Below are positions 1-64,000 of a stretch of 64,000 nucleotides of DNA, piece by piece. A program made the position numbers and the translations under genes. Numbering within the stretch: position 1 is the stretch's first letter; the number at the start of each line of letters is the position of its first letter. A model generated the notes under the pieces. That model saw nothing but the letters and a program-made list of their open reading frames with translations, did not search any database and was not told the DNA's origin. Source of the stretch: Allobosea sp. 47.2.35 (GTDB taxonomy: Bacteria; Pseudomonadota; Alphaproteobacteria; Rhizobiales; Beijerinckiaceae); assembly GCF_024655635.1 (NCBI RefSeq), contig NZ_JANLGI010000006.1, forward strand, positions 1 through 64,000, read 5' to 3'.

Positions 1-38
1 AACCTTCAAAGCGATAACCGCCCCCAACGGGGCCAACA

Positions 39-3000
39 TTGCAGGCGATCTCACAGGACGAGGCGGCCCACGCCTTTATCTCCTTCGAACGCCCCGCAGG
101 CTGGACCGCGCAGAACCCCGCAGGCGGCCATAACTGGGCCGGCAGGCGGAAGACGGCGGTCGAGGTCTACAACAAATTCTCGGGCTCCGCGCCCATCTCG
201 CTGGCGGCCACCTTCGACAACGGCTCGCCCCTGACGCACGACAGCGTCCGCCCGGCCAGCCCGGTGACGGACATCGAGCGCCGCGACGCCGCCTCCAAGA
301 CGGAGGGCCTCGGCTTCTGGGGCTCGGCCTATGAGAGCGCCAAGGACGCCAGCCCGCTGACCTGGGCTCTGCGCGGTGTCGAGGATCACCAGCCCGACCC
401 CGACTTCCGCTGGTCGAAGCGCCAAGACCTCCTGAGCGAGGTGACCAAGGGCGTTCCCCAGCAGTTCTGGGGGGCGTTCGACGACGCCACCTCGGAGGCC
501 CATGCGCGCACCATCAGGAGCCGCATCGACAGCCAACTCGAGACCCAACAGCGCATCGCCGCGTCCGGCTGGAAGGGCACCGCTGGCGCGCTCCTCGGCG
601 AGCTGCTGGAGCCTGTCGGCCTCGCGGCGTCCTTCGCAATCCCCGAGGCGGCCGGCGTCGCGCGGCTCGGGCGCATGGCCCGTATCGCGGCCTCGGGCGG
701 TGCCGCAGCAGCCACCAACGTGGCGCTCGAAATGCCCCGCTTCGTGTCCAAGGAGACGGCCGAGACCAGCGACCTGTTCTGGGCGGCCGGCACCGGGCTC
801 GTCCTCGGCGGCGCGTTCGGCGCACTCCGCAGGAACCCGTCCATGCAGACCGAGGCTGACGCCTTGGCCCGCGTCGGGCGCAGCCTGCAGGAGGAGGGTG
901 AACGGCTCCACGCCGGCACCGCGCTGGGCTCTGGCTCGGTAGGTGCTGCCCGCTTCTCCCGCCCTGACACCCTGCATGGGGAGGTCGATGCGTGGCTGAA
1001 GGCGGAAGCCCCGGAGACCGCGCTGGCTCGCGCCCGCTTCGACGCGGTGGGCCAGCTCAAGTCCTCCGAGAGCCCCGTTGCGCGGGCCGTAGGGGGCAAG
1101 CTGGGGCTCGACGCGGTGGGCAACAAGGACAAGTCCATCGCCAACGACTTCGCCGCCACCGAGTACCAGCAGCGGGTCCACGACAGCGCGATGAGCGAGC
1201 TGGCCCGTGACTGGCACCCGACGTTCCAGTCCTACCTCAAGGAGCGGGACATCGGCTGGGCTGACAAGGCCGAGGCCGAGCGCACCCTCCGCGAGGAGAT
1301 TGCCGCCGCCATCCGCAACACCGACCCGACCCGCGAGGGGGAGTTCTCGTCGCAGGCCAAGAAGATGGCGGGCACGATCCGCAAGCTGCACCAGCAGTTC
1401 GCCGACCTTGCGCAAGACCCCGGCCGCCTGTCGGGCCAGAAGCTGGAGCCGCTGCCCGGTTTCGAGCGTCCGATGGACAGCAAGAACTACCTGATGCGTC
1501 AGCGCTCCGACCAACGCATCGCCGAGAAGACGAAGCTGTTCGGCGACCCGGCCCTGAAGTCGGCCTACGCCAAGGGCTTCATGGCGATGCACCCCGGAGT
1601 GGACGAGACGCTGGCCCGCAAGTGGGCCGATGGCTACGTCAAGCGCCTGCGCGAGCTGGCAGCCGACGTGGACATGAAGGGGGACCGAGCGGTCTCCGGT
1701 CACGACCTCGACGCCCTGCGCGAGATGATGGAGGATTTCGGCACGTTGAAGCCCGACGAGATCGAGAACATCCTCGGCGTCGTGAAGGGCAAGGCGGACC
1801 CGAAGGCCGGCGCGTCGCCGCGAGGGAAGGAGAGGGCGCTCTACGACGAGACCTTCACCGACCATCTCACGGTCACCGACAAGAGCGACCCGCGCTACGG
1901 CCAGACGCTGGAGTTCCGGCTGATGGACCTGTTCGAGAACGACGCCCTGTCGGTCTTCGAGGGCTACTCCAGGCAGATGTCGGGCCTCCTAGGGCTGCAT
2001 CAGGTCCGCGTCAAGAACCCGCTGTTCACCCCGGATCACATCCGGCCGATCAAGCGGCCCGGCGTCGAGCTGATCGACAGCCCCTCAACGCCCATCATCA
2101 GGACCGCCCACGGCACCGCCGAGCTGCGCCTGCGGAACGGGGACATGGTGCTCGACAAGTTCGAGCTGAAGACCTCGGACCCGGAGCAGATCAGGGAGCT
2201 GCTGGAGACCGCCGTCGATTACGCCTCCGCTGCCGGCCACAAGCTGGTCTCGGACAGGCGCGTAGACGACACCCTCGCGGCAGCCTTCGACTCGCTCAAG
2301 GGCGACTGGAGGGTCAACTCCCCGAGCGGCCGGAAGCGCACCGTGAAGGGGCAGAAGGTCAACGAGACGAAGGACGGCTCCCCCGTCTACGAGGTCTCGG
2401 GTGAGTGGAAGCCCCCGACGAACGAGCCCGAGATGCTCGTCTCCGGTCTGTCCAAGGAGGCCGACTGGAACAAGATGATGCAGCGCCTCGCCCAGACTTG
2501 GGACGAGCGCGTCACGTCTGGTGCCGTCGATCACAACACCCGCATCAAGGGCTTGGAGCTGGACACCGAGAACCTCGAATACCTGCGGCGGGCGGTCCTC
2601 GGCCAGACCCACGGGCTCGACCAGACCGGCTGGGGCCACGCCCTGCGGCGGCTGCGCGACTACAACTTCATCCGCCTGATGGGCAACGTCGGCTTCGCCC
2701 AGGTCAACGAGTTCTTCCACGTCACGGCCTCGGTCGGGCTGAAGGCCTCGCTGTCCGCCATGCCCGCCTTCCGGCACATCCTCCGCGACGCCCGCACCGG
2801 GCAGCTCTCGGACGAGATTGCGCGGGACATCGAGTACCTCACCAACTACGGCACCGACTGGGTGCGGGGCAGCCTGCACTCGAAGATCGAGGCCGGTGGG
2901 GGCAACATCGACGGGCGCTTCGCGGGCACCCTCGGGGAGCGCTACGACGCCGGCATGGCGAAGCTGAAGCGCGCCACCACGGCCATGTCGCTCATGGCCC

Positions 3001-3908
3001 CCATCAACACCGGCCTCCAGCGCTTCGCGGCGCGGGGCATCTACGCCAAGTTCGCCCACATGGCGGAGGGCGACGCGGTGAACTGGGACCGCCTGACGGC
3101 CATGGGCATCGACAAGGACATGGGCAATCGGATCTTCAAGATGATCCGCGAGAACCGGACCTTCATCGACGGCGACGTCGAGGGCCGGAAGCTGCCCCGG
3201 ATGAACATCGAGAAGTGGCCGGATCAGGAGGCCGCTGCGGCTTTCCAGATGGGGGCCACTCGGTGGGCCAAGTATGCCGTTCTGGCCAACGACCCCGGCG
3301 CGCTCAACCGCGTGATGGGGCACGGGCTCGGGCGGGTCGTATTCCAGTTCCGCAGCTTCGTGATGGGTGCATGGGCGCGTCACCTCTTGCACAACATCCA
3401 CATGCGGGATTGGGAGACGGCGACCACCTTCCTGCTGACGGGGATGGGCGGCGTGCTGACGCATATCGCGTACAGCCACTACCGCTATGCCACGGACCCG
3501 CGCCGGGAAGAGAAGCTGGACAGGGCGCTGTCGTGGCAGGGACTGCTGGCCGGCGGCTTTCAACGCGCAAGCTGGTCCTCGTTCATGCCTTCTGTGGCCG
3601 ACACCGCGCTCTCGCTTGCCGGGCAGGAGCCTGTCTTCGGCTTCCGCATGACCTCGCAGCCGTCCCATCTGATCACCGGCAACCCCACCTTCGGGCTCTT
3701 CGATGACGTGCAGAAGGGTGTGGGAGGCATGGTCGGCAACGCGCTGTCGGGCGACAACCAGCTCTCGCAGCGGGATGTCAGCAACCTCGCGCGGGCGTTC
3801 CCGTGGGGCAACTGGGTACCGTTCATCCACCTGATGAACACGATGGTGCGGGAGCTGCCCGAGTACGACAAGCGGCCACGCCGCGACGCGCCCGAGAGGG
3901 CGTTCTAA
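39..3908 (+). CDS. phage virion/ejection-type protein, 5' end broken or missing
   Basis: Long 1,289-codon reading frame at the end of a prophage. The first ~35 codons (SFERPAGW, then GGHNWAGR) look like the C-terminal end of a phage tail lysozyme domain. The rest is alpha-helical and charged, with alanine/glycine-rich hydrophobic stretches near residues 175-265 and 1115-1135, as in internal virion or DNA-ejection proteins of podoviruses. The nominal start is TTG at 39 with no ribosome site, and an in-frame TAA lies at 15-17, so translation probably does not begin here: the gene is either frameshifted or enters the window in another frame. It ends just before a terminator. The virion role is inferred from size, composition and the lysozyme remnant; no enzyme active site was seen in the body of the protein. 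Confidence 0.6.
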   Translation: MQAISQDEAAHAFISFERPAGWTAQNPAGGHNWAGRRKTAVEVYNKFSGSAPISLAATFDNGSPLTHDSVRPASPVTDIERRDAASKTEGLGFWGSAYESAKDASPLTWALRGVEDHQPDPDFRWSKRQDLLSEVTKGVPQQFWGAFDDATSEAHARTIRSRIDSQLETQQRIAASGWKGTAGALLGELLEPVGLAASFAIPEAAGVARLGRMARIAASGGAAAATNVALEMPRFVSKETAETSDLFWAAGTGLVLGGAFGALRRNPSMQTEADALARVGRSLQEEGERLHAGTALGSGSVGAARFSRPDTLHGEVDAWLKAEAPETALARARFDAVGQLKSSESPVARAVGGKLGLDAVGNKDKSIANDFAATEYQQRVHDSAMSELARDWHPTFQSYLKERDIGWADKAEAERTLREEIAAAIRNTDPTREGEFSSQAKKMAGTIRKLHQQFADLAQDPGRLSGQKLEPLPGFERPMDSKNYLMRQRSDQRIAEKTKLFGDPALKSAYAKGFMAMHPGVDETLARKWADGYVKRLRELAADVDMKGDRAVSGHDLDALREMMEDFGTLKPDEIENILGVVKGKADPKAGASPRGKERALYDETFTDHLTVTDKSDPRYGQTLEFRLMDLFENDALSVFEGYSRQMSGLLGLHQVRVKNPLFTPDHIRPIKRPGVELIDSPSTPIIRTAHGTAELRLRNGDMVLDKFELKTSDPEQIRELLETAVDYASAAGHKLVSDRRVDDTLAAAFDSLKGDWRVNSPSGRKRTVKGQKVNETKDGSPVYEVSGEWKPPTNEPEMLVSGLSKEADWNKMMQRLAQTWDERVTSGAVDHNTRIKGLELDTENLEYLRRAVLGQTHGLDQTGWGHALRRLRDYNFIRLMGNVGFAQVNEFFHVTASVGLKASLSAMPAFRHILRDARTGQLSDEIARDIEYLTNYGTDWVRGSLHSKIEAGGGNIDGRFAGTLGERYDAGMAKLKRATTAMSLMAPINTGLQRFAARGIYAKFAHMAEGDAVNWDRLTAMGIDKDMGNRIFKMIRENRTFIDGDVEGRKLPRMNIEKWPDQEAAAAFQMGATRWAKYAVLANDPGALNRVMGHGLGRVVFQFRSFVMGAWARHLLHNIHMRDWETATTFLLTGMGGVLTHIAYSHYRYATDPRREEKLDRALSWQGLLAGGFQRASWSSFMPSVADTALSLAGQEPVFGFRMTSQPSHLITGNPTFGLFDDVQKGVGGMVGNALSGDNQLSQRDVSNLARAFPWGNWVPFIHLMNTMVRELPEYDKRPRRDAPERAF

Positions 3909-3917
3909 GGTGAACCT

Positions 3918-3960
3918 CAGGGGGAGACTTCGGGCAACCGGGGTCTCTCCCTGTTTTTTT
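3918..3960 (+). terminator. intrinsic terminator after the virion gene
   Basis: An 11-bp stem (3918-3928 with 3943-3953, one G-U pair) and a 14-nt loop are followed by seven T residues at 3954-3960. It sits ten bases after the stop of the large phage gene and would end the late transcript. Confidence 0.85.
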
Positions 3961-4011
3961 GCAAACGGCCTCTTGTCCACCTCCAAACCCACAGACGGCA
4001 GACTAGGCATC

Positions 4012-4040
4012 TTGACTCATGCTCGGTCTATGTTCCTATT
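4012..4040 (+). promoter_or_regulatory. weak candidate promoter for the two small prophage genes
   Basis: TTGACT at 4012-4017, a 17-bp spacer, then CCTATT at 4035-4040, about 24 bases before the ATG at 4064. The -35 match is good and the -10 match poor. A promoter here is plausible because a terminator lies directly upstream. Confidence 0.3.
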
Positions 4041-4063
4041 TCGTTCTCATGCAGGAGCAAGCC

Positions 4064-4258
4064 ATGGAACAGGACGAGCCGGTGCTTCCGCCAATCACCG
4101 AGGGGGAGATCGACGCGGTGCTTCAAGAAGCCAACGGCGATAGTCGGGAGGCGATCCGAATGCTGCTACACGACCTCGCAGTGTTGGCGCGGGATGCTGA
4201 CCGCCTCGTCAGCCATGGCTATGTGCGTGGCCAGCACCCGTGGCGGAGGGCTAGCTGA
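4064..4258 (+). CDS. small conserved hypothetical protein (64 aa)
   Basis: Start chosen at ATG 4064 because AGGAG (4053-4057) lies seven bases upstream; the longer reading from 4019 has no ribosome site. The product is acidic and helical, with a central EIDAVLQEANGDSREAIRML segment and a C-terminal HGYVRG. I recall similar short proteins of unknown function from Methylobacterium-like genomes. No cysteines, no membrane segment and no recognisable DNA-binding motif. It overlaps the next gene by one base (TGATG), so the two are probably translationally coupled. Function unknown. Confidence 0.6.
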   Translation: MEQDEPVLPPITEGEIDAVLQEANGDSREAIRMLLHDLAVLARDADRLVSHGYVRGQHPWRRAS

Positions 4259-4494
4259 TGGCGCTCAGGTCAAAACGCAGCATGTCGCCGGCCAAAGCGA
4301 GCGAAATGAACGTGGCGGTGCGGGAGTTCCAGCGCCAAGTGCGAACATGGGCTGCCGAGACGCCCATCGGGAGTTCCGTCTACATCGCGCTTGATCCCCT
4401 CAACAGCGCTCTAGACCTGATGGGGCGGGTGCTGAATGCCGAGATGGATGGGAGGGGCTTTGAGCGGCGCTACGGCGAGGGCGGCATGGAATAG
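4258..4494 (+). CDS. small hypothetical protein of the prophage end (78 aa)
   Basis: ATG 4258 overlaps the previous stop codon in a TGATG junction, typical of coupled phage genes. The product has a basic N-terminus (residues 1-15) followed by amphipathic helix-forming sequence and a central IALDPLNSALDLMGRVLN stretch. I do not recognise the family. It is the last gene before the non-coding prophage end and tRNA-Ser, a place where phages often keep small accessory genes. Confidence 0.5.
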   Translation: MALRSKRSMSPAKASEMNVAVREFQRQVRTWAAETPIGSSVYIALDPLNSALDLMGRVLNAEMDGRGFERRYGEGGME

Positions 4495-4553
4495 GAGGCT
4501 GCCGCCGTGTCTGGGCCATGCAGTTCCTGGCCCGTCCTCACCGCCCCCCAACA

Positions 4554-4596
4554 TGGGTCCAATTCTGGGTCCATCTTTGGGGGCTTTTTGGGTCCA
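4554..4596. repeat. three direct repeats of TGGGTCCA beside the tRNA attachment site
   Basis: TGGGTCCA occurs at 4554-4561, 4566-4573 and 4589-4596, spaced 12 and 23 bp. The copies lie 60-105 bp from the 3' end of tRNA-Ser, on the prophage side. Short same-orientation repeats at this distance from an attachment site are what arm-type binding sites of tyrosine integrases look like. The role is inferred; the repeat itself is seen directly. Confidence 0.55.
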
Positions 4597-4657
4597 CTTT
4601 GATTTTTCGCTTCGCTAGCGCGTTGATATTAAAGCGAAATTATAGCGGTGGAATTTT

Positions 4658-4747
4658 TGGCGGAAGGGGTGGGATTCGAACCCACGGTGGGCTTGCACCC
4701 ACGGCGGTTTTCAAGACCGCTGCCTTAAACCACTCGGCCACCCTTCC
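4658..4747 (-). tRNA. tRNA-Ser, anticodon TGA
   Basis: The minus strand folds as a class II tRNA. The 7-bp acceptor stem pairs 4741-4747 with 4662-4668, a long variable arm is present, the T-loop reads GGTTCGAATCC, and the anticodon loop CTTGAAA holds TGA. The CCA tail is encoded (4658-4660). Its 3' end faces the prophage, so the last part of the gene is the likely attB core. Confidence 0.95.
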
Positions 4748-5141
4748 ATGCGGCCGTTCAATGCCGGTCGGAGAGCGGATTTGCAAGCGGAAGATGGCGT
4801 GGATGCGCGCCGGTCGACCGCATCGCTGTGATGCCCAAATCGCGATTGCGCCTCGCGATCGAGCCGGTTTTCAGCCCAATCCAACCTCGATCCACACCGT
4901 GTCCTGATGGCCACGCTGCACAGAAAAATGGCCGCTGCGAATGCCCCGGCGTTGACATGCGCCCCTTTTCGAACACTCCTGTGTCCGCCCAACGGCGCAG
5001 GGATGGCCTGTTCAGTGATCCGCTTTCAGCGGATTTTAGCAGCTTAACGATCCCTTAATGGAATTGGCCGAAAACTCGGCTCGATCGCCTATGGCGATGA
5101 GCTGACAGAATGTTTTTGGCGCAGAAAGCGGAATTGGCGGA
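4748..5141. other. intergenic region between tRNA-Ser and rlpA
   Basis: No convincing gene in 394 bases; a 76-codon reading frame at 4828-5058 lacks a ribosome site and has shadow-like composition. A perfect hairpin (5018-5024 with 5028-5034, loop TTC) followed by TTTT could be a weak terminator or leader structure. TTGACA at 4952-4957 is a good -35 hexamer, but no matching -10 follows at 17 bp. Confidence 0.4.
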
Positions 5142-6290
5142 ATGACTCAAGACGCTCGCTTCTCGGCCAAGGGGACCAACTCCACGATGTCCGGGTCGAT
5201 GCCAGCGTCTTATTCCATGCCGACGGTCGCCCGCATGGGCTGCGTAATTCTCGTCGGAGTTTTCGCGGCCAATTGCGCCGGCAACCAGACCGCCGGTCGT
5301 CGTTCCAAGGAAATCGGCGCCTTCCCGCAATCGAAATACGGCCCCGCCAGCCAGCGCGTCGTGGCTGAGGGTGAAGAGGTGCCGAAGGGCGGCGGACGCC
5401 AGCTCGTCGGCAAGGCCTATTCCGTCGCCGGCAAGCGCTATACCCCCTTCGAGAAGCCTGTCGGCTTCACGCAGGTCGGCACCGCCTCCTGGTATGGCGA
5501 GGCTTTCCATGGCCGTCGCACTGCCAATGGTGAGGTCTATGACCGCCACAGCGTCTCGGCTGCGCACCCCACCATGCCGCTGCCGGCCTATGCCCGCGTC
5601 ACCAACCTGATGAACAGCCGCTCGATCATCGTGCGCGTCAACGACCGCGGCCCCTTCCATGGCGGCCGCATGATGGACCTGTCGCAGACGACCGCTGACG
5701 CGCTTGCCTTCCGCCACCTCGGCACTGCGCGGATCAAGATGGAATATCTCGGCCAGGCCTCGCTCGCCGGCTCCGACGACAAGCTGCTGCTCGCCACGCT
5801 GCGCACCGACGGCTCGGCCGCGCCGATCCCGGGCACCAGCGCGCGCACCATGGTCGCGAGCGCCGAGCCGGTCGCCACCACGCGCACCCGCAGCGTCGAT
5901 GTCGACGCGCAGCCGGCCGTCGAGCCGGAGCCCGCGCCGCTTGCCACGCCGCCGATCGTCCAGGCATATGCGCCGCCACAGCCGCGGACGATCACGCCCT
6001 CGAGCCCTGTCGTCGCCACTCTGGCCTCGACCGTCTCGACGCCGGTCGAGGCGCCGTCCCTGCGCGCCGCTCCGCTGCCGCCGAACCGGCCGTTCGACCT
6101 CGACACCATCGCCAACGCGGCCAAGCCCGTCGCGGTTCCCGCGACGCTGCGCACGACCCTGCCGCCGACGCGCGCAAGCGTCGCGAGCCTGTTCGCCGCT
6201 CCGGAGAAGGGCGCGGGCGAGCGCCTCGCCAAGACGCATCCACTCAACAAGCTTGCGCCTCAGCCTCTGCAGCCGCTCGCGCGGAACTGA
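5142..6290 (+). CDS. rlpA: RlpA-like septal lipoprotein / lytic transglycosylase
   Basis: 382 residues. A basic N-terminus is followed by a short hydrophobic segment (about 25-40) ending AANC, a possible lipobox with an unusual Asn at -1, so outer-membrane lipidation is likely but not certain. A double-psi beta-barrel RlpA domain follows (about 110-210), with GTASWYGEAFHGR, ANGE and VRVNDRGPF; the Glu, the His and the second Asp are the conserved active-site positions. The tail (about 225-382) is Pro/Ala-rich and probably unstructured, and I see no SPOR domain. In characterised RlpA the enzyme cleaves denuded glycan strands at septa. It lies immediately upstream of a D,D-carboxypeptidase gene, a common pairing in this group. 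The start has only a weak ribosome site. Confidence 0.88.
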   Translation: MTQDARFSAKGTNSTMSGSMPASYSMPTVARMGCVILVGVFAANCAGNQTAGRRSKEIGAFPQSKYGPASQRVVAEGEEVPKGGGRQLVGKAYSVAGKRYTPFEKPVGFTQVGTASWYGEAFHGRRTANGEVYDRHSVSAAHPTMPLPAYARVTNLMNSRSIIVRVNDRGPFHGGRMMDLSQTTADALAFRHLGTARIKMEYLGQASLAGSDDKLLLATLRTDGSAAPIPGTSARTMVASAEPVATTRTRSVDVDAQPAVEPEPAPLATPPIVQAYAPPQPRTITPSSPVVATLASTVSTPVEAPSLRAAPLPPNRPFDLDTIANAAKPVAVPATLRTTLPPTRASVASLFAAPEKGAGERLAKTHPLNKLAPQPLQPLARN

Positions 6291-6335
6291 TCTCCAGCTT
6301 GACCTGATGGCGGGCGCTCTGCTTCACATCGAGGC

Positions 6336-7571
6336 ATGAGCGCCTTTTGCCGTCAGCCAGGACTTCGCGAGAGAGGACTTGCCGCGTGGCGCCGAGCTGC
6401 CCGCGAGCTGTTGGCAGGGTTCGCTCTGGCGCTCGGGCTGCTGTCTGCTGGCCCCGCTGCTTTCGCTCAGGGCTTCCAGTCGCAGGCGCCCTACGCCGTG
6501 CTGCTCGATTCCGATACCGGAGCGGTGCTCTACGAAAAAGCGGCCGACGAATTGATGGTGCCGGCGAGCATGGCCAAGCTCGCGACCGTGCTCGTCGCCT
6601 TTCAGGACCTCAACACCGGGCGCCTGACGCTCGACAGCGAGATCGGCATTTCCGAGAATGCCTGGCGCAAGGGCGGCGGCCCGTCGGGCGGCTCGGCGAT
6701 GTTCGCCATCCTCAACAGCCGGATTAAGCTCTCCGACCTCCTGCAGGGCATCATCGTCCAATCCGGCAACGACGCCTCGATCGCGCTGGCCGAAGCCATC
6801 GCTGGCGACGAGCCGACCTTCGGCCGCATCATGACCGAGCGGGTGAGGGGGCTCGGCCTGACCAAATCCGTCTTCCGCAACGCGACCGGCATGCCCGATC
6901 CGCAGCAGCGGGTGACGGCGCGCGAGCTCGCCCTGCTCGCCGACCACATTATCAAGACCTATCCCGAGCTCTACAGGATCTTCGGCCAGCGCGAGTTCAC
7001 CTGGAACAAGATCCGCCAGCAGAACCGCAATCCGCTGCTGACAATGGATATCGGCGCGGACGGGCTCAAGACTGGCAATATCGAGGAAGCGGGCTTTGGT
7101 CTCGTCGGCTCCGCCGTGCAGAACGGCCAGCGGCTCGTGCTGGTCGTCAACGGCCTCAAGACGGCGCGCGACCGGGCGACGGAAGCCCGCAAGCTGCTCG
7201 AATGGGGGTTCCGCGCCTTCGAGCGCCGCCAGCTCTTCGCCGCTGGCGAGACGGTGGGCGAAGCCAGCGTCTATGGCGGCGAGAAGGGCCGCGTCGCGCT
7301 CCGGAGCAAGAGCGCGGTCAGTCTTCTGCTGCCACGCGGCAGCACGGAGCGACTGGCGGCCCGAATCGTCTATCGCGGCCCGCTAACCGTGCCCGTGCAG
7401 GAGGGTGCGGAGGTGGCGCGGCTCGTGGTGACGCGCGGTGACATCAGGACGCTCGACATTCCGCTCTACGCGGCCGAGAGCGTGCAGGCCGGCACCTTGC
7501 AGTCGCGCGCGCTCGACGCGCTGCTGGAGGCGACGACCGGCTGGGTTCGCAAGGCCCTGAGCCGGAGCTGA
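6336..7571 (+). CDS. D-alanyl-D-alanine carboxypeptidase (PBP5/6 class)
   Basis: 411 residues, a periplasmic serine peptidase that trims terminal D-Ala from peptidoglycan pentapeptides. A signal peptide (about 20-48) ends near AFAQ. The three penicillin-binding motifs are present in order: SMAK (Ser nucleophile, about residue 77), SGN (about 137) and KTG (about 247). A C-terminal beta-domain, as in PBP5, follows to about residue 380, and the last segment (TGWVRKALSRS) could be the amphipathic membrane anchor. It follows rlpA by 45 bases and precedes tmk by nine, so it probably heads or shares the housekeeping operon. Confidence 0.93.
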   Translation: MSAFCRQPGLRERGLAAWRRAARELLAGFALALGLLSAGPAAFAQGFQSQAPYAVLLDSDTGAVLYEKAADELMVPASMAKLATVLVAFQDLNTGRLTLDSEIGISENAWRKGGGPSGGSAMFAILNSRIKLSDLLQGIIVQSGNDASIALAEAIAGDEPTFGRIMTERVRGLGLTKSVFRNATGMPDPQQRVTARELALLADHIIKTYPELYRIFGQREFTWNKIRQQNRNPLLTMDIGADGLKTGNIEEAGFGLVGSAVQNGQRLVLVVNGLKTARDRATEARKLLEWGFRAFERRQLFAAGETVGEASVYGGEKGRVALRSKSAVSLLLPRGSTERLAARIVYRGPLTVPVQEGAEVARLVVTRGDIRTLDIPLYAAESVQAGTLQSRALDALLEATTGWVRKALSRS

Positions 7572-7580
7572 GCAGGTCGG

Positions 7581-8231
7581 GTGAGCAAGGGACGTTTCAT
7601 CACCCTCGAAGGCGGGGAGGGCGCCGGCAAGTCGACGCTGGCGCGCGCGCTGAGCGAGCGGCTCATTGCGGCTGGCCTCACGGCGCGGACGACGCGTGAG
7701 CCCGGGGGCTCGCCGAAAGCCGAAGCCATCCGCGAGATGATCCTGGCCGGGCAGGCGCGCGATTACGGCCCCTTCGCCGAGGCGCTGATGTTCTCGGCCG
7801 CGCGGATCGACCATATCGACAGCCTGATCCGCCCGGCTCTGGAGCGCGGCGAATGGGTGATCTGCGACCGCTTCATCGATTCGACGCGGGTCTATCAGGG
7901 CGTGCTGGGCCAACTCGACAAGGCCGTGCTGGCCGAGCTTGAAGCCGTGACGATCTCCGGCCTGATGCCGGACTTGACGCTGATTCTCGATCTCGATCCC
8001 GAGATCGGCCTCGCCCGCGCCGCCAAGCGCCGCCGCCCCGGCGAGGCAATCGACCGTTTCGAAGGCGAGACGCTGGCCTTCCATCGCAATCTGCGCCAAG
8101 CCTACCAGGATATCGCGAGCGCCGAACCGCAGCGCTGCGCCGTGCTCGATGCGACATTGCCTCCCGAGGCGCTCGCGGAGGCGGCGTGGCATATCCTGCG
8201 CGAGCGCCTGCCAATCGATCCGGACACCTGA
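7581..8231 (+). CDS. tmk: thymidylate kinase
   Basis: 216 residues, normal length. It phosphorylates dTMP to dTDP in the cytoplasm. P-loop GGEGAGKST lies at about residues 10-18, the DR(F) dTMP-binding motif in CDRFIDSTRVYQG near 95, and the lid region in AAKRRRPGEAIDRFE near 150. The start is GTG, just after the carboxypeptidase stop. Its stop overlaps the holB start (TGATG), the usual tmk-holB coupling in Proteobacteria. Confidence 0.97.
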   Translation: MSKGRFITLEGGEGAGKSTLARALSERLIAAGLTARTTREPGGSPKAEAIREMILAGQARDYGPFAEALMFSAARIDHIDSLIRPALERGEWVICDRFIDSTRVYQGVLGQLDKAVLAELEAVTISGLMPDLTLILDLDPEIGLARAAKRRRPGEAIDRFEGETLAFHRNLRQAYQDIASAEPQRCAVLDATLPPEALAEAAWHILRERLPIDPDT

Positions 8232-9301
8232 TGCTAGCGACCAGCGACGAACCCGACCGGCTGCCGAACGCGCCGCATCCGCGCGAGACGCTGGCGCTCG
8301 TCGGCCATGCCGCGCGCGAACGAACCTTCCTCGACGCGCTGGCATCCGGCCGCATGCACCATGCTTGGTTGCTCGGTGGCCCCGAGGGCATCGGCAAGGC
8401 GAGCTTTGCCTATCGCGCCGCACGCTTCCTGCTTGCGGCGGGCGATCCGCAGGCGAGGGCGGCCCGCAGCGCCGATCTCGCCATGCCCGAGCACGATCCG
8501 GCGACGCGGCGGGTGATGGCGCAGTCGCATCCCGACCTGCATGTGCTGCGCCGGATTCCGAAGCCGGACGGCAAGAGCTACACCAGCAACATCCCGGTCG
8601 ATTCCATCCGGCGCGTGATCGATCGCTTCGGGTCGAGCGCGGCCGAGGGCGGCTGGCGCGTCTGCATCGTCGACTCGGCCGAGGACATGGAACGCTCGGC
8701 CGCCAATGCCCTGCTCAAGCTCCTGGAGGAGCCGCCGCCGCGGGCGCTGTTCCTGATCATCGCTCATGCCCCCGGCCGGATGCTACCGACGATCCGCTCG
8801 CGCTGCCGGCTCCTGACCTTCGATCCGCTCGCAGAGGCCGATGTCGCGGAGGCCGGCCGACTGGCACTGGAGCGTATGGAGATGCCCTTCGACGGTTCGG
8901 CCCTGCGCCGCGCCGCGAGCCTGTCCGAAGGCTCGGTGCGCCGCGCGCTGACCTATGTCGACCCCGAGACGCTGGCGCTGGTCGAGGCGGTAAGGGCGCG
9001 GCTTGACGCCCTCCCGCAGATCGACCTTACCGCTCTGATGGCTCTGGCCGAGGATGTCGCCGGCAAGGCGGGCGAGCGCGATTTCGCGGTGATGATCGAG
9101 ACCATACAAGGCTGGATCTCGGATCATCTCCACGCGCATGCTGCGGCGCAACCGGCGCGCCTTGCACCGCTGGCGGAGGTATGGGAAAAGCTTGGACAGC
9201 AGGCGCGCGAGGTCGAGACCTATAATCTTGACCGCCGCCCGCTCGTGATGACCCTGTTTCATGATCTGTCGTCTGCGGTGTCCCGCTCGCGCGCAGCGTG
9301 A
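8231..9301 (+). CDS. holB: DNA polymerase III delta' subunit
   Basis: 356 residues from the ATG that overlaps the tmk stop; a longer in-frame start at 8186 would lie inside tmk. It is a clamp-loader subunit with AAA+ fold: a degenerate Walker A (GGPEGIGKAS), HPDLHVLRR, a sensor-like STS-type region around NIPVDSIRRV, and NALLKLLEEPP. The zinc-binding cysteines of E. coli delta' are absent between the Walker A motif and HPDL, as I recall for other alphaproteobacterial versions. It works with delta and tau/gamma to load the beta clamp. Confidence 0.95.
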   Translation: MLATSDEPDRLPNAPHPRETLALVGHAARERTFLDALASGRMHHAWLLGGPEGIGKASFAYRAARFLLAAGDPQARAARSADLAMPEHDPATRRVMAQSHPDLHVLRRIPKPDGKSYTSNIPVDSIRRVIDRFGSSAAEGGWRVCIVDSAEDMERSAANALLKLLEEPPPRALFLIIAHAPGRMLPTIRSRCRLLTFDPLAEADVAEAGRLALERMEMPFDGSALRRAASLSEGSVRRALTYVDPETLALVEAVRARLDALPQIDLTALMALAEDVAGKAGERDFAVMIETIQGWISDHLHAHAAAQPARLAPLAEVWEKLGQQAREVETYNLDRRPLVMTLFHDLSSAVSRSRAA

Positions 9302-9322
9302 AGCGAAGCTTTCGGACAGACG

Positions 9323-10882
9323 ATGGCCACGGCCCCGAAATTCTATCTGACGACCGCGATCCACTACACCAACGGGCCGCCGCATATCGGCCACGCCTAC
9401 GAGATGGTGGCGGCGGACGCGATCGCGCGCTTCAAGCGGCTCGACGGCTACGACGTCTTCGCCATGACCGGCACCGACGAGCACGGCCAGAAGGTCCAGC
9501 GCACCGCGGCGCAGAACGGCCTCTCGCCGAAGGAATTCGTCGACAAGATCGCGGCGCGCTTCGAGGAGATGGAGCAGCGCCTCGGCTGCTCCTTCGACCG
9601 CTTCATCCGCACCACCGATGCCGACCACAAGGTCTCGACCGACGAACTATGGCGACGGATGGAAGCCAATGGAGACATCTATCTCGCCAAATATGCCGGC
9701 TGGTACTCGGTGCGCGACGAAGCGTTCTACGGCGAGGAGGAGACCACCCTCCAGCCCGACGGCACGCGCCTGGGCGGGCAGGGCACTCCGGTCGAATGGG
9801 TCGAGGAGGAGAGCTATTTCTTCCGCCTCAAGTCCTATCAGGACCGCCTCCTGAAGCTCTATGAGGACGTACCGGACTTCATCTCGCCGGAGACCCGCAA
9901 GAACGAGGTCGTTTCCTTCGTGAAGGGCGGGCTCGAGGACCTCTCGATCAGCCGCACGACCTTCGATTGGGGCCTGCCCGTGCCCGGCGACCCGAAGCAC
10001 GTCATGTATGTCTGGGTCGACGCGCTCAACAACTATGTCACCGGGACGGGCTTCCCCGATCCGGCGAGCCCGCGCGCGCATTACTGGCCGGCCGATGTCC
10101 ATATCATCGGCAAGGACATCGTGCGCTTCCACGCGGTCTACTGGCCGGCTTTCCTGATGTCGGCGGGGCTGCCGTTGCCGAAGCGCGTCTTCGGCCACGG
10201 CTTCCTGCTGAACAAGGGCACGAAGATGTCGAAGTCGCTCGGCAACGTGGTCGATCCCTTCGGCCTCGCCGAGACCTATGGCGTCGACCAGCTGCGCTAT
10301 TTCTTCCTGCGCGAGGTCTCCTTCGGCCAGGACGGCAATTACAGCCACGACGCCATCGTCGGGCGCATCAATGCCGACCTCGCCAATGATCTCGGCAATC
10401 TCGCGCAGCGCTCGCTGTCGATGATCGCCAAGAACTGCGAGGGCAGGGTGCCGCCGCGCGGGGCGCTCAACGAGGCCGACGAAGCCATGCTCGCCATGGC
10501 CGATGCGGCGCTCGCCAGGGCGCGCGAGGCGATGAAGGATTTCGCCCTTCACACCGTGCTCGCCGATCTCTGGGCTCTCATTGCCGAGGCGAACCGCTAT
10601 TTCGCCAATAACGAGCCCTGGCGCCTGACCAAGACCGACCCGAGCCGCCGTGACACCATCCTCTATGTCACGATCGAGGTGCTGCGCGAGGTCGCGATCC
10701 TGGTGCAGCCGGTGATGCCGGTGGCCGCGGGCAGGCTGCTCGACCTGCTCGGCGTCGCGCCCGAGGCCCGCAGCTTCGCGGCACTCGGTGCGGAGCATCG
10801 GCTCGTCAGCGGTGCGGCCCTGCCGGCGCCGAGCGCGATCTTCCCGCGCTATGTCGAACCCGAGGACGACCAGGCGGCGTGA
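9323..10882 (+). CDS. metG: methionyl-tRNA synthetase
   Basis: 519 residues, class I aminoacyl-tRNA synthetase charging tRNA-Met. HIGH is exact ([11 protein letters not shown], about residue 20) and the KMSKS loop is exact ([12 protein letters not shown], about 305). An alpha-helical anticodon-binding domain fills 360-519. The short form lacks the C-terminal EMAP/Trbp111-like dimerisation domain of E. coli MetG. Its stop overlaps the next start (TGATG). It lies in the conserved tmk-holB-metG-tatD string. Confidence 0.97.
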
Positions 10883-11682
10883 TGGTCATCGATACGCATT
10901 GCCATCTCGACTTCCCGGATTTCGCCGAGGACCTGCCGGCCTATATTGCGCGCGCCGAGGAAGCCGGCGTCGGCCGGATGGTGACGATCTCGACGCGGGT
11001 AGCGCGCTACGCCGACTATGCCGCGCTGGCGGAGCGCTTTCCGTCGGTCTGGTTCTCGGTCGGCACGCATCCGCATAACGCCCATGAGGAGCTCGACGTC
11101 ACGGCCGAGCGCCTCGTGGAGCTGTCGCGCCATCCGCGCTGCGTCGCCATCGGCGAGGCCGGGCTCGACTATCACTACGATTCGAGCCCGCGCGCCGCGC
11201 AAGCCCAGGGGTTGCGCACGCATATCGCCGCGGCGCGGATCACGCAGCTGCCGCTCGTCATCCATTCGCGCGAAGCCGATGACGACATGATCGTGATCCT
11301 GCGCGAGGAGATGGGGAAGGGCGCCTTCCCCGCCATCCTGCACTGCTTCACGGCCGGAGAAGCGCTGGCCATGGCCGGTGTCGAGCTCGGGCTCTACGTT
11401 TCCTTCTCGGGCATCCTGACCTTCAAGACCTCTGAGAACCTGCGCCGGATCGCCCGGATGGTCCCGCGCGAGCGCCTCCTGGTCGAGACCGATGCACCCT
11501 ATCTGGCTCCCGTGCCGTTCCGGGGCAAGCGCAACCAACCGGCCTATGTCGTTGAAACCGCGAAGGTTCTTGGCGAAACGATCGGCGTGCCTTTCGATGA
11601 GATCGCAAGGATCACCACCGAGAATGCGCGGCGCTGCTACTGGAAGATGGACCACGCCGCGCCGGTCGCGCAGGTAGCCTGA
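10882..11682 (+). CDS. TatD-family metal-dependent deoxyribonuclease (YcfH-like)
   Basis: 266 residues. The start is the ATG inside the TGATG junction with metG; a GTG three bases upstream is also in frame. It is a TIM-barrel metallohydrolase with DTHCHLD at the N-terminus (two His metal ligands), the conserved IGEAGLDYHY (about residue 94), HSREA (about 131), HCFT (about 155) and the terminal ETDAPYLAP (about 206). Family members are 3'-5' nucleases acting on DNA or D-aminoacyl-tRNA; the in vivo substrate cannot be read from the sequence. Confidence 0.93.
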   Translation: MVIDTHCHLDFPDFAEDLPAYIARAEEAGVGRMVTISTRVARYADYAALAERFPSVWFSVGTHPHNAHEELDVTAERLVELSRHPRCVAIGEAGLDYHYDSSPRAAQAQGLRTHIAAARITQLPLVIHSREADDDMIVILREEMGKGAFPAILHCFTAGEALAMAGVELGLYVSFSGILTFKTSENLRRIARMVPRERLLVETDAPYLAPVPFRGKRNQPAYVVETAKVLGETIGVPFDEIARITTENARRCYWKMDHAAPVAQVA

Positions 11683-11691
11683 CGCGGCGCC

Positions 11692-12495
11692 ATGACGCTT
11701 ACCGTCACCATTCTCGGCTGTGGATCATCCGGCGGCGTGCCGCGCCCGGGCTCCGGCTGGGGCGCCTGCGATCCCAGCGAGCCGAAGAACCGGCGCCGCC
11801 GCTGCTCGATCCTCGTCGAGCGCATCGGCCCGGAAGGCATGACGCGTGTCCTCGTCGATACCTCGCCGGACCTGCGCGAGCAACTTCTCTCGGCCGAAGT
11901 GCCGGCGCTCGACGGTGTCCTGCTGACGCATGACCATGCCGACCACACCCATGGCATCGACGACCTGCGAGCGCTCGTCCTGCACATGCAGCGGCGCATC
12001 CGCATCTACGCCGACAAGGCGACCGAGGCGTCACTGCGCTCGCGCTTCAGCTATCTCTTCGAGACGCCGCAAGGCAGCTACTATCCGCCGATCCTCGATC
12101 TCGACCAGATCTCGGCCGGCCGGCCGCACACGATCGACGGCGCCGGCGGGCCGATCACGGCCTTGCCGTTCCGGGTCGAGCACGGGCCGAACTACGAGGC
12201 GCTGGGCTTCCGCTTCGGCGATCTCGGCTACCTGCCGGATGTCAGCCTGATCCCGCCGGCCGCCATGGAGGCCATGGCCGATCTCGACGTGCTGATCCTC
12301 GATTGCCTGCGCGAGACGCCGCATGTCAGCCATTTCCATCTGGCGCAGTCGCTGGAAGCGATCGCGCACCTGAAGCCACGCCGCGCCATCCTGACCAACC
12401 TCCATGTCGATCTGGATTATGCCAGCCTGAGCAAACGCTTGGCTGGCATTGCCGAAGTGGCGTACGACGGGATGACGATCTCGGTTCCGGTCTGA
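11692..12495 (+). CDS. MBL-fold metallohydrolase, PhnP-like phosphodiesterase
   Basis: 267 residues. The metallo-beta-lactamase signature HDHADH (about residue 81) supplies the dinuclear metal site. The N-terminal LGCGSSGGVPRPG and a CD-x-x-EPKNRRRR segment are typical of PhnP-like cyclic phosphodiesterases. Further ligands probably include the His of FRVEHGPN, the Asp of YLPDVS and the C-terminal HFHL. It ends the housekeeping operon that begins with rlpA or the carboxypeptidase gene. No phn genes are nearby, so a role in phosphonate metabolism is not implied. Confidence 0.88.
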   Translation: MTLTVTILGCGSSGGVPRPGSGWGACDPSEPKNRRRRCSILVERIGPEGMTRVLVDTSPDLREQLLSAEVPALDGVLLTHDHADHTHGIDDLRALVLHMQRRIRIYADKATEASLRSRFSYLFETPQGSYYPPILDLDQISAGRPHTIDGAGGPITALPFRVEHGPNYEALGFRFGDLGYLPDVSLIPPAAMEAMADLDVLILDCLRETPHVSHFHLAQSLEAIAHLKPRRAILTNLHVDLDYASLSKRLAGIAEVAYDGMTISVPV

Positions 12496-12530
12496 ACACC
12501 CAGTATTTCAGGCAGCGCCCGCATCGAAAT

Positions 12531-12558
12531 AAGTTCCATAATATACCTTATGCGAATC
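12531..12558 (-). other. dif: candidate chromosome dimer resolution site dif (XerCD site)
   Basis: Read on the minus strand, a 28-bp sequence has an 11-bp arm GATTCGCATAA, a 6-bp centre GGTATA and an 11-bp arm TTATGGAACTT. By my count 21 of 28 positions match E. coli dif, including the inner CGCATAA, the GTATA of the centre and TTATG. It lies in a non-coding gap between convergent genes, as dif sites usually do. KOPS-like octamers (GGGNAGGG) switch strand around it: + strand at 7614, 9776 and 10441, and minus strand from 18271 onward. Confidence 0.8.
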
Positions 12559-12691
12559 ATAGATGGGCGAGTTTCAGCCTCTCCCTGCTCGCTCAATCCG
12601 ACGCTGATAGCAAAGCCGGCAATCGCTCTGCAGCGACCGCCGGCCTCATCGTCTGTCCAATCTCCGGCAGCCGGTCAGCCCCGGCGCCCCC

Positions 12692-14044
12692 TCACGGCTT
12701 GTTCGGATCGAAATGCTTGGTCAGCTTGTGGCCGTAGCCGCCATAGTCGCGCTGGAGCGCATCCGAGCCGGCGGCGAAGGCCGTGACCTGCTGCGGGAAG
12801 CGCGTCTCGAACATGAAGGCCAGCGTGCCCTCCAGCTTATGCGGCTTCAATTCGACATTGCTCGCCTTCTCGAAGGCATCCATGTCCGGCCCATGCGGCA
12901 GCATGGTGTTGTGCAGCGAGATGCCGCCCGGCACGAAGCCGCCGCCGGTCTTGGCGTCATAGACGCCGTAGACCAGCCCCATGAACTCGCTCATCACGTT
13001 CATATGGTACCAGGGCGGCCGGAAGGTGTTCTCGGCCACCAGCCAGCGATCCGAGAAGATGACGAAGTCGATATTGGCGGTGCCGGGCGTCTCCGAGGGC
13101 GAAGTCAGCACCGTGAAGATCGACGGATCGGCGTGGTCGTAGAGGATCGGCCCGACCGGTGAAAAGCGCCTGAGATCATATTTGTACGGGGCATAGTTGC
13201 CATGCCAGGCGACGACGTCGAGCGGCGAATGCTCGATATCCGCGGCCCAGAGATTGCCGCCCCATTTCACATACATCTTCGACGGCGCGTCGCGGTCCTC
13301 GAAGGCTGCGACCGGCGTCAGGAAATCGCGCGGATTCGCGAGGCAGTTGGCGCCGATCGGCCCGCGCTCCGGCAAGGTGAAGGCGCCGCCATAGTTCTCG
13401 CAGATATAGCCCCTCGCCGGCCCGTCCCTGAGCTCGACGCGGATCTTCACGCCACGCGGGATCACGGCGATCTCGCCCGGCTCGATATCGATGATGCCGA
13501 ACTCCGTCCAGAGCCTGAGATCACCCTGCTGCGGCACGAACAGCATCTCGCCATCGGCATTGTAGAAATACTCGTCCACCATCGAGCGGGTGATCAGGTA
13601 GACATGCGCGCCCATGCCGCCCTGGCTGCCGGCATCGCCGGCAGTGGTCATGCTGCGGATGCCCTCGACGAAGGAGATCGGTTCCGACGGAATCGGGATC
13701 GGGCTCCAGCGCAGCGGCGCGATCGGCATGTCGACCTCGCGGGCCGGCGCGGTGCGCCAGAACCCGGCATCGACCTTCCGGAATTCGTTCCAATGCGCCA
13801 CCGTTGGCCGGATGCGATAGAGCCAGGAGCGCTCGTTGGTGGTGCGCGGCGCGGTGAAGGGCGAGCCCGAGAGCTGCTCGGCATAGAGCCCATAGGCGCA
13901 TTTTTGCGGCGAGTTGCGCCCGAGCGGCAGGGCGCCCGGCAGCGCCTCGGTCTCGAAACCGTTGCCGAAGCCTGACATGTAGCCCGTCGCGATGGCACTC
14001 TCGGCCTTGGCGGCACCGGCATGGGCCGGGTTCTGAACGTTCAT
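12692..14044 (-). CDS. hmgA: homogentisate 1,2-dioxygenase
   Basis: 450 residues, full length for the family. It opens the ring of homogentisate to maleylacetoacetate using Fe(II). The iron-site region is intact: a His in [18 protein letters not shown] (with the Glu ligand in SEFMG) and the second His in MLPHGPD. The N-terminal [19 protein letters not shown] is the family hallmark. It is divergent from marR, with 106 bases between the starts, and its sister gene fahA follows marR. This is a tyrosine/phenylalanine breakdown enzyme. The 3' end faces the candidate dif site. Confidence 0.97.
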
Positions 14045-14121
14045 GGTGGCGCCCTCTCCTCGCGACGGCCTCAGGCCGGCGGCATGCCCTGTGCGGGCTC
14101 TTGTTCGAGATGGTTGCTTTG

Positions 14122-14142
14122 GTAACTGTCGATTTTGTAACT
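14122..14142. promoter_or_regulatory. candidate MarR operator in the hmgA-marR gap
   Basis: GTAACT occurs twice in the same orientation, at 14122-14127 and 14137-14142, 15 bp apart, within 30 bases of the marR start and between divergent genes. A partial palindrome TTGT...ACAA (14135-14147) overlaps the second copy. The repeat is seen; operator function is inferred from position. Confidence 0.4.
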
Positions 14143-14150
14143 AACAAGGC

Positions 14151-14585
14151 ATGTCGAAACTCGCGCTCGAGCATTTCCTGCCCTATCGCCTGAACCGCCT
14201 GAGCTCGGCGGTGTCCCAGCAGTTCCGTGCGGTCTATGGGCCGCATCACGACCTCACCGTGCCGGAATGGCGGGTGCTGGCCACCCTCGCCCAGTTCGGC
14301 ACGATGACGGCCAAGGCCATCGGCAAGCACTCCTCGATGCACAAGACCAAGGTCAGCCGGGCCGTACGGGCACTCGAGGAGCGGCGCTGGCTGACCCGCC
14401 GCGAGAGCGAGCAGGACCGGCGCGAGGAAAGCCTGTCGCTGACGGCGCCCGGCCTGCAGGCCTATGGCGAGATCGTGCCCCGCGCGCTGGCCTTCGAGGC
14501 CGGCATCCTCGCCGCGCTCGGCCCCCATGCCGAGCCTCTGCTCGAAGCATTGGCGCTGATGGAGGAGCGCTTCCCCATCGACTGA
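14151..14585 (+). CDS. MarR-family transcriptional regulator of homogentisate genes
   Basis: 144 residues, typical MarR length. The winged helix-turn-helix spans about 35-105: LTVPEWRVLATLAQFG, then the recognition helix HSSMHKTKVSRAVRALEERR, then a wing containing ESEQDRREESLSLT. MarR proteins usually repress and are released by an aromatic ligand. Its position between divergent hmgA and co-directional fahA suggests control of homogentisate catabolism; the ligand is not shown. AAGG just before the ATG serves as ribosome site. Confidence 0.9.
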   Translation: MSKLALEHFLPYRLNRLSSAVSQQFRAVYGPHHDLTVPEWRVLATLAQFGTMTAKAIGKHSSMHKTKVSRAVRALEERRWLTRRESEQDRREESLSLTAPGLQAYGEIVPRALAFEAGILAALGPHAEPLLEALALMEERFPID

Positions 14586-14680
14586 ATGCCTCGTCCCAAG
14601 CGCTGGGGACAGAGACCGGGCGCCGCTTGCGCTTAGGCTCGCCATCGAACTGGCCGAGTCAGAACGGAACGGATGAGCCT

Positions 14681-16045
14681 ATGCAGGGCAGCACTCTCGA
14701 CGCGCGGGCTGAAAACCCGCCTCGCCCCACCTCCTCCGCTGTCGCGCTCGACGCCAGCCACGATCCGGCGCTGCGCAGCTGGGTCGCATCGGCGCGGGAC
14801 CATGCGGAATTCCCGATCCAGAACCTGCCCTTCGGCGCGTTCTCGCCCGAAGGCGAGCCGGCACGTGGCGGTGTGGCCATCGGCGACGAAATCCTCGATC
14901 TGGCGGCGCTCGCCGCGTCCGGTCTTTGCGCCGATATCGAGGAGATCGTCGCAGCGGCAGCCGCGCCGAGCTTGAACGGCTTTCTCGGATTGGGAACGGG
15001 TGCGCGCAGGCAACTGCGGGCGCGGCTTTCGGCCCTGCTGGCGGAAGGCTCGCCTGCGCAGACCGCGCTGAAGCCGATGCTGCATCCGGCGCGGAAATGC
15101 GTGCTCGGCCTGCCCGCCCGGATCGGCGACTACACCGATTTCTATGCCGGCATCCAGCACGCCCTGAATATCGGCTCGCTGCTGCGGCCGGACAATCCGC
15201 TGCTGCCGAACTACAAGCATATCCCGATCGGCTATAACGGCCGCGCCTCGTCGGTCAGGCCCTCCGGCGAGCCCTTCCTGCGCCCCAATGGCCAGCGCAA
15301 ACGTCTGGACGAAGCAGAGCCCAGCTTCGGCCCTTGCCGCAATCTCGACTACGAGCTGGAACTGGGCATCTGGATCGGCCCGGGCAACGCGCAAGGCTCG
15401 CCGGTGCCGATCGACGAGGCCGACGACCGGATCGCCGGGTTCTGCCTGCTCAACGACTGGTCGGCGCGCGATATCCAGGCCTGGGAATACCAGCCGCTCG
15501 GCCCCTTCCTGTCCAAGGGCTTTGCCACGACAATCTCGCCCTGGATCGTCACGCCGGAGGCGCTGGCGCCCTTCCGGAAGACTCAGGCGCCACGGCCGGA
15601 AGGCGATCCGGCGGCCCTGCCCTATCTCAGCCCAAGTGACGCCACCGCCTCCCATGCGCTCGACATCACGATGGAGGTCTTCATTGAGACCGCTTCCATG
15701 CGCGCGAACGGCCTGGCGCCGCACCGGCTCTCGCTCGGCAGCACACGCGACCTTTATTGGACGCCGGCCCAGTTCGTCGCCCATCACAGCTCGAACGGCT
15801 GCAATCTCGAACCGGGCGATCTCTTCGGCTCCGGCACGATCTCGGGGCGCGATCCCGGCTCCTTCGGCAGCCTGATGGAGATCACGCGCGGCGGCCGCGA
15901 GCCGATCGCGCTGCCCAATGGCGAGAGCCGGACCTATCTCGTCGATGGCGACGTCATCGTCATGAAGGCCAGCGCCCGGCGGGAGGGTTTCGCCTCGATC
16001 GGCTTCGGCGAATGCCGGGCCGAAGTGCTGCCGGCGCGCGGCTGA
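14681..16045 (+). CDS. fahA: fumarylacetoacetase
   Basis: 454 residues from ATG 14681. It hydrolyses fumarylacetoacetate to fumarate and acetoacetate, the last step of tyrosine degradation. Family landmarks are NLPFGAFS near residue 46, the metal-site region DYTDFYAGIQHALNIG (Asp and the catalytic His) near 148, PIGYNGRASSV, ELELGIWIG (Glu ligands), LLNDWSARDIQAWEYQPLGPFLSKGFATTISPW (acidic ligand and catalytic Lys), and a C-terminal GSGTISG. The only other homogentisate-pathway step, the isomerase, is probably encoded 10 kb downstream. Confidence 0.96.
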   Translation: MQGSTLDARAENPPRPTSSAVALDASHDPALRSWVASARDHAEFPIQNLPFGAFSPEGEPARGGVAIGDEILDLAALAASGLCADIEEIVAAAAAPSLNGFLGLGTGARRQLRARLSALLAEGSPAQTALKPMLHPARKCVLGLPARIGDYTDFYAGIQHALNIGSLLRPDNPLLPNYKHIPIGYNGRASSVRPSGEPFLRPNGQRKRLDEAEPSFGPCRNLDYELELGIWIGPGNAQGSPVPIDEADDRIAGFCLLNDWSARDIQAWEYQPLGPFLSKGFATTISPWIVTPEALAPFRKTQAPRPEGDPAALPYLSPSDATASHALDITMEVFIETASMRANGLAPHRLSLGSTRDLYWTPAQFVAHHSSNGCNLEPGDLFGSGTISGRDPGSFGSLMEITRGGREPIALPNGESRTYLVDGDVIVMKASARREGFASIGFGECRAEVLPARG

Positions 16046-16131
16046 AGCGGGCGCCGCTGTCCCCTGCTCTGGTGACAGCGGACGCGCTATGGCTTCGGCA
16101 TCATCGGGTTGTCGCTGCCTTCGGGGATCGC

Positions 16132-16872
16132 ATGCAGAAGCGCTTCACACTCGCCGCTTCGGACCAGCCACCGGGAGACGCCGAGAAGGGCGTGCTCGGG
16201 CGGCGCCGCTCCGGCGACGCCTATGAGACGCTGCGCAACGCCATCCTCTCCGGGGAAATGCGGCCGAACGAGCCGCTGATCGAGGCCGATATCGCGGCCG
16301 CGCTTGCGGTCAGCCGCACGCCGGTGCGCGAGGCCCTGCAACGGTTGGCCGTCGAGCAGTTGATCGTGCCGCGCCGCCGCGGCTGGGCCGTGCGCGAGAT
16401 CACCGCGGTCGAGGCCAGCGAGAATTCGGAGGTCCGCGCCGCGCTGGAAGGCTATGCGGCGCGGCTCGCCGCCGAGCGGGCAACCGATGACGAGATCGCC
16501 GCGGTCGCGGCCGTCCATGCCCGCCGCATCGCCAGCGACCCGGCCGACGACCGAACTCGTGTCGAGACCAACCGCGAGTTCCACGGCATCATTGTCAGCG
16601 CCGCCCGCAACGAGAAGCTGCGCGACGCGATCCTGCGTTCCGGCCGATTCTACTTCAACGGCTCGGTGGCGCGGATGACCTCGCCGGCCGAATTCCGCCT
16701 CAGCAACGAGGATCACGAGATCATCCTGCAGGCCTTGCGGGCGCGCGACGGCGACCGGGCCGAGCAGGCGATGCGCAAGCACATCATGCGCACCTTCCAT
16801 ATCTTCCGCGAGCTTTCCTATCCCGCCCATGGCGCGCCCTCGCTGGCGCCGCTGCATGGCTCGGAAGGATAG
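16132..16872 (+). CDS. GntR-family regulator with FCD effector domain
   Basis: 246 residues. The winged helix-turn-helix (about 25-90) has YETLRNAILSGEMRPNEPL and the recognition helix VSRTPVREALQRLAVE. An FCD all-helical ligand domain follows (about 100-225); metal-type ligands are suggested by NREFH and the late KHIMRTFH. The start was set at ATG 16132 because upstream codons overlap the previous gene's shadow frame. It stands 86 bases after fahA and 127 before the importer gene, so it is the likely regulator of the transporter and the downstream catabolic genes. FCD regulators usually bind small organic acids. Confidence 0.88.
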   Translation: MQKRFTLAASDQPPGDAEKGVLGRRRSGDAYETLRNAILSGEMRPNEPLIEADIAAALAVSRTPVREALQRLAVEQLIVPRRRGWAVREITAVEASENSEVRAALEGYAARLAAERATDDEIAAVAAVHARRIASDPADDRTRVETNREFHGIIVSAARNEKLRDAILRSGRFYFNGSVARMTSPAEFRLSNEDHEIILQALRARDGDRAEQAMRKHIMRTFHIFRELSYPAHGAPSLAPLHGSEG

Positions 16873-16999
16873 AAGCCGCGATGTCCCACGCCGCTGTGAC
16901 AGATGCCCGCCACCGGCCCGCTATGATCCCCGCAGGATCGGGCTGCCATGAGCTGACGACCTCAACGACACAACAAGCCGACGACCAGGGAGAGAGACG

Positions 17000-18208
17000 A
17001 TGAGCGTGAACAAGACCGCAGCCGGCCTGACGCTGGCCGCCAGCCTGCTGATCGGGGCCGCAGCCGGCGCGCAGGAGCCCGGCATCACCGACAAGGCGAT
17101 CAAGATCGGCATCTTCGGCCCGCTATCGGGCCCGAACATGGCCTATGGCTTCGACGTCGTGAACGCGGCCAAGATGTACTACGACAAGATCAACAAGGAA
17201 GGCGGCATCCACGGCCGCAAGATCGAGTATGTCGTCGAGGACGACCGCGGCAACGCCAACGACTTGGTCGCGGCGGTGAAGAAGCTGGTCGAGCAGGAAA
17301 ACGTGTTCATGCTCAATGGCGGCTCCTGCTCGGCCGCCGTCGTCGCCGCCAAGGACTATGTCGTCCGCAACAAGGTGCCCTATCTGATGCTGAACGCGTC
17401 GGGCGACGGCGCGCTGTTCCCGCCGACCGATTACATCTTCGGCGCCTATTCGATCTCGCAATACGCCGTCGGCGGCGCGATGGTCGAGTTCGCCGCCAAG
17501 CAGTTCGGCGCCAAGAACGTCGCCTATATCAACCATGACGACGCCTATGGCGCCTGGAACCTCGAAGGCTCGAAGAAGGACGCCGAGGTCAACGGCGTGA
17601 AGCTCTCGGTCGAGTCGATCAATCCCGGCATCAACGACGTCACCGCGCCCTTCCTGAAGGTGCGCGCCGCCAATCCGGATGCGATCCTGCTGGTCACCTA
17701 TGCCCGCCCGGCGGCGCTGCTGATCAAGAAAGCGGCGGAGATGGGCTTCAACAAGCCGATCATCCTCTCGGTCACCGGCACGGCCAGCCTCAACCAGCTC
17801 GCCGAGAATGTCGGCAAGGACGCGCTCAAGAACTTCTACACCCAGGAAGTGATGATCGACTCGCCCGGCGGCGCCAAGCTGAAGCCGATCTACGACATGT
17901 ACAAGGCGGCCTATCCGGAGCTCGCGGCCAGGCCCGACCATCCGCAGACCTACATGCCCTATGGCATTCCCCCGGCGATGTCGCTCGTCAAGGCGCTGCA
18001 GGATGCTGGCCCGAACCCGACCCGCGAGAAGGTGCTCGCCGCGCTGAAGACGCAGGATTTCGACTCGGGCGTCATGGCCGGCCGCATGCAGTTCGGCCCG
18101 GAGCAGCGCGCCGCCAACCGCTCGACGATCTTCATCAAATATGACGGCACGACCATGGCCCCGCTGCCGGGCGTCTTCACCAGCCGCTGGACCTACCAGG
18201 CGAAGTGA
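17000..18208 (+). CDS. branched-chain-type ABC transporter substrate-binding protein
   Basis: 402 residues. An N-terminal signal peptide (about 1-24, ending AAAGAQ) is followed by a type I periplasmic binding fold (Peripla_BP_6, LivK-like): IKIGIFGPLSGP, INKEGGIHGRKIEYVVEDD, LNGGSCSAAVVAA. Ribosome site AGGGAGAG precedes the ATG. It is the first gene of a five-gene importer. LivK-like proteins bind amino acids, but many relatives bind aromatic or aliphatic carboxylates; the genes downstream make a cyclic or aromatic substrate more likely than leucine. That is inference. Confidence 0.9.
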   Translation: MSVNKTAAGLTLAASLLIGAAAGAQEPGITDKAIKIGIFGPLSGPNMAYGFDVVNAAKMYYDKINKEGGIHGRKIEYVVEDDRGNANDLVAAVKKLVEQENVFMLNGGSCSAAVVAAKDYVVRNKVPYLMLNASGDGALFPPTDYIFGAYSISQYAVGGAMVEFAAKQFGAKNVAYINHDDAYGAWNLEGSKKDAEVNGVKLSVESINPGINDVTAPFLKVRAANPDAILLVTYARPAALLIKKAAEMGFNKPIILSVTGTASLNQLAENVGKDALKNFYTQEVMIDSPGGAKLKPIYDMYKAAYPELAARPDHPQTYMPYGIPPAMSLVKALQDAGPNPTREKVLAALKTQDFDSGVMAGRMQFGPEQRAANRSTIFIKYDGTTMAPLPGVFTSRWTYQAK

Positions 18209-18247
18209 TCGCCACGGGCGGGCCGCTCGGCCCTCCCTCCTGAGACC

Positions 18248-18273
18248 GGGCGGCGGCCCTGGCGCCGCCGCCC
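18248..18273 (+). promoter_or_regulatory. GC-rich intercistronic hairpin after the binding-protein gene
   Basis: A perfect 10-bp stem (GGGCGGCGGC at 18248-18257, GCCGCCGCCC at 18264-18273) with a 6-nt loop, not followed by a T tract. It lies between the binding-protein and permease genes. Hairpins here commonly protect the upstream mRNA end, so that binding protein is made in excess over membrane subunits. Confidence 0.6.
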
Positions 18274-18300
18274 TTCCCTGACCTGAGCATCGGGCCGGAT

Positions 18301-19203
18301 ATGGACCTGCAACTCGCGCTGATCTTCCTGCAGCAAGGCATCGCCTCGGGCCTCGTCTCGGGCAGCGTCTATGCCCTGCTGGCGCTCGCCATCGTGGTGA
18401 TCTTCAAGACCTCGGATGTGCCGAACTTCGCCCAGGGCGAGGTCTTCATGGCGGCGGGCTATGTCGCGCTCTATCTCTTCGTCTTCCAGAAGATGCCGAT
18501 CTGGGTCGTGCTGCCGGCGACGCTGGTCGTCGCCTTCCTCGCCATGGCGCTGTTCCGCCGCTTCGTGCTCGATCAGGTCGCTAAGTCCGCGAAGGACCTC
18601 GTCTATTTGGTCATCGCGACGCTCGGCCTGTCCTATGTGCTGAAGGGCCTCGTCCGCCGCACCGGCTTCGGCGACACGCCGCGCTCCTTCCCGGCGCTGG
18701 TGCCGACCGATTCCATCATGATCGGCCAGGCCTCGGTGACGATGCTCGATCTCGCCATCTTCGGAACCGCCGTCACCGTGATGGCCGCCTTCTTCTGGAT
18801 GTTCAACTACACCAAGACCGGCCGGGCCATGCGCGCCGTCGGCATGAACCCCAAGGCCGCTCAGCTCGTCGGCGTCGACCTGCGCCGCTGCCATATGCTG
18901 ATCTGGGGCCTCTCCGGCGTGATCTCGGCCATCGCCGCCCTGCTGATCTCGCCGAAGATCCTGATGACCGCCGATATGGGCTCGATCGTCATGCTCGCCT
19001 TCGCTGCGGCGATCGTCGGCGGCTTCTCCAGCCTGCCCGGTGCTGTGGTCGGCGGCTTCGTCATCGGCATCGTCGAGAACATGGTCGGGCTGTTCATCTC
19101 GTCGCGCGCCATCGTGCTCGCCCCCTTCCTCGCCATCCTGATCGTGCTCGTCCTGCGTCCGCAGGGCCTGTTCGGCGGGAAGCTGACGATCAAGAAGGTC
19201 TGA
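18301..19203 (+). CDS. branched-chain-type ABC permease (LivH-like)
   Basis: 300 residues with about eight hydrophobic segments. It has the LivH N-terminus LQQGIASGLVSGSVYALLALA, the early motif FKTSDVPNFAQGEVFMAAGY, and the C-terminal AAAIVGGFSSLPGAVVGGF, which contacts the ATPases. It forms the inner-membrane channel with the next gene product. It follows the binding-protein gene by 92 bases, with a hairpin in the gap. Confidence 0.93.
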   Translation: MDLQLALIFLQQGIASGLVSGSVYALLALAIVVIFKTSDVPNFAQGEVFMAAGYVALYLFVFQKMPIWVVLPATLVVAFLAMALFRRFVLDQVAKSAKDLVYLVIATLGLSYVLKGLVRRTGFGDTPRSFPALVPTDSIMIGQASVTMLDLAIFGTAVTVMAAFFWMFNYTKTGRAMRAVGMNPKAAQLVGVDLRRCHMLIWGLSGVISAIAALLISPKILMTADMGSIVMLAFAAAIVGGFSSLPGAVVGGFVIGIVENMVGLFISSRAIVLAPFLAILIVLVLRPQGLFGGKLTIKKV

Positions 19204-19209
19204 AGCCCC

Positions 19210-20193
19210 GTGTCGTCACCTCCTCTCGCATCGCCCGCGCCGGCCAGGCGCGCGCTCTCAGGCCCCGCCCTGATCGGGCTTGTGGCGGCCGTGATCGTGG
19301 CCGTTGCCCTGCCCGTCTTCACCTCGGGCTATGTCGTCTACATCGCCAACCTGCTGCTGGTCTTCGTGGTGCTCTGCCTCGGCCTGCACATCGTCATCGG
19401 CGAAACCGGCCAGTTCTCGATGGCCCATGCCGCCTTCTACGGCATCGGCATCTATGCCAGCGCGCTCGCCAACCGCGCGGTCGACCTGCCCTACCCCGTC
19501 GCCATGCTATTCGGTGCGCTGGTCGCCGGCGCCGTCGGCCTATTCATCGGCGCGCTCGCGCTCAGGATGCGCGACATCTATCTGGCGCTCGCCACCTTCG
19601 CCTTCGGCGAGGCGATGCAATGGGTCTTCGCCAACTGGGACAGCGTCACCAACGGCCCGAACGGCCTGCGCATCAGCCCGGCCCGCTTCGGCCCGATCGA
19701 GATCCTCAGCGACAAGCAGGCCTACCCCTTCGTGCTGTTCTTCTGCCTGGTGATAATCGGGCTCACCGTCGCGATCTCGCGCTCGCGTCTCGGCCGCTCC
19801 TTCCGGGCGGTGCGCGAGTCGGAGGTCGCCGCGATGGCGATGGGCATCGACGTGCGCCGCGCCCGGATCGTCTCCTTCGGCCTCTCGGCCGCGATCGCGG
19901 GTTTTGCCGGAGGCATGTTCGGCCTGTTTCAGACCTTCATCCACCCGGATAGCCTGGGCTTCCAGACCACGATCCTCGTGCTCACCATGGTCGTGGTCGG
20001 CGGGCTCGGCTCGATCGCGGGCGCCATCGGCGGGGCGATCGTGTTCGGGCTGATCTCGGAGGTGCTCCGCCAGGCGCCGCAATACCAGGAGATCATCTAC
20101 GGCGCGATCCTGATCCTGTTCATGATGTACGCGCCGCGCGGTCTCTTCGCCTTCATCGGCGATCGCATCCGGGAGGCGCGCCATGGCCGCTGA
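19210..20193 (+). CDS. branched-chain-type ABC permease (LivM-like)
   Basis: 327 residues, GTG start six bases after the preceding stop. It is highly hydrophobic, with GLHIVIGETGQFSMAHAAFYGIG (the LivM equivalent of GxxGQxSLGH) and a C-terminal VVVGGLGSIAGAIGGA coupling segment. It pairs with the LivH-like permease. Its 3' end overlaps the ATPase gene by 11 bases, indicating tight co-translation. Confidence 0.93.
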   Translation: MSSPPLASPAPARRALSGPALIGLVAAVIVAVALPVFTSGYVVYIANLLLVFVVLCLGLHIVIGETGQFSMAHAAFYGIGIYASALANRAVDLPYPVAMLFGALVAGAVGLFIGALALRMRDIYLALATFAFGEAMQWVFANWDSVTNGPNGLRISPARFGPIEILSDKQAYPFVLFFCLVIIGLTVAISRSRLGRSFRAVRESEVAAMAMGIDVRRARIVSFGLSAAIAGFAGGMFGLFQTFIHPDSLGFQTTILVLTMVVVGGLGSIAGAIGGAIVFGLISEVLRQAPQYQEIIYGAILILFMMYAPRGLFAFIGDRIREARHGR

Positions 20194-20971
20194 GAGCGCT
20201 CCCTTCCTCAATGTCGAGGGGCTGACCATCCGCTTCGGCGGACTCACCGCGGTCGGTGGGCTCGACATGGCCGTCGCCAAGGGCTCGATCCATGCGCTGA
20301 TCGGCCCGAACGGCGCCGGCAAGTCGACGACCTTCAACTGCATCTCGCGCTTCTATACGCCGAGCGCCGGGCGCATCACCTATGACGGGCGCGACATCAC
20401 CCGCATGCCAGCCCGCGAGATGGCGGGTCTCGGCATCGCCCGCAGCTTCCAGAACCTCGAACTCTTCGGCGAGCTCACCGTCTTCGAGAACGTGCTGATC
20501 GGCGCTCATGTCCATGCCGGCCGCTCCTGGCGCGACGCGATCAGCGCGCGTCCGCGCGGCATCGCCGAGCATGTCGATGAGTTGCTGGAGCGCACGGGCC
20601 TGACCTCCTACGCCCAGACCAAGGCGCGCAACCTCGATTTCGGCCACCAGAAGATGGTCGAGATCGCCCGCGCGCTCGCGATCCGCCCCAAGCTCCTGCT
20701 GCTCGACGAACCGGCCGCCGGCCTGCGCAACCGCGAGATCGCGGCGCTCGACCGCCTGCTCTGCGAATTGCGCGAGCGCGACGGCATCACGATCCTGCTG
20801 GTCGAGCATGTCATGCAACTGGTCATGTCTATCTCGGACAAGATCACGGTGCTGAGCTTCGGCACCAAGATCGCCGAGGGCACGGCCGCCGAGGTGCGCG
20901 CGCATCCCGCCGTGATCGAAGCCTATCTCGGCCGCGACGCGGCGACCGCCGGGGAGGCGAACCATGGCTGA
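20183..20971 (+). CDS. ABC transporter ATPase (LivG-like)
   Basis: 262 residues. Walker A is GPNGAGKST (about 42), Walker B LLLLDEPAAGL (about 170) and the H-loop is in LLVEHVMQLV. The signature motif reads LDFGHQKMVEIARAL, the usual LivG departure from LSGGQ (normally LSYGQQ). It overlaps livM-like upstream (11 bases) and the second ATPase downstream (8 bases). It powers uptake as a heterodimer with the next product. Confidence 0.94.
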   Translation: MAAESAPFLNVEGLTIRFGGLTAVGGLDMAVAKGSIHALIGPNGAGKSTTFNCISRFYTPSAGRITYDGRDITRMPAREMAGLGIARSFQNLELFGELTVFENVLIGAHVHAGRSWRDAISARPRGIAEHVDELLERTGLTSYAQTKARNLDFGHQKMVEIARALAIRPKLLLLDEPAAGLRNREIAALDRLLCELRERDGITILLVEHVMQLVMSISDKITVLSFGTKIAEGTAAEVRAHPAVIEAYLGRDAATAGEANHG

Positions 20972-21677
20972 CCTCCTCGAAATCGACGGCATCTCCGCCT
21001 CCTATGGCCGCATCCAGGCGCTGTCCGAGGTCTCGCTCAAGGTGCCGGAAGGGGCGATCGTCGCCCTGCTCGGCTCGAACGGCGCCGGCAAGAGCACGAC
21101 GCTGAACACCGTCTCGCGGCTCGTGCCGGTGACGAAGGGGCGCATCCGCTTCGCCGGCGAGGAGATCCAGTCCTGGGCCTCGCACAAGGTCGTCTCGGCC
21201 GGCGTGCTGCAGGTGCCGGAAGGCCGCGAGGTCTTCCGCGACATGAGCGTGCGCGAGAACCTCGACATGGGCGCCTATCGCCGCAGCGACGCTGCCGGCA
21301 TCAAGCGCGATCTCGACCGGGTCTTCGAATATTTCCCGAAGCTTCAGGAGCGTCTGCAGCAGAAGGCCGGCACGCTCTCCGGTGGCGAGCAGCAGATGCT
21401 GTTGATCGGCCGGGCGCTGATGGCCGGCCCGCGCCTGCTCCTGCTCGACGAGCCCTCGCTCGGGCTCTCGCCGGTGCTGGTGCAGCAGATCTTCGCGATC
21501 ATCGAGCGGCTGAACAAGGACGGGCTCACCATCCTGCTGGTCGAGCAGAACGCGGCAATCGCGCTGGGCTGCTCGACCTATGCCTACATCCTCGAGAACG
21601 GCGAGATGGCCCTCGAAGGGGCATCCGCACAACTGCGGCAGGACGACAGCGTCCGCCGCACCTATCTCGGCGGCTGA
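20964..21677 (+). CDS. ABC transporter ATPase (LivF-like)
   Basis: 237 residues. Walker A is GSNGAGKST (about 36), the signature LSGGEQQMLLIGRAL (about 137), Walker B LLLLDEPSLGL and the H-loop VEQNAAIAL, where Gln-Asn replaces His as is normal for LivF. It completes the five-gene importer. The next gene, an SDR, begins 31 bases later on the same strand, suggesting one long transcript. Confidence 0.94.
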   Translation: MADLLEIDGISASYGRIQALSEVSLKVPEGAIVALLGSNGAGKSTTLNTVSRLVPVTKGRIRFAGEEIQSWASHKVVSAGVLQVPEGREVFRDMSVRENLDMGAYRRSDAAGIKRDLDRVFEYFPKLQERLQQKAGTLSGGEQQMLLIGRALMAGPRLLLLDEPSLGLSPVLVQQIFAIIERLNKDGLTILLVEQNAAIALGCSTYAYILENGEMALEGASAQLRQDDSVRRTYLGG

Positions 21678-21708
21678 GCCGGGACGCGACACAAACAGGA
21701 ACCGGCTC

Positions 21709-22452
21709 ATGGCTACGCCGCAGGACAAACCCATCGCTCTCGTCACGGGCGGCGCACGCGGGATCGGCCGGGCCATCGTCGAGCGGCTCTGCGCCGACGG
21801 CTTTGCGGTCGGCATCCTCGACCGCGAGGCGGAGATCGCGGCCGCGCTGGTGAAGGAGCTTGAGGCGCAGGGCCACAGCGTCTTCTTCGAGCCGGTCGAC
21901 CTTGCCGATCATGCCGGCCTCGCCGCGCTGGCAGAGCGGCTGCCGGTGGCGCAGGCGCTGATCAACAATGCCGGCATCTTCGAGAACAAGCCGTTCTTCG
22001 ATCTCGCGGCGAGCGATTTCGGCCGGATGATGGATGTCAACGTCACCGCGCTCTTCCTGCTCTCGCAGGCCGTGGCGCGGCGGATGGAAAAGGGCGGGCG
22101 CATCGTCAACATCGCCTCGCGGACCTTCCTGGGCGCCCGGAACCACGCCCACTACGTCGCCTCGAAGGCCGCCGTCGTCGGCCTGACGCGGGCGATGGCG
22201 ATGGAGCTTCTGCCGCGCGGCATCGCCGTCAACGCGGTGGCGCCGGGCGGGGTCGCGACCGAGATGGTGGCGAAGCAGTCCGAGGAGGCGCGCGCCGCCC
22301 TGCTCGCCCAGCAGCCGACGGGAGCGCTCGCGGCGCCCGAGGACATCGCCAACGCCGTCGCTTTCCTCGCCTCGCCGCGCACCAATTTCATCTACGGCCA
22401 GGTCCTGCTCGTCGACGGCGGCAAGTCGCTCGGCGGTGGCATGGGCGGCTGA
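21709..22452 (+). CDS. short-chain dehydrogenase/reductase, first of three
   Basis: 247 residues from ATG 21709 (AGGA at 21697-21700 as ribosome site). A Rossmann fold with cofactor loop TGGARGIGRA (about 15), NNAGI (about 86) and the catalytic Ser-Tyr-Lys in NIASRTF and HYVASK (about 138 and 150). ILDRE after the second strand suggests NAD rather than NADP. It follows the importer and precedes a flavoprotein, so it probably oxidises a hydroxyl in the imported compound. Substrate unknown. Similar proteins are often labelled FabG-like, but this is not the biosynthetic fabG context. Confidence 0.88.
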   Translation: MATPQDKPIALVTGGARGIGRAIVERLCADGFAVGILDREAEIAAALVKELEAQGHSVFFEPVDLADHAGLAALAERLPVAQALINNAGIFENKPFFDLAASDFGRMMDVNVTALFLLSQAVARRMEKGGRIVNIASRTFLGARNHAHYVASKAAVVGLTRAMAMELLPRGIAVNAVAPGGVATEMVAKQSEEARAALLAQQPTGALAAPEDIANAVAFLASPRTNFIYGQVLLVDGGKSLGGGMGG

Positions 22453-22462
22453 GGACATGGCG

Positions 22463-24160
22463 ATGAGCGAGAGCTTCGACGAAATCCGCGACGTCGTCGT
22501 GATCGGCTCCGGCGCCGGCGGTATGTCGGCGGCGATCACCGCCGCCAAGGCCGGGCTCGACGTGCTGCTGATCGAGAAGAGCGAGTATATCGGCGGGAGC
22601 ACCGCCGTCTCGGGCGGCGCCATGTGGGTGCCGGAGAACCCGCATGCCGCCAAGGCCGGCCATGCCGATACCCGCGAAGCGGCGATGACCTATCTCGAGG
22701 CCGTGCTCGGCAACCGCCTGCGGCCGGACCTGATGCGTGCCTTCCTCGATAACGGCCCGGAGATGGTCCGCTTCTTCGAACGCGAGACGGCGCTGAAATT
22801 CGAGGCGCGGGCCTATTCGCCGGACTACCAGCCCGAGCAGCCCGGCGCCTCCAAGGGCGGACGGACGATCGATCCCGCGCCCTATGACGGCAACGAACTC
22901 GGCGCCGATTTCGCCCTGCTGCGCCCGCCGCTGAAGGAATTCACCGTGCTTGGCGGCATGATGGTGAACCGCAAGGATATCGACGCGCTGGTCGGCCGCT
23001 TCCGCAACTTGGCGAACTTCAAGCATAGCGCGAAGCTGCTGATCCAGTACGGGCTCGACCGCCTGCGCCATCCGCGCGGCGCGCGCCTGCTGATGGGCAA
23101 TGCGCTTGCGGGACGCCTGCTGAAATCGGCGCGGCAGGCGGGCGTCGACATCCGCACGCAGACGCCGGCCGGCTCGCTAGCCCTCAAGGACGGCTCTGTC
23201 ATCGGCCTCACCGTCAAGGGCCCACAAGGCGAGCGCCGCATCGGCGCGCGGCGCGGCGTCGTGCTGGCGAGCGGCGGCTTCCCGGCCAATGCCGCGATGC
23301 GCGGCGAGCACATGCCGCATGCGGATGTGCATCGCTCGATGGCGCCGAAGACCGATACCGGTGACGGCATCAAGCTAGGTCTCAAAGCCGGCGGCGCCCT
23401 GCGCGACGACAATATCGGCGCGGCCTTCTGGACACCGGTCTCGGTGCTGAAAAAGCCGGATGGCAGCGAGGTGCAGTTCCCGCACCTGATCCTCGACCGG
23501 GCCAAGCCCGGACTGATCGCGATCGACGGCCAGGGCCGACGCTTCGTCAACGAGGCGACCTCCTATCACGGCTTCGTCGAGGCGATGCATGCGAGCGGCG
23601 CCGTACCCGCCTTCCTCGTCTGCGACAGCGATTTCCTGCGCAAGTACGGGCTCGGCCTCGTCCATCCCGGCCTGAAGACCCCCAAAACCTTCGTCGAAGC
23701 CGGCTATCTGTTCGAGGGCGAGAGCGTCGCGGCGCTGGCCGGACGCATCGGCGTCCCGGCCGCGGCGCTGGCGGAGGCGGTCGCCGGCATGAATACTGCG
23801 GCGCGCTCCGGCGCGGATGCGGCCTTCGGCAAGGGCTCCAGCGAGTATAACCGCTATCTCGGCGACCCCAACCACAAGCCCAATGCCTGCCTCGGGCCGA
23901 TCGAGACCGCGCCCTTCTATGCCGTGAAGGTCTGGCCCGGCGATATCGGCACCGCGACCGGCCTGACCTGCGACCCGCAGGCGCGCGTGCTCGGCCGCGA
24001 CGAGAAGCCCGTTGGCGGGCTCTATGCCTGCGGCAACGACATGAACTCGATCATGGCCGGCGCCTATCCCGGCGCCGGCATCACGCTCGGCCCCGCGCTC
24101 ACCTTCGGCTTCATCGCCGGGCGGGCGCTCGCCGCCGAGCCCGACCGCTTGCCGCGCTGA
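22463..24160 (+). CDS. FAD-dependent dehydrogenase, 3-ketosteroid dehydrogenase/fumarate reductase flavoprotein family
   Basis: 565 residues from ATG 22463, chosen over ATG 22457 because GAGG at 22451-22454 is then correctly spaced. The N-terminal FAD fold has VVVIGSGAGGMSAA and the GGSTAVSGGAMWVP loop. The C-terminus carries GGLYACGNDMNSIM and AGAYPGAGITLGPALTFGFIAGR, the signature shared by KstD and flavocytochrome fumarate reductases. No heme-binding CxxCH and no signal peptide, so it is cytoplasmic. Relatives desaturate ring ketones or reduce activated double bonds. With three SDRs beside it, a 1,2-dehydrogenation of a cyclic ketone is a reasonable guess, not a demonstration. Confidence 0.87.
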   Translation: MSESFDEIRDVVVIGSGAGGMSAAITAAKAGLDVLLIEKSEYIGGSTAVSGGAMWVPENPHAAKAGHADTREAAMTYLEAVLGNRLRPDLMRAFLDNGPEMVRFFERETALKFEARAYSPDYQPEQPGASKGGRTIDPAPYDGNELGADFALLRPPLKEFTVLGGMMVNRKDIDALVGRFRNLANFKHSAKLLIQYGLDRLRHPRGARLLMGNALAGRLLKSARQAGVDIRTQTPAGSLALKDGSVIGLTVKGPQGERRIGARRGVVLASGGFPANAAMRGEHMPHADVHRSMAPKTDTGDGIKLGLKAGGALRDDNIGAAFWTPVSVLKKPDGSEVQFPHLILDRAKPGLIAIDGQGRRFVNEATSYHGFVEAMHASGAVPAFLVCDSDFLRKYGLGLVHPGLKTPKTFVEAGYLFEGESVAALAGRIGVPAAALAEAVAGMNTAARSGADAAFGKGSSEYNRYLGDPNHKPNACLGPIETAPFYAVKVWPGDIGTATGLTCDPQARVLGRDEKPVGGLYACGNDMNSIMAGAYPGAGITLGPALTFGFIAGRALAAEPDRLPR

Positions 24161-24173
24161 GAAAGGCACTCCG

Positions 24174-24794
24174 ATGAAGCTCTACCAGTCCGCCACCTCG
24201 CCCTTCGTGCTCAAGGTCCGGATCGCCGCCGCCGAGCTCGGCCTCCTCGACCGGATCGAGATGCTCGACGTCTCGCAGGAGTACAAAGCTGGCGGGCCGC
24301 TGGCGCGCGAGCAGAACATCATCAAGACCAATCCGCTGGGACAGGTGCCGACCCTGCTGCTCGAAGACGGCTCGACGATCGCCGACAGCCGCGTCATCTG
24401 CGAATATCTCGACGGGCTCGGCGGCGGCTCGCTGTTTCCCGCAGAGCCCAAGGCGCGCTGGAACGCCCTGACCGAGCAAAGCTATGGCGACGGCCTGCTC
24501 GATGCGGCGCTGGCAGCGCGCTACGAGGGGCTGCTGCGCAGCGAGGAACAGCGCTGGCAGCGTTGGATCGACGGCCAGCTCGCCAAGGTCCATGCCACGC
24601 TCGACCTGATCGAGGGCAAGGCCGCCGGCTTCGGCGAGCGCGTCGATATCGGCACGATCACCTTCTATTGCGCGCTGGCCTATCTCGACCTGCGCTTCGC
24701 CGACCTGAACTGGCGCGAAGGCCGGCCGCATGCTGCCGCCTGGTTCGCCAAAATCGCCGAACGTCCGGCCTTCGGCGGCCAGAAACTGGGCTGA
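24174..24794 (+). CDS. glutathione S-transferase family protein
   Basis: 206 residues. The N-terminal thioredoxin fold (about 1-80) has a start LYQSATSPFVLKVRIAAAELG, where a Ser or Thr near residue 7-9 would activate glutathione, the cis-Pro segment LGQVPTLLLEDG (about 58) and the gamma-glutamyl contact ADSRVICEYLD. An all-helical C-terminal domain follows. It lies 13 bases after the flavoprotein gene and before a second SDR. Possible roles are thiol addition or thiol-dependent isomerisation of a pathway intermediate, or detoxification. Confidence 0.87.
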   Translation: MKLYQSATSPFVLKVRIAAAELGLLDRIEMLDVSQEYKAGGPLAREQNIIKTNPLGQVPTLLLEDGSTIADSRVICEYLDGLGGGSLFPAEPKARWNALTEQSYGDGLLDAALAARYEGLLRSEEQRWQRWIDGQLAKVHATLDLIEGKAAGFGERVDIGTITFYCALAYLDLRFADLNWREGRPHAAAWFAKIAERPAFGGQKLG

Positions 24795-24817
24795 GGCCGG
24801 AACGGCAGGAGGCGGCG

Positions 24818-25648
24818 ATGGGTGCGAATCTCGGGCTTGCCGGCCGGACCGTCCTGATCACCGGCGGCGCTTCCGGCATCGGGCGGGAATGCGCGCTGGC
24901 GCTGGCGCGCGAAGGCGCCGCCGTCGCCATTGCCGACGCGAATGAGCAGGGCGCGACCGAGACCGTCTGCGAGATCGCGGCGCTCGGCGCCCGCGCCGTC
25001 GTGGCGAGCTTCGATGTGCGCAGCCCGACAGCGACCGAAACCGCAATCGAGGCGATCGAGCGCGATCTCGGCCTGCTGGACGGGTTGATCACCGCCGCCG
25101 GCATCTCCCGCCCTGCCCCGGCGACCGAACTCGCCGCCGAAAGCTGGGAAGCGGTGATCGGCGTCAATCTCTCCGGTACTTTCTATTCCTGCCAGGCGGC
25201 CGGCCGGCGCATGGTCGCGCGCGGGCGCGGCGCCATCGTCACGATCGGCTCGGTCTCCTCGCTCGGCGGCCAGTCCGGCCGCGCGCATTACTGCGCCTCG
25301 AAGGCCGGCGTCGTCGGGCTGACGCGCGACCTCGCGGTCGAATGGGGCTCGCATGGCGTGCGCGTGAACTGCATCGGCCCGAGCGCGACCGATACCCCGA
25401 TGATCCGCCGCGGCATTCCCGAAAGCTTCGTCTCCGGCGTGATGGAGGACCGCACGCCGCTCGGGCGCCTGGCCCAGCCTTCCGAGGTCGCCTCCGTCTG
25501 CCTGTTCCTGCTCTCGGACCTCGCGAGTTACGTCAACGGCGCGCTCATCATGGCCGATGGCGGCGTCTCGGCCGGCTTCTTCACGCGCGGCCATGGCCGC
25601 GATTTCTCGTCCAAGGCCCTGCTCGCGCAGGGCATCTACAGCGAATGA
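24818..25648 (+). CDS. short-chain dehydrogenase/reductase, second of three
   Basis: 276 residues from ATG 24818, preceded by AGGAGG. The cofactor loop is TGGASGIGRE (about 15), the Asp-type NAD preference is in IADANE, and the catalytic residues are Ser in TIGSVSS, Tyr and Lys in HYCASK. A C-terminal extension after MADGGVSAGFF (FTRGHGRDFSSKALLAQGIYSE region) is longer than in classical SDRs. It lies in the same run as the importer, flavoprotein and GST. Substrate unknown. Confidence 0.88.
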   Translation: MGANLGLAGRTVLITGGASGIGRECALALAREGAAVAIADANEQGATETVCEIAALGARAVVASFDVRSPTATETAIEAIERDLGLLDGLITAAGISRPAPATELAAESWEAVIGVNLSGTFYSCQAAGRRMVARGRGAIVTIGSVSSLGGQSGRAHYCASKAGVVGLTRDLAVEWGSHGVRVNCIGPSATDTPMIRRGIPESFVSGVMEDRTPLGRLAQPSEVASVCLFLLSDLASYVNGALIMADGGVSAGFFTRGHGRDFSSKALLAQGIYSE

Positions 25649-25661
25649 ACCGGAGACCGAC

Positions 25662-26432
25662 ATGAGCAAGCTCGCCCTCGTCACCGGCGCCGGCCGCGGC
25701 ATCGGCGCGGCCATCGCCCATAAGCTCGCGGCCGATGGCTGGCGGGTCGCCGTCTGCGACCTGACGAAGGAGCCGGCGGCAGCGGTCGCGGCGGCCCTTC
25801 CCGGCTCCGGCCATAGCGGCTGGGCGGTCGATGTCTCCGACGAGTCTTCGGTCGAAGCGCTGTTCGATGAGGTCGAGGCCGCTCACGGCCCTGTCACCGG
25901 GCTGGTCTGCAATGCCGGCGTGCTCCTGATGGCGGCCGATGGCGAGCGGCCGACCATTTTCGACATGACGCTCGACGACTGGGAGAAAACCCATGCCGTG
26001 AACACGCGCGGCGTCTTCCTGAGCATCCGTGCCTATGCGCGCAGGCGCCGGGCACTGCCGGTCGAAGGCGGGCGCGTCACCACCACCAGCTCGGTCGCAG
26101 CGGAGCTTGGCGGCTATCGCGGCTCCGCCAGCTATATCTCGTCGAAATCGGCGATCCTCGGCTTCACCAAGGCGATGGCGCGCGAACTCTCGTCGCTCGG
26201 CATCACCGTGAACTGCGTCGCGCCGGGCGTGATCGACGCGCCGATGCTCGCCGCGGCAACGCCGCGCTCGGCCGCGCCGAGCTCGATGGATGCGCTGGCG
26301 CAGGCGGTGCCGCTCGGCCGGCTCGGCACGCCGGAGGATATCGCCGGGGCCGTGTCTTTCCTGCTCTCCGAGCAGGCCTCCTACGTCACCGGCGCGACGA
26401 TCGACGTCAATGGCGGCTACCGCATGGCCTGA
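25662..26432 (+). CDS. short-chain dehydrogenase/reductase, third of three
   Basis: 256 residues. The cofactor loop is TGAGRGIGAA (about 9), NAGV (about 84), with catalytic Ser in TTSSVAAE and Tyr-Lys in SYISSK. It has an insertion around residues 85-100 (LLMAADGERPTIFDM) relative to the neighbours, so it is not a simple duplicate of them. It starts 13 bases after the second SDR and ends 14 bases before the isomerase-like GST, indicating an operon. Substrate unknown. Confidence 0.87.
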   Translation: MSKLALVTGAGRGIGAAIAHKLAADGWRVAVCDLTKEPAAAVAAALPGSGHSGWAVDVSDESSVEALFDEVEAAHGPVTGLVCNAGVLLMAADGERPTIFDMTLDDWEKTHAVNTRGVFLSIRAYARRRRALPVEGGRVTTTSSVAAELGGYRGSASYISSKSAILGFTKAMARELSSLGITVNCVAPGVIDAPMLAAATPRSAAPSSMDALAQAVPLGRLGTPEDIAGAVSFLLSEQASYVTGATIDVNGGYRMA

Positions 26433-26446
26433 CTGGGGAGACCGAC

Positions 26447-27079
26447 ATGATCCTGCACGGCTATTTCCGCTCCTCGGCCGCCTGGCGCACGCGCATCGCC
26501 TTTAATCTCAAGGACGTGACGCCGCAGAGCGTGATCCACAACCTGCGCGACGGCGCCCAGAACGAGCCGGCCTATGCCGCGATCAATCAGCAGAAGCTGA
26601 TCCCGGCGCTGGAGCTCGATGACGGCACCGTGTTGACCCAATCGCTCGCGATTATCGGCTGGCTTGATCGCGAGATGCCGCAGCCGCCGCTCTTTCCGGC
26701 TGACAATGCGCTACGCGCCCGCGTCGAGGCCTTCGCGCTGGTGATCGCCTGCGAGACCCATCCCTTCCAGAATCCGAAGATACAGAAGCGCCTGCGCGGC
26801 AAGGGCTTTTCGGAAGCGGATGTGCAGGACTGGCTCGCCGCCGCGATGAGCGAGGGCCTGAGCGCCTGCGAACAACTGATCCAGGACCAGCCCGGCCCGT
26901 TCTGCTTCGGGGATGCGCCGACCTTGGCCGATATCTGCCTCGTGCCGCAGATCGGCAGCGCGAGGCGCTACGGGATCGACCTTTCGCCCTATCCGAAGCT
27001 CGTCGCGATCGACGCGCATTGCGCCACCCTGCCCGCCTTCATCGCGGCAAGGCCCGACCAGCAGCCGGACGCGGTCTGA
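26447..27079 (+). CDS. maiA: maleylacetoacetate isomerase-like GST (zeta class)
   Basis: 210 residues. The zeta-class N-terminus reads GYFRSSAAWRTRIAFNLK; the first Ser of the usual SSCSWR motif is kept and the Cys position is Ala, as in many bacterial isomerases. NQQKLIPALELDDG (cis-Pro) and TQSLAIIGWLD follow, with the helical domain to the end. The reaction would be glutathione-dependent cis-trans isomerisation of maleylacetoacetate or maleylpyruvate. hmgA and fahA in this window leave exactly this step open, so it may serve homogentisate breakdown even though it ends the unknown catabolic operon. It is convergent with the LuxR-type gene. Confidence 0.82.
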   Translation: MILHGYFRSSAAWRTRIAFNLKDVTPQSVIHNLRDGAQNEPAYAAINQQKLIPALELDDGTVLTQSLAIIGWLDREMPQPPLFPADNALRARVEAFALVIACETHPFQNPKIQKRLRGKGFSEADVQDWLAAAMSEGLSACEQLIQDQPGPFCFGDAPTLADICLVPQIGSARRYGIDLSPYPKLVAIDAHCATLPAFIAARPDQQPDAV

Positions 27080-27085
27080 GCCGGC

Positions 27086-27868
27086 TCACATCAGGATGCG
27101 CATCAGCTCGTTCTGCGAGGAGATGCCGAGCCGCGCATAGGCGCGCTTGCGATAGGTCAGCACGGTATTGATGCCGACGCCGAGTTCGAGCGCGATGCCC
27201 TCGGAGGTCAGGCCGGCGGCGACGAGCGCGCAGACGTCCCGCTCGCGCTTCGAGAGTTCCGGCGCGGCCTTTTCCAACCGGGCGTGGAAATCCCGCGCGG
27301 CGCCACGACCACCTGCCGGCTTCGTCACCTCGTAATGCCGCCAGAGCGCCGCCATCAGCAGCGGCGCACTCTCGACCAGATTGTCGATTTCCGACTCGCT
27401 GAAGCTCTCCTTGCGGCGGCGATAGATGCTGAGCCGCATCGTGCCGGCCTCGCGGCGCTGCAGCAGCGAGAAGCGCTCCGACAAGCCGACCGAGAGATAG
27501 CACTCGCTGCGATAGGCCGAGCTTTCGATATCGCCGGCCTTCATCCGCACGCCCCAGCAATCCGCCTCGTCACCATCGTCGAGCGGGATCGCGTTGGCCG
27601 GATCGGCGCGCCAGTGCCGAGAGACGTAGCGGCGGGCAATCTCGAGCGCCGGCTGCCCGGAATTGTAGTGGTTCTCAGCCAGGAGCGTATGCACCTCGCC
27701 ATCGGGGGCGGCGACGAAGGCGGTGACGATCTCGGTGCCGGTGAAGCGCCGGGCAATATCGAATAGACCGCTCGAAAAATCGGAGCGGCCGACGCTTTCG
27801 ATCACACGCGGCATGGTCGCCAGGATACTGCGCGCGGCTACGGCCTGCTGGATGGCCACAAGCTGCAT
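27086..27868 (-). CDS. LuxR-family transcriptional regulator
   Basis: 260 residues. The C-terminal LuxR helix-turn-helix (about 195-255) has LSKRERDVCALVAAGLTSEGIA, IALELGVGINTVLTYRKRAY and LGISSQNEL. The N-terminal 180 residues form an uncharacterised sensory region without a phosphoacceptor receiver domain. No luxI-type synthase lies in the window. GGGAGG lies just upstream of the start on the minus strand. It is convergent with the catabolic operon and may regulate it or the flanking clusters; a metabolite-sensing role is a guess. Confidence 0.87.
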   Translation of the reverse strand: MQLVAIQQAVAARSILATMPRVIESVGRSDFSSGLFDIARRFTGTEIVTAFVAAPDGEVHTLLAENHYNSGQPALEIARRYVSRHWRADPANAIPLDDGDEADCWGVRMKAGDIESSAYRSECYLSVGLSERFSLLQRREAGTMRLSIYRRRKESFSESEIDNLVESAPLLMAALWRHYEVTKPAGGRGAARDFHARLEKAAPELSKRERDVCALVAAGLTSEGIALELGVGINTVLTYRKRAYARLGISSQNELMRILM

Positions 27869-27948
27869 TCAAACCTCCCGCCGGCCCCTCTTTCGGTCCG
27901 GCTTGCAGCCGGCGGCGGAGGCCGTTTCAGGCCTACAGCGTTAACAGT

Positions 27949-27976
27949 ATCCAACTTCGCATGCAAACTTTTGGAT
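27949..27976. promoter_or_regulatory. inverted repeat upstream of the LuxR-type gene
   Basis: ATCCAA at 27949-27954 and TTGGAT at 27971-27976, a 16-bp spacer, about 80 bases upstream of the regulator start. The arms are short and could occur by chance; a binding site for the regulator is possible. Confidence 0.25.
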
Positions 27977-28005
27977 GAGGGCGAGACCGGGTGTCGTGGC
28001 CGTTG

Positions 28006-28698
28006 TCAGCCGACCAGCCCGCGCTCCAGCGCCACGTCGATGCAGCCATGGATATGGCCGTGAAGCAGCCGTTGCGCCTTGGCCGCGTCGCGATTGAGCG
28101 CGCAGTCGAGCAAGGCCTTGTGGTCCTCGGTCGAGGTCGGCCCCCAGAAGATGAAGAAGACCATCTGGTAGCGCAGATAGCGGTCATAGATGCCGGCATG
28201 GAGATCGAGCAGCGCCTTCGAGCCGCAGGCCGAGACCAGCGCCTGATGGAACTCGAAATCGTAGCGTTTCCAGGCCTGCGTGCCGGTTTCGTCGCCGGCA
28301 AGCAGGCGCTGCTCCATCCGCGCAAGCTTGTGATGGGCGGCGACGACGCGCCCTTCCCACTCGACATCGCCGGCCTCGAAGGATTGTGCCAGCGCGTTGC
28401 TCTCGATCAGCAGGCGCAGGTCGGCGAGTTCCTTGAGGTCCGTCGCCGAACAGGGCGCGACCTGGAAGCCGCGCTGCCCCTCCGCGACGACGAGCCCCTC
28501 CGGCGCCAGCCGGTTCAGGATCTCGCGCAAGGTGCTGATGCCGACGCCATAGACCGATTTCAAACGGTCGAGCGGCAGGCGCTGGCCGGGCTGAAGCACG
28601 CCGAAGACGATGTCGTGCTTGATGCGCTCATAGGCCTGCTCGCCGGTCGAGAGAACCGGAATCTCCTCGCCGCCGATCTCGAATGCCGCGTCCGTCAT
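28006..28698 (-). CDS. GntR-family regulator with FCD domain, beside aroQ
   Basis: 230 residues from ATG 28698. A winged helix-turn-helix (about 20-85) has EQAYERIKHDIVFGVLQPGQRLP and a recognition helix GVGISTLREILNRLAPEG. The FCD domain (about 95-225) has DFEFHQALVSACGS and a late LLHGHIHGCI, positions used for metal and ligand binding in this family. It is divergent from aroQ across a 180-bp gap that holds a perfect palindrome. Likely controls aroQ and the quinate/shikimate-type genes, with a hydroaromatic acid as effector (inferred). Confidence 0.88.
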   Translation of the reverse strand: MTDAAFEIGGEEIPVLSTGEQAYERIKHDIVFGVLQPGQRLPLDRLKSVYGVGISTLREILNRLAPEGLVVAEGQRGFQVAPCSATDLKELADLRLLIESNALAQSFEAGDVEWEGRVVAAHHKLARMEQRLLAGDETGTQAWKRYDFEFHQALVSACGSKALLDLHAGIYDRYLRYQMVFFIFWGPTSTEDHKALLDCALNRDAAKAQRLLHGHIHGCIDVALERGLVG

Positions 28699-28771
28699 AT
28701 CGCTCAAAACCCCTCGCACGTTCCTGTCAGGAAGCAAGGCTGCCCGCAAGCCTACGCTCACGGCCACACAA

Positions 28772-28803
28772 ATCAACTGATGATCGATGAATTATCAGTT
28801 GAT
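28772..28803. promoter_or_regulatory. perfect 10-bp inverted repeat, probable GntR operator
   Basis: ATCAACTGAT at 28772-28781 and ATCAGTTGAT at 28794-28803 are exact reverse complements separated by 12 bp. They lie between the divergent GntR and aroQ starts, 74 bases from the former and 76 from the latter. Symmetry, AT-richness in a GC-rich genome and location all favour a regulator binding site. Confidence 0.65.
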
Positions 28804-28878
28804 CTCTCGTTCATCTTGTATCACGTTCCGCTCACAAGCTACGAGCGAGGCCGGCAGAGCTTCGCCTGGGAGGGTGTC

Positions 28879-29346
28879 ATGGCGGACAAGGAAGCAGCGG
28901 CATCGCGCCGGATTTTCATCCTTAACGGCCCCAACCTGAACCTGCTCGGGCAGCGCGAGCCGCATATCTACGGCTCGACCACGCTCAGCGAGATCGGCGA
29001 GCGCTGCGAGGCGAAGGCGCATTCGCTCGGTTTCAGCGTTGATTTCCGCCAGACCAATTTCGAGGGCGAGCTGGTCGAGAGCGTGCAGCAGGCGCGGCAG
29101 CAGGCCTGCGGCATCATCATCAACCCGGCCGGCTACAGCTTCACATCGGTCGCGCTGCTCGATGCGCTCAGGATGTTCGACGGCCCGAAGATCGAGTTGC
29201 ACATCTCGAATGTGCATGCGCGCGAGAGCATCTATCACAACTCGCTGGTCTCGCGGACGGCGACCGGCATCATCATCGGCCTGGGCGCTGCCGGCTACGA
29301 ATTGGCAATCCAGGCGATGGTCGGCCTCGTCGCGGCGCGGAACTGA
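28879..29346 (+). CDS. aroQ: type II 3-dehydroquinate dehydratase, copy 1
   Basis: 155 residues from ATG 28879. It dehydrates 3-dehydroquinate to 3-dehydroshikimate; type II enzymes are dodecamers. The hallmark [19 protein letters not shown] carries the catalytic Arg and Tyr, followed by [30 protein letters not shown] and the catalytic His of LHISNVHARE. The segment after it (SIYHNSLVSRTATG) departs from the usual FRHHS. Its partner regulator and the palindrome upstream suggest an inducible, catabolic role rather than aromatic amino acid synthesis. A second aroQ lies 4 kb downstream. Confidence 0.93.
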   Translation: MADKEAAASRRIFILNGPNLNLLGQREPHIYGSTTLSEIGERCEAKAHSLGFSVDFRQTNFEGELVESVQQARQQACGIIINPAGYSFTSVALLDALRMFDGPKIELHISNVHARESIYHNSLVSRTATGIIIGLGAAGYELAIQAMVGLVAARN

Positions 29347-29381
29347 CGGCGGTGCCCTCGCCTGCCCGCCCCCGCGAAGCC

Positions 29382-30047
29382 TCAGGCGCGCAGCATGCGC
29401 AGCACCGTGTCGATCGCGGCGGCGCGGCGGCGTGCCAGCGCCTCGGGCGCGCCCATGTCGTGGCCGAAGACCTGGCGGATACTGGCGCGGTTGGAGACGT
29501 TGTAGAAGGCGAGCGCGCTGATCGTCAGGTGGATGTCGAGCGCCTCGATGCCGGGCCGGAACAGCCCTGCCGCCACGCCGCGCTCATAGGCCTCCCGGAT
29601 CATGTCGATGGCCGAGAGATTGAGCGTCGCGATCCGGTCGGAGGTCGCGAGATGGCGGGCATGGTGGATGTTCTCGACCATGACGAGCCGCACGAAATCC
29701 GGATTCTCGGCGTGGTAGTCGAAGGTGAAGCCGGCGAGCAGCGTCATCGCCTCCACCGGCGGCAGGCTGGCGAGATCGAGGCTGCGCTCGAAGCCGCGGA
29801 TGCGCTCGTACATCTCCTCGAGAACGGCGCGGTAAAGCCCCTCCTTGTCCCCGAAATAATAGTAGATCATCCGCTTGCTGGTCGCGGTCCGGGCCGCGAT
29901 CTCGTCGACCCGCGCGCCGCTCAGGCCGTTCTCGACGAATTCCTCCTTGGCCACGGCCAGAATGTTGCGGCGGACGCCCTCCGGGTCCTGCGTCCAGGAC
30001 GCCGGCTTGCGGCCCGTTGCCTTCGGCATCGACGCTGCCTTGCTCAT
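29382..30047 (-). CDS. TetR-family transcriptional regulator
   Basis: 221 residues. The N-terminal helix-turn-helix (about 22-75) contains RRNILAVAKEEFVENGLSGARV, ARTATSKRMIYYYFGDKEGLYRAVLEE. The C-terminal region is a helical ligand domain, including FVRLVMVENIHHARHL. It is divergent from the polar-type importer operon, so it probably represses it and itself. The effector is likely an intermediate of the hydroaromatic/protocatechuate pathway (inferred). Alternative starts at Met 7 or upstream GTG codons cannot be excluded. Confidence 0.9.
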   Translation of the reverse strand: MSKAASMPKATGRKPASWTQDPEGVRRNILAVAKEEFVENGLSGARVDEIAARTATSKRMIYYYFGDKEGLYRAVLEEMYERIRGFERSLDLASLPPVEAMTLLAGFTFDYHAENPDFVRLVMVENIHHARHLATSDRIATLNLSAIDMIREAYERGVAAGLFRPGIEALDIHLTISALAFYNVSNRASIRQVFGHDMGAPEALARRRAAAIDTVLRMLRA

Positions 30048-30107
30048 GCTTCACCCGCGAGAAAACCAGCCCGGAAACTAGGGCGAACGCATCAAAATGG
30101 ACAAGTC

Positions 30108-30146
30108 GGTACATTGCGCTTGACCAAATGAACTAGATGGTACAAT
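30108..30146 (+). promoter_or_regulatory. candidate promoter with GGTACA repeats upstream of the importer operon
   Basis: GGTACATT (30108-30115) and GGTACAAT (30139-30146) are direct repeats 31 bp apart. Between them TTGACC (30120-30125) and TACAAT (30141-30146) could be -35 and -10, although the 15-bp spacer is short. ACCA...TGGT (30123-30140) adds partial dyad symmetry. A promoter overlapped by a TetR operator fits the position. Confidence 0.4.
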
Positions 30147-30153
30147 TAACATG

Positions 30154-30178
30154 TCGTCGGCGGAGCGCAAGCCGACGA
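30154..30178 (+). promoter_or_regulatory. leader hairpin before the importer operon
   Basis: A perfect 8-bp stem, TCGTCGGC (30154-30161) with GCCGACGA (30171-30178), 9-nt loop, in the 5' leader of the permease gene. A second shorter dyad, TCGACC...GGTCGA, lies at about 30234-30256. No known riboswitch motif is recognised. Confidence 0.35.
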
Positions 30179-30270
30179 GCCTGAAGGCCAAGGCACCCGA
30201 CGAGAGGTGCCGCGACTACAGACGGGAACCGGATCGACCCCTTCGAGAAGGTCGACCGCCAGGGAGCGCC

Positions 30271-30939
30271 ATGAACTACAAGCTCGATTTCACGCCGGTG
30301 ATCGACGGGATGCCAGCCCTGCTGATGGGCTGCCTCGGCACCTTCCTGCTCGCGATCAGCGGCATGGCGCTGGCCATCGTCATCGGCATCGGCGGTGTGA
30401 TCCTGCGCGACTCGAAGGTCGCCCCGGTCCGCTGGCTGGTGAAGGCCTTCGTGGAGGTGATCCGCAACACGCCCTTCCTGGTTCAGATCTTCTTCATCTA
30501 TTTCGCGCTGCCGCTGGCGGGCCTGCGGCTCGACCCGACGCCCACCGCGATCATCGCGCTCGGCATCAATGGCGGCGCCTATGCCATCGAAATCATCCGC
30601 GGCGGCGTCCAGTCTATCGGCAAGGGCCAGATCGAGGCAGGCCTCGCGCTCGGCCTGCACAAGGCCCAGGTCTTCCGCCTGATCGTGCTGAAGCCGGCGC
30701 TGAGGGCCATCTTCCCCTCGCTCACCAGCCAGTTCGTGCTGCTGACGCTGACCACCTCCATCGCCTCGGCGATCTCGGCCTATGAACTGACCTCGGTGGC
30801 GCAGCGGATCGAATCCGACAGTTTCCGCTCCTTCGAGGTCTACGGCACGATCACGCTGTTCTACCTCGTGATCTCCTGGGTGATGATGCGCTTCTTCGCG
30901 GCGATCTCGACCCGTTACTTCAGCTATCCGGTGAAGTGA
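30271..30939 (+). CDS. polar-amino-acid-type ABC permease, subunit 1
   Basis: 222 residues from ATG 30271 (AGGGAG as ribosome site); an earlier in-frame ATG at 30151 would start in the leader and give an unlikely N-terminus. About five membrane segments. The HisM/GltK-type EAA loop is present: IRGGVQSIGKGQIEAGLALGL. VEVIRNTPFLVQIFFIYFALP is the family signature. It forms a heterodimer with the next permease. First gene of a four-gene importer in the quinate/shikimate-type cluster. Confidence 0.92.
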   Translation: MNYKLDFTPVIDGMPALLMGCLGTFLLAISGMALAIVIGIGGVILRDSKVAPVRWLVKAFVEVIRNTPFLVQIFFIYFALPLAGLRLDPTPTAIIALGINGGAYAIEIIRGGVQSIGKGQIEAGLALGLHKAQVFRLIVLKPALRAIFPSLTSQFVLLTLTTSIASAISAYELTSVAQRIESDSFRSFEVYGTITLFYLVISWVMMRFFAAISTRYFSYPVK

Positions 30940-30946
30940 GGGCGCG

Positions 30947-31588
30947 ATGGGATCGAACGAATTCCTCTTCCTGCTCACCGGCCTGAAATGGACCGTGCTG
31001 CTCTCGCTGGTCGGCTTCGTCGGCGGCGGCGTGTTCGGGCTCGCCATCGCATTGATGCGGGTCTCCGGCCGGCCGCTGATGGAGCGGATCACCTCGGGCT
31101 ATATCGCGCTGTTCCAAGGCACGCCGCTGCTGATGCAGCTCTTCGTGGTCTACTATGGCCTCGCGCTGGTCGGGCTGAAGCTCGATGCCTGGGTCGCCGT
31201 CGCGATCGGCTTCACGCTGCATGCCAGCGCCTATCTCGGCGAGATCTGGCGCGGCTCGATCGAGGCCGTGCCCAAGGGCCAGACCGAAGCCGCCAAGGCG
31301 TTGAGCCTGAACTATGTCTCGCGCATGCGCGACGTCGTCCTGCCGCAGGCGATCCGCATCTCGCTGCCGGCGACGATCGGCTTCCTCGTCCAGCTCATCA
31401 AGGGCACCTCGCTCGCGGCCATCGTCGGCTTCACCGAGCTGACGCGGGCGGGGAACATCGTCTCCAACCAGATCTTCCAGCCGCTCCTCGTCTTCGGGAT
31501 CGTCGGCATCCTCTACTTCCTGCTGTGCTGGCCGCTCTCGCTCTACGGCTCGCATCTCGAGCGCCGCATGGCCATCGCCGCCCGCTGA
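30947..31588 (+). CDS. polar-amino-acid-type ABC permease, subunit 2
   Basis: 213 residues, seven bases after subunit 1. It has the family signature YIALFQGTPLLMQLFVVYYGLA and the EAA loop WRGSIEAVPKGQTEAAKALSL, which docks with the ATPase. Subunits 1 and 2 are clearly homologous but not recent duplicates. The next gene, the binding protein, follows after 48 bases containing a strong GAGGGAGAG ribosome site. Confidence 0.93.
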   Translation: MGSNEFLFLLTGLKWTVLLSLVGFVGGGVFGLAIALMRVSGRPLMERITSGYIALFQGTPLLMQLFVVYYGLALVGLKLDAWVAVAIGFTLHASAYLGEIWRGSIEAVPKGQTEAAKALSLNYVSRMRDVVLPQAIRISLPATIGFLVQLIKGTSLAAIVGFTELTRAGNIVSNQIFQPLLVFGIVGILYFLLCWPLSLYGSHLERRMAIAAR

Positions 31589-31636
31589 CCACCCCGTTCA
31601 CCGCCTGAACCAACCAAACACAAGAGGGAGAGAAAC

Positions 31637-32470
31637 ATGACGAAGATGAAGACCACCCGCCGCAGCGTTCTCATCGCCGGTGCCGCCGCGCTTGCGATCC
31701 CGGCTGTGCTCGGCACTCCTGCCCTTGCGGTCACCCCGGCCGAGATCAGGGCCAAGGGCAAGATCGTCGTCGGCATCCAGGGCGACAATCCCCCGTGGGG
31801 CTTCGTCACCAGCGCCGGCAAGCAGGACGGTCTCGACGCCGATATCGCGACGCTCTTCGCCAAGGAACTCGGCGTGCAGGTCGAGTTCGTGCCGCTCGAG
31901 GTCAATAACCGCATCCCGGCCCTGACCACCGGCCGTGTCGACGTGCTGTTCGCGACCATGGCGATGCTGCCGGAGCGCGCCAAGGCCGTGCAGTTCTCCA
32001 AGCCTTATGTCGCCAACACCATCGTGTTCATCGGCCCGAAGAAGGACAAGATCACCACCAACGAGGACATGGGCCGCTACACGATCGCCGTCGCCAAGGG
32101 CGCGGCGCAGGATACGCAGGTGACCAAGAACGCGCCTGCCAGCACGACGATCCGCCGCTATGACGGCGATGCGCCCTCGATCCAGGCGCTGGTCTCCGGC
32201 CAGGTCCAGGCGATCGGCGGCAACATCTTCTACATGCAGCGCATCGAGCAGGCCCGCCCCGGCGAGTTCGAGAACAAGCTCGAATTCCAGAACCTCTACA
32301 ACGGCGCCTGCACCCGTCTCGGCGAGAAGGAGATCAACGCCGCGATCAACACCTTCATCGACAAGATCAAGGCCAATGGCGAGCTGCAGAAGATCTACGA
32401 CAAGTGGATGAAGGTGCCGGTGCACAAGTTCCCGGAGAGCCTCGAAGGCATCACCTTCACCGCGAGCTGA
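31637..32470 (+). CDS. periplasmic binding protein, SBP_bac_3 family, with atypical ligand site
   Basis: 277 residues. Signal peptide about 1-31 with [11 protein letters not shown], a possible Tat motif. The mature protein has [14 protein letters not shown] and [26 protein letters not shown]. The Arg that grips the ligand carboxylate is kept (about residue 114), but the Ser/Thr just before it is Leu. The later Asp that binds the alpha-amino group of amino acids appears as Asn in VQAIGGNIF (about 196). The ligand is therefore probably a carboxylic acid without an amino group, fitting quinate, shikimate or dehydroshikimate. The alignment was made by eye against HisJ. Confidence 0.87.
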
Positions 32471-32496
32471 GCGCGCGAACAGACGAGGTCAGGGCC

Positions 32497-33270
<774 letters not shown>

Positions 33271-33276
33271 AGCTCA

Positions 33277-33298
33277 GCGTCCGGGATGGCCCGGACGC
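33277..33298 (+). promoter_or_regulatory. intercistronic hairpin between the ATPase gene and aroQ copy 2
   Basis: A perfect 9-bp stem, GCGTCCGGG (33277-33285) with CCCGGACGC (33290-33298), loop ATGG, and no T tract. It may stabilise the importer mRNA end or cause partial termination, setting the ratio of transporter to enzymes. Confidence 0.55.
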
Positions 33299-33316
33299 CT
33301 CAACGGAATGCGATCG

Positions 33317-33766
33317 ATGTCCCGCCTCGTCTATGTCCTGAACGGCCCGAACCTGAACCTGCTCGGCAAGCGCCAGCCACACATCTACGGGCACGAGACC
33401 CTGGCCGATGTCGAGCGCGACTGCCGCAAGCTCGCCGAGGAGCTGAAGCTGGAACTGCGTTTCCACCAGTCCAACCGCGAATACGAATTGATCGACTGGA
33501 TTCACGAGGCGCGCGAGGACGGCGCCGGCATCGTGATCAACCCGGCCGCCTTCACGCATACCTCGGTTGCGCTGCTCGACGCGCTCAACACCTTCGAGGG
33601 ACCGGTGATCGAGTGCCATATCTCGCAGGTGCATAAGCGCGAGGCTTTCCGCCATCACTCCTATGTCTCCATGCGCTCCGACGGCGTGATCGCTGGCTTC
33701 GGCACGCAAGGCTATCAGTTGGGCTTAAGGCGCATCGCCAAGCTGATCGACGATCAGGCCGCGTGA
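33317..33766 (+). CDS. aroQ: type II 3-dehydroquinate dehydratase, copy 2
   Basis: 149 residues from ATG 33317; ATG 33308 in the same frame is an alternative start. It has [19 protein letters not shown] with the catalytic Arg and Tyr, [36 protein letters not shown], the catalytic His of [10 protein letters not shown] and FRHHSYVS. It departs from consensus at NREY (normally EG) and SQVH (normally SN), different positions from copy 1. The two are not a recent duplication. It sits directly before the oxidoreductase genes, so it is probably the catabolic 3-dehydroquinase of this operon. Confidence 0.92.
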
Positions 33767-33777
33767 GGATTACCCCG

Positions 33778-34842
33778 ATGGCTCCGGTGAAGATCGCGGT
33801 GATGGGGGCAGGCCTGATCGGCAAGCGCCACGCCGCCCATGTCCGGGCCGAGCCCGGCGCCGTCCTGTCGGCGATCATCGATCCCGCCCCGGCCGGCAAG
33901 GCCTTCGCCGAGGAGATCGGCGTCGCCTGGTATCCGGGTTTCGACGCCCTCCCTGTCGGCGAAAAGCCTGACGGCGTCATCGTCGCGACGCCGAACCAGC
34001 TCCATGTCGCCAACGGGCTGGAGCTGGTCGCGGCCGGCGTGCCCATGCTCGTCGAGAAGCCGCTGGCCGACAGCGTCGACAGCGCCCGCAAGCTCGTCCA
34101 AGCGGCGGAAGCCGCCAATGTGCCATTGCTGGTCGGCCACCACCGCCGCCACAATCCGATGATCCGCAAGGCGCGCGAGGCGATCGATGCCGGCCGGCTC
34201 GGCCGCATCCTGACGCTCAACGGCCAGTTCTGGCTGGTGAAGCCGGATGATTACTTCGACGTCGACTGGCGCCGGCAGGAGGGCGCGGGGCCGATCCTGA
34301 TCAACCTGATCCACGATATCGACCTGTTCCGCTATCTCTGCGGCGAGATCGTCGGCGTCCAGGCGCTGAGCTCGAACGCCGTACGCGGCAATCCGGCCGA
34401 GGAGACCGCCGTCGCCATCCTGCGTTTCGCCAATGGCGCGCTCGGCACGGTCAGCGCCTCCGACACCGTCGTCTCGCCCTGGAGCTGGGAGCTGACGACC
34501 GGCGAGAACCCGGCTTATCCGAAACAGGATCAGTCCTGCTATCAGATCGGCGGCACGTTGGGATCGCTGACCATTCCCGCGCTCGAACTCTGGAGCCACA
34601 GCGACAAGCGCGGCTGGTGGGAGCCGCTCAGGCGCGAGCGCATCCCCTTCGTGCCTGAGGACCCGTTGCAGGCGCAGGTCCGGCATTTTTGCGCCGTGAT
34701 CCGTGGCGAAGAAGAACCGCTCGTCTCCGGACGTGAGGGCTTGGCGACGCTCGCCGTCATCGAGGCGGTGAAGCGGGCGGCGCGCAGCGGTGCCCCGGTC
34801 GAGATCACCCCGGAGCCGGCCCCTGCGAGGGCTGGCACGTGA
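33778..34842 (+). CDS. Gfo/Idh/MocA-family oxidoreductase
   Basis: 354 residues from ATG 33778, with GAGGA 13 bases upstream. The N-terminal Rossmann fold has VMGAGLIGKRHAAH (about 8) and the family EKP motif in LVEKPLADS (about 93), whose Lys contacts substrate. The C-terminal beta-sheet domain includes GGPILINLIHDIDLFRYL-like sequence (GAGPILINLIHDID), giving the His-Asp general-acid region. Members oxidise polyol or inositol-like ring hydroxyls with NAD(P). In this cluster quinate or shikimate is a natural candidate substrate (inferred). Its stop overlaps the next start by four bases. Confidence 0.85.
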   Translation: MAPVKIAVMGAGLIGKRHAAHVRAEPGAVLSAIIDPAPAGKAFAEEIGVAWYPGFDALPVGEKPDGVIVATPNQLHVANGLELVAAGVPMLVEKPLADSVDSARKLVQAAEAANVPLLVGHHRRHNPMIRKAREAIDAGRLGRILTLNGQFWLVKPDDYFDVDWRRQEGAGPILINLIHDIDLFRYLCGEIVGVQALSSNAVRGNPAEETAVAILRFANGALGTVSASDTVVSPWSWELTTGENPAYPKQDQSCYQIGGTLGSLTIPALELWSHSDKRGWWEPLRRERIPFVPEDPLQAQVRHFCAVIRGEEEPLVSGREGLATLAVIEAVKRAARSGAPVEITPEPAPARAGT

Positions 34843-35669
34843 TCAAGGGCACGACGCGGTTGATCGGCCATCTCGGCTATCCAACCGAGAGCTTCAAGGC
34901 GCCGATGATCTACAACCCCTATTTCCAGCGCGAGGGGATCGATGCCGTCGTCGTGCCGATGGGCTGCCGCAGCGAGGACTACCCCGATTTCCTGAAGCTG
35001 TTCTTCCGGCTCTCCAACGCCCATGGCGCGCTGGTGACGATGCCGCACAAGGTCACCACGACCGGGCTCGTCGACGTGCTCTCGCCGACCGCCGCAATCG
35101 CCGGCGCCTGCAATGCCGTGCGTCTTGAACCAGATGGCCGGCTCAGCGGCGACATGTTCGACGGCGAGGGCTTCGTGCGCGGCGTGCTGCGCAAGGGGCA
35201 CAAGCTCGCTGGCGCCCGCGCGCTCGTCGTCGGCGCCGGCGGCGTCGGCTCCGCAATCGCTGCCTCCCTGGCAAAGGCCGGCGTCGCAGAGCTCGGTCTC
35301 TTCGACATGCAAGCAACGAACGCCGAGGAACTCGGGCAGCGACTGGTCACACACTACCCTGCCCTGCGTGTGGCGACCGGCTCGAACGACCCGGATGGCT
35401 TCGACATCGTCGTCAATGCGACGCCGCTCGGCATGAAGCCTGGCGATCCGCTGCCGGTCGACATCTCCCGCCTGCCCGCCTCCGCCTTCGTCGGCGAGGT
35501 CGTGATGGCGCAGGAGATCACGCCCTTCCTCGCTGCGGCGCGAGCCCGCGGCTGCGAAGTGCAGGTCGGCACCGACATGCTGTTCGAGCAGATTCCCGCC
35601 TATCTGGAATTCTTCGGCCTGCCTTCGACCACGGCCGAGGATTTGCGCGCCGTCGCCAAGCTGGCCTGA
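34839..35669 (+). CDS. shikimate dehydrogenase-like protein with altered substrate pocket
   Basis: 276 residues, GTG start overlapping the previous stop. The catalytic Lys (VTMPHK, residue 71) and Asp (GDMFDGEGF, residue 108) are kept, as is the Asn in GACNAV. The Ser-x-Ser-Pro substrate motif is replaced by FKAP (19-22), and the NTD triplet reads MFD. The nucleotide loop GAGGVGSAIAAS ends in LFDM, where the acidic residue favours NAD over NADP. It is thus a YdiB/RifI-type AroE relative, probably a catabolic quinate or shikimate dehydrogenase or one for a related acid. Confidence is high for family, low for substrate. Confidence 0.82.
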   Translation: MIKGTTRLIGHLGYPTESFKAPMIYNPYFQREGIDAVVVPMGCRSEDYPDFLKLFFRLSNAHGALVTMPHKVTTTGLVDVLSPTAAIAGACNAVRLEPDGRLSGDMFDGEGFVRGVLRKGHKLAGARALVVGAGGVGSAIAASLAKAGVAELGLFDMQATNAEELGQRLVTHYPALRVATGSNDPDGFDIVVNATPLGMKPGDPLPVDISRLPASAFVGEVVMAQEITPFLAAARARGCEVQVGTDMLFEQIPAYLEFFGLPSTTAEDLRAVAKLA

Positions 35670-35683
35670 GAGGAGGCACTCCC

Positions 35684-37591
35684 GTGATTCCATCGATCGC
35701 CACCGTCTGCGTCTCCGGTACGCTCCAGGAAAAGCTCGAGGCCATCGCCGCCGCCGGCTTCAAGGCGGTCGAGATTTTCGAGAACGACCTGATCGCCTTC
35801 CCCGGCTCGCCGACGGAAGTCCGGCGCATCTGCGCCGACCTCGACCTGACCATCGTGACCTGCCAGCCCTTCCGCGATTTCGAGGGCATGCCGGAGGGCC
35901 GCCGCCAACGCGTCTTCGACCGGGCCGAGCGCAAGTTCGATCTCTTGCAGGAATTGGGCACCGACCTGCTCTTCGTCTGCTCCAGCGTCTCGCCGGAAGC
36001 CCTGCCCGGCATCGACCGGCTCGCCGCCGATTTCGCCGAGCTTGGCGAGCGTGCCGGCCGGCGAGGCCTGCGCGTCGGCTATGAGGCACTGGCCTGGGGG
36101 CGGCATGTCTTCGACTATCGCGACGCCTGGGAGATCGTGCGCCGCGCCAACCGGCCGGAGGTCGGGATCGTGCTCGATTCCTTCCATATCCTGGCGCGCG
36201 GGCTCGATCTCGCGGCGATCGGCACGATCCCGCGCGACAAGATCGAGATGGTGCAGATGGCCGATGCGCCGCTCTTGCAGATGGACCCGCTCTCCTGGAG
36301 CCGGCACTGGCGCTGCCTGCCCGGCCAGGGCGATCTCAACCTTTCCGGCTTCATGCGCGCGCTGGCCGCGACCGGCTATGACGGCGTGCTCTCGCTGGAG
36401 ATCTTCAACGATCGCTTCCGGGCCGGTTCGGCCCGCTCCGTCGCGCTCGACGGCCATCGCTCGCTGATCTGGCTGCTCGACGAAACCGCGCGGCAGGTCG
36501 GCAAGCCGGTGCCAGGCGCGGTGCCGATGCCGCCGCCGGCCCCGGTCGAGGCGGTCGAGTTCATCGAGTTCACGGTGTCGGAGGCGGAGCGGCCAGGTTT
36601 CGAGCGTTTGCTGCGGGCGCTTGGCTTCGCGCGTTCGGGCGCACACCGCTCCAAGGATGTCGATCTCTGGCGTCAGGGCGATATCCGCATCGTCCTGAAC
36701 AGCGAGGCCGACGGCTTCGCCCATAGCTACCAGATCACCCATGGCACCTCGGTCTGCGCGCTCGCCTTGCGCGTGCCGGATGCGCAGGCCGCGATCGCGC
36801 GCGCCAAGGCCTTGCTCGACGTGCCCCATGCCGGCGCGATCGGGCCGGACGAGCTCGATATTCCGGCTGTGCGCGGCCTCGGCGGCAGCCTGCTCTATTT
36901 CCTCGACCAGGCCTCGGCGCTTGGCCGCTGGGCCGAGGTCGATTTCGAGGCGACCGGCGAAGTCCCGGACGATGCCGGGCTCATCGGCGTCGATCATGTC
37001 TCGCAGAGCATGCAGTACGAGGAGATGCTGACCTGGCTTCTGTTCTATTCCTCGCTGTTCGAGACACGGAAGACACCGAGCCAGGCCGTGCTCGACCCCG
37101 GCGGCGTGGTGCAGAGCCAGGTGATCGAGAGCGGGCTCGATGGCCGCAACGGCCATGGCTTGAGACTCATCCTGAACGGCTCTCAGAGCCACCGCACGCT
37201 CTCGGCCCGCTTCATCACCGATTTCTTCGGCTCCGGCGTGCAGCATATCGCCTTCGCGACCGACGACATCGCCGCGACCGTCAGGCGGCTGGCTGCGAAC
37301 GGCGTCGCCATGCTACCCATCCCCGAGAACTATTATGACGACCTCGAAGCCCGCTCCGACCTGACGGGCGAGGAGATCGACGCGATGAAGGCGCTGAACA
37401 TCCTCTATGACAGCGACGCAGGCGGCGCGTTCCGTCAGGCCTATACCCAGACGCTGGATGGCGGTCTGTTCTTCGAGATTGTCCAGCGCGATGGCTATGC
37501 AGGCTACGGCGCCGCCAATGCCGGCATCCGGCTCACCGCGCAATCAAGGCTCGCGCGCCCGATCAGCGTTCCCGCACCGAGCCATGGCTAA
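35684..37591 (+). CDS. quiC: 3-dehydroshikimate dehydratase, fused sugar-isomerase/HPPD-like form
   Basis: 635 residues, two domains. Residues 1 to about 280 are a xylose-isomerase-type TIM barrel with metal ligands in GYEALAW (Glu), VLDSFH (Asp), EMVQMADAP (Gln) and LSLEIFND (Glu). Residues about 290-630 form two VOC repeats like 4-hydroxyphenylpyruvate dioxygenase, with the His-His-Glu triad apparently kept in GVDHVSQ, QHIAFATDD and FFEIVQRDGY. In characterised QuiC proteins the barrel converts 3-dehydroshikimate to protocatechuate. It is followed by pcaHG, which use that product, making the assignment firm. Automatic annotation often calls this a bifunctional isomerase/HPPD. Confidence 0.9.
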   Translation: MIPSIATVCVSGTLQEKLEAIAAAGFKAVEIFENDLIAFPGSPTEVRRICADLDLTIVTCQPFRDFEGMPEGRRQRVFDRAERKFDLLQELGTDLLFVCSSVSPEALPGIDRLAADFAELGERAGRRGLRVGYEALAWGRHVFDYRDAWEIVRRANRPEVGIVLDSFHILARGLDLAAIGTIPRDKIEMVQMADAPLLQMDPLSWSRHWRCLPGQGDLNLSGFMRALAATGYDGVLSLEIFNDRFRAGSARSVALDGHRSLIWLLDETARQVGKPVPGAVPMPPPAPVEAVEFIEFTVSEAERPGFERLLRALGFARSGAHRSKDVDLWRQGDIRIVLNSEADGFAHSYQITHGTSVCALALRVPDAQAAIARAKALLDVPHAGAIGPDELDIPAVRGLGGSLLYFLDQASALGRWAEVDFEATGEVPDDAGLIGVDHVSQSMQYEEMLTWLLFYSSLFETRKTPSQAVLDPGGVVQSQVIESGLDGRNGHGLRLILNGSQSHRTLSARFITDFFGSGVQHIAFATDDIAATVRRLAANGVAMLPIPENYYDDLEARSDLTGEEIDAMKALNILYDSDAGGAFRQAYTQTLDGGLFFEIVQRDGYAGYGAANAGIRLTAQSRLARPISVPAPSHG

Positions 37592-37616
37592 GAGCCTCTA
37601 AGGAGAGAGAAGCCGC

Positions 37617-38336
37617 ATGAGCAGCCTGATCCTTCCCTATGCGGGGCTCGACGCCGGGCAGCCGGCCTCGCTCTCCCCGGATTACCGCTCGACCGTGGCG
37701 CGCAGCCCGCGCCAGGCCCCGATCGCGATCCCGCAGACGCTGACCGAAGTGACCGGGCCGACCGACTGGTCGCGCCTGATGGGCCCGGCGATGGCCGACC
37801 TCACCGCCCAGCACAAAGCCGAACCTCAGGGCCAGCGCATCGTCGTGACCGGCCGGGTTCTCGACGAGGACGGAAGGCCCGTGCCGAACACCGTCGTCGA
37901 GATCTGGCAGGCGAACGCCGCCGGCCGCTATATCCACGCCAAGGACGACTGGCCGGCGCCGCTCGATCCGAATTTCACCGGCGTCGGCCGCGTGATCACC
38001 GATGAGCAAGGCCGCTATCGCTATGTCACGATCCGGCCCGGCGCCTATCCCTGGGGCAACCACAAGAATGCCTGGCGCCCGGCCCATATCCATCTCTCGC
38101 TGCTCGGCCCGGCCTTCGCGACGCGATTGGTCACGCAGATGTATTTCCCCGACGATCCGCTGATCGAGATCGACCCGATCGCGAATGCCGTGCCGATGCC
38201 CTATCGCCAGCGCATGGTCTCGCGCTTCGATATCGGCACCACCGAGCCGAACTGGGCGCTGGGCTATGTCTTCGACATCGTGCTCAAGGGCCGCTACCAG
38301 ACGCCGTTCGAGGACGAGCATGACGACGACCACTGA
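37617..38336 (+). CDS. pcaH: protocatechuate 3,4-dioxygenase beta subunit
   Basis: 239 residues. It carries the non-heme Fe(III) ligands: Tyr105 (AGRYIHAKD), Tyr144 (GAYPWG), His157 and His159 (PAHIHL). VEIWQANAAGRY and the PYR-type N-terminus are typical. With PcaG it cleaves protocatechuate between the two hydroxyls to beta-carboxymuconate. It starts 25 bases after quiC and overlaps pcaG by 17 bases. Confidence 0.97.
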   Translation: MSSLILPYAGLDAGQPASLSPDYRSTVARSPRQAPIAIPQTLTEVTGPTDWSRLMGPAMADLTAQHKAEPQGQRIVVTGRVLDEDGRPVPNTVVEIWQANAAGRYIHAKDDWPAPLDPNFTGVGRVITDEQGRYRYVTIRPGAYPWGNHKNAWRPAHIHLSLLGPAFATRLVTQMYFPDDPLIEIDPIANAVPMPYRQRMVSRFDIGTTEPNWALGYVFDIVLKGRYQTPFEDEHDDDH

Positions 38337-39021
38337 TCTGGAAACCCGCAACGCCGCGCCGCGGCAGGACAGCCAGGACCCGTCGATCTTCGGCCAGACG
38401 CCGTGGCAGACGGTCGGCCCCTATTTCCATTACGGCCTGCCCTGGAAGGGCGGCGCCGATCTGGTCGGCCGTTCCGACATGGGCGCGCGGCCCGACCTGA
38501 TGCCGCCAGAGCATTTCCTGCTCTCGGGCTCGAATGTCTCAGGTCAACCTGAGGGTGAGGTCATCGCGCTTGCCGGCTGCGTCTACGACGCCGATGGCAA
38601 GCCGATCGAGGACGCGATGATCGAGATCTGGCAGGCGAACGCGAACGGCCGCTATGCCAGCCCGAGCGACGATCGCGCCGATGTCGCACTCGACCGGCAT
38701 TTCGTCGGCTTCGGCCGCGCCTCGACCGACAAGCAAGGCGTCTATCGCTTCCGCACGATCCGCCCCGGCCGCGTGCCAGGCCCCGGCAACAGCCTGCAGG
38801 CGCCGCATATCGCGCTCTCGGTCTTCGGCCGCGGCCTGCTCAAACGCTTACCGACACGGCTCTATTTCGCCGATGGCGAGGGCAACGAGACCGACCCGAT
38901 CCTCGCCCTCGTGCCCGAGGCGCGCCGCCACACCCTGATCGCCCAGCGCAAGCCGGACGGCACCTGGTGGCTCGACATCAACCTCGCGGGTGAGAACGAG
39001 ACGGTGTTCTTCGATATGTAG
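38320..39021 (+). CDS. pcaG: protocatechuate 3,4-dioxygenase alpha subunit
   Basis: 233 residues from ATG 38320, inside the last codons of pcaH. It has the N-terminal GQTPWQTVGPYFHYGLPW and IEIWQANANGRYASPSDD. The alpha subunit lacks the full iron site: the His-x-His of PcaH corresponds to PHIALSVFGRG here, as expected. It is the last gene of the cluster; a terminator follows immediately. pcaB, pcaC, pcaD and pcaIJ are not in the window. Confidence 0.96.
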   Translation: MTTTTDLETRNAAPRQDSQDPSIFGQTPWQTVGPYFHYGLPWKGGADLVGRSDMGARPDLMPPEHFLLSGSNVSGQPEGEVIALAGCVYDADGKPIEDAMIEIWQANANGRYASPSDDRADVALDRHFVGFGRASTDKQGVYRFRTIRPGRVPGPGNSLQAPHIALSVFGRGLLKRLPTRLYFADGEGNETDPILALVPEARRHTLIAQRKPDGTWWLDINLAGENETVFFDM

Positions 39022-39027
39022 GTGAAA

Positions 39028-39050
39028 GGCGGCCGCTCAGGCCGCCTTCT
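39028..39050 (+). terminator. intrinsic terminator after pcaG, overlapping the mfd 3' end
   Basis: GGCGGCC (39028-39034) pairs with GGCCGCC (39040-39046), loop GCTCA, followed by TTCTT. On the other strand the stem is followed by TTTCACC, so it may work weakly in both directions between convergent pcaG and mfd. The last mfd codons lie within it. Confidence 0.7.
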
Positions 39051-42000
39051 TCCGTTCCGCGATCCGCGCGAGATCCGTCAGCAAACGGCGTGTCGCCTTC
39101 AAGCGCTGCTCGACCGTCTCGAAATCGTCGATGAAGACGACGCGCATGTCGGGGCGCACCTTGGCCAGCGTGCCCTGCTTGGCGACGAAGCCGACCAGCC
39201 CTTCCGGATTGGCGAATTCGTTGTTGCGGAAGGCGACGATGATGCCCTTCGGCCCGGCCTCGACCTTCTCGACATTGGCGCGCTTGCAGAGCGCCTTGAT
39301 CGCCACGATCTCCAGAAGCTGGTTGACCTCCTCCGGCAGCGGGCCGAAACGATCGACCAGCTCGGCGCCGAACGATTGCAACTCGGCATCGTCGTCCATG
39401 GTCGAGAGGCGCTTGTAGAGGGTCAGCCTCAGCGTCAGGTCGGCGACATAATGCTCGGGGATCATGACCGGCGCGCCAACCTGGATCGCCGGCGACCATT
39501 GCGTCTCGGTCTCGAACTCGATGCCGGCCTTGAGCGCCGCCACCGCCTCCTCCAGCATCTGCTGGTAGAGCTCGTAGCCGACCTCCTTGATATGGCCGGA
39601 CTGCTCGTCGCCGAGCAGGTTGCCGGCGCCTCTGATGTCGAGGTCGTGGCTGGCGAGCTGGAAGCCGGCGCCCAACGTGTCGAGCGATTGCAGCACCTTC
39701 AGCCGCTTCTCGGCCTGCTCGGTCAGCTTGCGGTTCGCCGGCACGGTGAAGAGCGCATAGGCGCGCGTCTTCGAGCGGCCGACGCGCCCCCGGAGCTGAT
39801 AGAGCTGGGCGAGGCCGAACATATCGGCGCGGTGGACGATCAGCGTGTTGGCGGTCGGGATATCGAGACCGGATTCGACGATCGTGGTCGAGAGCAGGAT
39901 GTCGTACTGGCCCTCGTAGAAGGCCGTCATGACGTCTTCCAGCGTGCCCGCCGCCATCTGGCCATGGGCGATGCCGACCTTGCACTCCGGCACCTGCTTG
40001 TCGAGGAAGTCCTTGACGTCGGCGATGTCCTCGATGCGCGGCACGACATAGAAGGAGCGCCCGCCGCGATAGCGCTCGCGCAGCAGCGCTTCGCGCACGA
40101 TCAGCGGATCGAAGGGCGTGACGAAGGTACGGACTGCCAGGCGATCCACCGGCGGCGTCGCGATGATCGAAAGCTCGCGCACGCCGGTCATGGCGAGCTG
40201 GAGCGTGCGCGGGATCGGGGTCGCCGAGAGCGTCAGCATATGCACCTCGGCGCGCAATTCCTTCAGCTTCTCCTTATGGGCGACGCCGAAATGCTGCTCC
40301 TCGTCAACGATGACGAGGCCGAGATCCTTGAAGTCGACGCCCTTGCCGAGCAGCGCATGCGTGCCGACAACGATGTCCATCGTGCCGTCCTTGGCGCCCT
40401 GCTTCACCGCCTTGAGATCGGCCGAGCCGACGAAGCGCGAGGCCTGCCCGACATGGACTGGCAAGCCGGCAAAGCGATCGGCGAAATTGCGGTAGTGCTG
40501 GCGCGCGAGCAGCGTGGTCGGCACGACGACCGCGACTTGCTTGCCGTTGAGCGCGGCGGCGAAGGCGGCGCGCAGCGCCACTTCCGTCTTGCCGAAGCCG
40601 ACATCGCCGCAGACGAGCCGGTCCATCGGGCGCCCAGCGGCGAGATCGTCGAGCACCGCGTCGATGGTGTTCTGCTGATCCTCGGTTTCCTCATAGGGGA
40701 AGCGGGCGCAGAACTCGTCATAGACGCCGGCGGGCGGGATCAGGCGCGGCGCATCCTTGAGCGCGCGGGCCGCCGCGATCTGGATGAGCTTTCCGGCCAT
40801 CTCGCGGATGCGCTGCTTGAGCTTGGCCTTGCGCGCCTGCCAGCCACCGCCGCCGAGCCGGTCGAGCTGGACCTCGGTATCCTCGGAGCCGTAGCGCGAC
40901 AGAAGCTCGATATTCTCGACCGGCAGGAACAGCTTGGAATCGCCGGCATAATGGATTTCAAGGCAGTCATGCGGCGCACCGGCCGCCGTGATCGTCTGCA
41001 GGCCGATGAAGCGGCCGATGCCGTGGTCGACATGGACGACGAGATCGCCCGGCGCGAGCGAGGACAGCTCCGCGATGAAATCCTGCGGGCGCTTGGTCTT
41101 GCGGCGCGGGCGGACGAGGCGGTCGCCCAGAATATCCTGCTCGCCGATGACGGCGAGGCGCCCGGCCTCGAAGCCGGTCTCGAAACCCCAGACCGCGAGC
41201 GCGATCGTGCCGGGCTTGAGATCGAAGGCGGCGCGTAGCGAGCCCGTCAATTGCGTGCTCTTCAGGCCGTGATCGGCCAGAACATGCGCCAGGCGCTCGC
41301 GCGAACCCTCCGACCAGGCTGCGAGGATGACGCGCTTGCCCTCGACCTCCAGCGCCTTCACATGCGCCACGGCGGCATCGAACACGCCGCCGGCATCGGC
41401 GGTGCGCTCGGCCGCGAAGCTGCGGCCCTGCTTGCCGCCGAGATCGAGGATCAGCTTGCCTTCGCTGTCCGGTAGCTGGAACGGCGTCATGCTGGCGACA
41501 CCGGAGACATCGATCACCGCGCGCCAGTCGGCCGGCGAGAGATAGAGCGCGTCCGGCGGCAATGGCTTGTAGGGAATACCGCCGCCCCCGCCCTGCTCCA
41601 GCGCGGCCTTGCGGGCGTCGTAATAGTCCTTGATCAGGCTGATGCGTTCGCCGACCGCATCCTCGGCCTGATGGTCGAGCACAACAGGAACGTCGGGCAG
41701 ATAGGTGAAGAGCGTATCGAGCTTTTCCGCCAGCAGCGGCAGCCAGTGCTCCAGACCGGCCGGACGGCGGCCCTCGCTGACGGCTTCATAGAGCGTGTCG
41801 TCGCGGCCTGGCGTCCCGAAGGTCGAGATATAGGACTGGCGAAAGCGGCGGATGCTTTCGCTCGTCATCTGCGCTTCGGACATCGGCACGAGGTCGAGCC
41901 CGCGCAATTGCCCGGTGGTGCGCTGCGTCTCCGGATCGAAGGTGCGGATCGATTCCAGCGTGTCGCCGAAGAAGTCGAGCCGGATCGGCGCCGGCATGCC

Positions 42001-42585
42001 CGGCGGGAACAGGTCGACGATGCCGCCGCGCACAGCGAATTCGCCGGTCTCGCGCACGGTCGAGGTCCGCAGATAGCCGTTGATGTCGAGCCAGCGCGCC
42101 AGTTGTTCGGTATCGACCACGTTGCCGGGCGCGGCCGAGAAGCTCTCCGAGGCGACCTTGCCGAAAGCGGGTACGCGCTGGAGTGCGGCGTTGACGGTGG
42201 TCAGCAGCAGGCGCGGCCGCTCGCCCGACTTGGTCTTGGCAAGGCGCGACAGCGTCGTCATCCGGTGCGCGACGATGGCAGGCGCGGGAGAGACACGGTC
42301 ATAAGGCTGGCAATCCCAGGCCGGAAAGCTCATCACCTCCAGATCGGGCGCGACAAATTGCAGCGCGTTTTCAAGCACCTGCAGGCGCTGGCCATCACGC
42401 GCGATGAAGACGAGCAGCGCCGGCCCCTCCGCCTTCTTGGCGCGGGCGCGGGTCAGGTCGGCAAGGACGACGGCGTCGAAACCATCCGGCACGCCGGCAA
42501 GCGTCGGCTTGTCGCCGCGGTTCAGCGCATCGAGCAGGCGATCGAGCTGCGGCTTGGCGATCTGGGACGGGGGAGGAATGCTCAT
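39037..42585 (-). CDS. mfd: transcription-repair coupling factor
   Basis: 1,182 residues, full length. UvrB-homology N-terminal region with FPAWDCQPYDRVSP; RNA polymerase-interacting CarD-like domain around residues 510-580 (LAPGDLVVHVDHGIGRFIGL); helicase motor with Walker A CGDVGFGKTEVALRAAF (about 665), DEEQHFG (about 767), SATPIPRTL and the translocation motif region QLRGRVGRS (about 945); C-terminal TRCF domain. It removes RNA polymerase stalled at lesions and recruits UvrA. It shares strand with sdhE upstream; an intergenic palindromic repeat separates them. Confidence 0.98.
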   Translation of the reverse strand: MSIPPPSQIAKPQLDRLLDALNRGDKPTLAGVPDGFDAVVLADLTRARAKKAEGPALLVFIARDGQRLQVLENALQFVAPDLEVMSFPAWDCQPYDRVSPAPAIVAHRMTTLSRLAKTKSGERPRLLLTTVNAALQRVPAFGKVASESFSAAPGNVVDTEQLARWLDINGYLRTSTVRETGEFAVRGGIVDLFPPGMPAPIRLDFFGDTLESIRTFDPETQRTTGQLRGLDLVPMSEAQMTSESIRRFRQSYISTFGTPGRDDTLYEAVSEGRRPAGLEHWLPLLAEKLDTLFTYLPDVPVVLDHQAEDAVGERISLIKDYYDARKAALEQGGGGGIPYKPLPPDALYLSPADWRAVIDVSGVASMTPFQLPDSEGKLILDLGGKQGRSFAAERTADAGGVFDAAVAHVKALEVEGKRVILAAWSEGSRERLAHVLADHGLKSTQLTGSLRAAFDLKPGTIALAVWGFETGFEAGRLAVIGEQDILGDRLVRPRRKTKRPQDFIAELSSLAPGDLVVHVDHGIGRFIGLQTITAAGAPHDCLEIHYAGDSKLFLPVENIELLSRYGSEDTEVQLDRLGGGGWQARKAKLKQRIREMAGKLIQIAAARALKDAPRLIPPAGVYDEFCARFPYEETEDQQNTIDAVLDDLAAGRPMDRLVCGDVGFGKTEVALRAAFAAALNGKQVAVVVPTTLLARQHYRNFADRFAGLPVHVGQASRFVGSADLKAVKQGAKDGTMDIVVGTHALLGKGVDFKDLGLVIVDEEQHFGVAHKEKLKELRAEVHMLTLSATPIPRTLQLAMTGVRELSIIATPPVDRLAVRTFVTPFDPLIVREALLRERYRGGRSFYVVPRIEDIADVKDFLDKQVPECKVGIAHGQMAAGTLEDVMTAFYEGQYDILLSTTIVESGLDIPTANTLIVHRADMFGLAQLYQLRGRVGRSKTRAYALFTVPANRKLTEQAEKRLKVLQSLDTLGAGFQLASHDLDIRGAGNLLGDEQSGHIKEVGYELYQQMLEEAVAALKAGIEFETETQWSPAIQVGAPVMIPEHYVADLTLRLTLYKRLSTMDDDAELQSFGAELVDRFGPLPEEVNQLLEIVAIKALCKRANVEKVEAGPKGIIVAFRNNEFANPEGLVGFVAKQGTLAKVRPDMRVVFIDDFETVEQRLKATRRLLTDLARIAERKKAA

Positions 42586-42614
42586 CGAAGTCGTCGTTTT
42601 CTCAATTACCTGAG

Positions 42615-42726
42615 GTCATCCCGGACAAGCCGCGAAGCGGCGCCGATCCGGGATCCATGCCTGAACCTCTATCGGCAGCGTTCCGGAATAGATCCCGGGT
42701 CTGCGCTTCGCTCCGCGCGGGATGAC
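42615..42726. repeat. palindromic intergenic repeat element
   Basis: The 112-bp element is bounded by GTCATCCCG (42615-42623) and its exact complement CGGGATGAC (42718-42726). Internal dyads include GCCGCGAAGCGGC and GATCCGGGATC. It lies between mfd and sdhE, where nothing is coded. Its form matches the short palindromic repeats dispersed in intergenic regions of many Rhizobiales genomes (from memory). Confidence 0.6.
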
Positions 42727-42746
42727 AGCGCGCACTTCATCGGTGC

Positions 42747-43043
42747 TCACACATGAATCGGCTTGTCGTGTGTATGGAAGGCCTTGAGCTTGCGGAACAG
42801 TTCCGTGTCGTAATTCGCGGGCACCGGCGCCTCTCCGGTCACCCAGCTCAGCAGGTCGCGGTCCAGCACCTCGATCAGCCGCTCGAACTCGTCGAGCTCG
42901 GCATCGCTGAAACCGGCGATGGCGTCGTCGGCGAAGCGGCCCATGATCAGGTCCATTTCGCGCATGCCGCGATGCCAGGCGCGGAACAGGATCTTGCGGC
43001 GGCGCGGGTCGAGATCGGCGCTGGAGCGGGTCGAGCCGGACAT
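42747..43043 (-). CDS. sdhE: FAD assembly factor SdhE
   Basis: 98 residues from ATG 43043; the reading frame continues upstream but the first 12 codons are not typical of the family. The hallmark RGMREMDLIMGRF contains the RGxxE motif that presents to the flavoprotein during covalent FAD attachment to succinate dehydrogenase. LLSWVTGEAPVP and a helical end complete the five-helix fold. It is divergent from recG. sdhE next to mfd and recG is the usual arrangement in alphaproteobacteria. Confidence 0.92.
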   Translation of the reverse strand: MSGSTRSSADLDPRRRKILFRAWHRGMREMDLIMGRFADDAIAGFSDAELDEFERLIEVLDRDLLSWVTGEAPVPANYDTELFRKLKAFHTHDKPIHV

Positions 43044-43200
43044 GGGAACCTCGGGCAAAAACCTTGGGGGATGGCGCAATGATCATAGGGCCGGCCCCGT
43101 CGCGGAGCCTGCCTGAGCAGGCTATATAGCGACGCAACCTGGCGAAGTCAGCGGCGAAGCGGCCGCGATCTTCGCGCTCCTGACAGTTTCGCGAGACGTC

Positions 43201-45300
43201 TTGCGCCCTTCGATCCTCGATCCGCTCTTCGCCCCCGTCACGACGCTGTCCGGCGTCGGGCCGAAGCTCGGCAAGGTTCTGGACCGCTTCCTCGGCGACG
43301 AGACGCGGCCTGCACGCGTCGTCGACCTGCTATTCCAGCTCCCGACCGGCGCGGTCGACCGGCGGCCGAGCCCCTCGATCGCGGATACGCCGATCGGCGA
43401 TGTCGCGACCTTCACCGCCCGCGTCAGCGAGCATCGCCCCGCGCCCGCCGGCAAGAAGGCGCCCTATCGCATCATCGTCGAGGACGAGACCGGCGACGTC
43501 ACGCTCGTCTTCTTCCATGCCGATTCCCGGCATCTGGCGCAGACCCTGCCGATCGGCGCCTATCGCCTGATCTCGGGCAAGCTCGAACTCTGGGAGGGCA
43601 TGCGCCAGATGGTGCATCCCGAGCGCATCCTCGATCCCAAGCTCGCGGCGACGCTGCCGGCCTTCGAGCCGGTCTACCCGCTGACCGAGGGCATCGGCCA
43701 GCGCATGATGATGCGGACCGTGCAGGCGGCGGCCGAACGCTGTCCGGAGATGCCGGAGTGGCAGGACCCGGCCTTTCTCGCCCGGAGCGACTTCCCTTCG
43801 TTCCATCACGCAGTCGAGGCGCTGCACCATCCGCTCGATCGCAAGGCCGCCGAGGGTGACACCGTCGCAAGGCGCCGCATCGGCTATGACGAATTGCTCG
43901 CAAGCCAGATCGCACTCGCGCTCGTTCGCCGCCAGCAGAAGAAGATTGCCGGACGCGCTACCACGGGTGACGGAGGCTTGCGCTACCGCATCCAGTCCGC
44001 CCTGCCCTTCGAGTTGACCGAGGGCCAGCGCAAGGCGATCGCCGATATCCATTCCGATATGGCCAAGCCCGAAAAGATGCTGCGCCTGCTCCAGGGCGAT
44101 GTCGGCTCCGGCAAGACCGTGGTGGCGCTGATGGCCATGGCTGCCGCCGCCGAAGCCGGGCGCCAGTCGGTCCTGATGGCACCGACCGAAATTCTCGCCC
44201 GCCAGCATGCCGAGCGCTTGGCGCCGCTGGCGGAGAAGGCCGGCCTGAAGCTCGCTTTGCTCACCGGCCGCGAGAAAGGCGCCGGGCGCAAGCAGGTGCT
44301 CAGCGGTCTGGCCGATGGCTCGATCGACATCGCGGTCGGCACCCATGCGCTGTTCCAGGAGGGCGTCGCCTTCCATGATCTCGCGCTCGCCGTCGTCGAC
44401 GAGCAGCATCGCTTCGGCGTGCACCAGCGCCTGCTGCTCGGCTCCAAGGGCGAGGCTGTCGACGTGCTGGTCATGACCGCGACGCCGATCCCGCGCACGC
44501 TCTCGCTGACATGGTTCGGCGATATGGATATCTCGATCCTCTCCGAGAAGCCGGCGGGCCGGAAGCCAATCGTCACCCGCGCTGTCTCCTCCGAGCGCTA
44601 TGACGAGGTCGTCGGCGCGATCGGCCGGGCGGTCGAAAGCGGCGCGCAGGCCTATTGGGTCTGCCCGCTCGTGCAGGAATCCGACACGCTCGACGTCGCG
44701 GCCGCGCAGGAGCGCTACGACGCGCTGCGCGAAATCTTCGGCGACAAGGTCGGCCTGCTCCACGGCCAGATGCCCGGCCGCGAGAAGGATGCCGCCATGG
44801 CTGCCTTCGTCGCCGGCGAAACCCGGATCCTCGTCTCGACCACGGTGATCGAGGTCGGCGTCGACGTACCCAATGCCAGCGTCATGGTGATCGAGCATGC
44901 CGAGCGCTTCGGTCTCGCCCAGCTCCACCAGTTGCGCGGGCGCATCGGACGCGGGCAGGCCGCCTCGACCTGCCTCTTGCTCTACAAGGGGCCGCTCGGC
45001 CCGGTCGCCGAGGCGCGGCTGACTATCATGCGCGAGACCGAGGACGGCTTCCGCATCGCCGAGGAGGATTTGCGACTGCGTGGCGAGGGCGAGGTGCTCG
45101 GCACCAAGCAGTCGGGCTCGCCGGACTGGCGCATTGCCCGCCCCGAGATCGACGGCGACCTGCTGGCGGCAGCGCGCGACGATGCGCGCCTCCTGATCGA
45201 GCGCGACCCGCATCTGGAGACGCCGCGCGGCCAGGCGATCCGCGTGCTGCTCTACCTGTTCGAGCGCGACGTCGCGATCCGGCTGCTGCGGGCGGGCTGA
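43201..45300 (+). CDS. recG: ATP-dependent DNA helicase RecG
   Basis: 699 residues. N-terminal wedge/OB domain (about 60-160, VTLVFFHADSRHLAQTLP), then helicase motifs: Walker A LQGDVGSGKTVVALMAM (about 298), VVDEQHRFGVHQR (about 398), TATPIPRTLSLT, QLRGRIGRGQAAS (about 578). It remodels stalled replication forks and Holliday junctions. The start is taken as TTG 43201, since the N-terminal helix continues to it and no better ATG or GTG lies near; the ribosome site is weak. A small dyad GCCTGC...GCAGGC followed by TATATA (about 43107-43128) lies in the divergent promoter gap with sdhE. Confidence 0.96.
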   Translation: MRPSILDPLFAPVTTLSGVGPKLGKVLDRFLGDETRPARVVDLLFQLPTGAVDRRPSPSIADTPIGDVATFTARVSEHRPAPAGKKAPYRIIVEDETGDVTLVFFHADSRHLAQTLPIGAYRLISGKLELWEGMRQMVHPERILDPKLAATLPAFEPVYPLTEGIGQRMMMRTVQAAAERCPEMPEWQDPAFLARSDFPSFHHAVEALHHPLDRKAAEGDTVARRRIGYDELLASQIALALVRRQQKKIAGRATTGDGGLRYRIQSALPFELTEGQRKAIADIHSDMAKPEKMLRLLQGDVGSGKTVVALMAMAAAAEAGRQSVLMAPTEILARQHAERLAPLAEKAGLKLALLTGREKGAGRKQVLSGLADGSIDIAVGTHALFQEGVAFHDLALAVVDEQHRFGVHQRLLLGSKGEAVDVLVMTATPIPRTLSLTWFGDMDISILSEKPAGRKPIVTRAVSSERYDEVVGAIGRAVESGAQAYWVCPLVQESDTLDVAAAQERYDALREIFGDKVGLLHGQMPGREKDAAMAAFVAGETRILVSTTVIEVGVDVPNASVMVIEHAERFGLAQLHQLRGRIGRGQAASTCLLLYKGPLGPVAEARLTIMRETEDGFRIAEEDLRLRGEGEVLGTKQSGSPDWRIARPEIDGDLLAAARDDARLLIERDPHLETPRGQAIRVLLYLFERDVAIRLLRAG

Positions 45301-45371
45301 TCGCTGCTGTCACGGCTTCGTCGCCAGGCGCCTAGCAATGGCGCCCTGACGCTGCCAGGAGCAATCCTGAT

Positions 45372-45389
45372 CAAGCGAGCCCTCGCTTG
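45372..45389. promoter_or_regulatory. palindrome upstream of the AraC-type gene
   Basis: CAAGCGAG (45372-45379) and CTCGCTTG (45382-45389) are exact complements with CC between, 34 bases before the regulator start. Possible autoregulatory site. A second dyad, GGCGCC...GGCGCC (about 45329-45346), may end recG transcription but lacks a T tract. Confidence 0.4.
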
Positions 45390-45423
45390 CTCGTCCAGTG
45401 TCGCGCCACTTCGTGGAGAGAAC

Positions 45424-46257
45424 ATGGACCCGGTCAAGGCAGCCATCTGGTGTATCGAGAGCCGTTTCACCGCCGAGTTGACGCTCGACGAGATCGCCGA
45501 GGTCAGCGGCGTCTCGCGCTTCCATCTCAGCCGTGCCTTCGGCGCGGCGACCGGCCGTTCGGTGATGCGCTATGTGCGCGAGCGCCGGCTGTCGGAGGCG
45601 GCGCGCCAGCTTGCGAACGGCGCGCCCGATATCCTCTCGGTCGCGCTCGACTGGGGCTATGGCTCCCACGAAGCCTTCACCCGCGCCTTTCGCGAGCAGT
45701 TCGGCCTCACGCCGGAAGAACTGCGCGCCCGGCGCGACCTCTCATCGCTCGCCCTCGTGGAGTCGCTGAACATGCATGACATCACCCCCGCCCCCATCGC
45801 CGAGCCGCGCGTCGTCACCGGCAAGCCCCTGCTGATCGCCGGGTTCAGCGGCCATTTCTCGATGGACAAGACGCAAGGCATCCCGCTGCTCTGGCAGAAG
45901 ATCGTCCCGCATTTCGGCCATATCCCCGGCCAGCGCGGCTATGTCGCCTATGGCGCGAGCTATAATTGCGACGACAGCGGCGCCTTCGACTATATCGCCG
46001 GGGCCGAGGTCTCGTCCTTCAGCGACCTGACCGACGAATTCGCAAGACTCAGTGTCCCGGAGCAGCTCTGCGCGGTGTTCGAGCACAAGGGCCACATCAC
46101 AGGCATCGCCCAGACCTATAAGGCGATCTGGCAGGACTGGTTCCCGAAATCCGGCCGCGAGCCCGAGATGGGCGTCACGCTGGAGCGCATGGACGAGCGT
46201 TTCGACGGCGCGACCGGCAATGGCACCGTCGAAATCTGGGTGCCGCTCAAGCGCTGA
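45424..46257 (+). CDS. AraC-family regulator with GyrI-like effector domain
   Basis: 277 residues. The N-terminal AraC DNA-binding domain (about 5-105) has two helix-turn-helices: LTLDEIAEVSGVSRFHLSRAF and ILSVALDWGYGSHEAFTRAF. The C-terminal GyrI-like domain (about 120-275) has LLIAGFSGHF, YGASYNCDD and a terminal VEIWVPLKR, the Rob/BmrR-type ligand fold for hydrophobic or cationic molecules. Target genes are not evident. Its 3' end overlaps the convergent DUF502 gene by 11 bases. Confidence 0.9.
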   Translation: MDPVKAAIWCIESRFTAELTLDEIAEVSGVSRFHLSRAFGAATGRSVMRYVRERRLSEAARQLANGAPDILSVALDWGYGSHEAFTRAFREQFGLTPEELRARRDLSSLALVESLNMHDITPAPIAEPRVVTGKPLLIAGFSGHFSMDKTQGIPLLWQKIVPHFGHIPGQRGYVAYGASYNCDDSGAFDYIAGAEVSSFSDLTDEFARLSVPEQLCAVFEHKGHITGIAQTYKAIWQDWFPKSGREPEMGVTLERMDERFDGATGNGTVEIWVPLKR

Positions 46258-46963
46258 CCGGCGGCTTCCCATCGATCTTCGGCTTGCCGTTCTGTTCGCC
46301 GGGCTGGATCAGCCCGGCCGACATGATGAGCTTCGCGCCGTCCTCGACCGAGATCGAGAGTTCGACGACCTCGCGCCGCGGCAGGTAGAAGAAGAAGCCG
46401 GTGGTCGGGTTCGGCGTGCAGGGCAGGAAGACGCCGATCTGCTCCTCACCCTCAGGCAGGCGCCCGGCGATCTCGGGCGCCGCCTCCTGCGCGATGAAGA
46501 CGATCGACCACATGCCCGGCTGCGGGAACTGCACCATCCCGACCTTCCGGAACGAGGTGCCGGACTGCGAGAAGATCGTCTCGAAGACCTGCTTCACGCC
46601 TTTGTAGAGGCTGCGCACCACCGGCATCCGGTCGAGAATCGCCTCACCCGCATTCAGAAGGGAGCGCCCGACGAGATTGGCGGTGAGGAAGCCGAGCAGC
46701 GTCAGCCCGACCAGCGCGATGACGAGGCCAAAGCCCGGAATCGGATAGGGCAGATAGGAATCGGGTAGGTAGGAATTCGGGATGAGCGGCTTCACCAGCC
46801 CGTCGATGAAATTGATGAACCACCAGGTCACCGAGGCCGTGATCGCCAGAGGCGCGGCGATGACCAGTCCCGTCAGGAAATAGCGGCGCAACCGTGCACC
46901 CCAGGTCGGGCGCAGGATTTCCGTCGGCAGGACGAGGCGCGGATCGGGCGGCCCGGCAGTCAT
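46247..46963 (-). CDS. DUF502-family membrane protein
   Basis: 238 residues from ATG 46963, with GGGAG five bases upstream on the minus strand. Two N-terminal membrane segments (about 25-50 and 70-95) flank WWFINFIDGLVKPLIP. A conserved soluble domain follows, including VRSLYKGVKQVFETIF, VQFPQPGMWSIVFIAQE, FLPCTPNPTTGFFFYLPR. Function is unknown. The family is widespread and occurs in plants as COV-like proteins. It lies next to the divergent DUF454 gene; that link is positional only. Confidence 0.88.
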   Translation of the reverse strand: MTAGPPDPRLVLPTEILRPTWGARLRRYFLTGLVIAAPLAITASVTWWFINFIDGLVKPLIPNSYLPDSYLPYPIPGFGLVIALVGLTLLGFLTANLVGRSLLNAGEAILDRMPVVRSLYKGVKQVFETIFSQSGTSFRKVGMVQFPQPGMWSIVFIAQEAAPEIAGRLPEGEEQIGVFLPCTPNPTTGFFFYLPRREVVELSISVEDGAKLIMSAGLIQPGEQNGKPKIDGKPPVSA

Positions 46964-47093
46964 CGCTTCTCCCAAAACACCGGCGCGACCTCCAGCCTGC
47001 TTGCAGCCGCGAGCGCGGGCCGCGATATGACACGATAAGCGAGGCGGCGCCATCCGCCAGTCCCCACAGGTAAACACAAGCAAGGACGAGGCC

Positions 47094-47480
47094 GTGAGCG
47101 AGGACGATCAGCCGCGACGCCGATGGCCGCGGCCGCTGCTGTTCGCCCTGGGCTGGGTCTTCACGGCGCTGGGCGTCGTCGGGCTGATCCTGCCATTGAT
47201 GCCCGGCACGATCTTCCTGATCGCTGCGGCCTGGTGCTTCTCGCAATCCTCGCCGCGTTTCGAGGCCTGGCTGCTGGGCCATCCGAGGCTCGGGCCGCAT
47301 GTGCTGCGCTGGCGTGAGACCGGCGCCATCTCGCGACATGCGAAATATCTCGCCTGCGGCTCGATGGCGTTGAGCTTCGCCCTGCTGACGCAAACAAGCG
47401 CGCCGCCGATCGCTCTCGCGACGGCGGCGCTGTGTCTGATCGGTGCGGGCCTCTACGTGGCGAGCCGGCCCGAGACCTGA
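47094..47480 (+). CDS. DUF454 (YbaN-like) inner membrane protein
   Basis: 128 residues, GTG start. Three hydrophobic segments: GWVFTALGVVGLILPLMPGTIFLIAA, a mid segment, and IALATAALCLIGAGLYVA. WCFSQSSPRFEAWLLGHPRLGP is the family signature between the first two. Function unknown. It is convergent with glmS, eight bases from its end. Confidence 0.87.
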   Translation: MSEDDQPRRRWPRPLLFALGWVFTALGVVGLILPLMPGTIFLIAAAWCFSQSSPRFEAWLLGHPRLGPHVLRWRETGAISRHAKYLACGSMALSFALLTQTSAPPIALATAALCLIGAGLYVASRPET

Positions 47481-47487
47481 GCCGCCG

Positions 47488-49314
47488 TCACTCCACCGTG
47501 ACGGATTTCGCCAGGTTGCGCGGCTGGTCGACGTCCTTACCCATGAAAACCGCCGTCTGATAGGCGATCATCTGGATCGGCAGGGCGTAGACGATCGGCG
47601 CGAAGGTCGGGTCCATGTCCGGCAGGATGATCGTCGCCTCCGGCTCGATGCCGCATTCGGCGGCACCCTTCGCATCGGTGACGAGGATGATCCGGCCGCC
47701 GCGTGCCGCGACCTCCTGCATGTTGGAGGCGGTCTTCTCGAACAGCGCGTCATAGGGCGCGACGACGATGACCGGCATGTCCTCGTCGATCAGCGCGATC
47801 GGTCCATGCTTCAGCTCGCCCGCCGGATAACCTTCGGCGTGGATGTAGCTGATTTCCTTGAGCTTCAAGGCGCCTTCCAGCGCGAGCGGGAAGCTCGTGC
47901 CACGGCCGAGATAGAGCACGTCCTTGGCCCGCGAGAGCTTGTGCGAAAGCTGCTCGATCTGCGGCTCGAGCTGCAGCGCCCGGGCCATCAGCCCCGGCAG
48001 CGAGATCAGATGCTGCACATGATCGGCCTCGTCCTCGGCCGAGAGCGTGCCGCGGGCTCGGGCAGCGGCAAGCGCGAGCGAGGCGAAGACCGCAAGCTGG
48101 CAGACGAAGGCCTTGGTCGAGGCGACGCCGATCTCCGGCCCGGCGAGCGTCTGCGCGACGGCATCGCTCTCGCGCGCAATCGTCGAGGTCGGCACGTTGA
48201 CGACCGAGAGGATGACCTGCCCGTTCTGGCGAGCATAGCGCAGCCCGGCCAGCGTGTCGGCTGTTTCGCCGGACTGCGAGACGAAGAGCGCCAGACCCTG
48301 GTCCGGCAGCGGCGCCTCGCGGTAGCGGAACTCGGAGGCGACATCGATCTCGACCGGCAGGCGCGCCAGCTTCTCGAACCAGTATTTCGCGATGAGGCCG
48401 GCATAATAGGACGTGCCGCAGGCGCTGATGGTCAGGCGCGACAGGCTCTTCCAGTCGATCTGGTCGCCGAAGGGCAGCCGCACCTTGCCGTTGGCCATGT
48501 CGAGATACTGCGTCAGCGTATGGCCGACGACCTCGGGCTGCTCGTAGATTTCCTTGGCCATGAAATGGCGGTGATTGCCCTTCTCGACCAGGAAGGCGCC
48601 GGCGGCGACGCGCTGGGCGCGGCGCTCCACCTGCTTGTTGGTCCTGTCGTAGAAGGTCGCGCCACGGCGGTGAAGCACAACCCAGTCGCCCTCCTCCAGA
48701 TAGGCGATGAGGTTGGTGAAGGGCGCGAGCGCCAGCGCGTCCGAGCCGAGATACATCTCGCCGTCGCCGATGCCGACCGCCAGCGGCGAGCCCTTGCGGG
48801 CACCGATCAGCAGGTCTTCCTCGCCCTGGAACAGGAAGGCAAGCGCGAAGGCGCCGTGCAGGCGCGGCAGGCTGGCCGCCACGGCATCGACCGGGTTCTT
48901 GCCGCGGTCGAGCTCGCGGGTGACGAGATGGGCGACGATCTCGGTATCGGTCTCGGTCTCGAAGACGTAGCCGTCCGCCTGGAGCTCGGCACGCAGGTCG
49001 CGGAAATTCTCGATGATGCCGTTATGGACGACGGCGAGCTTCGGCGTCGCATGCGGATGGGCATTGGTCTCGTTGGGCTTGCCATGGGTCGCCCAGCGGG
49101 TGTGGCCGATGCCGACAAGACCTTCCAGCGGCTCGTTCGACAGGCGGATCTCGAGATTCTTGAGCTTGCCCTCGGCGCGGCGGCGGGTGAGCTGGCCGGC
49201 TTCCAGCGTCGCGACGCCGGCGGAATCGTAGCCGCGATATTCAAGCCGCCGCAGGGCCTCGACGACCTGCGTCGCCACTGCTTCCTTGCCCAGAATCCCG
49301 ACGATGCCGCACAT
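47488..49314 (-). CDS. glmS: glutamine-fructose-6-phosphate aminotransferase
   Basis: 608 residues from ATG 49314, which puts the catalytic Cys directly after the initiator Met (MCGIVGILG). N-terminal class II glutaminase with RGYDSAG and HTRWATHG; two SIS isomerase domains (about 285-430 and 460-600) with SACGTSYYAG, SQSGETADTLA and the C-terminal KSVTVE. It makes glucosamine-6-phosphate, the entry to UDP-GlcNAc. It is downstream of glmU on the same strand. No glmS ribozyme-like leader is seen. Confidence 0.97.
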   Translation of the reverse strand: MCGIVGILGKEAVATQVVEALRRLEYRGYDSAGVATLEAGQLTRRRAEGKLKNLEIRLSNEPLEGLVGIGHTRWATHGKPNETNAHPHATPKLAVVHNGIIENFRDLRAELQADGYVFETETDTEIVAHLVTRELDRGKNPVDAVAASLPRLHGAFALAFLFQGEEDLLIGARKGSPLAVGIGDGEMYLGSDALALAPFTNLIAYLEEGDWVVLHRRGATFYDRTNKQVERRAQRVAAGAFLVEKGNHRHFMAKEIYEQPEVVGHTLTQYLDMANGKVRLPFGDQIDWKSLSRLTISACGTSYYAGLIAKYWFEKLARLPVEIDVASEFRYREAPLPDQGLALFVSQSGETADTLAGLRYARQNGQVILSVVNVPTSTIARESDAVAQTLAGPEIGVASTKAFVCQLAVFASLALAAARARGTLSAEDEADHVQHLISLPGLMARALQLEPQIEQLSHKLSRAKDVLYLGRGTSFPLALEGALKLKEISYIHAEGYPAGELKHGPIALIDEDMPVIVVAPYDALFEKTASNMQEVAARGGRIILVTDAKGAAECGIEPEATIILPDMDPTFAPIVYALPIQMIAYQTAVFMGKDVDQPRNLAKSVTVE

Positions 49315-49402
49315 GGGCGAACCCCTCAAGCCGTTGCTGTCGGCAAAGCGCATAGCCGCGATCGGCGCGCGTGCCCAATCAATCTAGATGACGAACTGTG
49401 AA

Positions 49403-49424
49403 CGGCGGATGGCCCGATCCGCCG
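49403..49424 (-). promoter_or_regulatory. hairpin in the glmU-glmS gap
   Basis: CGGCGGAT (49403-49410) pairs with ATCCGCCG (49417-49424), loop GGCCCG. On the minus strand the stem is followed by TTCACAG, too few T residues for a strong terminator. It may reduce read-through or mark an RNA processing point between the two genes. Confidence 0.45.
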
Positions 49425-49434
49425 CGTTTCCCGG

Positions 49435-50811
49435 CTATTCAGCCGCTTTCTTGGCCGCTTTTCTGGCGGCGGCGGCGGCGCGGAAGGTCGGCGCCCAGCC
49501 CTGCTTCTCGACCTGCCGGCCACGGCCGATGGCGAGCGCGTCGGGCGCGACGTCACTGGTGATGACCGAGCCGGAGCCGACATAGGCGCCGTCCCCGATC
49601 GTCACCGGCGCGACCAGCGACGAGTTCGAGCCGACGAAGGCATTCGCGCCGATCGTCGTCTTCGCCTTGTTGAAGCCGTCATAGTTGCAGGTGACCGTGC
49701 CGGCGCCGATATTCGCGGCCGCGCCGACCGAGGCATCGCCGATATAGGTGAGGTGGTTGACCTTGGCGCCGGGACCGATATCGGCCGCCTTCACCTCGAC
49801 GAAATTGCCGATCCTGGCCTTCTCGGCGAGCCTCGCACCCGGCCGCAGGCGGCCATAGGGGCCGACGCTGGCGTCGGCGCCGACGGTTGCGCCTTCGAGA
49901 TGCGAGAAGGCGTGGATCACCGCGCCGTCATCGACGCGCACGCCCGGCCCGAAGACGACGTTCGGCTCGATCACGACATCGCGGCCGATCTGCGTGTCAT
50001 AGCTGAAGAAGACCGTCTCGGGCGCGATCAGCGTCGCGCCGCCGAGCATCACGGCGAGGCGCTTGCGCCGCTGGAAATCCGCTTCCACGGCGGCGAGCTG
50101 GGCGCGGTCGTTGACGCCCTGCACCTCGCTCTCCGGCGCACGCAGCGCGACGGCGTCGAACCCGCGCTTGCGCGCGACTTCGACCGCGTCGGTGAGGTAG
50201 AATTCGCCTTGGGCATTGTTGCTGCCGATGGCCTCCAGGATCGAGAGAGCGTGCTCGCCGGAGAGCGCCATCAGCCCGGCATTGCAGAGCGTGATCGCGC
50301 GCTGCTCCGGCGTCGCGTCCTTGTGTTCGACGATCGCCTCGAGACGCCCGTCCTTCTCGACGAAGCGGCCATAGCCCGTCGGGTCCTTCGCTTCGAATCC
50401 GAGCGCGACGACGGCTGCGCCTTCGCTCAGGCCCCGGCGCAAGGCGGCGAACGTTTCCGGACGCACGAGCGGGGTGTCGGCGAAAGCGATGATGACGTCG
50501 TCATGGCCGGCCGCGATGGCGGCTTTCGCGGCCAGCGCCGCATGGGCGGTACCCCGGCGCTCGTGCTGGATCGCGATCTGCGCATGCGGAAGCTGCTTGC
50601 GCGCGGCTTCGCCGACCTCGGGGCGTTCCGAGGAAATCACGACGGCGACGGCGTCCGCGCCGGCCTCCGAGACCGCTGCCAGCGCATGCCCGAGCAGCGA
50701 CCGCCCGGCCACCGCATGAAGCACCTTCGGCCCGCGCGATTTCATGCGGGTGCCCTCTCCGGCCGCCAGGACGATCGCGAGGCAGGATCGGGCCGGCTGC
50801 ATTTCGGTCAT
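49435..50811 (-). CDS. glmU: bifunctional UDP-N-acetylglucosamine pyrophosphorylase / glucosamine-1-phosphate acetyltransferase
   Basis: 458 residues from ATG 50811; an in-frame ATG 24 bases upstream is an alternative. The N-terminal uridyltransferase has [11 protein letters not shown] (about 15), [10 protein letters not shown] and NAGLMA. The C-terminal left-handed beta-helix (about 255-440) has hexapeptide repeats, the acetyl-transfer residues near [35 protein letters not shown] and [15 protein letters not shown]. It performs the last two steps to UDP-GlcNAc for peptidoglycan and lipid A. glmS follows. It is divergent from opgG. Confidence 0.97.
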
Positions 50812-51110
50812 GTTTCTCGTTTCCCTTGCAGGCATGGTTGGACCACCGCCCGCGCATCAGAGTCGAATTCACGCATGCTGGCGTTGCAGGCGCCGTGGAT
50901 AGCCGATCCGCGCGCCTTTTGGCAAAGTTCAATCGCGGTGAAACGCACCTTTGGAAGATGACCGTCGTGCCGGTTCGACGCCGGCTCCATTTCGAAGGAT
51001 CGCACCATCCGAAAGGCGTGCATCTTCCCGATCGGAAAGGCTTTTCAGGCGAACTGGAAATGCTCTAGAAGCGCGAGGGGCGAGGGCGTCGCCCGCGTAG
51101 TTTGGATCCC
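50812..51110. other. divergent regulatory gap between glmU and opgG
   Basis: 299 bases without a supported gene, holding the promoters of two divergent units. I could not fix convincing -35/-10 pairs. No large dyad or known riboswitch motif is seen. Confidence 0.4.
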
Positions 51111-52670
51111 ATGTCGAAACCCTTGAATCGTAGGCAGTTTCTGGAAGGCGCCGCAGGTGGCGCGGCTCTGCTCTCGCTGGCCGGCCCGGCCGCGGCACAG
51201 GCTCCGACCGGCGCAGCGTCCTTCAACATCCCCACCCTCGTGGACGGACAGCGTTTCGACCCGGCTCTGGTGGTCGACGCCGCCAGGGCCCTGGCCCAGC
51301 GCCCGCTGATTCCCCTGGCGACGAACGACCTGCCGGAGGGCTACACCACCCTCCCCGCCGACCAGTATGCGGGCATCCGGATGCAGCCGGGCGCCACGGT
51401 CTGGGCCGGCGAGAATCGCGGCTTCACGCTGGAGCCGCTGCATCGCGGCTATGTCTTCTCGAATCCGGTGAGCCTGTTCACGATCGAGGACGGCACGGTG
51501 CGCCGCATCGGCTTCGATCGCAGCAAGTTCGATTACGGGCGTGTCACGCCGCCGCAGAGCAGTGCCGACCTGCAGTTTTCGGGCATGCGGATCGCCGCGG
51601 GACTGGAGCGCCCCTTCGAGGTCGCGGTCTTCCAGGGCGGTACCTTCTTCCGCGCCCTGGCGCGCGGCCAGAATTTCGGCGCGATGGCGCGTGCCCTGAT
51701 CCTGCGGCCCGGCGAGACGCGCGGCGAGGAACTGCCCTTCTTCCGGGCGTTCTGGATCGAGCGGCCGAGCCCGGCGGTGGGTTCGCTGGTGATTCACGGC
51801 CTGCTCGATTCGGAGAGCGTCGCCGGTGCGGTACGGATGACGCTGCGCCCGGGCGACGTCACCTTCATCGATGTCGAGATGACGTTGTTCGCGCGCCAAG
51901 CGCTGGATCATGTCGGCTTCGGCTGCACGAGCGCGACCTTCCTCTCCGGCCCGCAGAGCCGGCGCACCTTCGACGATGTCCGGTCCTCGATCGGCGAGGT
52001 CTCCGGCGTGCAGATGCAGTCGGGTGGTGGCGAGTGGATCTATCGGCCCGTCAACAACCCCGCGACCCTGCAGGTCTCGTCCTTCGTCGACGAGAACCCC
52101 AAGGGCTTCGGCCTCGTCCAGCGCGAGCGCGACCCCTCCGCCTTCCAGGATGACGACCAGCGCTTCGAGCTCAGGCCAAGCGTCTGGAACGAGCCGCTCG
52201 GGGATTGGGGTGCGGGCTCGGTCCAGTTGATCGAGATTCCCAGCGACTCCGAGGTCAACAAGAACATCATCACCTATTGGCGGCCGCGGCAGCCGCTTGC
52301 GGCCGGCAGCGAGACCTCGCTGAGCTATCGCCAGGCCTGGTGCTGGCAGCCGCCGGAGCGCCCGCCACTGGCGCTCGCCACCCGCACCCGGCAGGGCAAG
52401 GGCTCGCAAGGGCGCCGTCGGCGCTTCATCGTCGACTTCACCGGCGACAGGCTTGCCGACGCCGCCCTCGTCGCGTCGACGCGGGCGACGATCACGGCCC
52501 AGCCCGGCGCCGTGCACAACATCCGCCTCTGGCCTTATCCGGAGCGCAAGCTGATGCGCGTCGGCTTCGAGGTCGACCCCGGCAACGACAATCTGTCCGA
52601 GCTCCGGCTCGTCCTGCAATCGGGCGGTCAGCCCGTCTCTGAGACTTGGTTGAATCGATGGACCTGGTAA
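51111..52670 (+). CDS. opgG: periplasmic glucan biosynthesis protein OpgG/MdoG family
   Basis: 519 residues from ATG 51111. The N-terminus NRRQFLEGAAGGAALL is a twin-arginine signal, with cleavage near AAAQA (about 33), so it is exported folded. The mature protein has the OpgG landmarks FSNPVSLFTIEDG, FQGGTFFRALARGQNFGAMARAL, LPFFRAFWIERP, WIYRPVNNP, GFGLVQRERDPSAFQDD and SYRQAW. OpgG acts on osmoregulated periplasmic glucans; the OpgG and OpgD relatives of E. coli have glucan-hydrolase activity, with Asp residues as catalysts. It overlaps opgH by 13 bases, so the two are co-translated. Confidence 0.94.
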   Translation: MSKPLNRRQFLEGAAGGAALLSLAGPAAAQAPTGAASFNIPTLVDGQRFDPALVVDAARALAQRPLIPLATNDLPEGYTTLPADQYAGIRMQPGATVWAGENRGFTLEPLHRGYVFSNPVSLFTIEDGTVRRIGFDRSKFDYGRVTPPQSSADLQFSGMRIAAGLERPFEVAVFQGGTFFRALARGQNFGAMARALILRPGETRGEELPFFRAFWIERPSPAVGSLVIHGLLDSESVAGAVRMTLRPGDVTFIDVEMTLFARQALDHVGFGCTSATFLSGPQSRRTFDDVRSSIGEVSGVQMQSGGGEWIYRPVNNPATLQVSSFVDENPKGFGLVQRERDPSAFQDDDQRFELRPSVWNEPLGDWGAGSVQLIEIPSDSEVNKNIITYWRPRQPLAAGSETSLSYRQAWCWQPPERPPLALATRTRQGKGSQGRRRRFIVDFTGDRLADAALVASTRATITAQPGAVHNIRLWPYPERKLMRVGFEVDPGNDNLSELRLVLQSGGQPVSETWLNRWTW

Positions 52671-54841
52671 CGGCAGCCCGCCGCGACGCCATGGAAACGG
52701 AACAGCGCAGCTACAGCGCGGCTCGTGAGCCGGCGACGCCGCCGGAAGAGCCGCTGGTCATGCCGGTACAGTCCTTCCGGAGCTGGAAGGCCTCCGACCG
52801 CCGTGCGCCGGCCGATCCGCGCAACTGGAAGACGCCCTGGCTGAAGCGCCTCTTCGTCTTCGGCGGCGGGCTCGCGCTCACCGCCTACGGCGCCTGGGAA
52901 ATGTACAATGTCGTGTCGGTCAGCCGCACGACCTCGCTGCAGTACGCCTTGCTCGTGCTGTTCACGATCAACTTCTCCTGGATCGCGCTCGCCTTCACCA
53001 GCGCGCTGCTCGGCTTCTTCGGCGTCCTGTTCGGCGCCGGCAAGGCGGACCGGGCGGAGAGCCTGAAGCACCGCACCGTCGTGGTGATGCCGATCTACAA
53101 CGAATCCTCGGCGCGTATCTTCGCGGCCGTGGCGGCGATCCGTGAATCGGTCGAGGCGACGGGGCTCGGCGACCATTTCGACTATTTCATCGTCTCCGAC
53201 ACCACCAATCCGGACGTCTGGGTGGCCGAGGAGCGCGCCTTCCTGGCGCTGCGGGAACGGCTCGGCCCGAACAGCCGTGTCTACTATCGCCACCGCCCGA
53301 AGAACCATCACCGCAAGGCCGGCAATATCGCCGATTTCGTCACGCGCTGGGGCGGCCTCTACGAGCATATGGTCGTGCTCGACGCCGACAGCCTGATGAC
53401 CGGCACCTGCATCGTGCGCCTCGCCGCCGCGATGGAGAACGATCCCGATGCCGGCATCATCCAGTCGCTGCCGCTGATCATCAACCGCAACACCTTCTTC
53501 GCGCGGCTCCAGCAGTTCGCGGCGCGGGTCTACGGTCCGGTCATCGCGACAGGCCTCGCCATGTGGTCAGGCCGCGACGGCAATTACTGGGGCCATAACG
53601 CGATCATCCGGACGAAGGCCTTCGCCGACCATTGCGGCCTGCCGGACCTGAAGGGCAAGCCGCCCTTCGGCGGCCATGTGCTGAGCCACGATTTCGTCGA
53701 GGCGGCCCTGATCCGCCGCGCCGGCTGGTCGGTCTACATGTTGCCGGACCTGACGGGCTCCTATGAGGAAAGCCCGCCCTCGCTGATCGACATCTCGGTG
53801 CGCGACCGGCGCTGGTGCCAGGGCAATCTCCAGCATTCGCGGATCATGGGCGCCAAGGGCTTCGTGATGCCGACGCGCCAGCATTTCGCCACCGGCATCA
53901 TGGGCTATCTCGCTTCGCCGCTCTGGCTGATGCAGCTCGTGGTCGGCATCCTGATCGTGCTGCAGGTCAACTACGCGCGCCCCGAGTACTTCACGCAGGA
54001 ATTCACGCTCTTCCCGGTCTGGCCGCGCTTCGACCCCGAGCGCGCCTTGCGCCTGTTCGCGATCACCATGGCGATCCTGCTGGCGCCGAAGCTGTTCGGC
54101 CTCTTGCTGACCCTGTTCAACAGCAAGCTCAGGCAGGCCGGCGGCGGCGCGTTTCGCCTGATCGTCTCGGCGCTGATCGAGGTCCTGTTCTCGGCCTTCT
54201 TCGCGCCGATCATGATGCTGATCCAGTCCGGCTCGGTCTTCCAGATCCTGCTCGGCCGCGACACCGGCTGGAATCCGCAGCGACGCGACGATGGCTCGAT
54301 CCCGCTGAAGGACATCATCCGCCGGCACCGAACCCATACCGTGCTCGGCGTCGTCACCGGCCTCTCGGCCTTCATGATCGCGACATCGCTCTTCGCCTGG
54401 ATGTCGCCGACGATCGTCGGCCTCGTGCTGGCGATCCCGCTGTCATGGGCCTCGGGCCAGCTCGCCATCGGCCTTTGGCTCAAGCGCCACAAGCTCCTGC
54501 TGACGCCGGAGGAAGGCGCCCCGCCCGCGATCGCGACCCGCGCCAACGAGTTGCAGGCCGAGTTCGAGAAGGCCGGCTACGACGATGCCGACGCGATCAA
54601 GGCTCTGCATGGCGATGCCGAACTGCGCCATGCCCATGAGCTGATGCTGCCCTACGGCCAGTCGCGCCGGCGCGGCGAGATCGAGCCCGACCGCGCCGTG
54701 GCGCAGGCCAAGCTCGTCGATGCCGAGACGGTCGACGACGCGGCGATCTGGCTGAAGCCGAAGGAGCGCATGGTCGTGCTGCACGACCGCGCCCTGATCG
54801 GGCTTCTGGCCTCGCTGCCGCCGGTCGAGGCGAAGGGCTGA
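52658..54841 (+). CDS. opgH: glucans biosynthesis glucosyltransferase OpgH/MdoH
   Basis: 727 residues from ATG 52658. A GT2 glycosyltransferase domain sits between membrane segments: VVVMPIYNES (about 140), LDADSLMTG (about 245), SHDFVEAALIRR (about 345) and the RRWCQGN motif (about 388, the QxxRW equivalent). At least six membrane helices lie around it (about 65-125 and 420-610). It polymerises the beta-glucan backbone from UDP-glucose and passes it across the inner membrane to OpgG. It has a long cytoplasmic tail (about 620-727). Confidence 0.96.
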   Translation: MDLVTAARRDAMETEQRSYSAAREPATPPEEPLVMPVQSFRSWKASDRRAPADPRNWKTPWLKRLFVFGGGLALTAYGAWEMYNVVSVSRTTSLQYALLVLFTINFSWIALAFTSALLGFFGVLFGAGKADRAESLKHRTVVVMPIYNESSARIFAAVAAIRESVEATGLGDHFDYFIVSDTTNPDVWVAEERAFLALRERLGPNSRVYYRHRPKNHHRKAGNIADFVTRWGGLYEHMVVLDADSLMTGTCIVRLAAAMENDPDAGIIQSLPLIINRNTFFARLQQFAARVYGPVIATGLAMWSGRDGNYWGHNAIIRTKAFADHCGLPDLKGKPPFGGHVLSHDFVEAALIRRAGWSVYMLPDLTGSYEESPPSLIDISVRDRRWCQGNLQHSRIMGAKGFVMPTRQHFATGIMGYLASPLWLMQLVVGILIVLQVNYARPEYFTQEFTLFPVWPRFDPERALRLFAITMAILLAPKLFGLLLTLFNSKLRQAGGGAFRLIVSALIEVLFSAFFAPIMMLIQSGSVFQILLGRDTGWNPQRRDDGSIPLKDIIRRHRTHTVLGVVTGLSAFMIATSLFAWMSPTIVGLVLAIPLSWASGQLAIGLWLKRHKLLLTPEEGAPPAIATRANELQAEFEKAGYDDADAIKALHGDAELRHAHELMLPYGQSRRRGEIEPDRAVAQAKLVDAETVDDAAIWLKPKERMVVLHDRALIGLLASLPPVEAKG

Positions 54842-54870
54842 CACCGGCCATTCCGGCTAAGAGCCACCCT

Positions 54871-54914
54871 TGTCATTCCGGGGGGTCGCGCCTACGGCGC
54901 GCGCCGGACTGACA
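54871..54914. repeat. imperfect palindromic intergenic repeat
   Basis: TGTCATTCCGG (54871-54881) pairs with CCGGACTGACA (54904-54914) with one mismatch; the inner GGCGCG run can also fold. It lies between convergent opgH and the VOC gene, and could terminate both or be a decayed copy of the repeat type at 42615, with which it shares GTCAT(T/C)CCGG. Confidence 0.45.
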
Positions 54915-54945
54915 GAGGTAGTGACGGGGGAACCGCGGCCACCCC

Positions 54946-55827
54946 TCACCCCTGCTCGAACGCCACCATGCAGCCGAAGGCTTCCTCGGCCGGCACGAAG
55001 AGCCGCTCCTCGCCGCGCTGGAACGACACTTCATTCTCGGTCAGGCGCTCCGCCACGGCCTCGAGATCGGGCACCGAGATGCAGAATCCGAGGAAGCGGG
55101 CCGGCGTCGTATCCGGCTCGACATGATAGGCGCCCTGCGCGGCTTCGGGATCGAGCACGTCGATGCGCCCACGCGGCAGGGCGAGCACGTAATCCTCATT
55201 GCCCTCCAGCACCTCGGCGCCACCGCTGAAAGCCGAGAGGAAGGCGCGGTGGAAGGCCGGCTCCTCCGCCAGCATCACGACGGCGGAGAGAGCGGTGGCG
55301 CCGTTCGGATGATGCTGGAATTCCGGATTCCAGAAATTCTGCGGCTCGAATTGCTGGCAGACGAAGAAGCCGCATTCCGGCGCACGCGAATCGGCGGCGA
55401 AGGCCAGCTCGAATGCGACACGGACATCGCTGCCATCAGGCCGCCGAGCCCGGCGCTCGAAGAAGAACGGCTCGAAATCACCGATGCCCTGCGCCTTGAA
55501 GGCGGCGGCATCGGCCTTGGCGTCGGTGCTCTCCAGCACCACCATCGAGAGCCCCTCGCCCTGCCCGGCCAGTGCCTCGCGCACGAAGGCGCCGAACGAG
55601 AAGCGGCGCTCGCCATGCGGCGGGATCGCGGCATCGTCGGCGATCGTCACCAGCTCCAGGAAGGAACCTGGAAACTGCACGATCCGGTTCTCAGTGCCCC
55701 AGGGATGGCGATTACGGGCGCCGACGCGGAAGCCGAGCTTCTCGTAGAAATGCCAGGCGGCGTCGAGATCGCGGACGCCGATGACGAGATGGTCGAGACC
55801 ACGGGGCGTTGAGGCGTTTGCAGGCAT
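54946..55827 (-). CDS. VOC-family (glyoxalase-like) protein
   Basis: 293 residues. The N-terminal betaalphabetabetabeta repeat has GLDHLVIGVRDLDAAWHFYEKLGF, with the first metal-type His and FLELVTIADDA providing a Glu. A second, more diverged half ends in SVPDLEAVAERL and MVAFEQG. This is the PF13468-type glyoxalase-like pattern, in which the two halves form one active site. The reaction is unknown: isomerase, lyase or resistance functions all occur in the fold. It stands alone between opgH and the ATP-grasp module. Confidence 0.85.
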   Translation of the reverse strand: MPANASTPRGLDHLVIGVRDLDAAWHFYEKLGFRVGARNRHPWGTENRIVQFPGSFLELVTIADDAAIPPHGERRFSFGAFVREALAGQGEGLSMVVLESTDAKADAAAFKAQGIGDFEPFFFERRARRPDGSDVRVAFELAFAADSRAPECGFFVCQQFEPQNFWNPEFQHHPNGATALSAVVMLAEEPAFHRAFLSAFSGGAEVLEGNEDYVLALPRGRIDVLDPEAAQGAYHVEPDTTPARFLGFCISVPDLEAVAERLTENEVSFQRGEERLFVPAEEAFGCMVAFEQG

Positions 55828-55900
55828 GGCAGGCTCCGTCGACAGGCGTATCGGAGTCCAAGGCTAGCACAGATCAGGGCGCGGTCATGCCGCGCCGCGA

Positions 55901-57070
55901 TCAGGGCTCGATATAGTGCGGCAGGAAACGCGAGGTGTTCTTGGTGATCGGCGAGGCATCCTCGCGGACGCATAGCCCGCAGGCCTGCGAGGCGACGAGC
56001 CAGGAGCCGAGCACCGCGTATTTGCCGTCCGCCGAGAACAGGTTGGTCGCGGCGTCCTGCAGGACATGGCCCTCGGCGCCATAGGGACCGTCATCGCTGT
56101 CGAGCACGCGGCCGCGTTCCATGAGCGTGACATTGGCGCCTTCGCGCGAATAGAGCGGCTTGCGCACATGCCGGGCCGAGAGCGTCGCGCAGCGCGGATC
56201 GCCCTCGAAGAAGGCCGGCAGCAGGTTGGGATGGCCGGGCTCCATCTCCCAGAGGCAGGCAAGCAGGCCCTTGTTGGAGAGGATCGCCTTCCAGGGCGGC
56301 TCGACGAACTGGCAGCCCGAGCCGGCGAGCGCGCTGCCGTAGCTCTCGCGGAACATCCACTCCCAGGGATAGAGCTTGAACAGGGTCTCGATCGGCTGGT
56401 TGGCGCCGTCGCAGAAGCGTCCGTCGGTGAGCAGCCCAAGCTCCTCGATATAGGTGAAGCGCGCGTCGAGCCCGGCCTGCACCGCGCAATCGGTGAGGTA
56501 ATCGACCGTACCCTTGTCCTCGGGGCTGCCTTGCACGCAGGTCAGGTGCAGGCGATAGGGCGAAGGCTCGCGCAGGCCGGCGAAAGCCGCGATCAGGCGC
56601 TCGTGCAGCGAGTTGAACTGGTCGCTCCCGCGCGGGATCGCGCCGCGCGCCATCGCCTGCTCCAGCCAGTCCCATTGCACGACGCTCGATTCGAACAGGG
56701 CGGTCGGGGTATCGGCGTTGTATTCCAGCAGCTTCGCCGGTCCGCGCCCGTCATAGGCGAGGTCGAGCCGGCCGTAGAGATTGCGCTCGCCGCGCTGCCA
56801 GCTCGCCCGGATATAATCCCAGTGCTCTGCGGGAATCGCGAGCTTGGTCAGGATCTCGTCATGATCGAGCGCCTTCTCGATGAAGGCGAAGCAGAGCTGC
56901 TCGATCGCCTCGGTCGGCCCCTCGATATCGCGCTCGATCTCCTCCAGCGTGAAGGCGATGGCCGCGCTCTCGTCCCAATAGGTTTCGCCGTCGATCGTGT
57001 GGAAGGCGAAGCCCAGGCGCTCGACCTGCTCGACCCAGTCCGCGCGGGGCGGAAGCGTGACGCGGCGCAT
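55901..57070 (-). CDS. glutathionylspermidine synthase-like ATP-grasp protein (YgiC/YjfC family)
   Basis: 389 residues from ATG 57070, one base after the previous stop. It has GETYWDESAAIAFTLEEIE, YGRLDLAYDG, LLEYNADTPTALFESSVVQW (a hallmark of the family) and later ATP-grasp elements: EPPWKAILSNKGLLACLWE, KPLYSREGANV and a terminal GSWLVASQACGLCVREDAS-like segment. It resembles the synthetase half of E. coli GspS but lacks the amidase half. The family is thought to ligate a peptide or glutathione-like acid to an amine; the substrate is not known. It is the last gene of a three-gene DUF350-DUF1190-ATP-grasp unit. Confidence 0.9.
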   Translation of the reverse strand: MRRVTLPPRADWVEQVERLGFAFHTIDGETYWDESAAIAFTLEEIERDIEGPTEAIEQLCFAFIEKALDHDEILTKLAIPAEHWDYIRASWQRGERNLYGRLDLAYDGRGPAKLLEYNADTPTALFESSVVQWDWLEQAMARGAIPRGSDQFNSLHERLIAAFAGLREPSPYRLHLTCVQGSPEDKGTVDYLTDCAVQAGLDARFTYIEELGLLTDGRFCDGANQPIETLFKLYPWEWMFRESYGSALAGSGCQFVEPPWKAILSNKGLLACLWEMEPGHPNLLPAFFEGDPRCATLSARHVRKPLYSREGANVTLMERGRVLDSDDGPYGAEGHVLQDAATNLFSADGKYAVLGSWLVASQACGLCVREDASPITKNTSRFLPHYIEP

Positions 57071-57071
57071 C

Positions 57072-57689
57072 TCAGGACGAGGAATGCGAGGAGAAGGAGC
57101 GCGCGATCGAGCCGAAGCCGCCGCGCGAAGCCGTGCTGGTCGCAGCCGTGCTGCCGACGCGGGCGCCGGCCGCGAAAGCCGCGGTGACGCTGCGCCCGCT
57201 CGTGGTGGAATAGGCGCGCGAGCGGCTGCCGCTGCCGCCATAGGAGCCGCCCGACGAACTGGACGAAGACGAGCGCGCCTGCTGGCATTCGGGCTGCGTC
57301 GAGCCCGGCGGGCAGGCCGAGGTGGTCGGCGGCATCAGGGGCTGCGCCTGCGCCGCTCCACCGGACAGGCCGCGCGCCAGCATGAAGCCGGCCAGTGCCG
57401 GGATGAAGTATTGCGCGCCGCCGATGCTGGCGGAGCCGCAGCCATTGGCGCCGTATTGAGCCTCGCACGCGGACTGGCTCTGGAATTTCGGCGCGTCCTT
57501 GAGCCGCGCGGCGCTCGCTTCCGAGAAGGCCGTCTCGCATTGCGAGGCCGAGACCTGCCCGGCCGACCGGCAATCGCTCAGGCTGTTATAGACGAGGTTC
57601 TCCTGCGGGTCCTCGCCCGTCATCGACCAGACGGTGGCGACGAGGAGGACGCCGGCGGCCGCAAGCCCGATCTGCGAGGAGCGCTTCAT
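57072..57689 (-). CDS. DUF1190 (YgiB-like) protein
   Basis: 205 residues. One N-terminal hydrophobic segment (about 6-23) serves as signal or anchor; there is no lipobox Cys at its end. The conserved core has YNSLSDC, ASQCETAFSEA, DAPKFQSQSACEAQYG and CGS, with regularly placed cysteines. The C-terminal half is low-complexity Ser/Gly-rich (about 138-205), ending FSSHSSS. It is encoded between the DUF350 membrane protein and the ATP-grasp enzyme, and may be the envelope substrate or partner of that enzyme (inferred). Confidence 0.85.
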   Translation of the reverse strand: MKRSSQIGLAAAGVLLVATVWSMTGEDPQENLVYNSLSDCRSAGQVSASQCETAFSEASAARLKDAPKFQSQSACEAQYGANGCGSASIGGAQYFIPALAGFMLARGLSGGAAQAQPLMPPTTSACPPGSTQPECQQARSSSSSSSGGSYGGSGSRSRAYSTTSGRSVTAAFAAGARVGSTAATSTASRGGFGSIARSFSSHSSS

Positions 57690-57696
57690 GCCCGCC

Positions 57697-58098
57697 TCAC
57701 GCCGTCATGCTGGCCGCGGCCAGCGTGCCCGAGATCACCGCGATCACCGCCAGCATCGCGGCGGCCGGCAGCCGGTCTTCCTCGATCTTGCGCGAGAGTT
57801 CGGGAATCGCGACCCGCGCGAGCCCATAGGCGGCGAACTGGATGAGCATCGCCGCCACCGCCCAGAGCACGCAGTCGGGAATGCTGCTGGCCTGGGAGAT
57901 CGCCTTTTCCAGCGGCACGGCAAAGCCGACGAGATTGCCGCCGAAGGCGATCGCGGCCGAGAGGTTGCCGTTCCGGATCAGGGCGATCTCGTCATGCGCG
58001 GTCAGCCGCAGATAGACCGCGGCAAAGGCCGCGATCAACAGGACGCCGACGGTGAAATAGAGAAGGAACGCGGGCAGGCCCGCCATTGAGATCGTCAT
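57697..58098 (-). CDS. DUF350 (YjfL-like) membrane protein
   Basis: 133 residues from ATG 58098; ATG 58086 four codons later is possible. Four hydrophobic segments: LLYFTVGVLLIAAFAAVYL, LSAAIAFGGNLVGFAVPL, VLWAVAAMLIQFAAYGLA and LAVIAVISGTLAAAS. The NLSAAIAFGG and AHDEIALIRNGN motifs are the family core. It begins the DUF350-DUF1190-ATP-grasp transcription unit, with eight bases to the next start. Confidence 0.88.
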   Translation of the reverse strand: MTISMAGLPAFLLYFTVGVLLIAAFAAVYLRLTAHDEIALIRNGNLSAAIAFGGNLVGFAVPLEKAISQASSIPDCVLWAVAAMLIQFAAYGLARVAIPELSRKIEEDRLPAAAMLAVIAVISGTLAAASMTA

Positions 58099-58203
58099 GC
58101 GCCCTGCCCCCGTGCCGATGCGAAGACTCTCAGTCAACGATGCCACATAGTCAGACTAGCAAGAAAACGGCGCAAGCCGTCATCTAAAAGGAGGATGCGC
58201 CGC

Positions 58204-58590
58204 ATGACGACCCGGGAAGCCCACTGCGCCTGCGGACAATTGCGCATTGCCTGCTCCGGCGAGCCCGCCAGCGTCTCGCTCTGCCATTGCCGGGACTGCC
58301 AGAGGCGGACGGGCAGCGCCTATGGCGTGGCAGCCTTCTTCGCGCGCGGCGACGTCGCCGTGTCGGGGCAGTTCAACGATTACGAGCGGCCGGCCGATAG
58401 CGGCCATCGCGTGCTGCACCATTTCTGCCCGGCTTGCGGCAGCACGGTGTTCTGGGAGCCGTCGCGGAAGCCGGAGATGGTGGCGGTCGCGATCGGCGCC
58501 TTCGCCGACCCGGATTTTCCCGGGCCCGGCAAGGCGGTATTCGAGCAGCATCGCCTGCCCTGGGCGACGGTGCGGCTCGCAGATCCCTGA
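58204..58590 (+). CDS. GFA-family zinc protein (glutathione-dependent formaldehyde-activating-like)
   Basis: 128 residues from ATG 58204, set by a strong AAAGGAGG at 58187-58194; ATG 58195 would overlap it. Zinc-binding cysteines are in HCACGQL, LCHCRDCQRRTGSAY and HFCPACGSTVFW, the CENP-V/GFA pattern. Gfa was reported to speed formation of S-hydroxymethylglutathione, but most family members are uncharacterised. No formaldehyde dehydrogenase gene is adjacent. It is convergent with pyrG, whose stop codon abuts it. Confidence 0.9.
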   Translation: MTTREAHCACGQLRIACSGEPASVSLCHCRDCQRRTGSAYGVAAFFARGDVAVSGQFNDYERPADSGHRVLHHFCPACGSTVFWEPSRKPEMVAVAIGAFADPDFPGPGKAVFEQHRLPWATVRLADP

Positions 58591-60225
<1,635 letters not shown>

Positions 60226-60300
60226 TCACCTCTATCGCCACGGGTTCGATTCGCTAAGCGCGTTCTGAGCAGTCCCGCTTTGCCCTGCGCGCTTGTCCAC

Positions 60301-60325
60301 AAAAGAGAAGGCCGGTCGCCCGGCC
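60301..60325 (-). terminator. second tandem intrinsic terminator between secG and pyrG
   Basis: On the minus strand, GGCCGG and CCGGCC (60320-60325 with 60310-60315) flank a GCGA tetraloop, followed by TTCTCTTTT (60309-60301). GCGA is a GNRA loop, which stabilises the stem. It repeats the design of the proximal terminator 38 bases away. Confidence 0.75.
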
Positions 60326-60336
60326 TCTCCCATATC

Positions 60337-60363
60337 AAAAGAGAAGGGCCGGTTTCCCGGCCC
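60337..60363 (-). terminator. first intrinsic terminator after secG
   Basis: On the minus strand, GGGCCGG and CCGGCCC (60357-60363 with 60346-60352) flank a GAAA tetraloop, followed by TTCTCTTTT (60345-60337). It lies eight bases beyond the secG stop codon. Confidence 0.85.
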
Positions 60364-60371
60364 TGCCCTTG

Positions 60372-60785
60372 TTACTGCTGCGGCGCCGCTGGCGGCGTCG
60401 GCGGCTGTGCGCCGCCCTGATTCTGGTTCTGCATCTGGCGCAGCTGGTCGAGCACGCCGCCGGCATTCGGGGCGCTCGGGCCGGCCGGAGCCCCCGGCGT
60501 CGCCGGGGCCGAGGTCGCAGGCGCGCCGTCGATGATCGAGCGCTGCGTGCGGCCCGTATTGGCCATCACCGCGAGCACGATCGAGGTCAGGAAGAACAGG
60601 CCGGCGAGGATCGCCGTCGCCCGCGTCAGGGCGTTGGCCTGGCCGCGGCCGGTCATGAAGCCACCGACGCCGCCCCCGCCACCGGAGCCCATGCCGAGGC
60701 CACCGCCTTCGGAGCGCTGCAACAGCACGACGCCGACGAGCGCGACGACGATGATCAGGTGGATGACGATGAGAACGTTCTGCAT
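60372..60785 (-). CDS. secG: preprotein translocase subunit SecG
   Basis: 137 residues from ATG 60785. Two membrane helices: VLIVIHLIIVVALVGVVLLQ (about 3-22) and ATAILAGLFFLTSIVLAVM (about 55-75), joined by RSEGGGLGMGSGGGGGVGGF, a very Gly-rich form of the SecG loop. The Pro/Ala-rich tail (about 85-137) is typical of alphaproteobacteria. It assists SecYE in protein export. It follows tpiA on the same strand. Confidence 0.94.
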   Translation of the reverse strand: MQNVLIVIHLIIVVALVGVVLLQRSEGGGLGMGSGGGGGVGGFMTGRGQANALTRATAILAGLFFLTSIVLAVMANTGRTQRSIIDGAPATSAPATPGAPAGPSAPNAGGVLDQLRQMQNQNQGGAQPPTPPAAPQQ

Positions 60786-60929
60786 GGTCTCACGAAAATG
60801 GGCATGGCGCGGGCCGCCGCCAAGGGCCACCCGCTCCTCCTCGAAGATCGAGGCGAATTCGGCGCGGCACATAACATGCGTGGGCCGGCAGCGCCACCCC
60901 TGCGCGCCGGCCTATTCACGACGGGATGT

Positions 60930-61694
60930 TCAGCCGGCGCAGGCCCGGGCGATCGCCAGGAATTCCTCGGCCTTGAGGCTGGCGCCGCCGACGAGCGCGC
61001 CGTCGACATGCGCAACATTCATCAACTCGGTGGCGTTCGAGGGCTTGACCGAACCGCCATAGAGCAGGCGCACGCCGGCAGCAGCCTGCTTGCCGAGCAG
61101 GCGGCCGAGTTCGGCGCGGATCGCCTCATGCATCTCGGCGACATCGGCCGCCGTCGGCGTGAGCCCCGTGCCGATCGCCCAGACCGGCTCATAGGCCACG
61201 ACGAGCGTGGCAGCCGTCGCGCCGTCCGGCACCGAGCCGCGCAATTGCTTCTTGACGACGGCGAGCGCCTTGCCGGCCTCGCGCTCGTCCTTGGTCTCGC
61301 CGACGCAGACGATCGGCACCAGCAGCGCCTTCTGCGCGGCTTCAGCCTTGGCCTTTACCGTGGCATTGCTCTCGCCATGGAGCGTGCGGCGCTCGGAATG
61401 GCCGACGATGCAGAAGCTGGCGCCAGCGTCAGCCAGCATCGCGGCCGAGACCTCGCCGGTGAAGGCGCCGGAGCCTTGCGTGCTGCAATCCTGACCGCCG
61501 GTCGCGATGCGCGAGCCGATCAGCGCGGCAGTCGCAGCGAAAAGCAGGCTGGAGGGCGGGCAGATCGCGAGATCGACGGCCGGCTTCAGCGCGGCGTCGT
61601 AGCCCTTTGCAACCTCCGCCGCGACGGCGAGGTCGGCCTTGAGCCCGTTCATCTTCCAGTTGCCGGCCACCAGCGGCTTGATGCTGCGCGTCAC
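60930..61694 (-). CDS. tpiA: triosephosphate isomerase
   Basis: 254 residues from GTG 61694, preceded by AGGAGG at the right distance; longer in-frame starts lack a ribosome site. AGNWKMNG (Asn and Lys of the active site, about residue 10-16), the His in GHSERR (about 98) and the catalytic Glu in [11 protein letters not shown] (about 171); phosphate loop [11 protein letters not shown]. It interconverts dihydroxyacetone phosphate and glyceraldehyde 3-phosphate. It is divergent from the PpiD-like gene. Confidence 0.97.
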
Positions 61695-61882
61695 GTCGAT
61701 CCTCCTGAAATCCTGATCCACGGCTCTAGCAACGCCCGGCCGGCGCCGCAATCGCGTGCGAAGCGGCATCGTGACCGTGACGGCGATTGCGGCTTTCGCC
61801 GCCGGTTCCTATAAGCAGCGCCGACAAATACGCGCGCGGGCCCGTTTTCGCGCCACGACAGGTTCAGGGAAAGACGGCTTCG

Positions 61883-63796
61883 ATGATGATGCAGGGCATC
61901 CGCAAGGCGGGTCAGGGTCTCTTCGGGAAGATCGTGATCGCCATCATGTTCAGCTTCCTCATCATCTCCTTCGCCATCTGGGGCGTGGGCGACATCTTCC
62001 GCGGCTATGGCCGCAACGAGGTGGCCAAGGTCGGCAAGACCGAGATCGGCCTCGAGCAGATGCGCACCGCCTATCAGAACGAGATCCAGAACCTGATCCG
62101 CCAGCAGCGCCGGCAGATCTCGCCGGAGATGGCGCGCGCGCTCGGCCTCGACCGGCAGGTGCTGTCGCGCCTGCTCACCGAGGCGACGCTCGACCAGACG
62201 GCGCAGGGCATGCGGCTCGCGGTCTCCGACGAGACCATCCGCAACCTGATCTTCGACGACCAGGTCTTCCGCGACGCCTCCGGCCAGTTCTCCTCGGCCC
62301 GCTTCAACGAATTGCTGCGCTCGAACGGCTACACCGAGCAGAGCTATGTCGCGCTCCAGCGTTCGACCATCCTGCGCCAGCAGCTCTCGGAGATGGTCGT
62401 CGGCGGCCTCTCCGCCCCGCTCGCCCTGCAGGAGGTCGGCAATCGCCTGCGCAACGAGAAGCGCGCGATCACCTTCGCCCGGATGCCGGCGAGTGCCGCC
62501 GGCGAGATCGCGGCCCCGACCGAGGACCAGCTCAAGAGCTTCTTCAACGACCGCAAGGCGGCCTTCCGCGCGCCGGAATTCCGCACGGCCAACATCCTCG
62601 CGATCACCGCCGAGACGCTGGCAGATCCCGCCAAGATCACCGATGACGAGGCCAAGGCGCGTTACGAGGCGACGAAGGCCCAGCGCTTCACCGCCGTCGA
62701 GACCCGCACCGTCCAGCAAATCCCCTTCCCCAGCGAAGAGGAAGCGCAGGCCGCCAAGGCCAAGATCGATGGCGGCGAGACCTTCGACGAGATCGCGACC
62801 GAGCGGAACGTCGCCTTCAACGACCTGACGCTCGGCACCTTCACCCGCGACCAGATGATCGATCCCGCCGTGCGCGATGCGGTCTTCGCGATCGAGGAGG
62901 GCGGCGTCACCGCGCCGGTCAAGGGCGCTTTCGGCACGGTGCTGCTGCGAGTGACCAAGGTCGAAGGCGCGCATGTGCGCCCGCTCGAGGAGGTTATCGT
63001 CGAGGTGAAGCAGGAGCTGGCCACCAGCCGCGCCGCTGCCCAGGTCACCGATCTCCACGACAAGATCGAGGACCAGCGCGCCTCGGCCCGGCCGCTCGCC
63101 GAGATCGCCAAGGAGCTCAACCTCACGCTGCGCACGGCCGGCCCGATGAATGCCGGCCTCGGCAGGCCGGACGGCTCGCGCGAAGAGGCGCTCCCCGGCG
63201 GCGACCCGACGCTGCAGGCGATCTTCCGCTCCGATATCGGTGTCGATAACGAGGCGATCCGCCTCCCCCGCAACGCCGGCTATGTCTGGTTCGACGTGAC
63301 CAAGATCGACCCGGCGCGCGAGCGCGCTTTCGACGAGGTCAAGGCCGAGGTCGAGAAGCAATGGCGCGCCGACGAATCGGCCACGCGGCTTTCGGCCAAG
63401 GCGCGCGAGCTCATCGAGCGCCTCGACAAGGGCGAGAACTTCGACGCGGTCGCGGCCTCGACCAACCTCACGATCGAGACCGCCGCCGATCTCGGCCGGC
63501 AGGACCAGCGCCCCGAGCTGCCGGGCACGGTCATCGCGCAGGTCTTCGGCATCGCCGTGGGCAAGAGCGGTTCCGCCGCCACGCCGGATGGCGGACGCAT
63601 CCTGTTCAAGGTCGATTCGGCCACCGTCGCGCCTTACGTCCGCACGACCCAGGAGGCCGGCAATTTCGAGCGGCTGCTCTCGTCCAGTGTCAGCGAGGAC
63701 ATCATGCTGCAATATGTCGCCAAGCGGCAGGCCGAGCTCGGCGTCAGCATCAACGAGGCCGCCTTCCGCAACGCGACCGGCGGGGCACAGAACTGA
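61883..63796 (+). CDS. PpiD-like periplasmic peptidyl-prolyl isomerase/chaperone
   Basis: 637 residues from ATG 61883 (three ATG codons in a row). A single N-terminal membrane anchor (about 16-36, IVIAIMFSFLIISFAIWGVGD) leaves the rest in the periplasm. The SurA-N-like chaperone domain (about 45-170) has VAKVGKTEIGLEQMRTAYQNE. A parvulin-type rotamase region lies around 230-380, but key residues look degenerate, as in many PpiD proteins. A second repeat region follows. It probably helps outer-membrane or secreted proteins fold at the Sec exit. trpE starts two bases after its stop, the usual alphaproteobacterial order. Confidence 0.92.
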   Translation: MMMQGIRKAGQGLFGKIVIAIMFSFLIISFAIWGVGDIFRGYGRNEVAKVGKTEIGLEQMRTAYQNEIQNLIRQQRRQISPEMARALGLDRQVLSRLLTEATLDQTAQGMRLAVSDETIRNLIFDDQVFRDASGQFSSARFNELLRSNGYTEQSYVALQRSTILRQQLSEMVVGGLSAPLALQEVGNRLRNEKRAITFARMPASAAGEIAAPTEDQLKSFFNDRKAAFRAPEFRTANILAITAETLADPAKITDDEAKARYEATKAQRFTAVETRTVQQIPFPSEEEAQAAKAKIDGGETFDEIATERNVAFNDLTLGTFTRDQMIDPAVRDAVFAIEEGGVTAPVKGAFGTVLLRVTKVEGAHVRPLEEVIVEVKQELATSRAAAQVTDLHDKIEDQRASARPLAEIAKELNLTLRTAGPMNAGLGRPDGSREEALPGGDPTLQAIFRSDIGVDNEAIRLPRNAGYVWFDVTKIDPARERAFDEVKAEVEKQWRADESATRLSAKARELIERLDKGENFDAVAASTNLTIETAADLGRQDQRPELPGTVIAQVFGIAVGKSGSAATPDGGRILFKVDSATVAPYVRTTQEAGNFERLLSSSVSEDIMLQYVAKRQAELGVSINEAAFRNATGGAQN

Positions 63797-63798
63797 CG

Positions 63799-64000
63799 AT
63801 GCAGCCGCTCCAGGAGTTCGAGCACTTCGCGCAGACCTACGAGACCGGTGCTCCGCAATTGCTGCGGCAGGTGCTGGTCGGCGATTGCGAGACACCGGTC
63901 GCCGCCTTCCTGAAGCTGCGCCATGCCACGGCCGGCCCGGCCTTCCTGCTCGAATCGGTCGAGGGCGGCGCCGTGCGCGGCCGCTACTCGATGATCGGGC
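63799..64000 (+). CDS. trpE: anthranilate synthase component I, N-terminal part (cut by window end)
   Basis: Only the first 67 codons are present. The peptide begins MQPLQEFEHFAQTYETGAPQ and contains PVAAFLKL and FLLESVEGGAVRGRYSMIG, matching the TrpE N-terminal domain that binds feedback tryptophan through the LLES region. It would make anthranilate from chorismate with TrpG. It is coupled to the PpiD-like gene. Confidence 0.9.
   Translation, partial: MQPLQEFEHFAQTYETGAPQLLRQVLVGDCETPVAAFLKLRHATAGPAFLLESVEGGAVRGRYSMIG

Follow-up and report, generated by a model that had tools for sequence, protein, structure and literature searches.

The dif site is the place where joined double chromosomes separate before cell division. 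In the accessible text of the respective reports, the FtsK orienting sequence (KOPS) described for alphaproteobacteria is GGGNAGGG (PMC2443382), dif and the skew turn of B. japonicum are separated by 102,766 bases (PMC2731167), and IS1202-family elements are found 5 bp from XerC arms (PMC10132070). The stretch of DNA analysed here (the window, 64,000 nucleotides) contains a 28-mer made of two 11-bp arms and a 6-bp centre, which is the layout of dif, and resembling known dif sites. The site and its surroundings are as follows.

12531..12558, minus strand: dif, 28 bp, GATTCGCATAA GGTATA TTATGGAACTT (evidence: sequence, single copy, conservation, comparison with known dif sites)
12548..12558, minus strand: putative XerC-side arm, GATTCGCATAA, by homology to E. 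coli dif
12542..12547, minus strand: central hexamer GGTATA, from sequence
12531..12541, minus strand: putative XerD-side arm, TTATGGAACTT, by homology to E. coli dif
12496..12691, strandless: intergenic gap of 196 bp holding dif, with convergent genes on either side
11692..12495, plus strand: left neighbour, MBL-fold metallohydrolase gene (below every NCBIfam cut-off)
12692..14044, minus strand: right neighbour, hmgA, homogentisate 1,2-dioxygenase (668.9 bits, cut-off 510.75)

An earlier, sequence-only reading had given this 28-mer letter for letter, on the same strand, with an exact 11-6-11 layout around GGTATA, and had placed it in a short gap between convergent genes, as confirmed by the stops of the MBL-fold gene at 12495 and of hmgA at 12692. 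Its count of 21 of 28 positions shared with E. coli K-12 dif, both inner arm halves included, was also reproduced; the E. coli site differs in the outer part of the XerD arm (GAACTT, as against TTAAAT in the window), in the centre (TGTATA rather than GGTATA) and at bases two and four of the XerC arm. Three published Rhizobiales dif sites match the window site at 24 to 26 of 28 positions, as far as these are given in the accessible text (PMC2731167): that of B. japonicum USDA 110 at 26, with the GGTATA centre included and differences at two of the last three XerD-side bases; that of the A. tumefaciens C58 circular chromosome at 25, with an identical XerD arm (TTATGGAACTT) and differences in the centre (GATATA) and at XerC-arm bases one and three; and that of M. 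loti at 24.

At up to three mismatches the 28-mer matched one place in the 67-contig, 5,214,549-base draft genome (control pattern, 0), in agreement with the claim that it is unique per chromosome; no second copy was present in these 67 contigs (5.21 Mb), a draft in which a further copy could sit in an assembly gap. The next best score against E. coli dif was 17 of 28 in 364 kb of the same genome (both strands, 727,136 positions), and no match turned up in any of 100 shuffled versions of the window. Both results, together with conservation of the site across genus and order (see below), argue against a chance dif match in intergenic DNA, an explanation for which no supporting evidence was found and whose probability is negligible. 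The shorter core CGCATAA-N6-TTATG, at up to two mismatches, occurs at chance level in the whole genome (70 matches, 71 for the control), and among the matches listed only the one at dif is free of mismatches; a better dif match elsewhere in the genome, which the sequence-only reading had named as evidence that would count against it, was accordingly absent from those listed.

Comparison with related genomes, proposed in the same reading, bore it out. A 24-mer from the site was matched at up to three mismatches in 36 of the 37 genus genomes, the own one counted (G030 was the only one with no match at this threshold), and in 49 of 61 genomes of genus and order combined. Of 297 order genomes, 255 contain CGCATAA-N6-TTATGGAA exactly and 42 have no exact match; the reversed control occurs in one. 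In a genus alignment of 30 sites (our own and one each from 29 of the 35 other matching genomes, with L004 and L027 being extra rather than main sites, and with several genomes sharing the gene neighbourhood of the window, so that rows are partly non-independent), conservation is strong across the 28-mer and drops to background beyond it; the exceptions are isolated positions, -9 for example, and, on the XerD side, a weak A/T-rich tail. The idea that conservation continues beyond the XerD arm (~10 bases partly kept in the 30 genus sites) was considered and rejected, as the extension is mostly absent at order level (alignment of 30 sites from the 255 matching genomes, three families). When the site with the usual centre is taken as the main site of each genome, main-site centres in the genus are GACATA (26 genomes), GGTATA (9) and GCTATA (1).

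KOPS were located in 364 kb of the own genome, consisting of bases 1 to 244,000 of contig C64, which includes the window, and 120,000 bases of C9 (123,668 in total), which was set to the left of C64 by synteny with the relative G012, leaving a gap of unspecified size between the contigs. In this sample 31 KOPS are in forward and one in reverse orientation to the left of dif, with four forward and 64 reverse to the right (Fisher p 2.4e-20). The best single switch point falls within 11314-15615, an interval that contains the site, and is consistent with 95 of 100 KOPS. When no motif was chosen beforehand, GGGCAGGG was the most polarised of the 5167 octamers occurring at least 20 times. KOPS in the window are arranged as follows.

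7614..7621, plus strand: KOPS GGGGAGGG, toward dif
9776..9783, plus strand: KOPS GGGCAGGG, toward dif
10441..10448, plus strand: KOPS GGGCAGGG, toward dif
11314..11321, plus strand: last forward KOPS ahead of dif, GGGAAGGG
15615..15622, minus strand: first reverse KOPS past dif, GGGCAGGG on the minus strand
18271..58109, minus strand: a further 13 KOPS among those listed up to 60 kb, all toward dif

Single copy, conserved core and the flip of KOPS polarity within this interval support the dif interpretation, and the 28-mer is very probably an ordinary chromosomal dif site. A Xer site carried by a mobile element or plasmid (pdif, or an attachment site exploiting XerCD) is very improbable: eight of the 36 matching genus genomes (G008, G012, G015, G023, G029, G031, G033 and G036) do hold ten extra sites whose arms are identical or almost identical, but a mobile origin is contradicted by the polarity flip around the 28-mer over 364 kb, and also disfavoured by the named neighbours (metG, tatD, the MBL-fold gene and hmgA), which recur around dif of G012, and by the chance-level frequency of other short-core matches in the own genome. 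Neither a plasmid location nor adjoining mobile genes were found at the 28-mer among the nearest neighbours examined.

KOPS polarity around dif is similar in relatives. In G012, 51 forward and four reverse KOPS lie left of dif, with two forward and 33 reverse to the right (350 kb), and the flip falls within 1768034-1772347, with dif at 1771112. Within 10 kb of dif, G014 has five forward and no reverse KOPS on the left and none forward and five reverse on the right; the corresponding numbers for G010 are six and one, with a reverse KOPS 2.4 kb left of dif, and none and three. In 20-kb samples from across the G014 chromosome, the KOPS directed toward dif number 35 of 39 on one arm and 31 of 38 on the other, with the arms assumed to split near dnaA and samples beside dnaA or containing dif excluded. 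With the dif sample and four others near dnaA excluded, the left arm of G010 (2.46-4.39 Mb) has 31 of 35 KOPS pointing toward dif; the right arm (4.91 Mb to 1.11 Mb) is noisy, with 30 of 44 sampled KOPS doing so. Polarity reverts farther out in G012 (about 1.95 to 3.5 Mb), which suggests a large inversion or misassembly; given this inconsistency, G012 was rejected as a whole-chromosome standard and only the region near its dif was used.

The sequence-only reading had also suggested a turn of cumulative GC skew as a check, which here does not decide the matter, and had stated that the window appears to contain the replication terminus, which is borne out only in part. The window alone has no clear GC-skew turn at dif. 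Over C9 and C64 the skew is weak (left arm, +0.010; right arm, -0.019), with the cumulative maximum at joined coordinate -32,422 on C9, left of dif and outside the window. This is ~49 kb from dif, or 0.9% of the genome (45 kb plus the 3.7-kb end of C9 outside the sample, to which the inter-contig gap of unspecified size would be added). The turn in T-A skew, at joined coordinate -7425, is closer, ~24 kb from dif when the C9 end is counted. GC skew was discarded as the main test, being too weak in the own genome and in sampled relatives; it is KOPS polarity that flips at the site instead, and this flip bears on dif more directly than GC skew. As to the terminus, dif and the convergence of KOPS do lie in the window, where forks may also finish. 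A true dif with forks usually meeting elsewhere, and hence a physical terminus outside the window, is a serious alternative, if somewhat short of an even chance. The distant GC-skew maximum on C9 is in its favour, as is the existence of replicons in which dif lies apart from the coverage minimum, noted in the accessible text of PMC13342612; on the other hand, weak skew makes for an imprecise turning point, and the T-A turn is closer to dif. Such an arrangement is compatible with identification of the 28-mer as dif and limits only the title of the earlier reading.

Candidate Xer recombinases are encoded on three contigs of the own genome. For the C3 recombinase the best NCBIfam model is XerC (306.5 bits, under the equivalog cut-off of 335.15), while the C67 recombinase is better fitted by XerD (320.2 bits, under the cut-off of 329.6) than by XerC (267) and also passes PRK00283.1, a general model for tyrosine recombinases. 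The third, at the end of C37, is partial (142.6 bits as XerD). The XerD equivalog cut-off was reached in none of five genus genomes. ftsK, with alpha and motor domains, is truncated by the end of C7 (G000:C7:133515-134013), and a search of the own draft assembly, in which the gene is cut by this contig end, detected no gamma domain; the gamma domain is present in all four relatives searched (G009, G010, G012 and G014). A literature search that left most subscription journals outside its reach returned nothing on dif or XerD in Bosea.

In nine of the ten extra genus sites the central hexamer is unlike that of the genome's main site, the exception being in G031. Multiple sites were identified in 16 of 297 order genomes, with mutually different centres in all ten genomes for which sites were listed. 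Centre divergence among the sites of one genome is not new, since divergent centres on non-homologous chromosomes have been described and proposed to prevent fusion (PMC2533119, accessible text). The second dif-like site of G012 (G012:C1:4495870-4495893; three mismatches, centre GGTTTG) is in a stretch of 60.7% GC about half a chromosome from dif in this one-contig genome, and perhaps represents an integrated element. Loci L177 and L180 have dif-like sites with different centres and a similar left flank, which suggests the end of a mobile element beside the XerC arm. ISNCY-type (IS1202-like) transposase genes lie beside dif in L076 (678-2000, site at 2066) and beside a dif-like site in L078 (8514-9473, site at 9708), a placement that agrees with IS1202-family targeting as set out in the accessible text of PMC10132070. 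The left flanks of L029 and L004, grouped with these two loci, have similar sequence adjoining the site.

A different transposase, of the IS30 family (260.4 bits, cut-off 80), is found next to each of two dif-like sites whose flanks are otherwise unrelated.

L074, 3950-4960: IS30-family transposase, site at 5044
L079, 8949-9959: IS30-family transposase, site at 10044

The dif in the window is unoccupied by this element. Homologues in order genomes amounted to seven matches in five of 397 genomes; four of these matches (L208, L209, L211 and L214) have a dif-like site (up to two mismatches in the 16 core positions) 5′ of the transposase gene; no such site was found 5′ of L210 and L213, both with stops, or L212, at a contig end, and the L209 transposase carries a stop too. 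A scan of genome contigs from 512 relatives, for which the query was an alignment of four IS30 members, all of them copies near dif-like sites, retained at least 79 loci (L215-L293). Of these listed loci, 69 were assessable, with >180 bases upstream of the transposase start, and 51 of the 69, among the matches listed, have a dif-like site (up to three mismatches in 15 core positions) within 250 bases upstream. Copies with sites are mostly in rhizobia. The transposase is on the XerC side and in the same orientation in all 51 of these listed copies, and the gap between start codon and dif core is 84-86 bases in 44, 79-83 in six and 186 in one. Elsewhere in 337 kb of the same IS30 loci there are eight such matches, and 250-base windows downstream of the IS30 genes of these listed loci contain no dif-like site. 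Among the 51 listed sites there are 47 different right flanks and 38 different centres, although at least one site repeats the first sighting (L215 has the same length as G015:C64, the contig of L079). The upstream test found no site for 18 of the 69 assessable listed copies; four of these (L229, L242, L250 and L255) have a site 1.2 to 1.9 kb farther out, and L286 and L292, siteless by the same test, have one with four mismatches.

The column profile has uneven conservation to about -10, followed by weakly kept bases to the XerC arm at -4, whereas L074 and L079 diverge already 17 bases before the core, and the distance between the XerC arm and the end of the IS30 element can therefore be given only as a range, 5 to 13 bp. 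The best terminal inverted repeats pair at 18 of 25 positions in L074 and L079 and at 17 of 25 in L208; candidates for L209, L211 and L214 were rejected (best pairs 15 to 18 of 25, at unconvincing positions). A tblastn search with the transposase (E up to 1e-60) gave matches in 552 of 72,556 plasmid records, with identity below 60% in 405, and copies are present in plasmid NZ_CP134778.1 of Bosea sp. 685 and in contig C1 of G033. The dif and dif-like sites of this order probably serve a group of IS30-family elements as specific landing pads as well, the scan having covered one IS30 lineage. If insertion is targeted, recognition of Xer sites, or of proteins bound there, would have arisen in a second IS family in addition to the IS1202 family already published, and a group at fixed spacing would make recognition of Xer sites by unrelated transposases testable. 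No literature on an IS30 group beside dif or Xer sites was found in a search that did not extend to most subscription journals. The IS30 association is more novel than the dif site itself and deserves its own study.

For the window site, XerC and XerD would be expected, by analogy with the known system, to bind, to be activated by FtsK and to resolve dimers. An odd number of crossovers between sister chromosomes would produce a chromosome dimer, and septal FtsK, reading KOPS octamers, would pump the DNA of both arms toward dif. There it would activate XerD and then XerC, which would introduce a single further crossover between the paired 28-mer copies, converting the dimer into two monomers. 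KOPS polarity narrows dif to ~4 kb in a high-GC alphaproteobacterium with nearly flat GC skew, fixes the FtsK convergence point of the genome and allows nearby draft contigs to be oriented. Among the closest published counterparts is the KOPS map of Azorhizobium caulinodans, which covers the whole genome, while ours covers 364 kb around dif and samples of three relatives; in that alphaproteobacterium (67% GC), according to the accessible text of PMC2443382, GGGNAGGG likewise points to a terminal dif.
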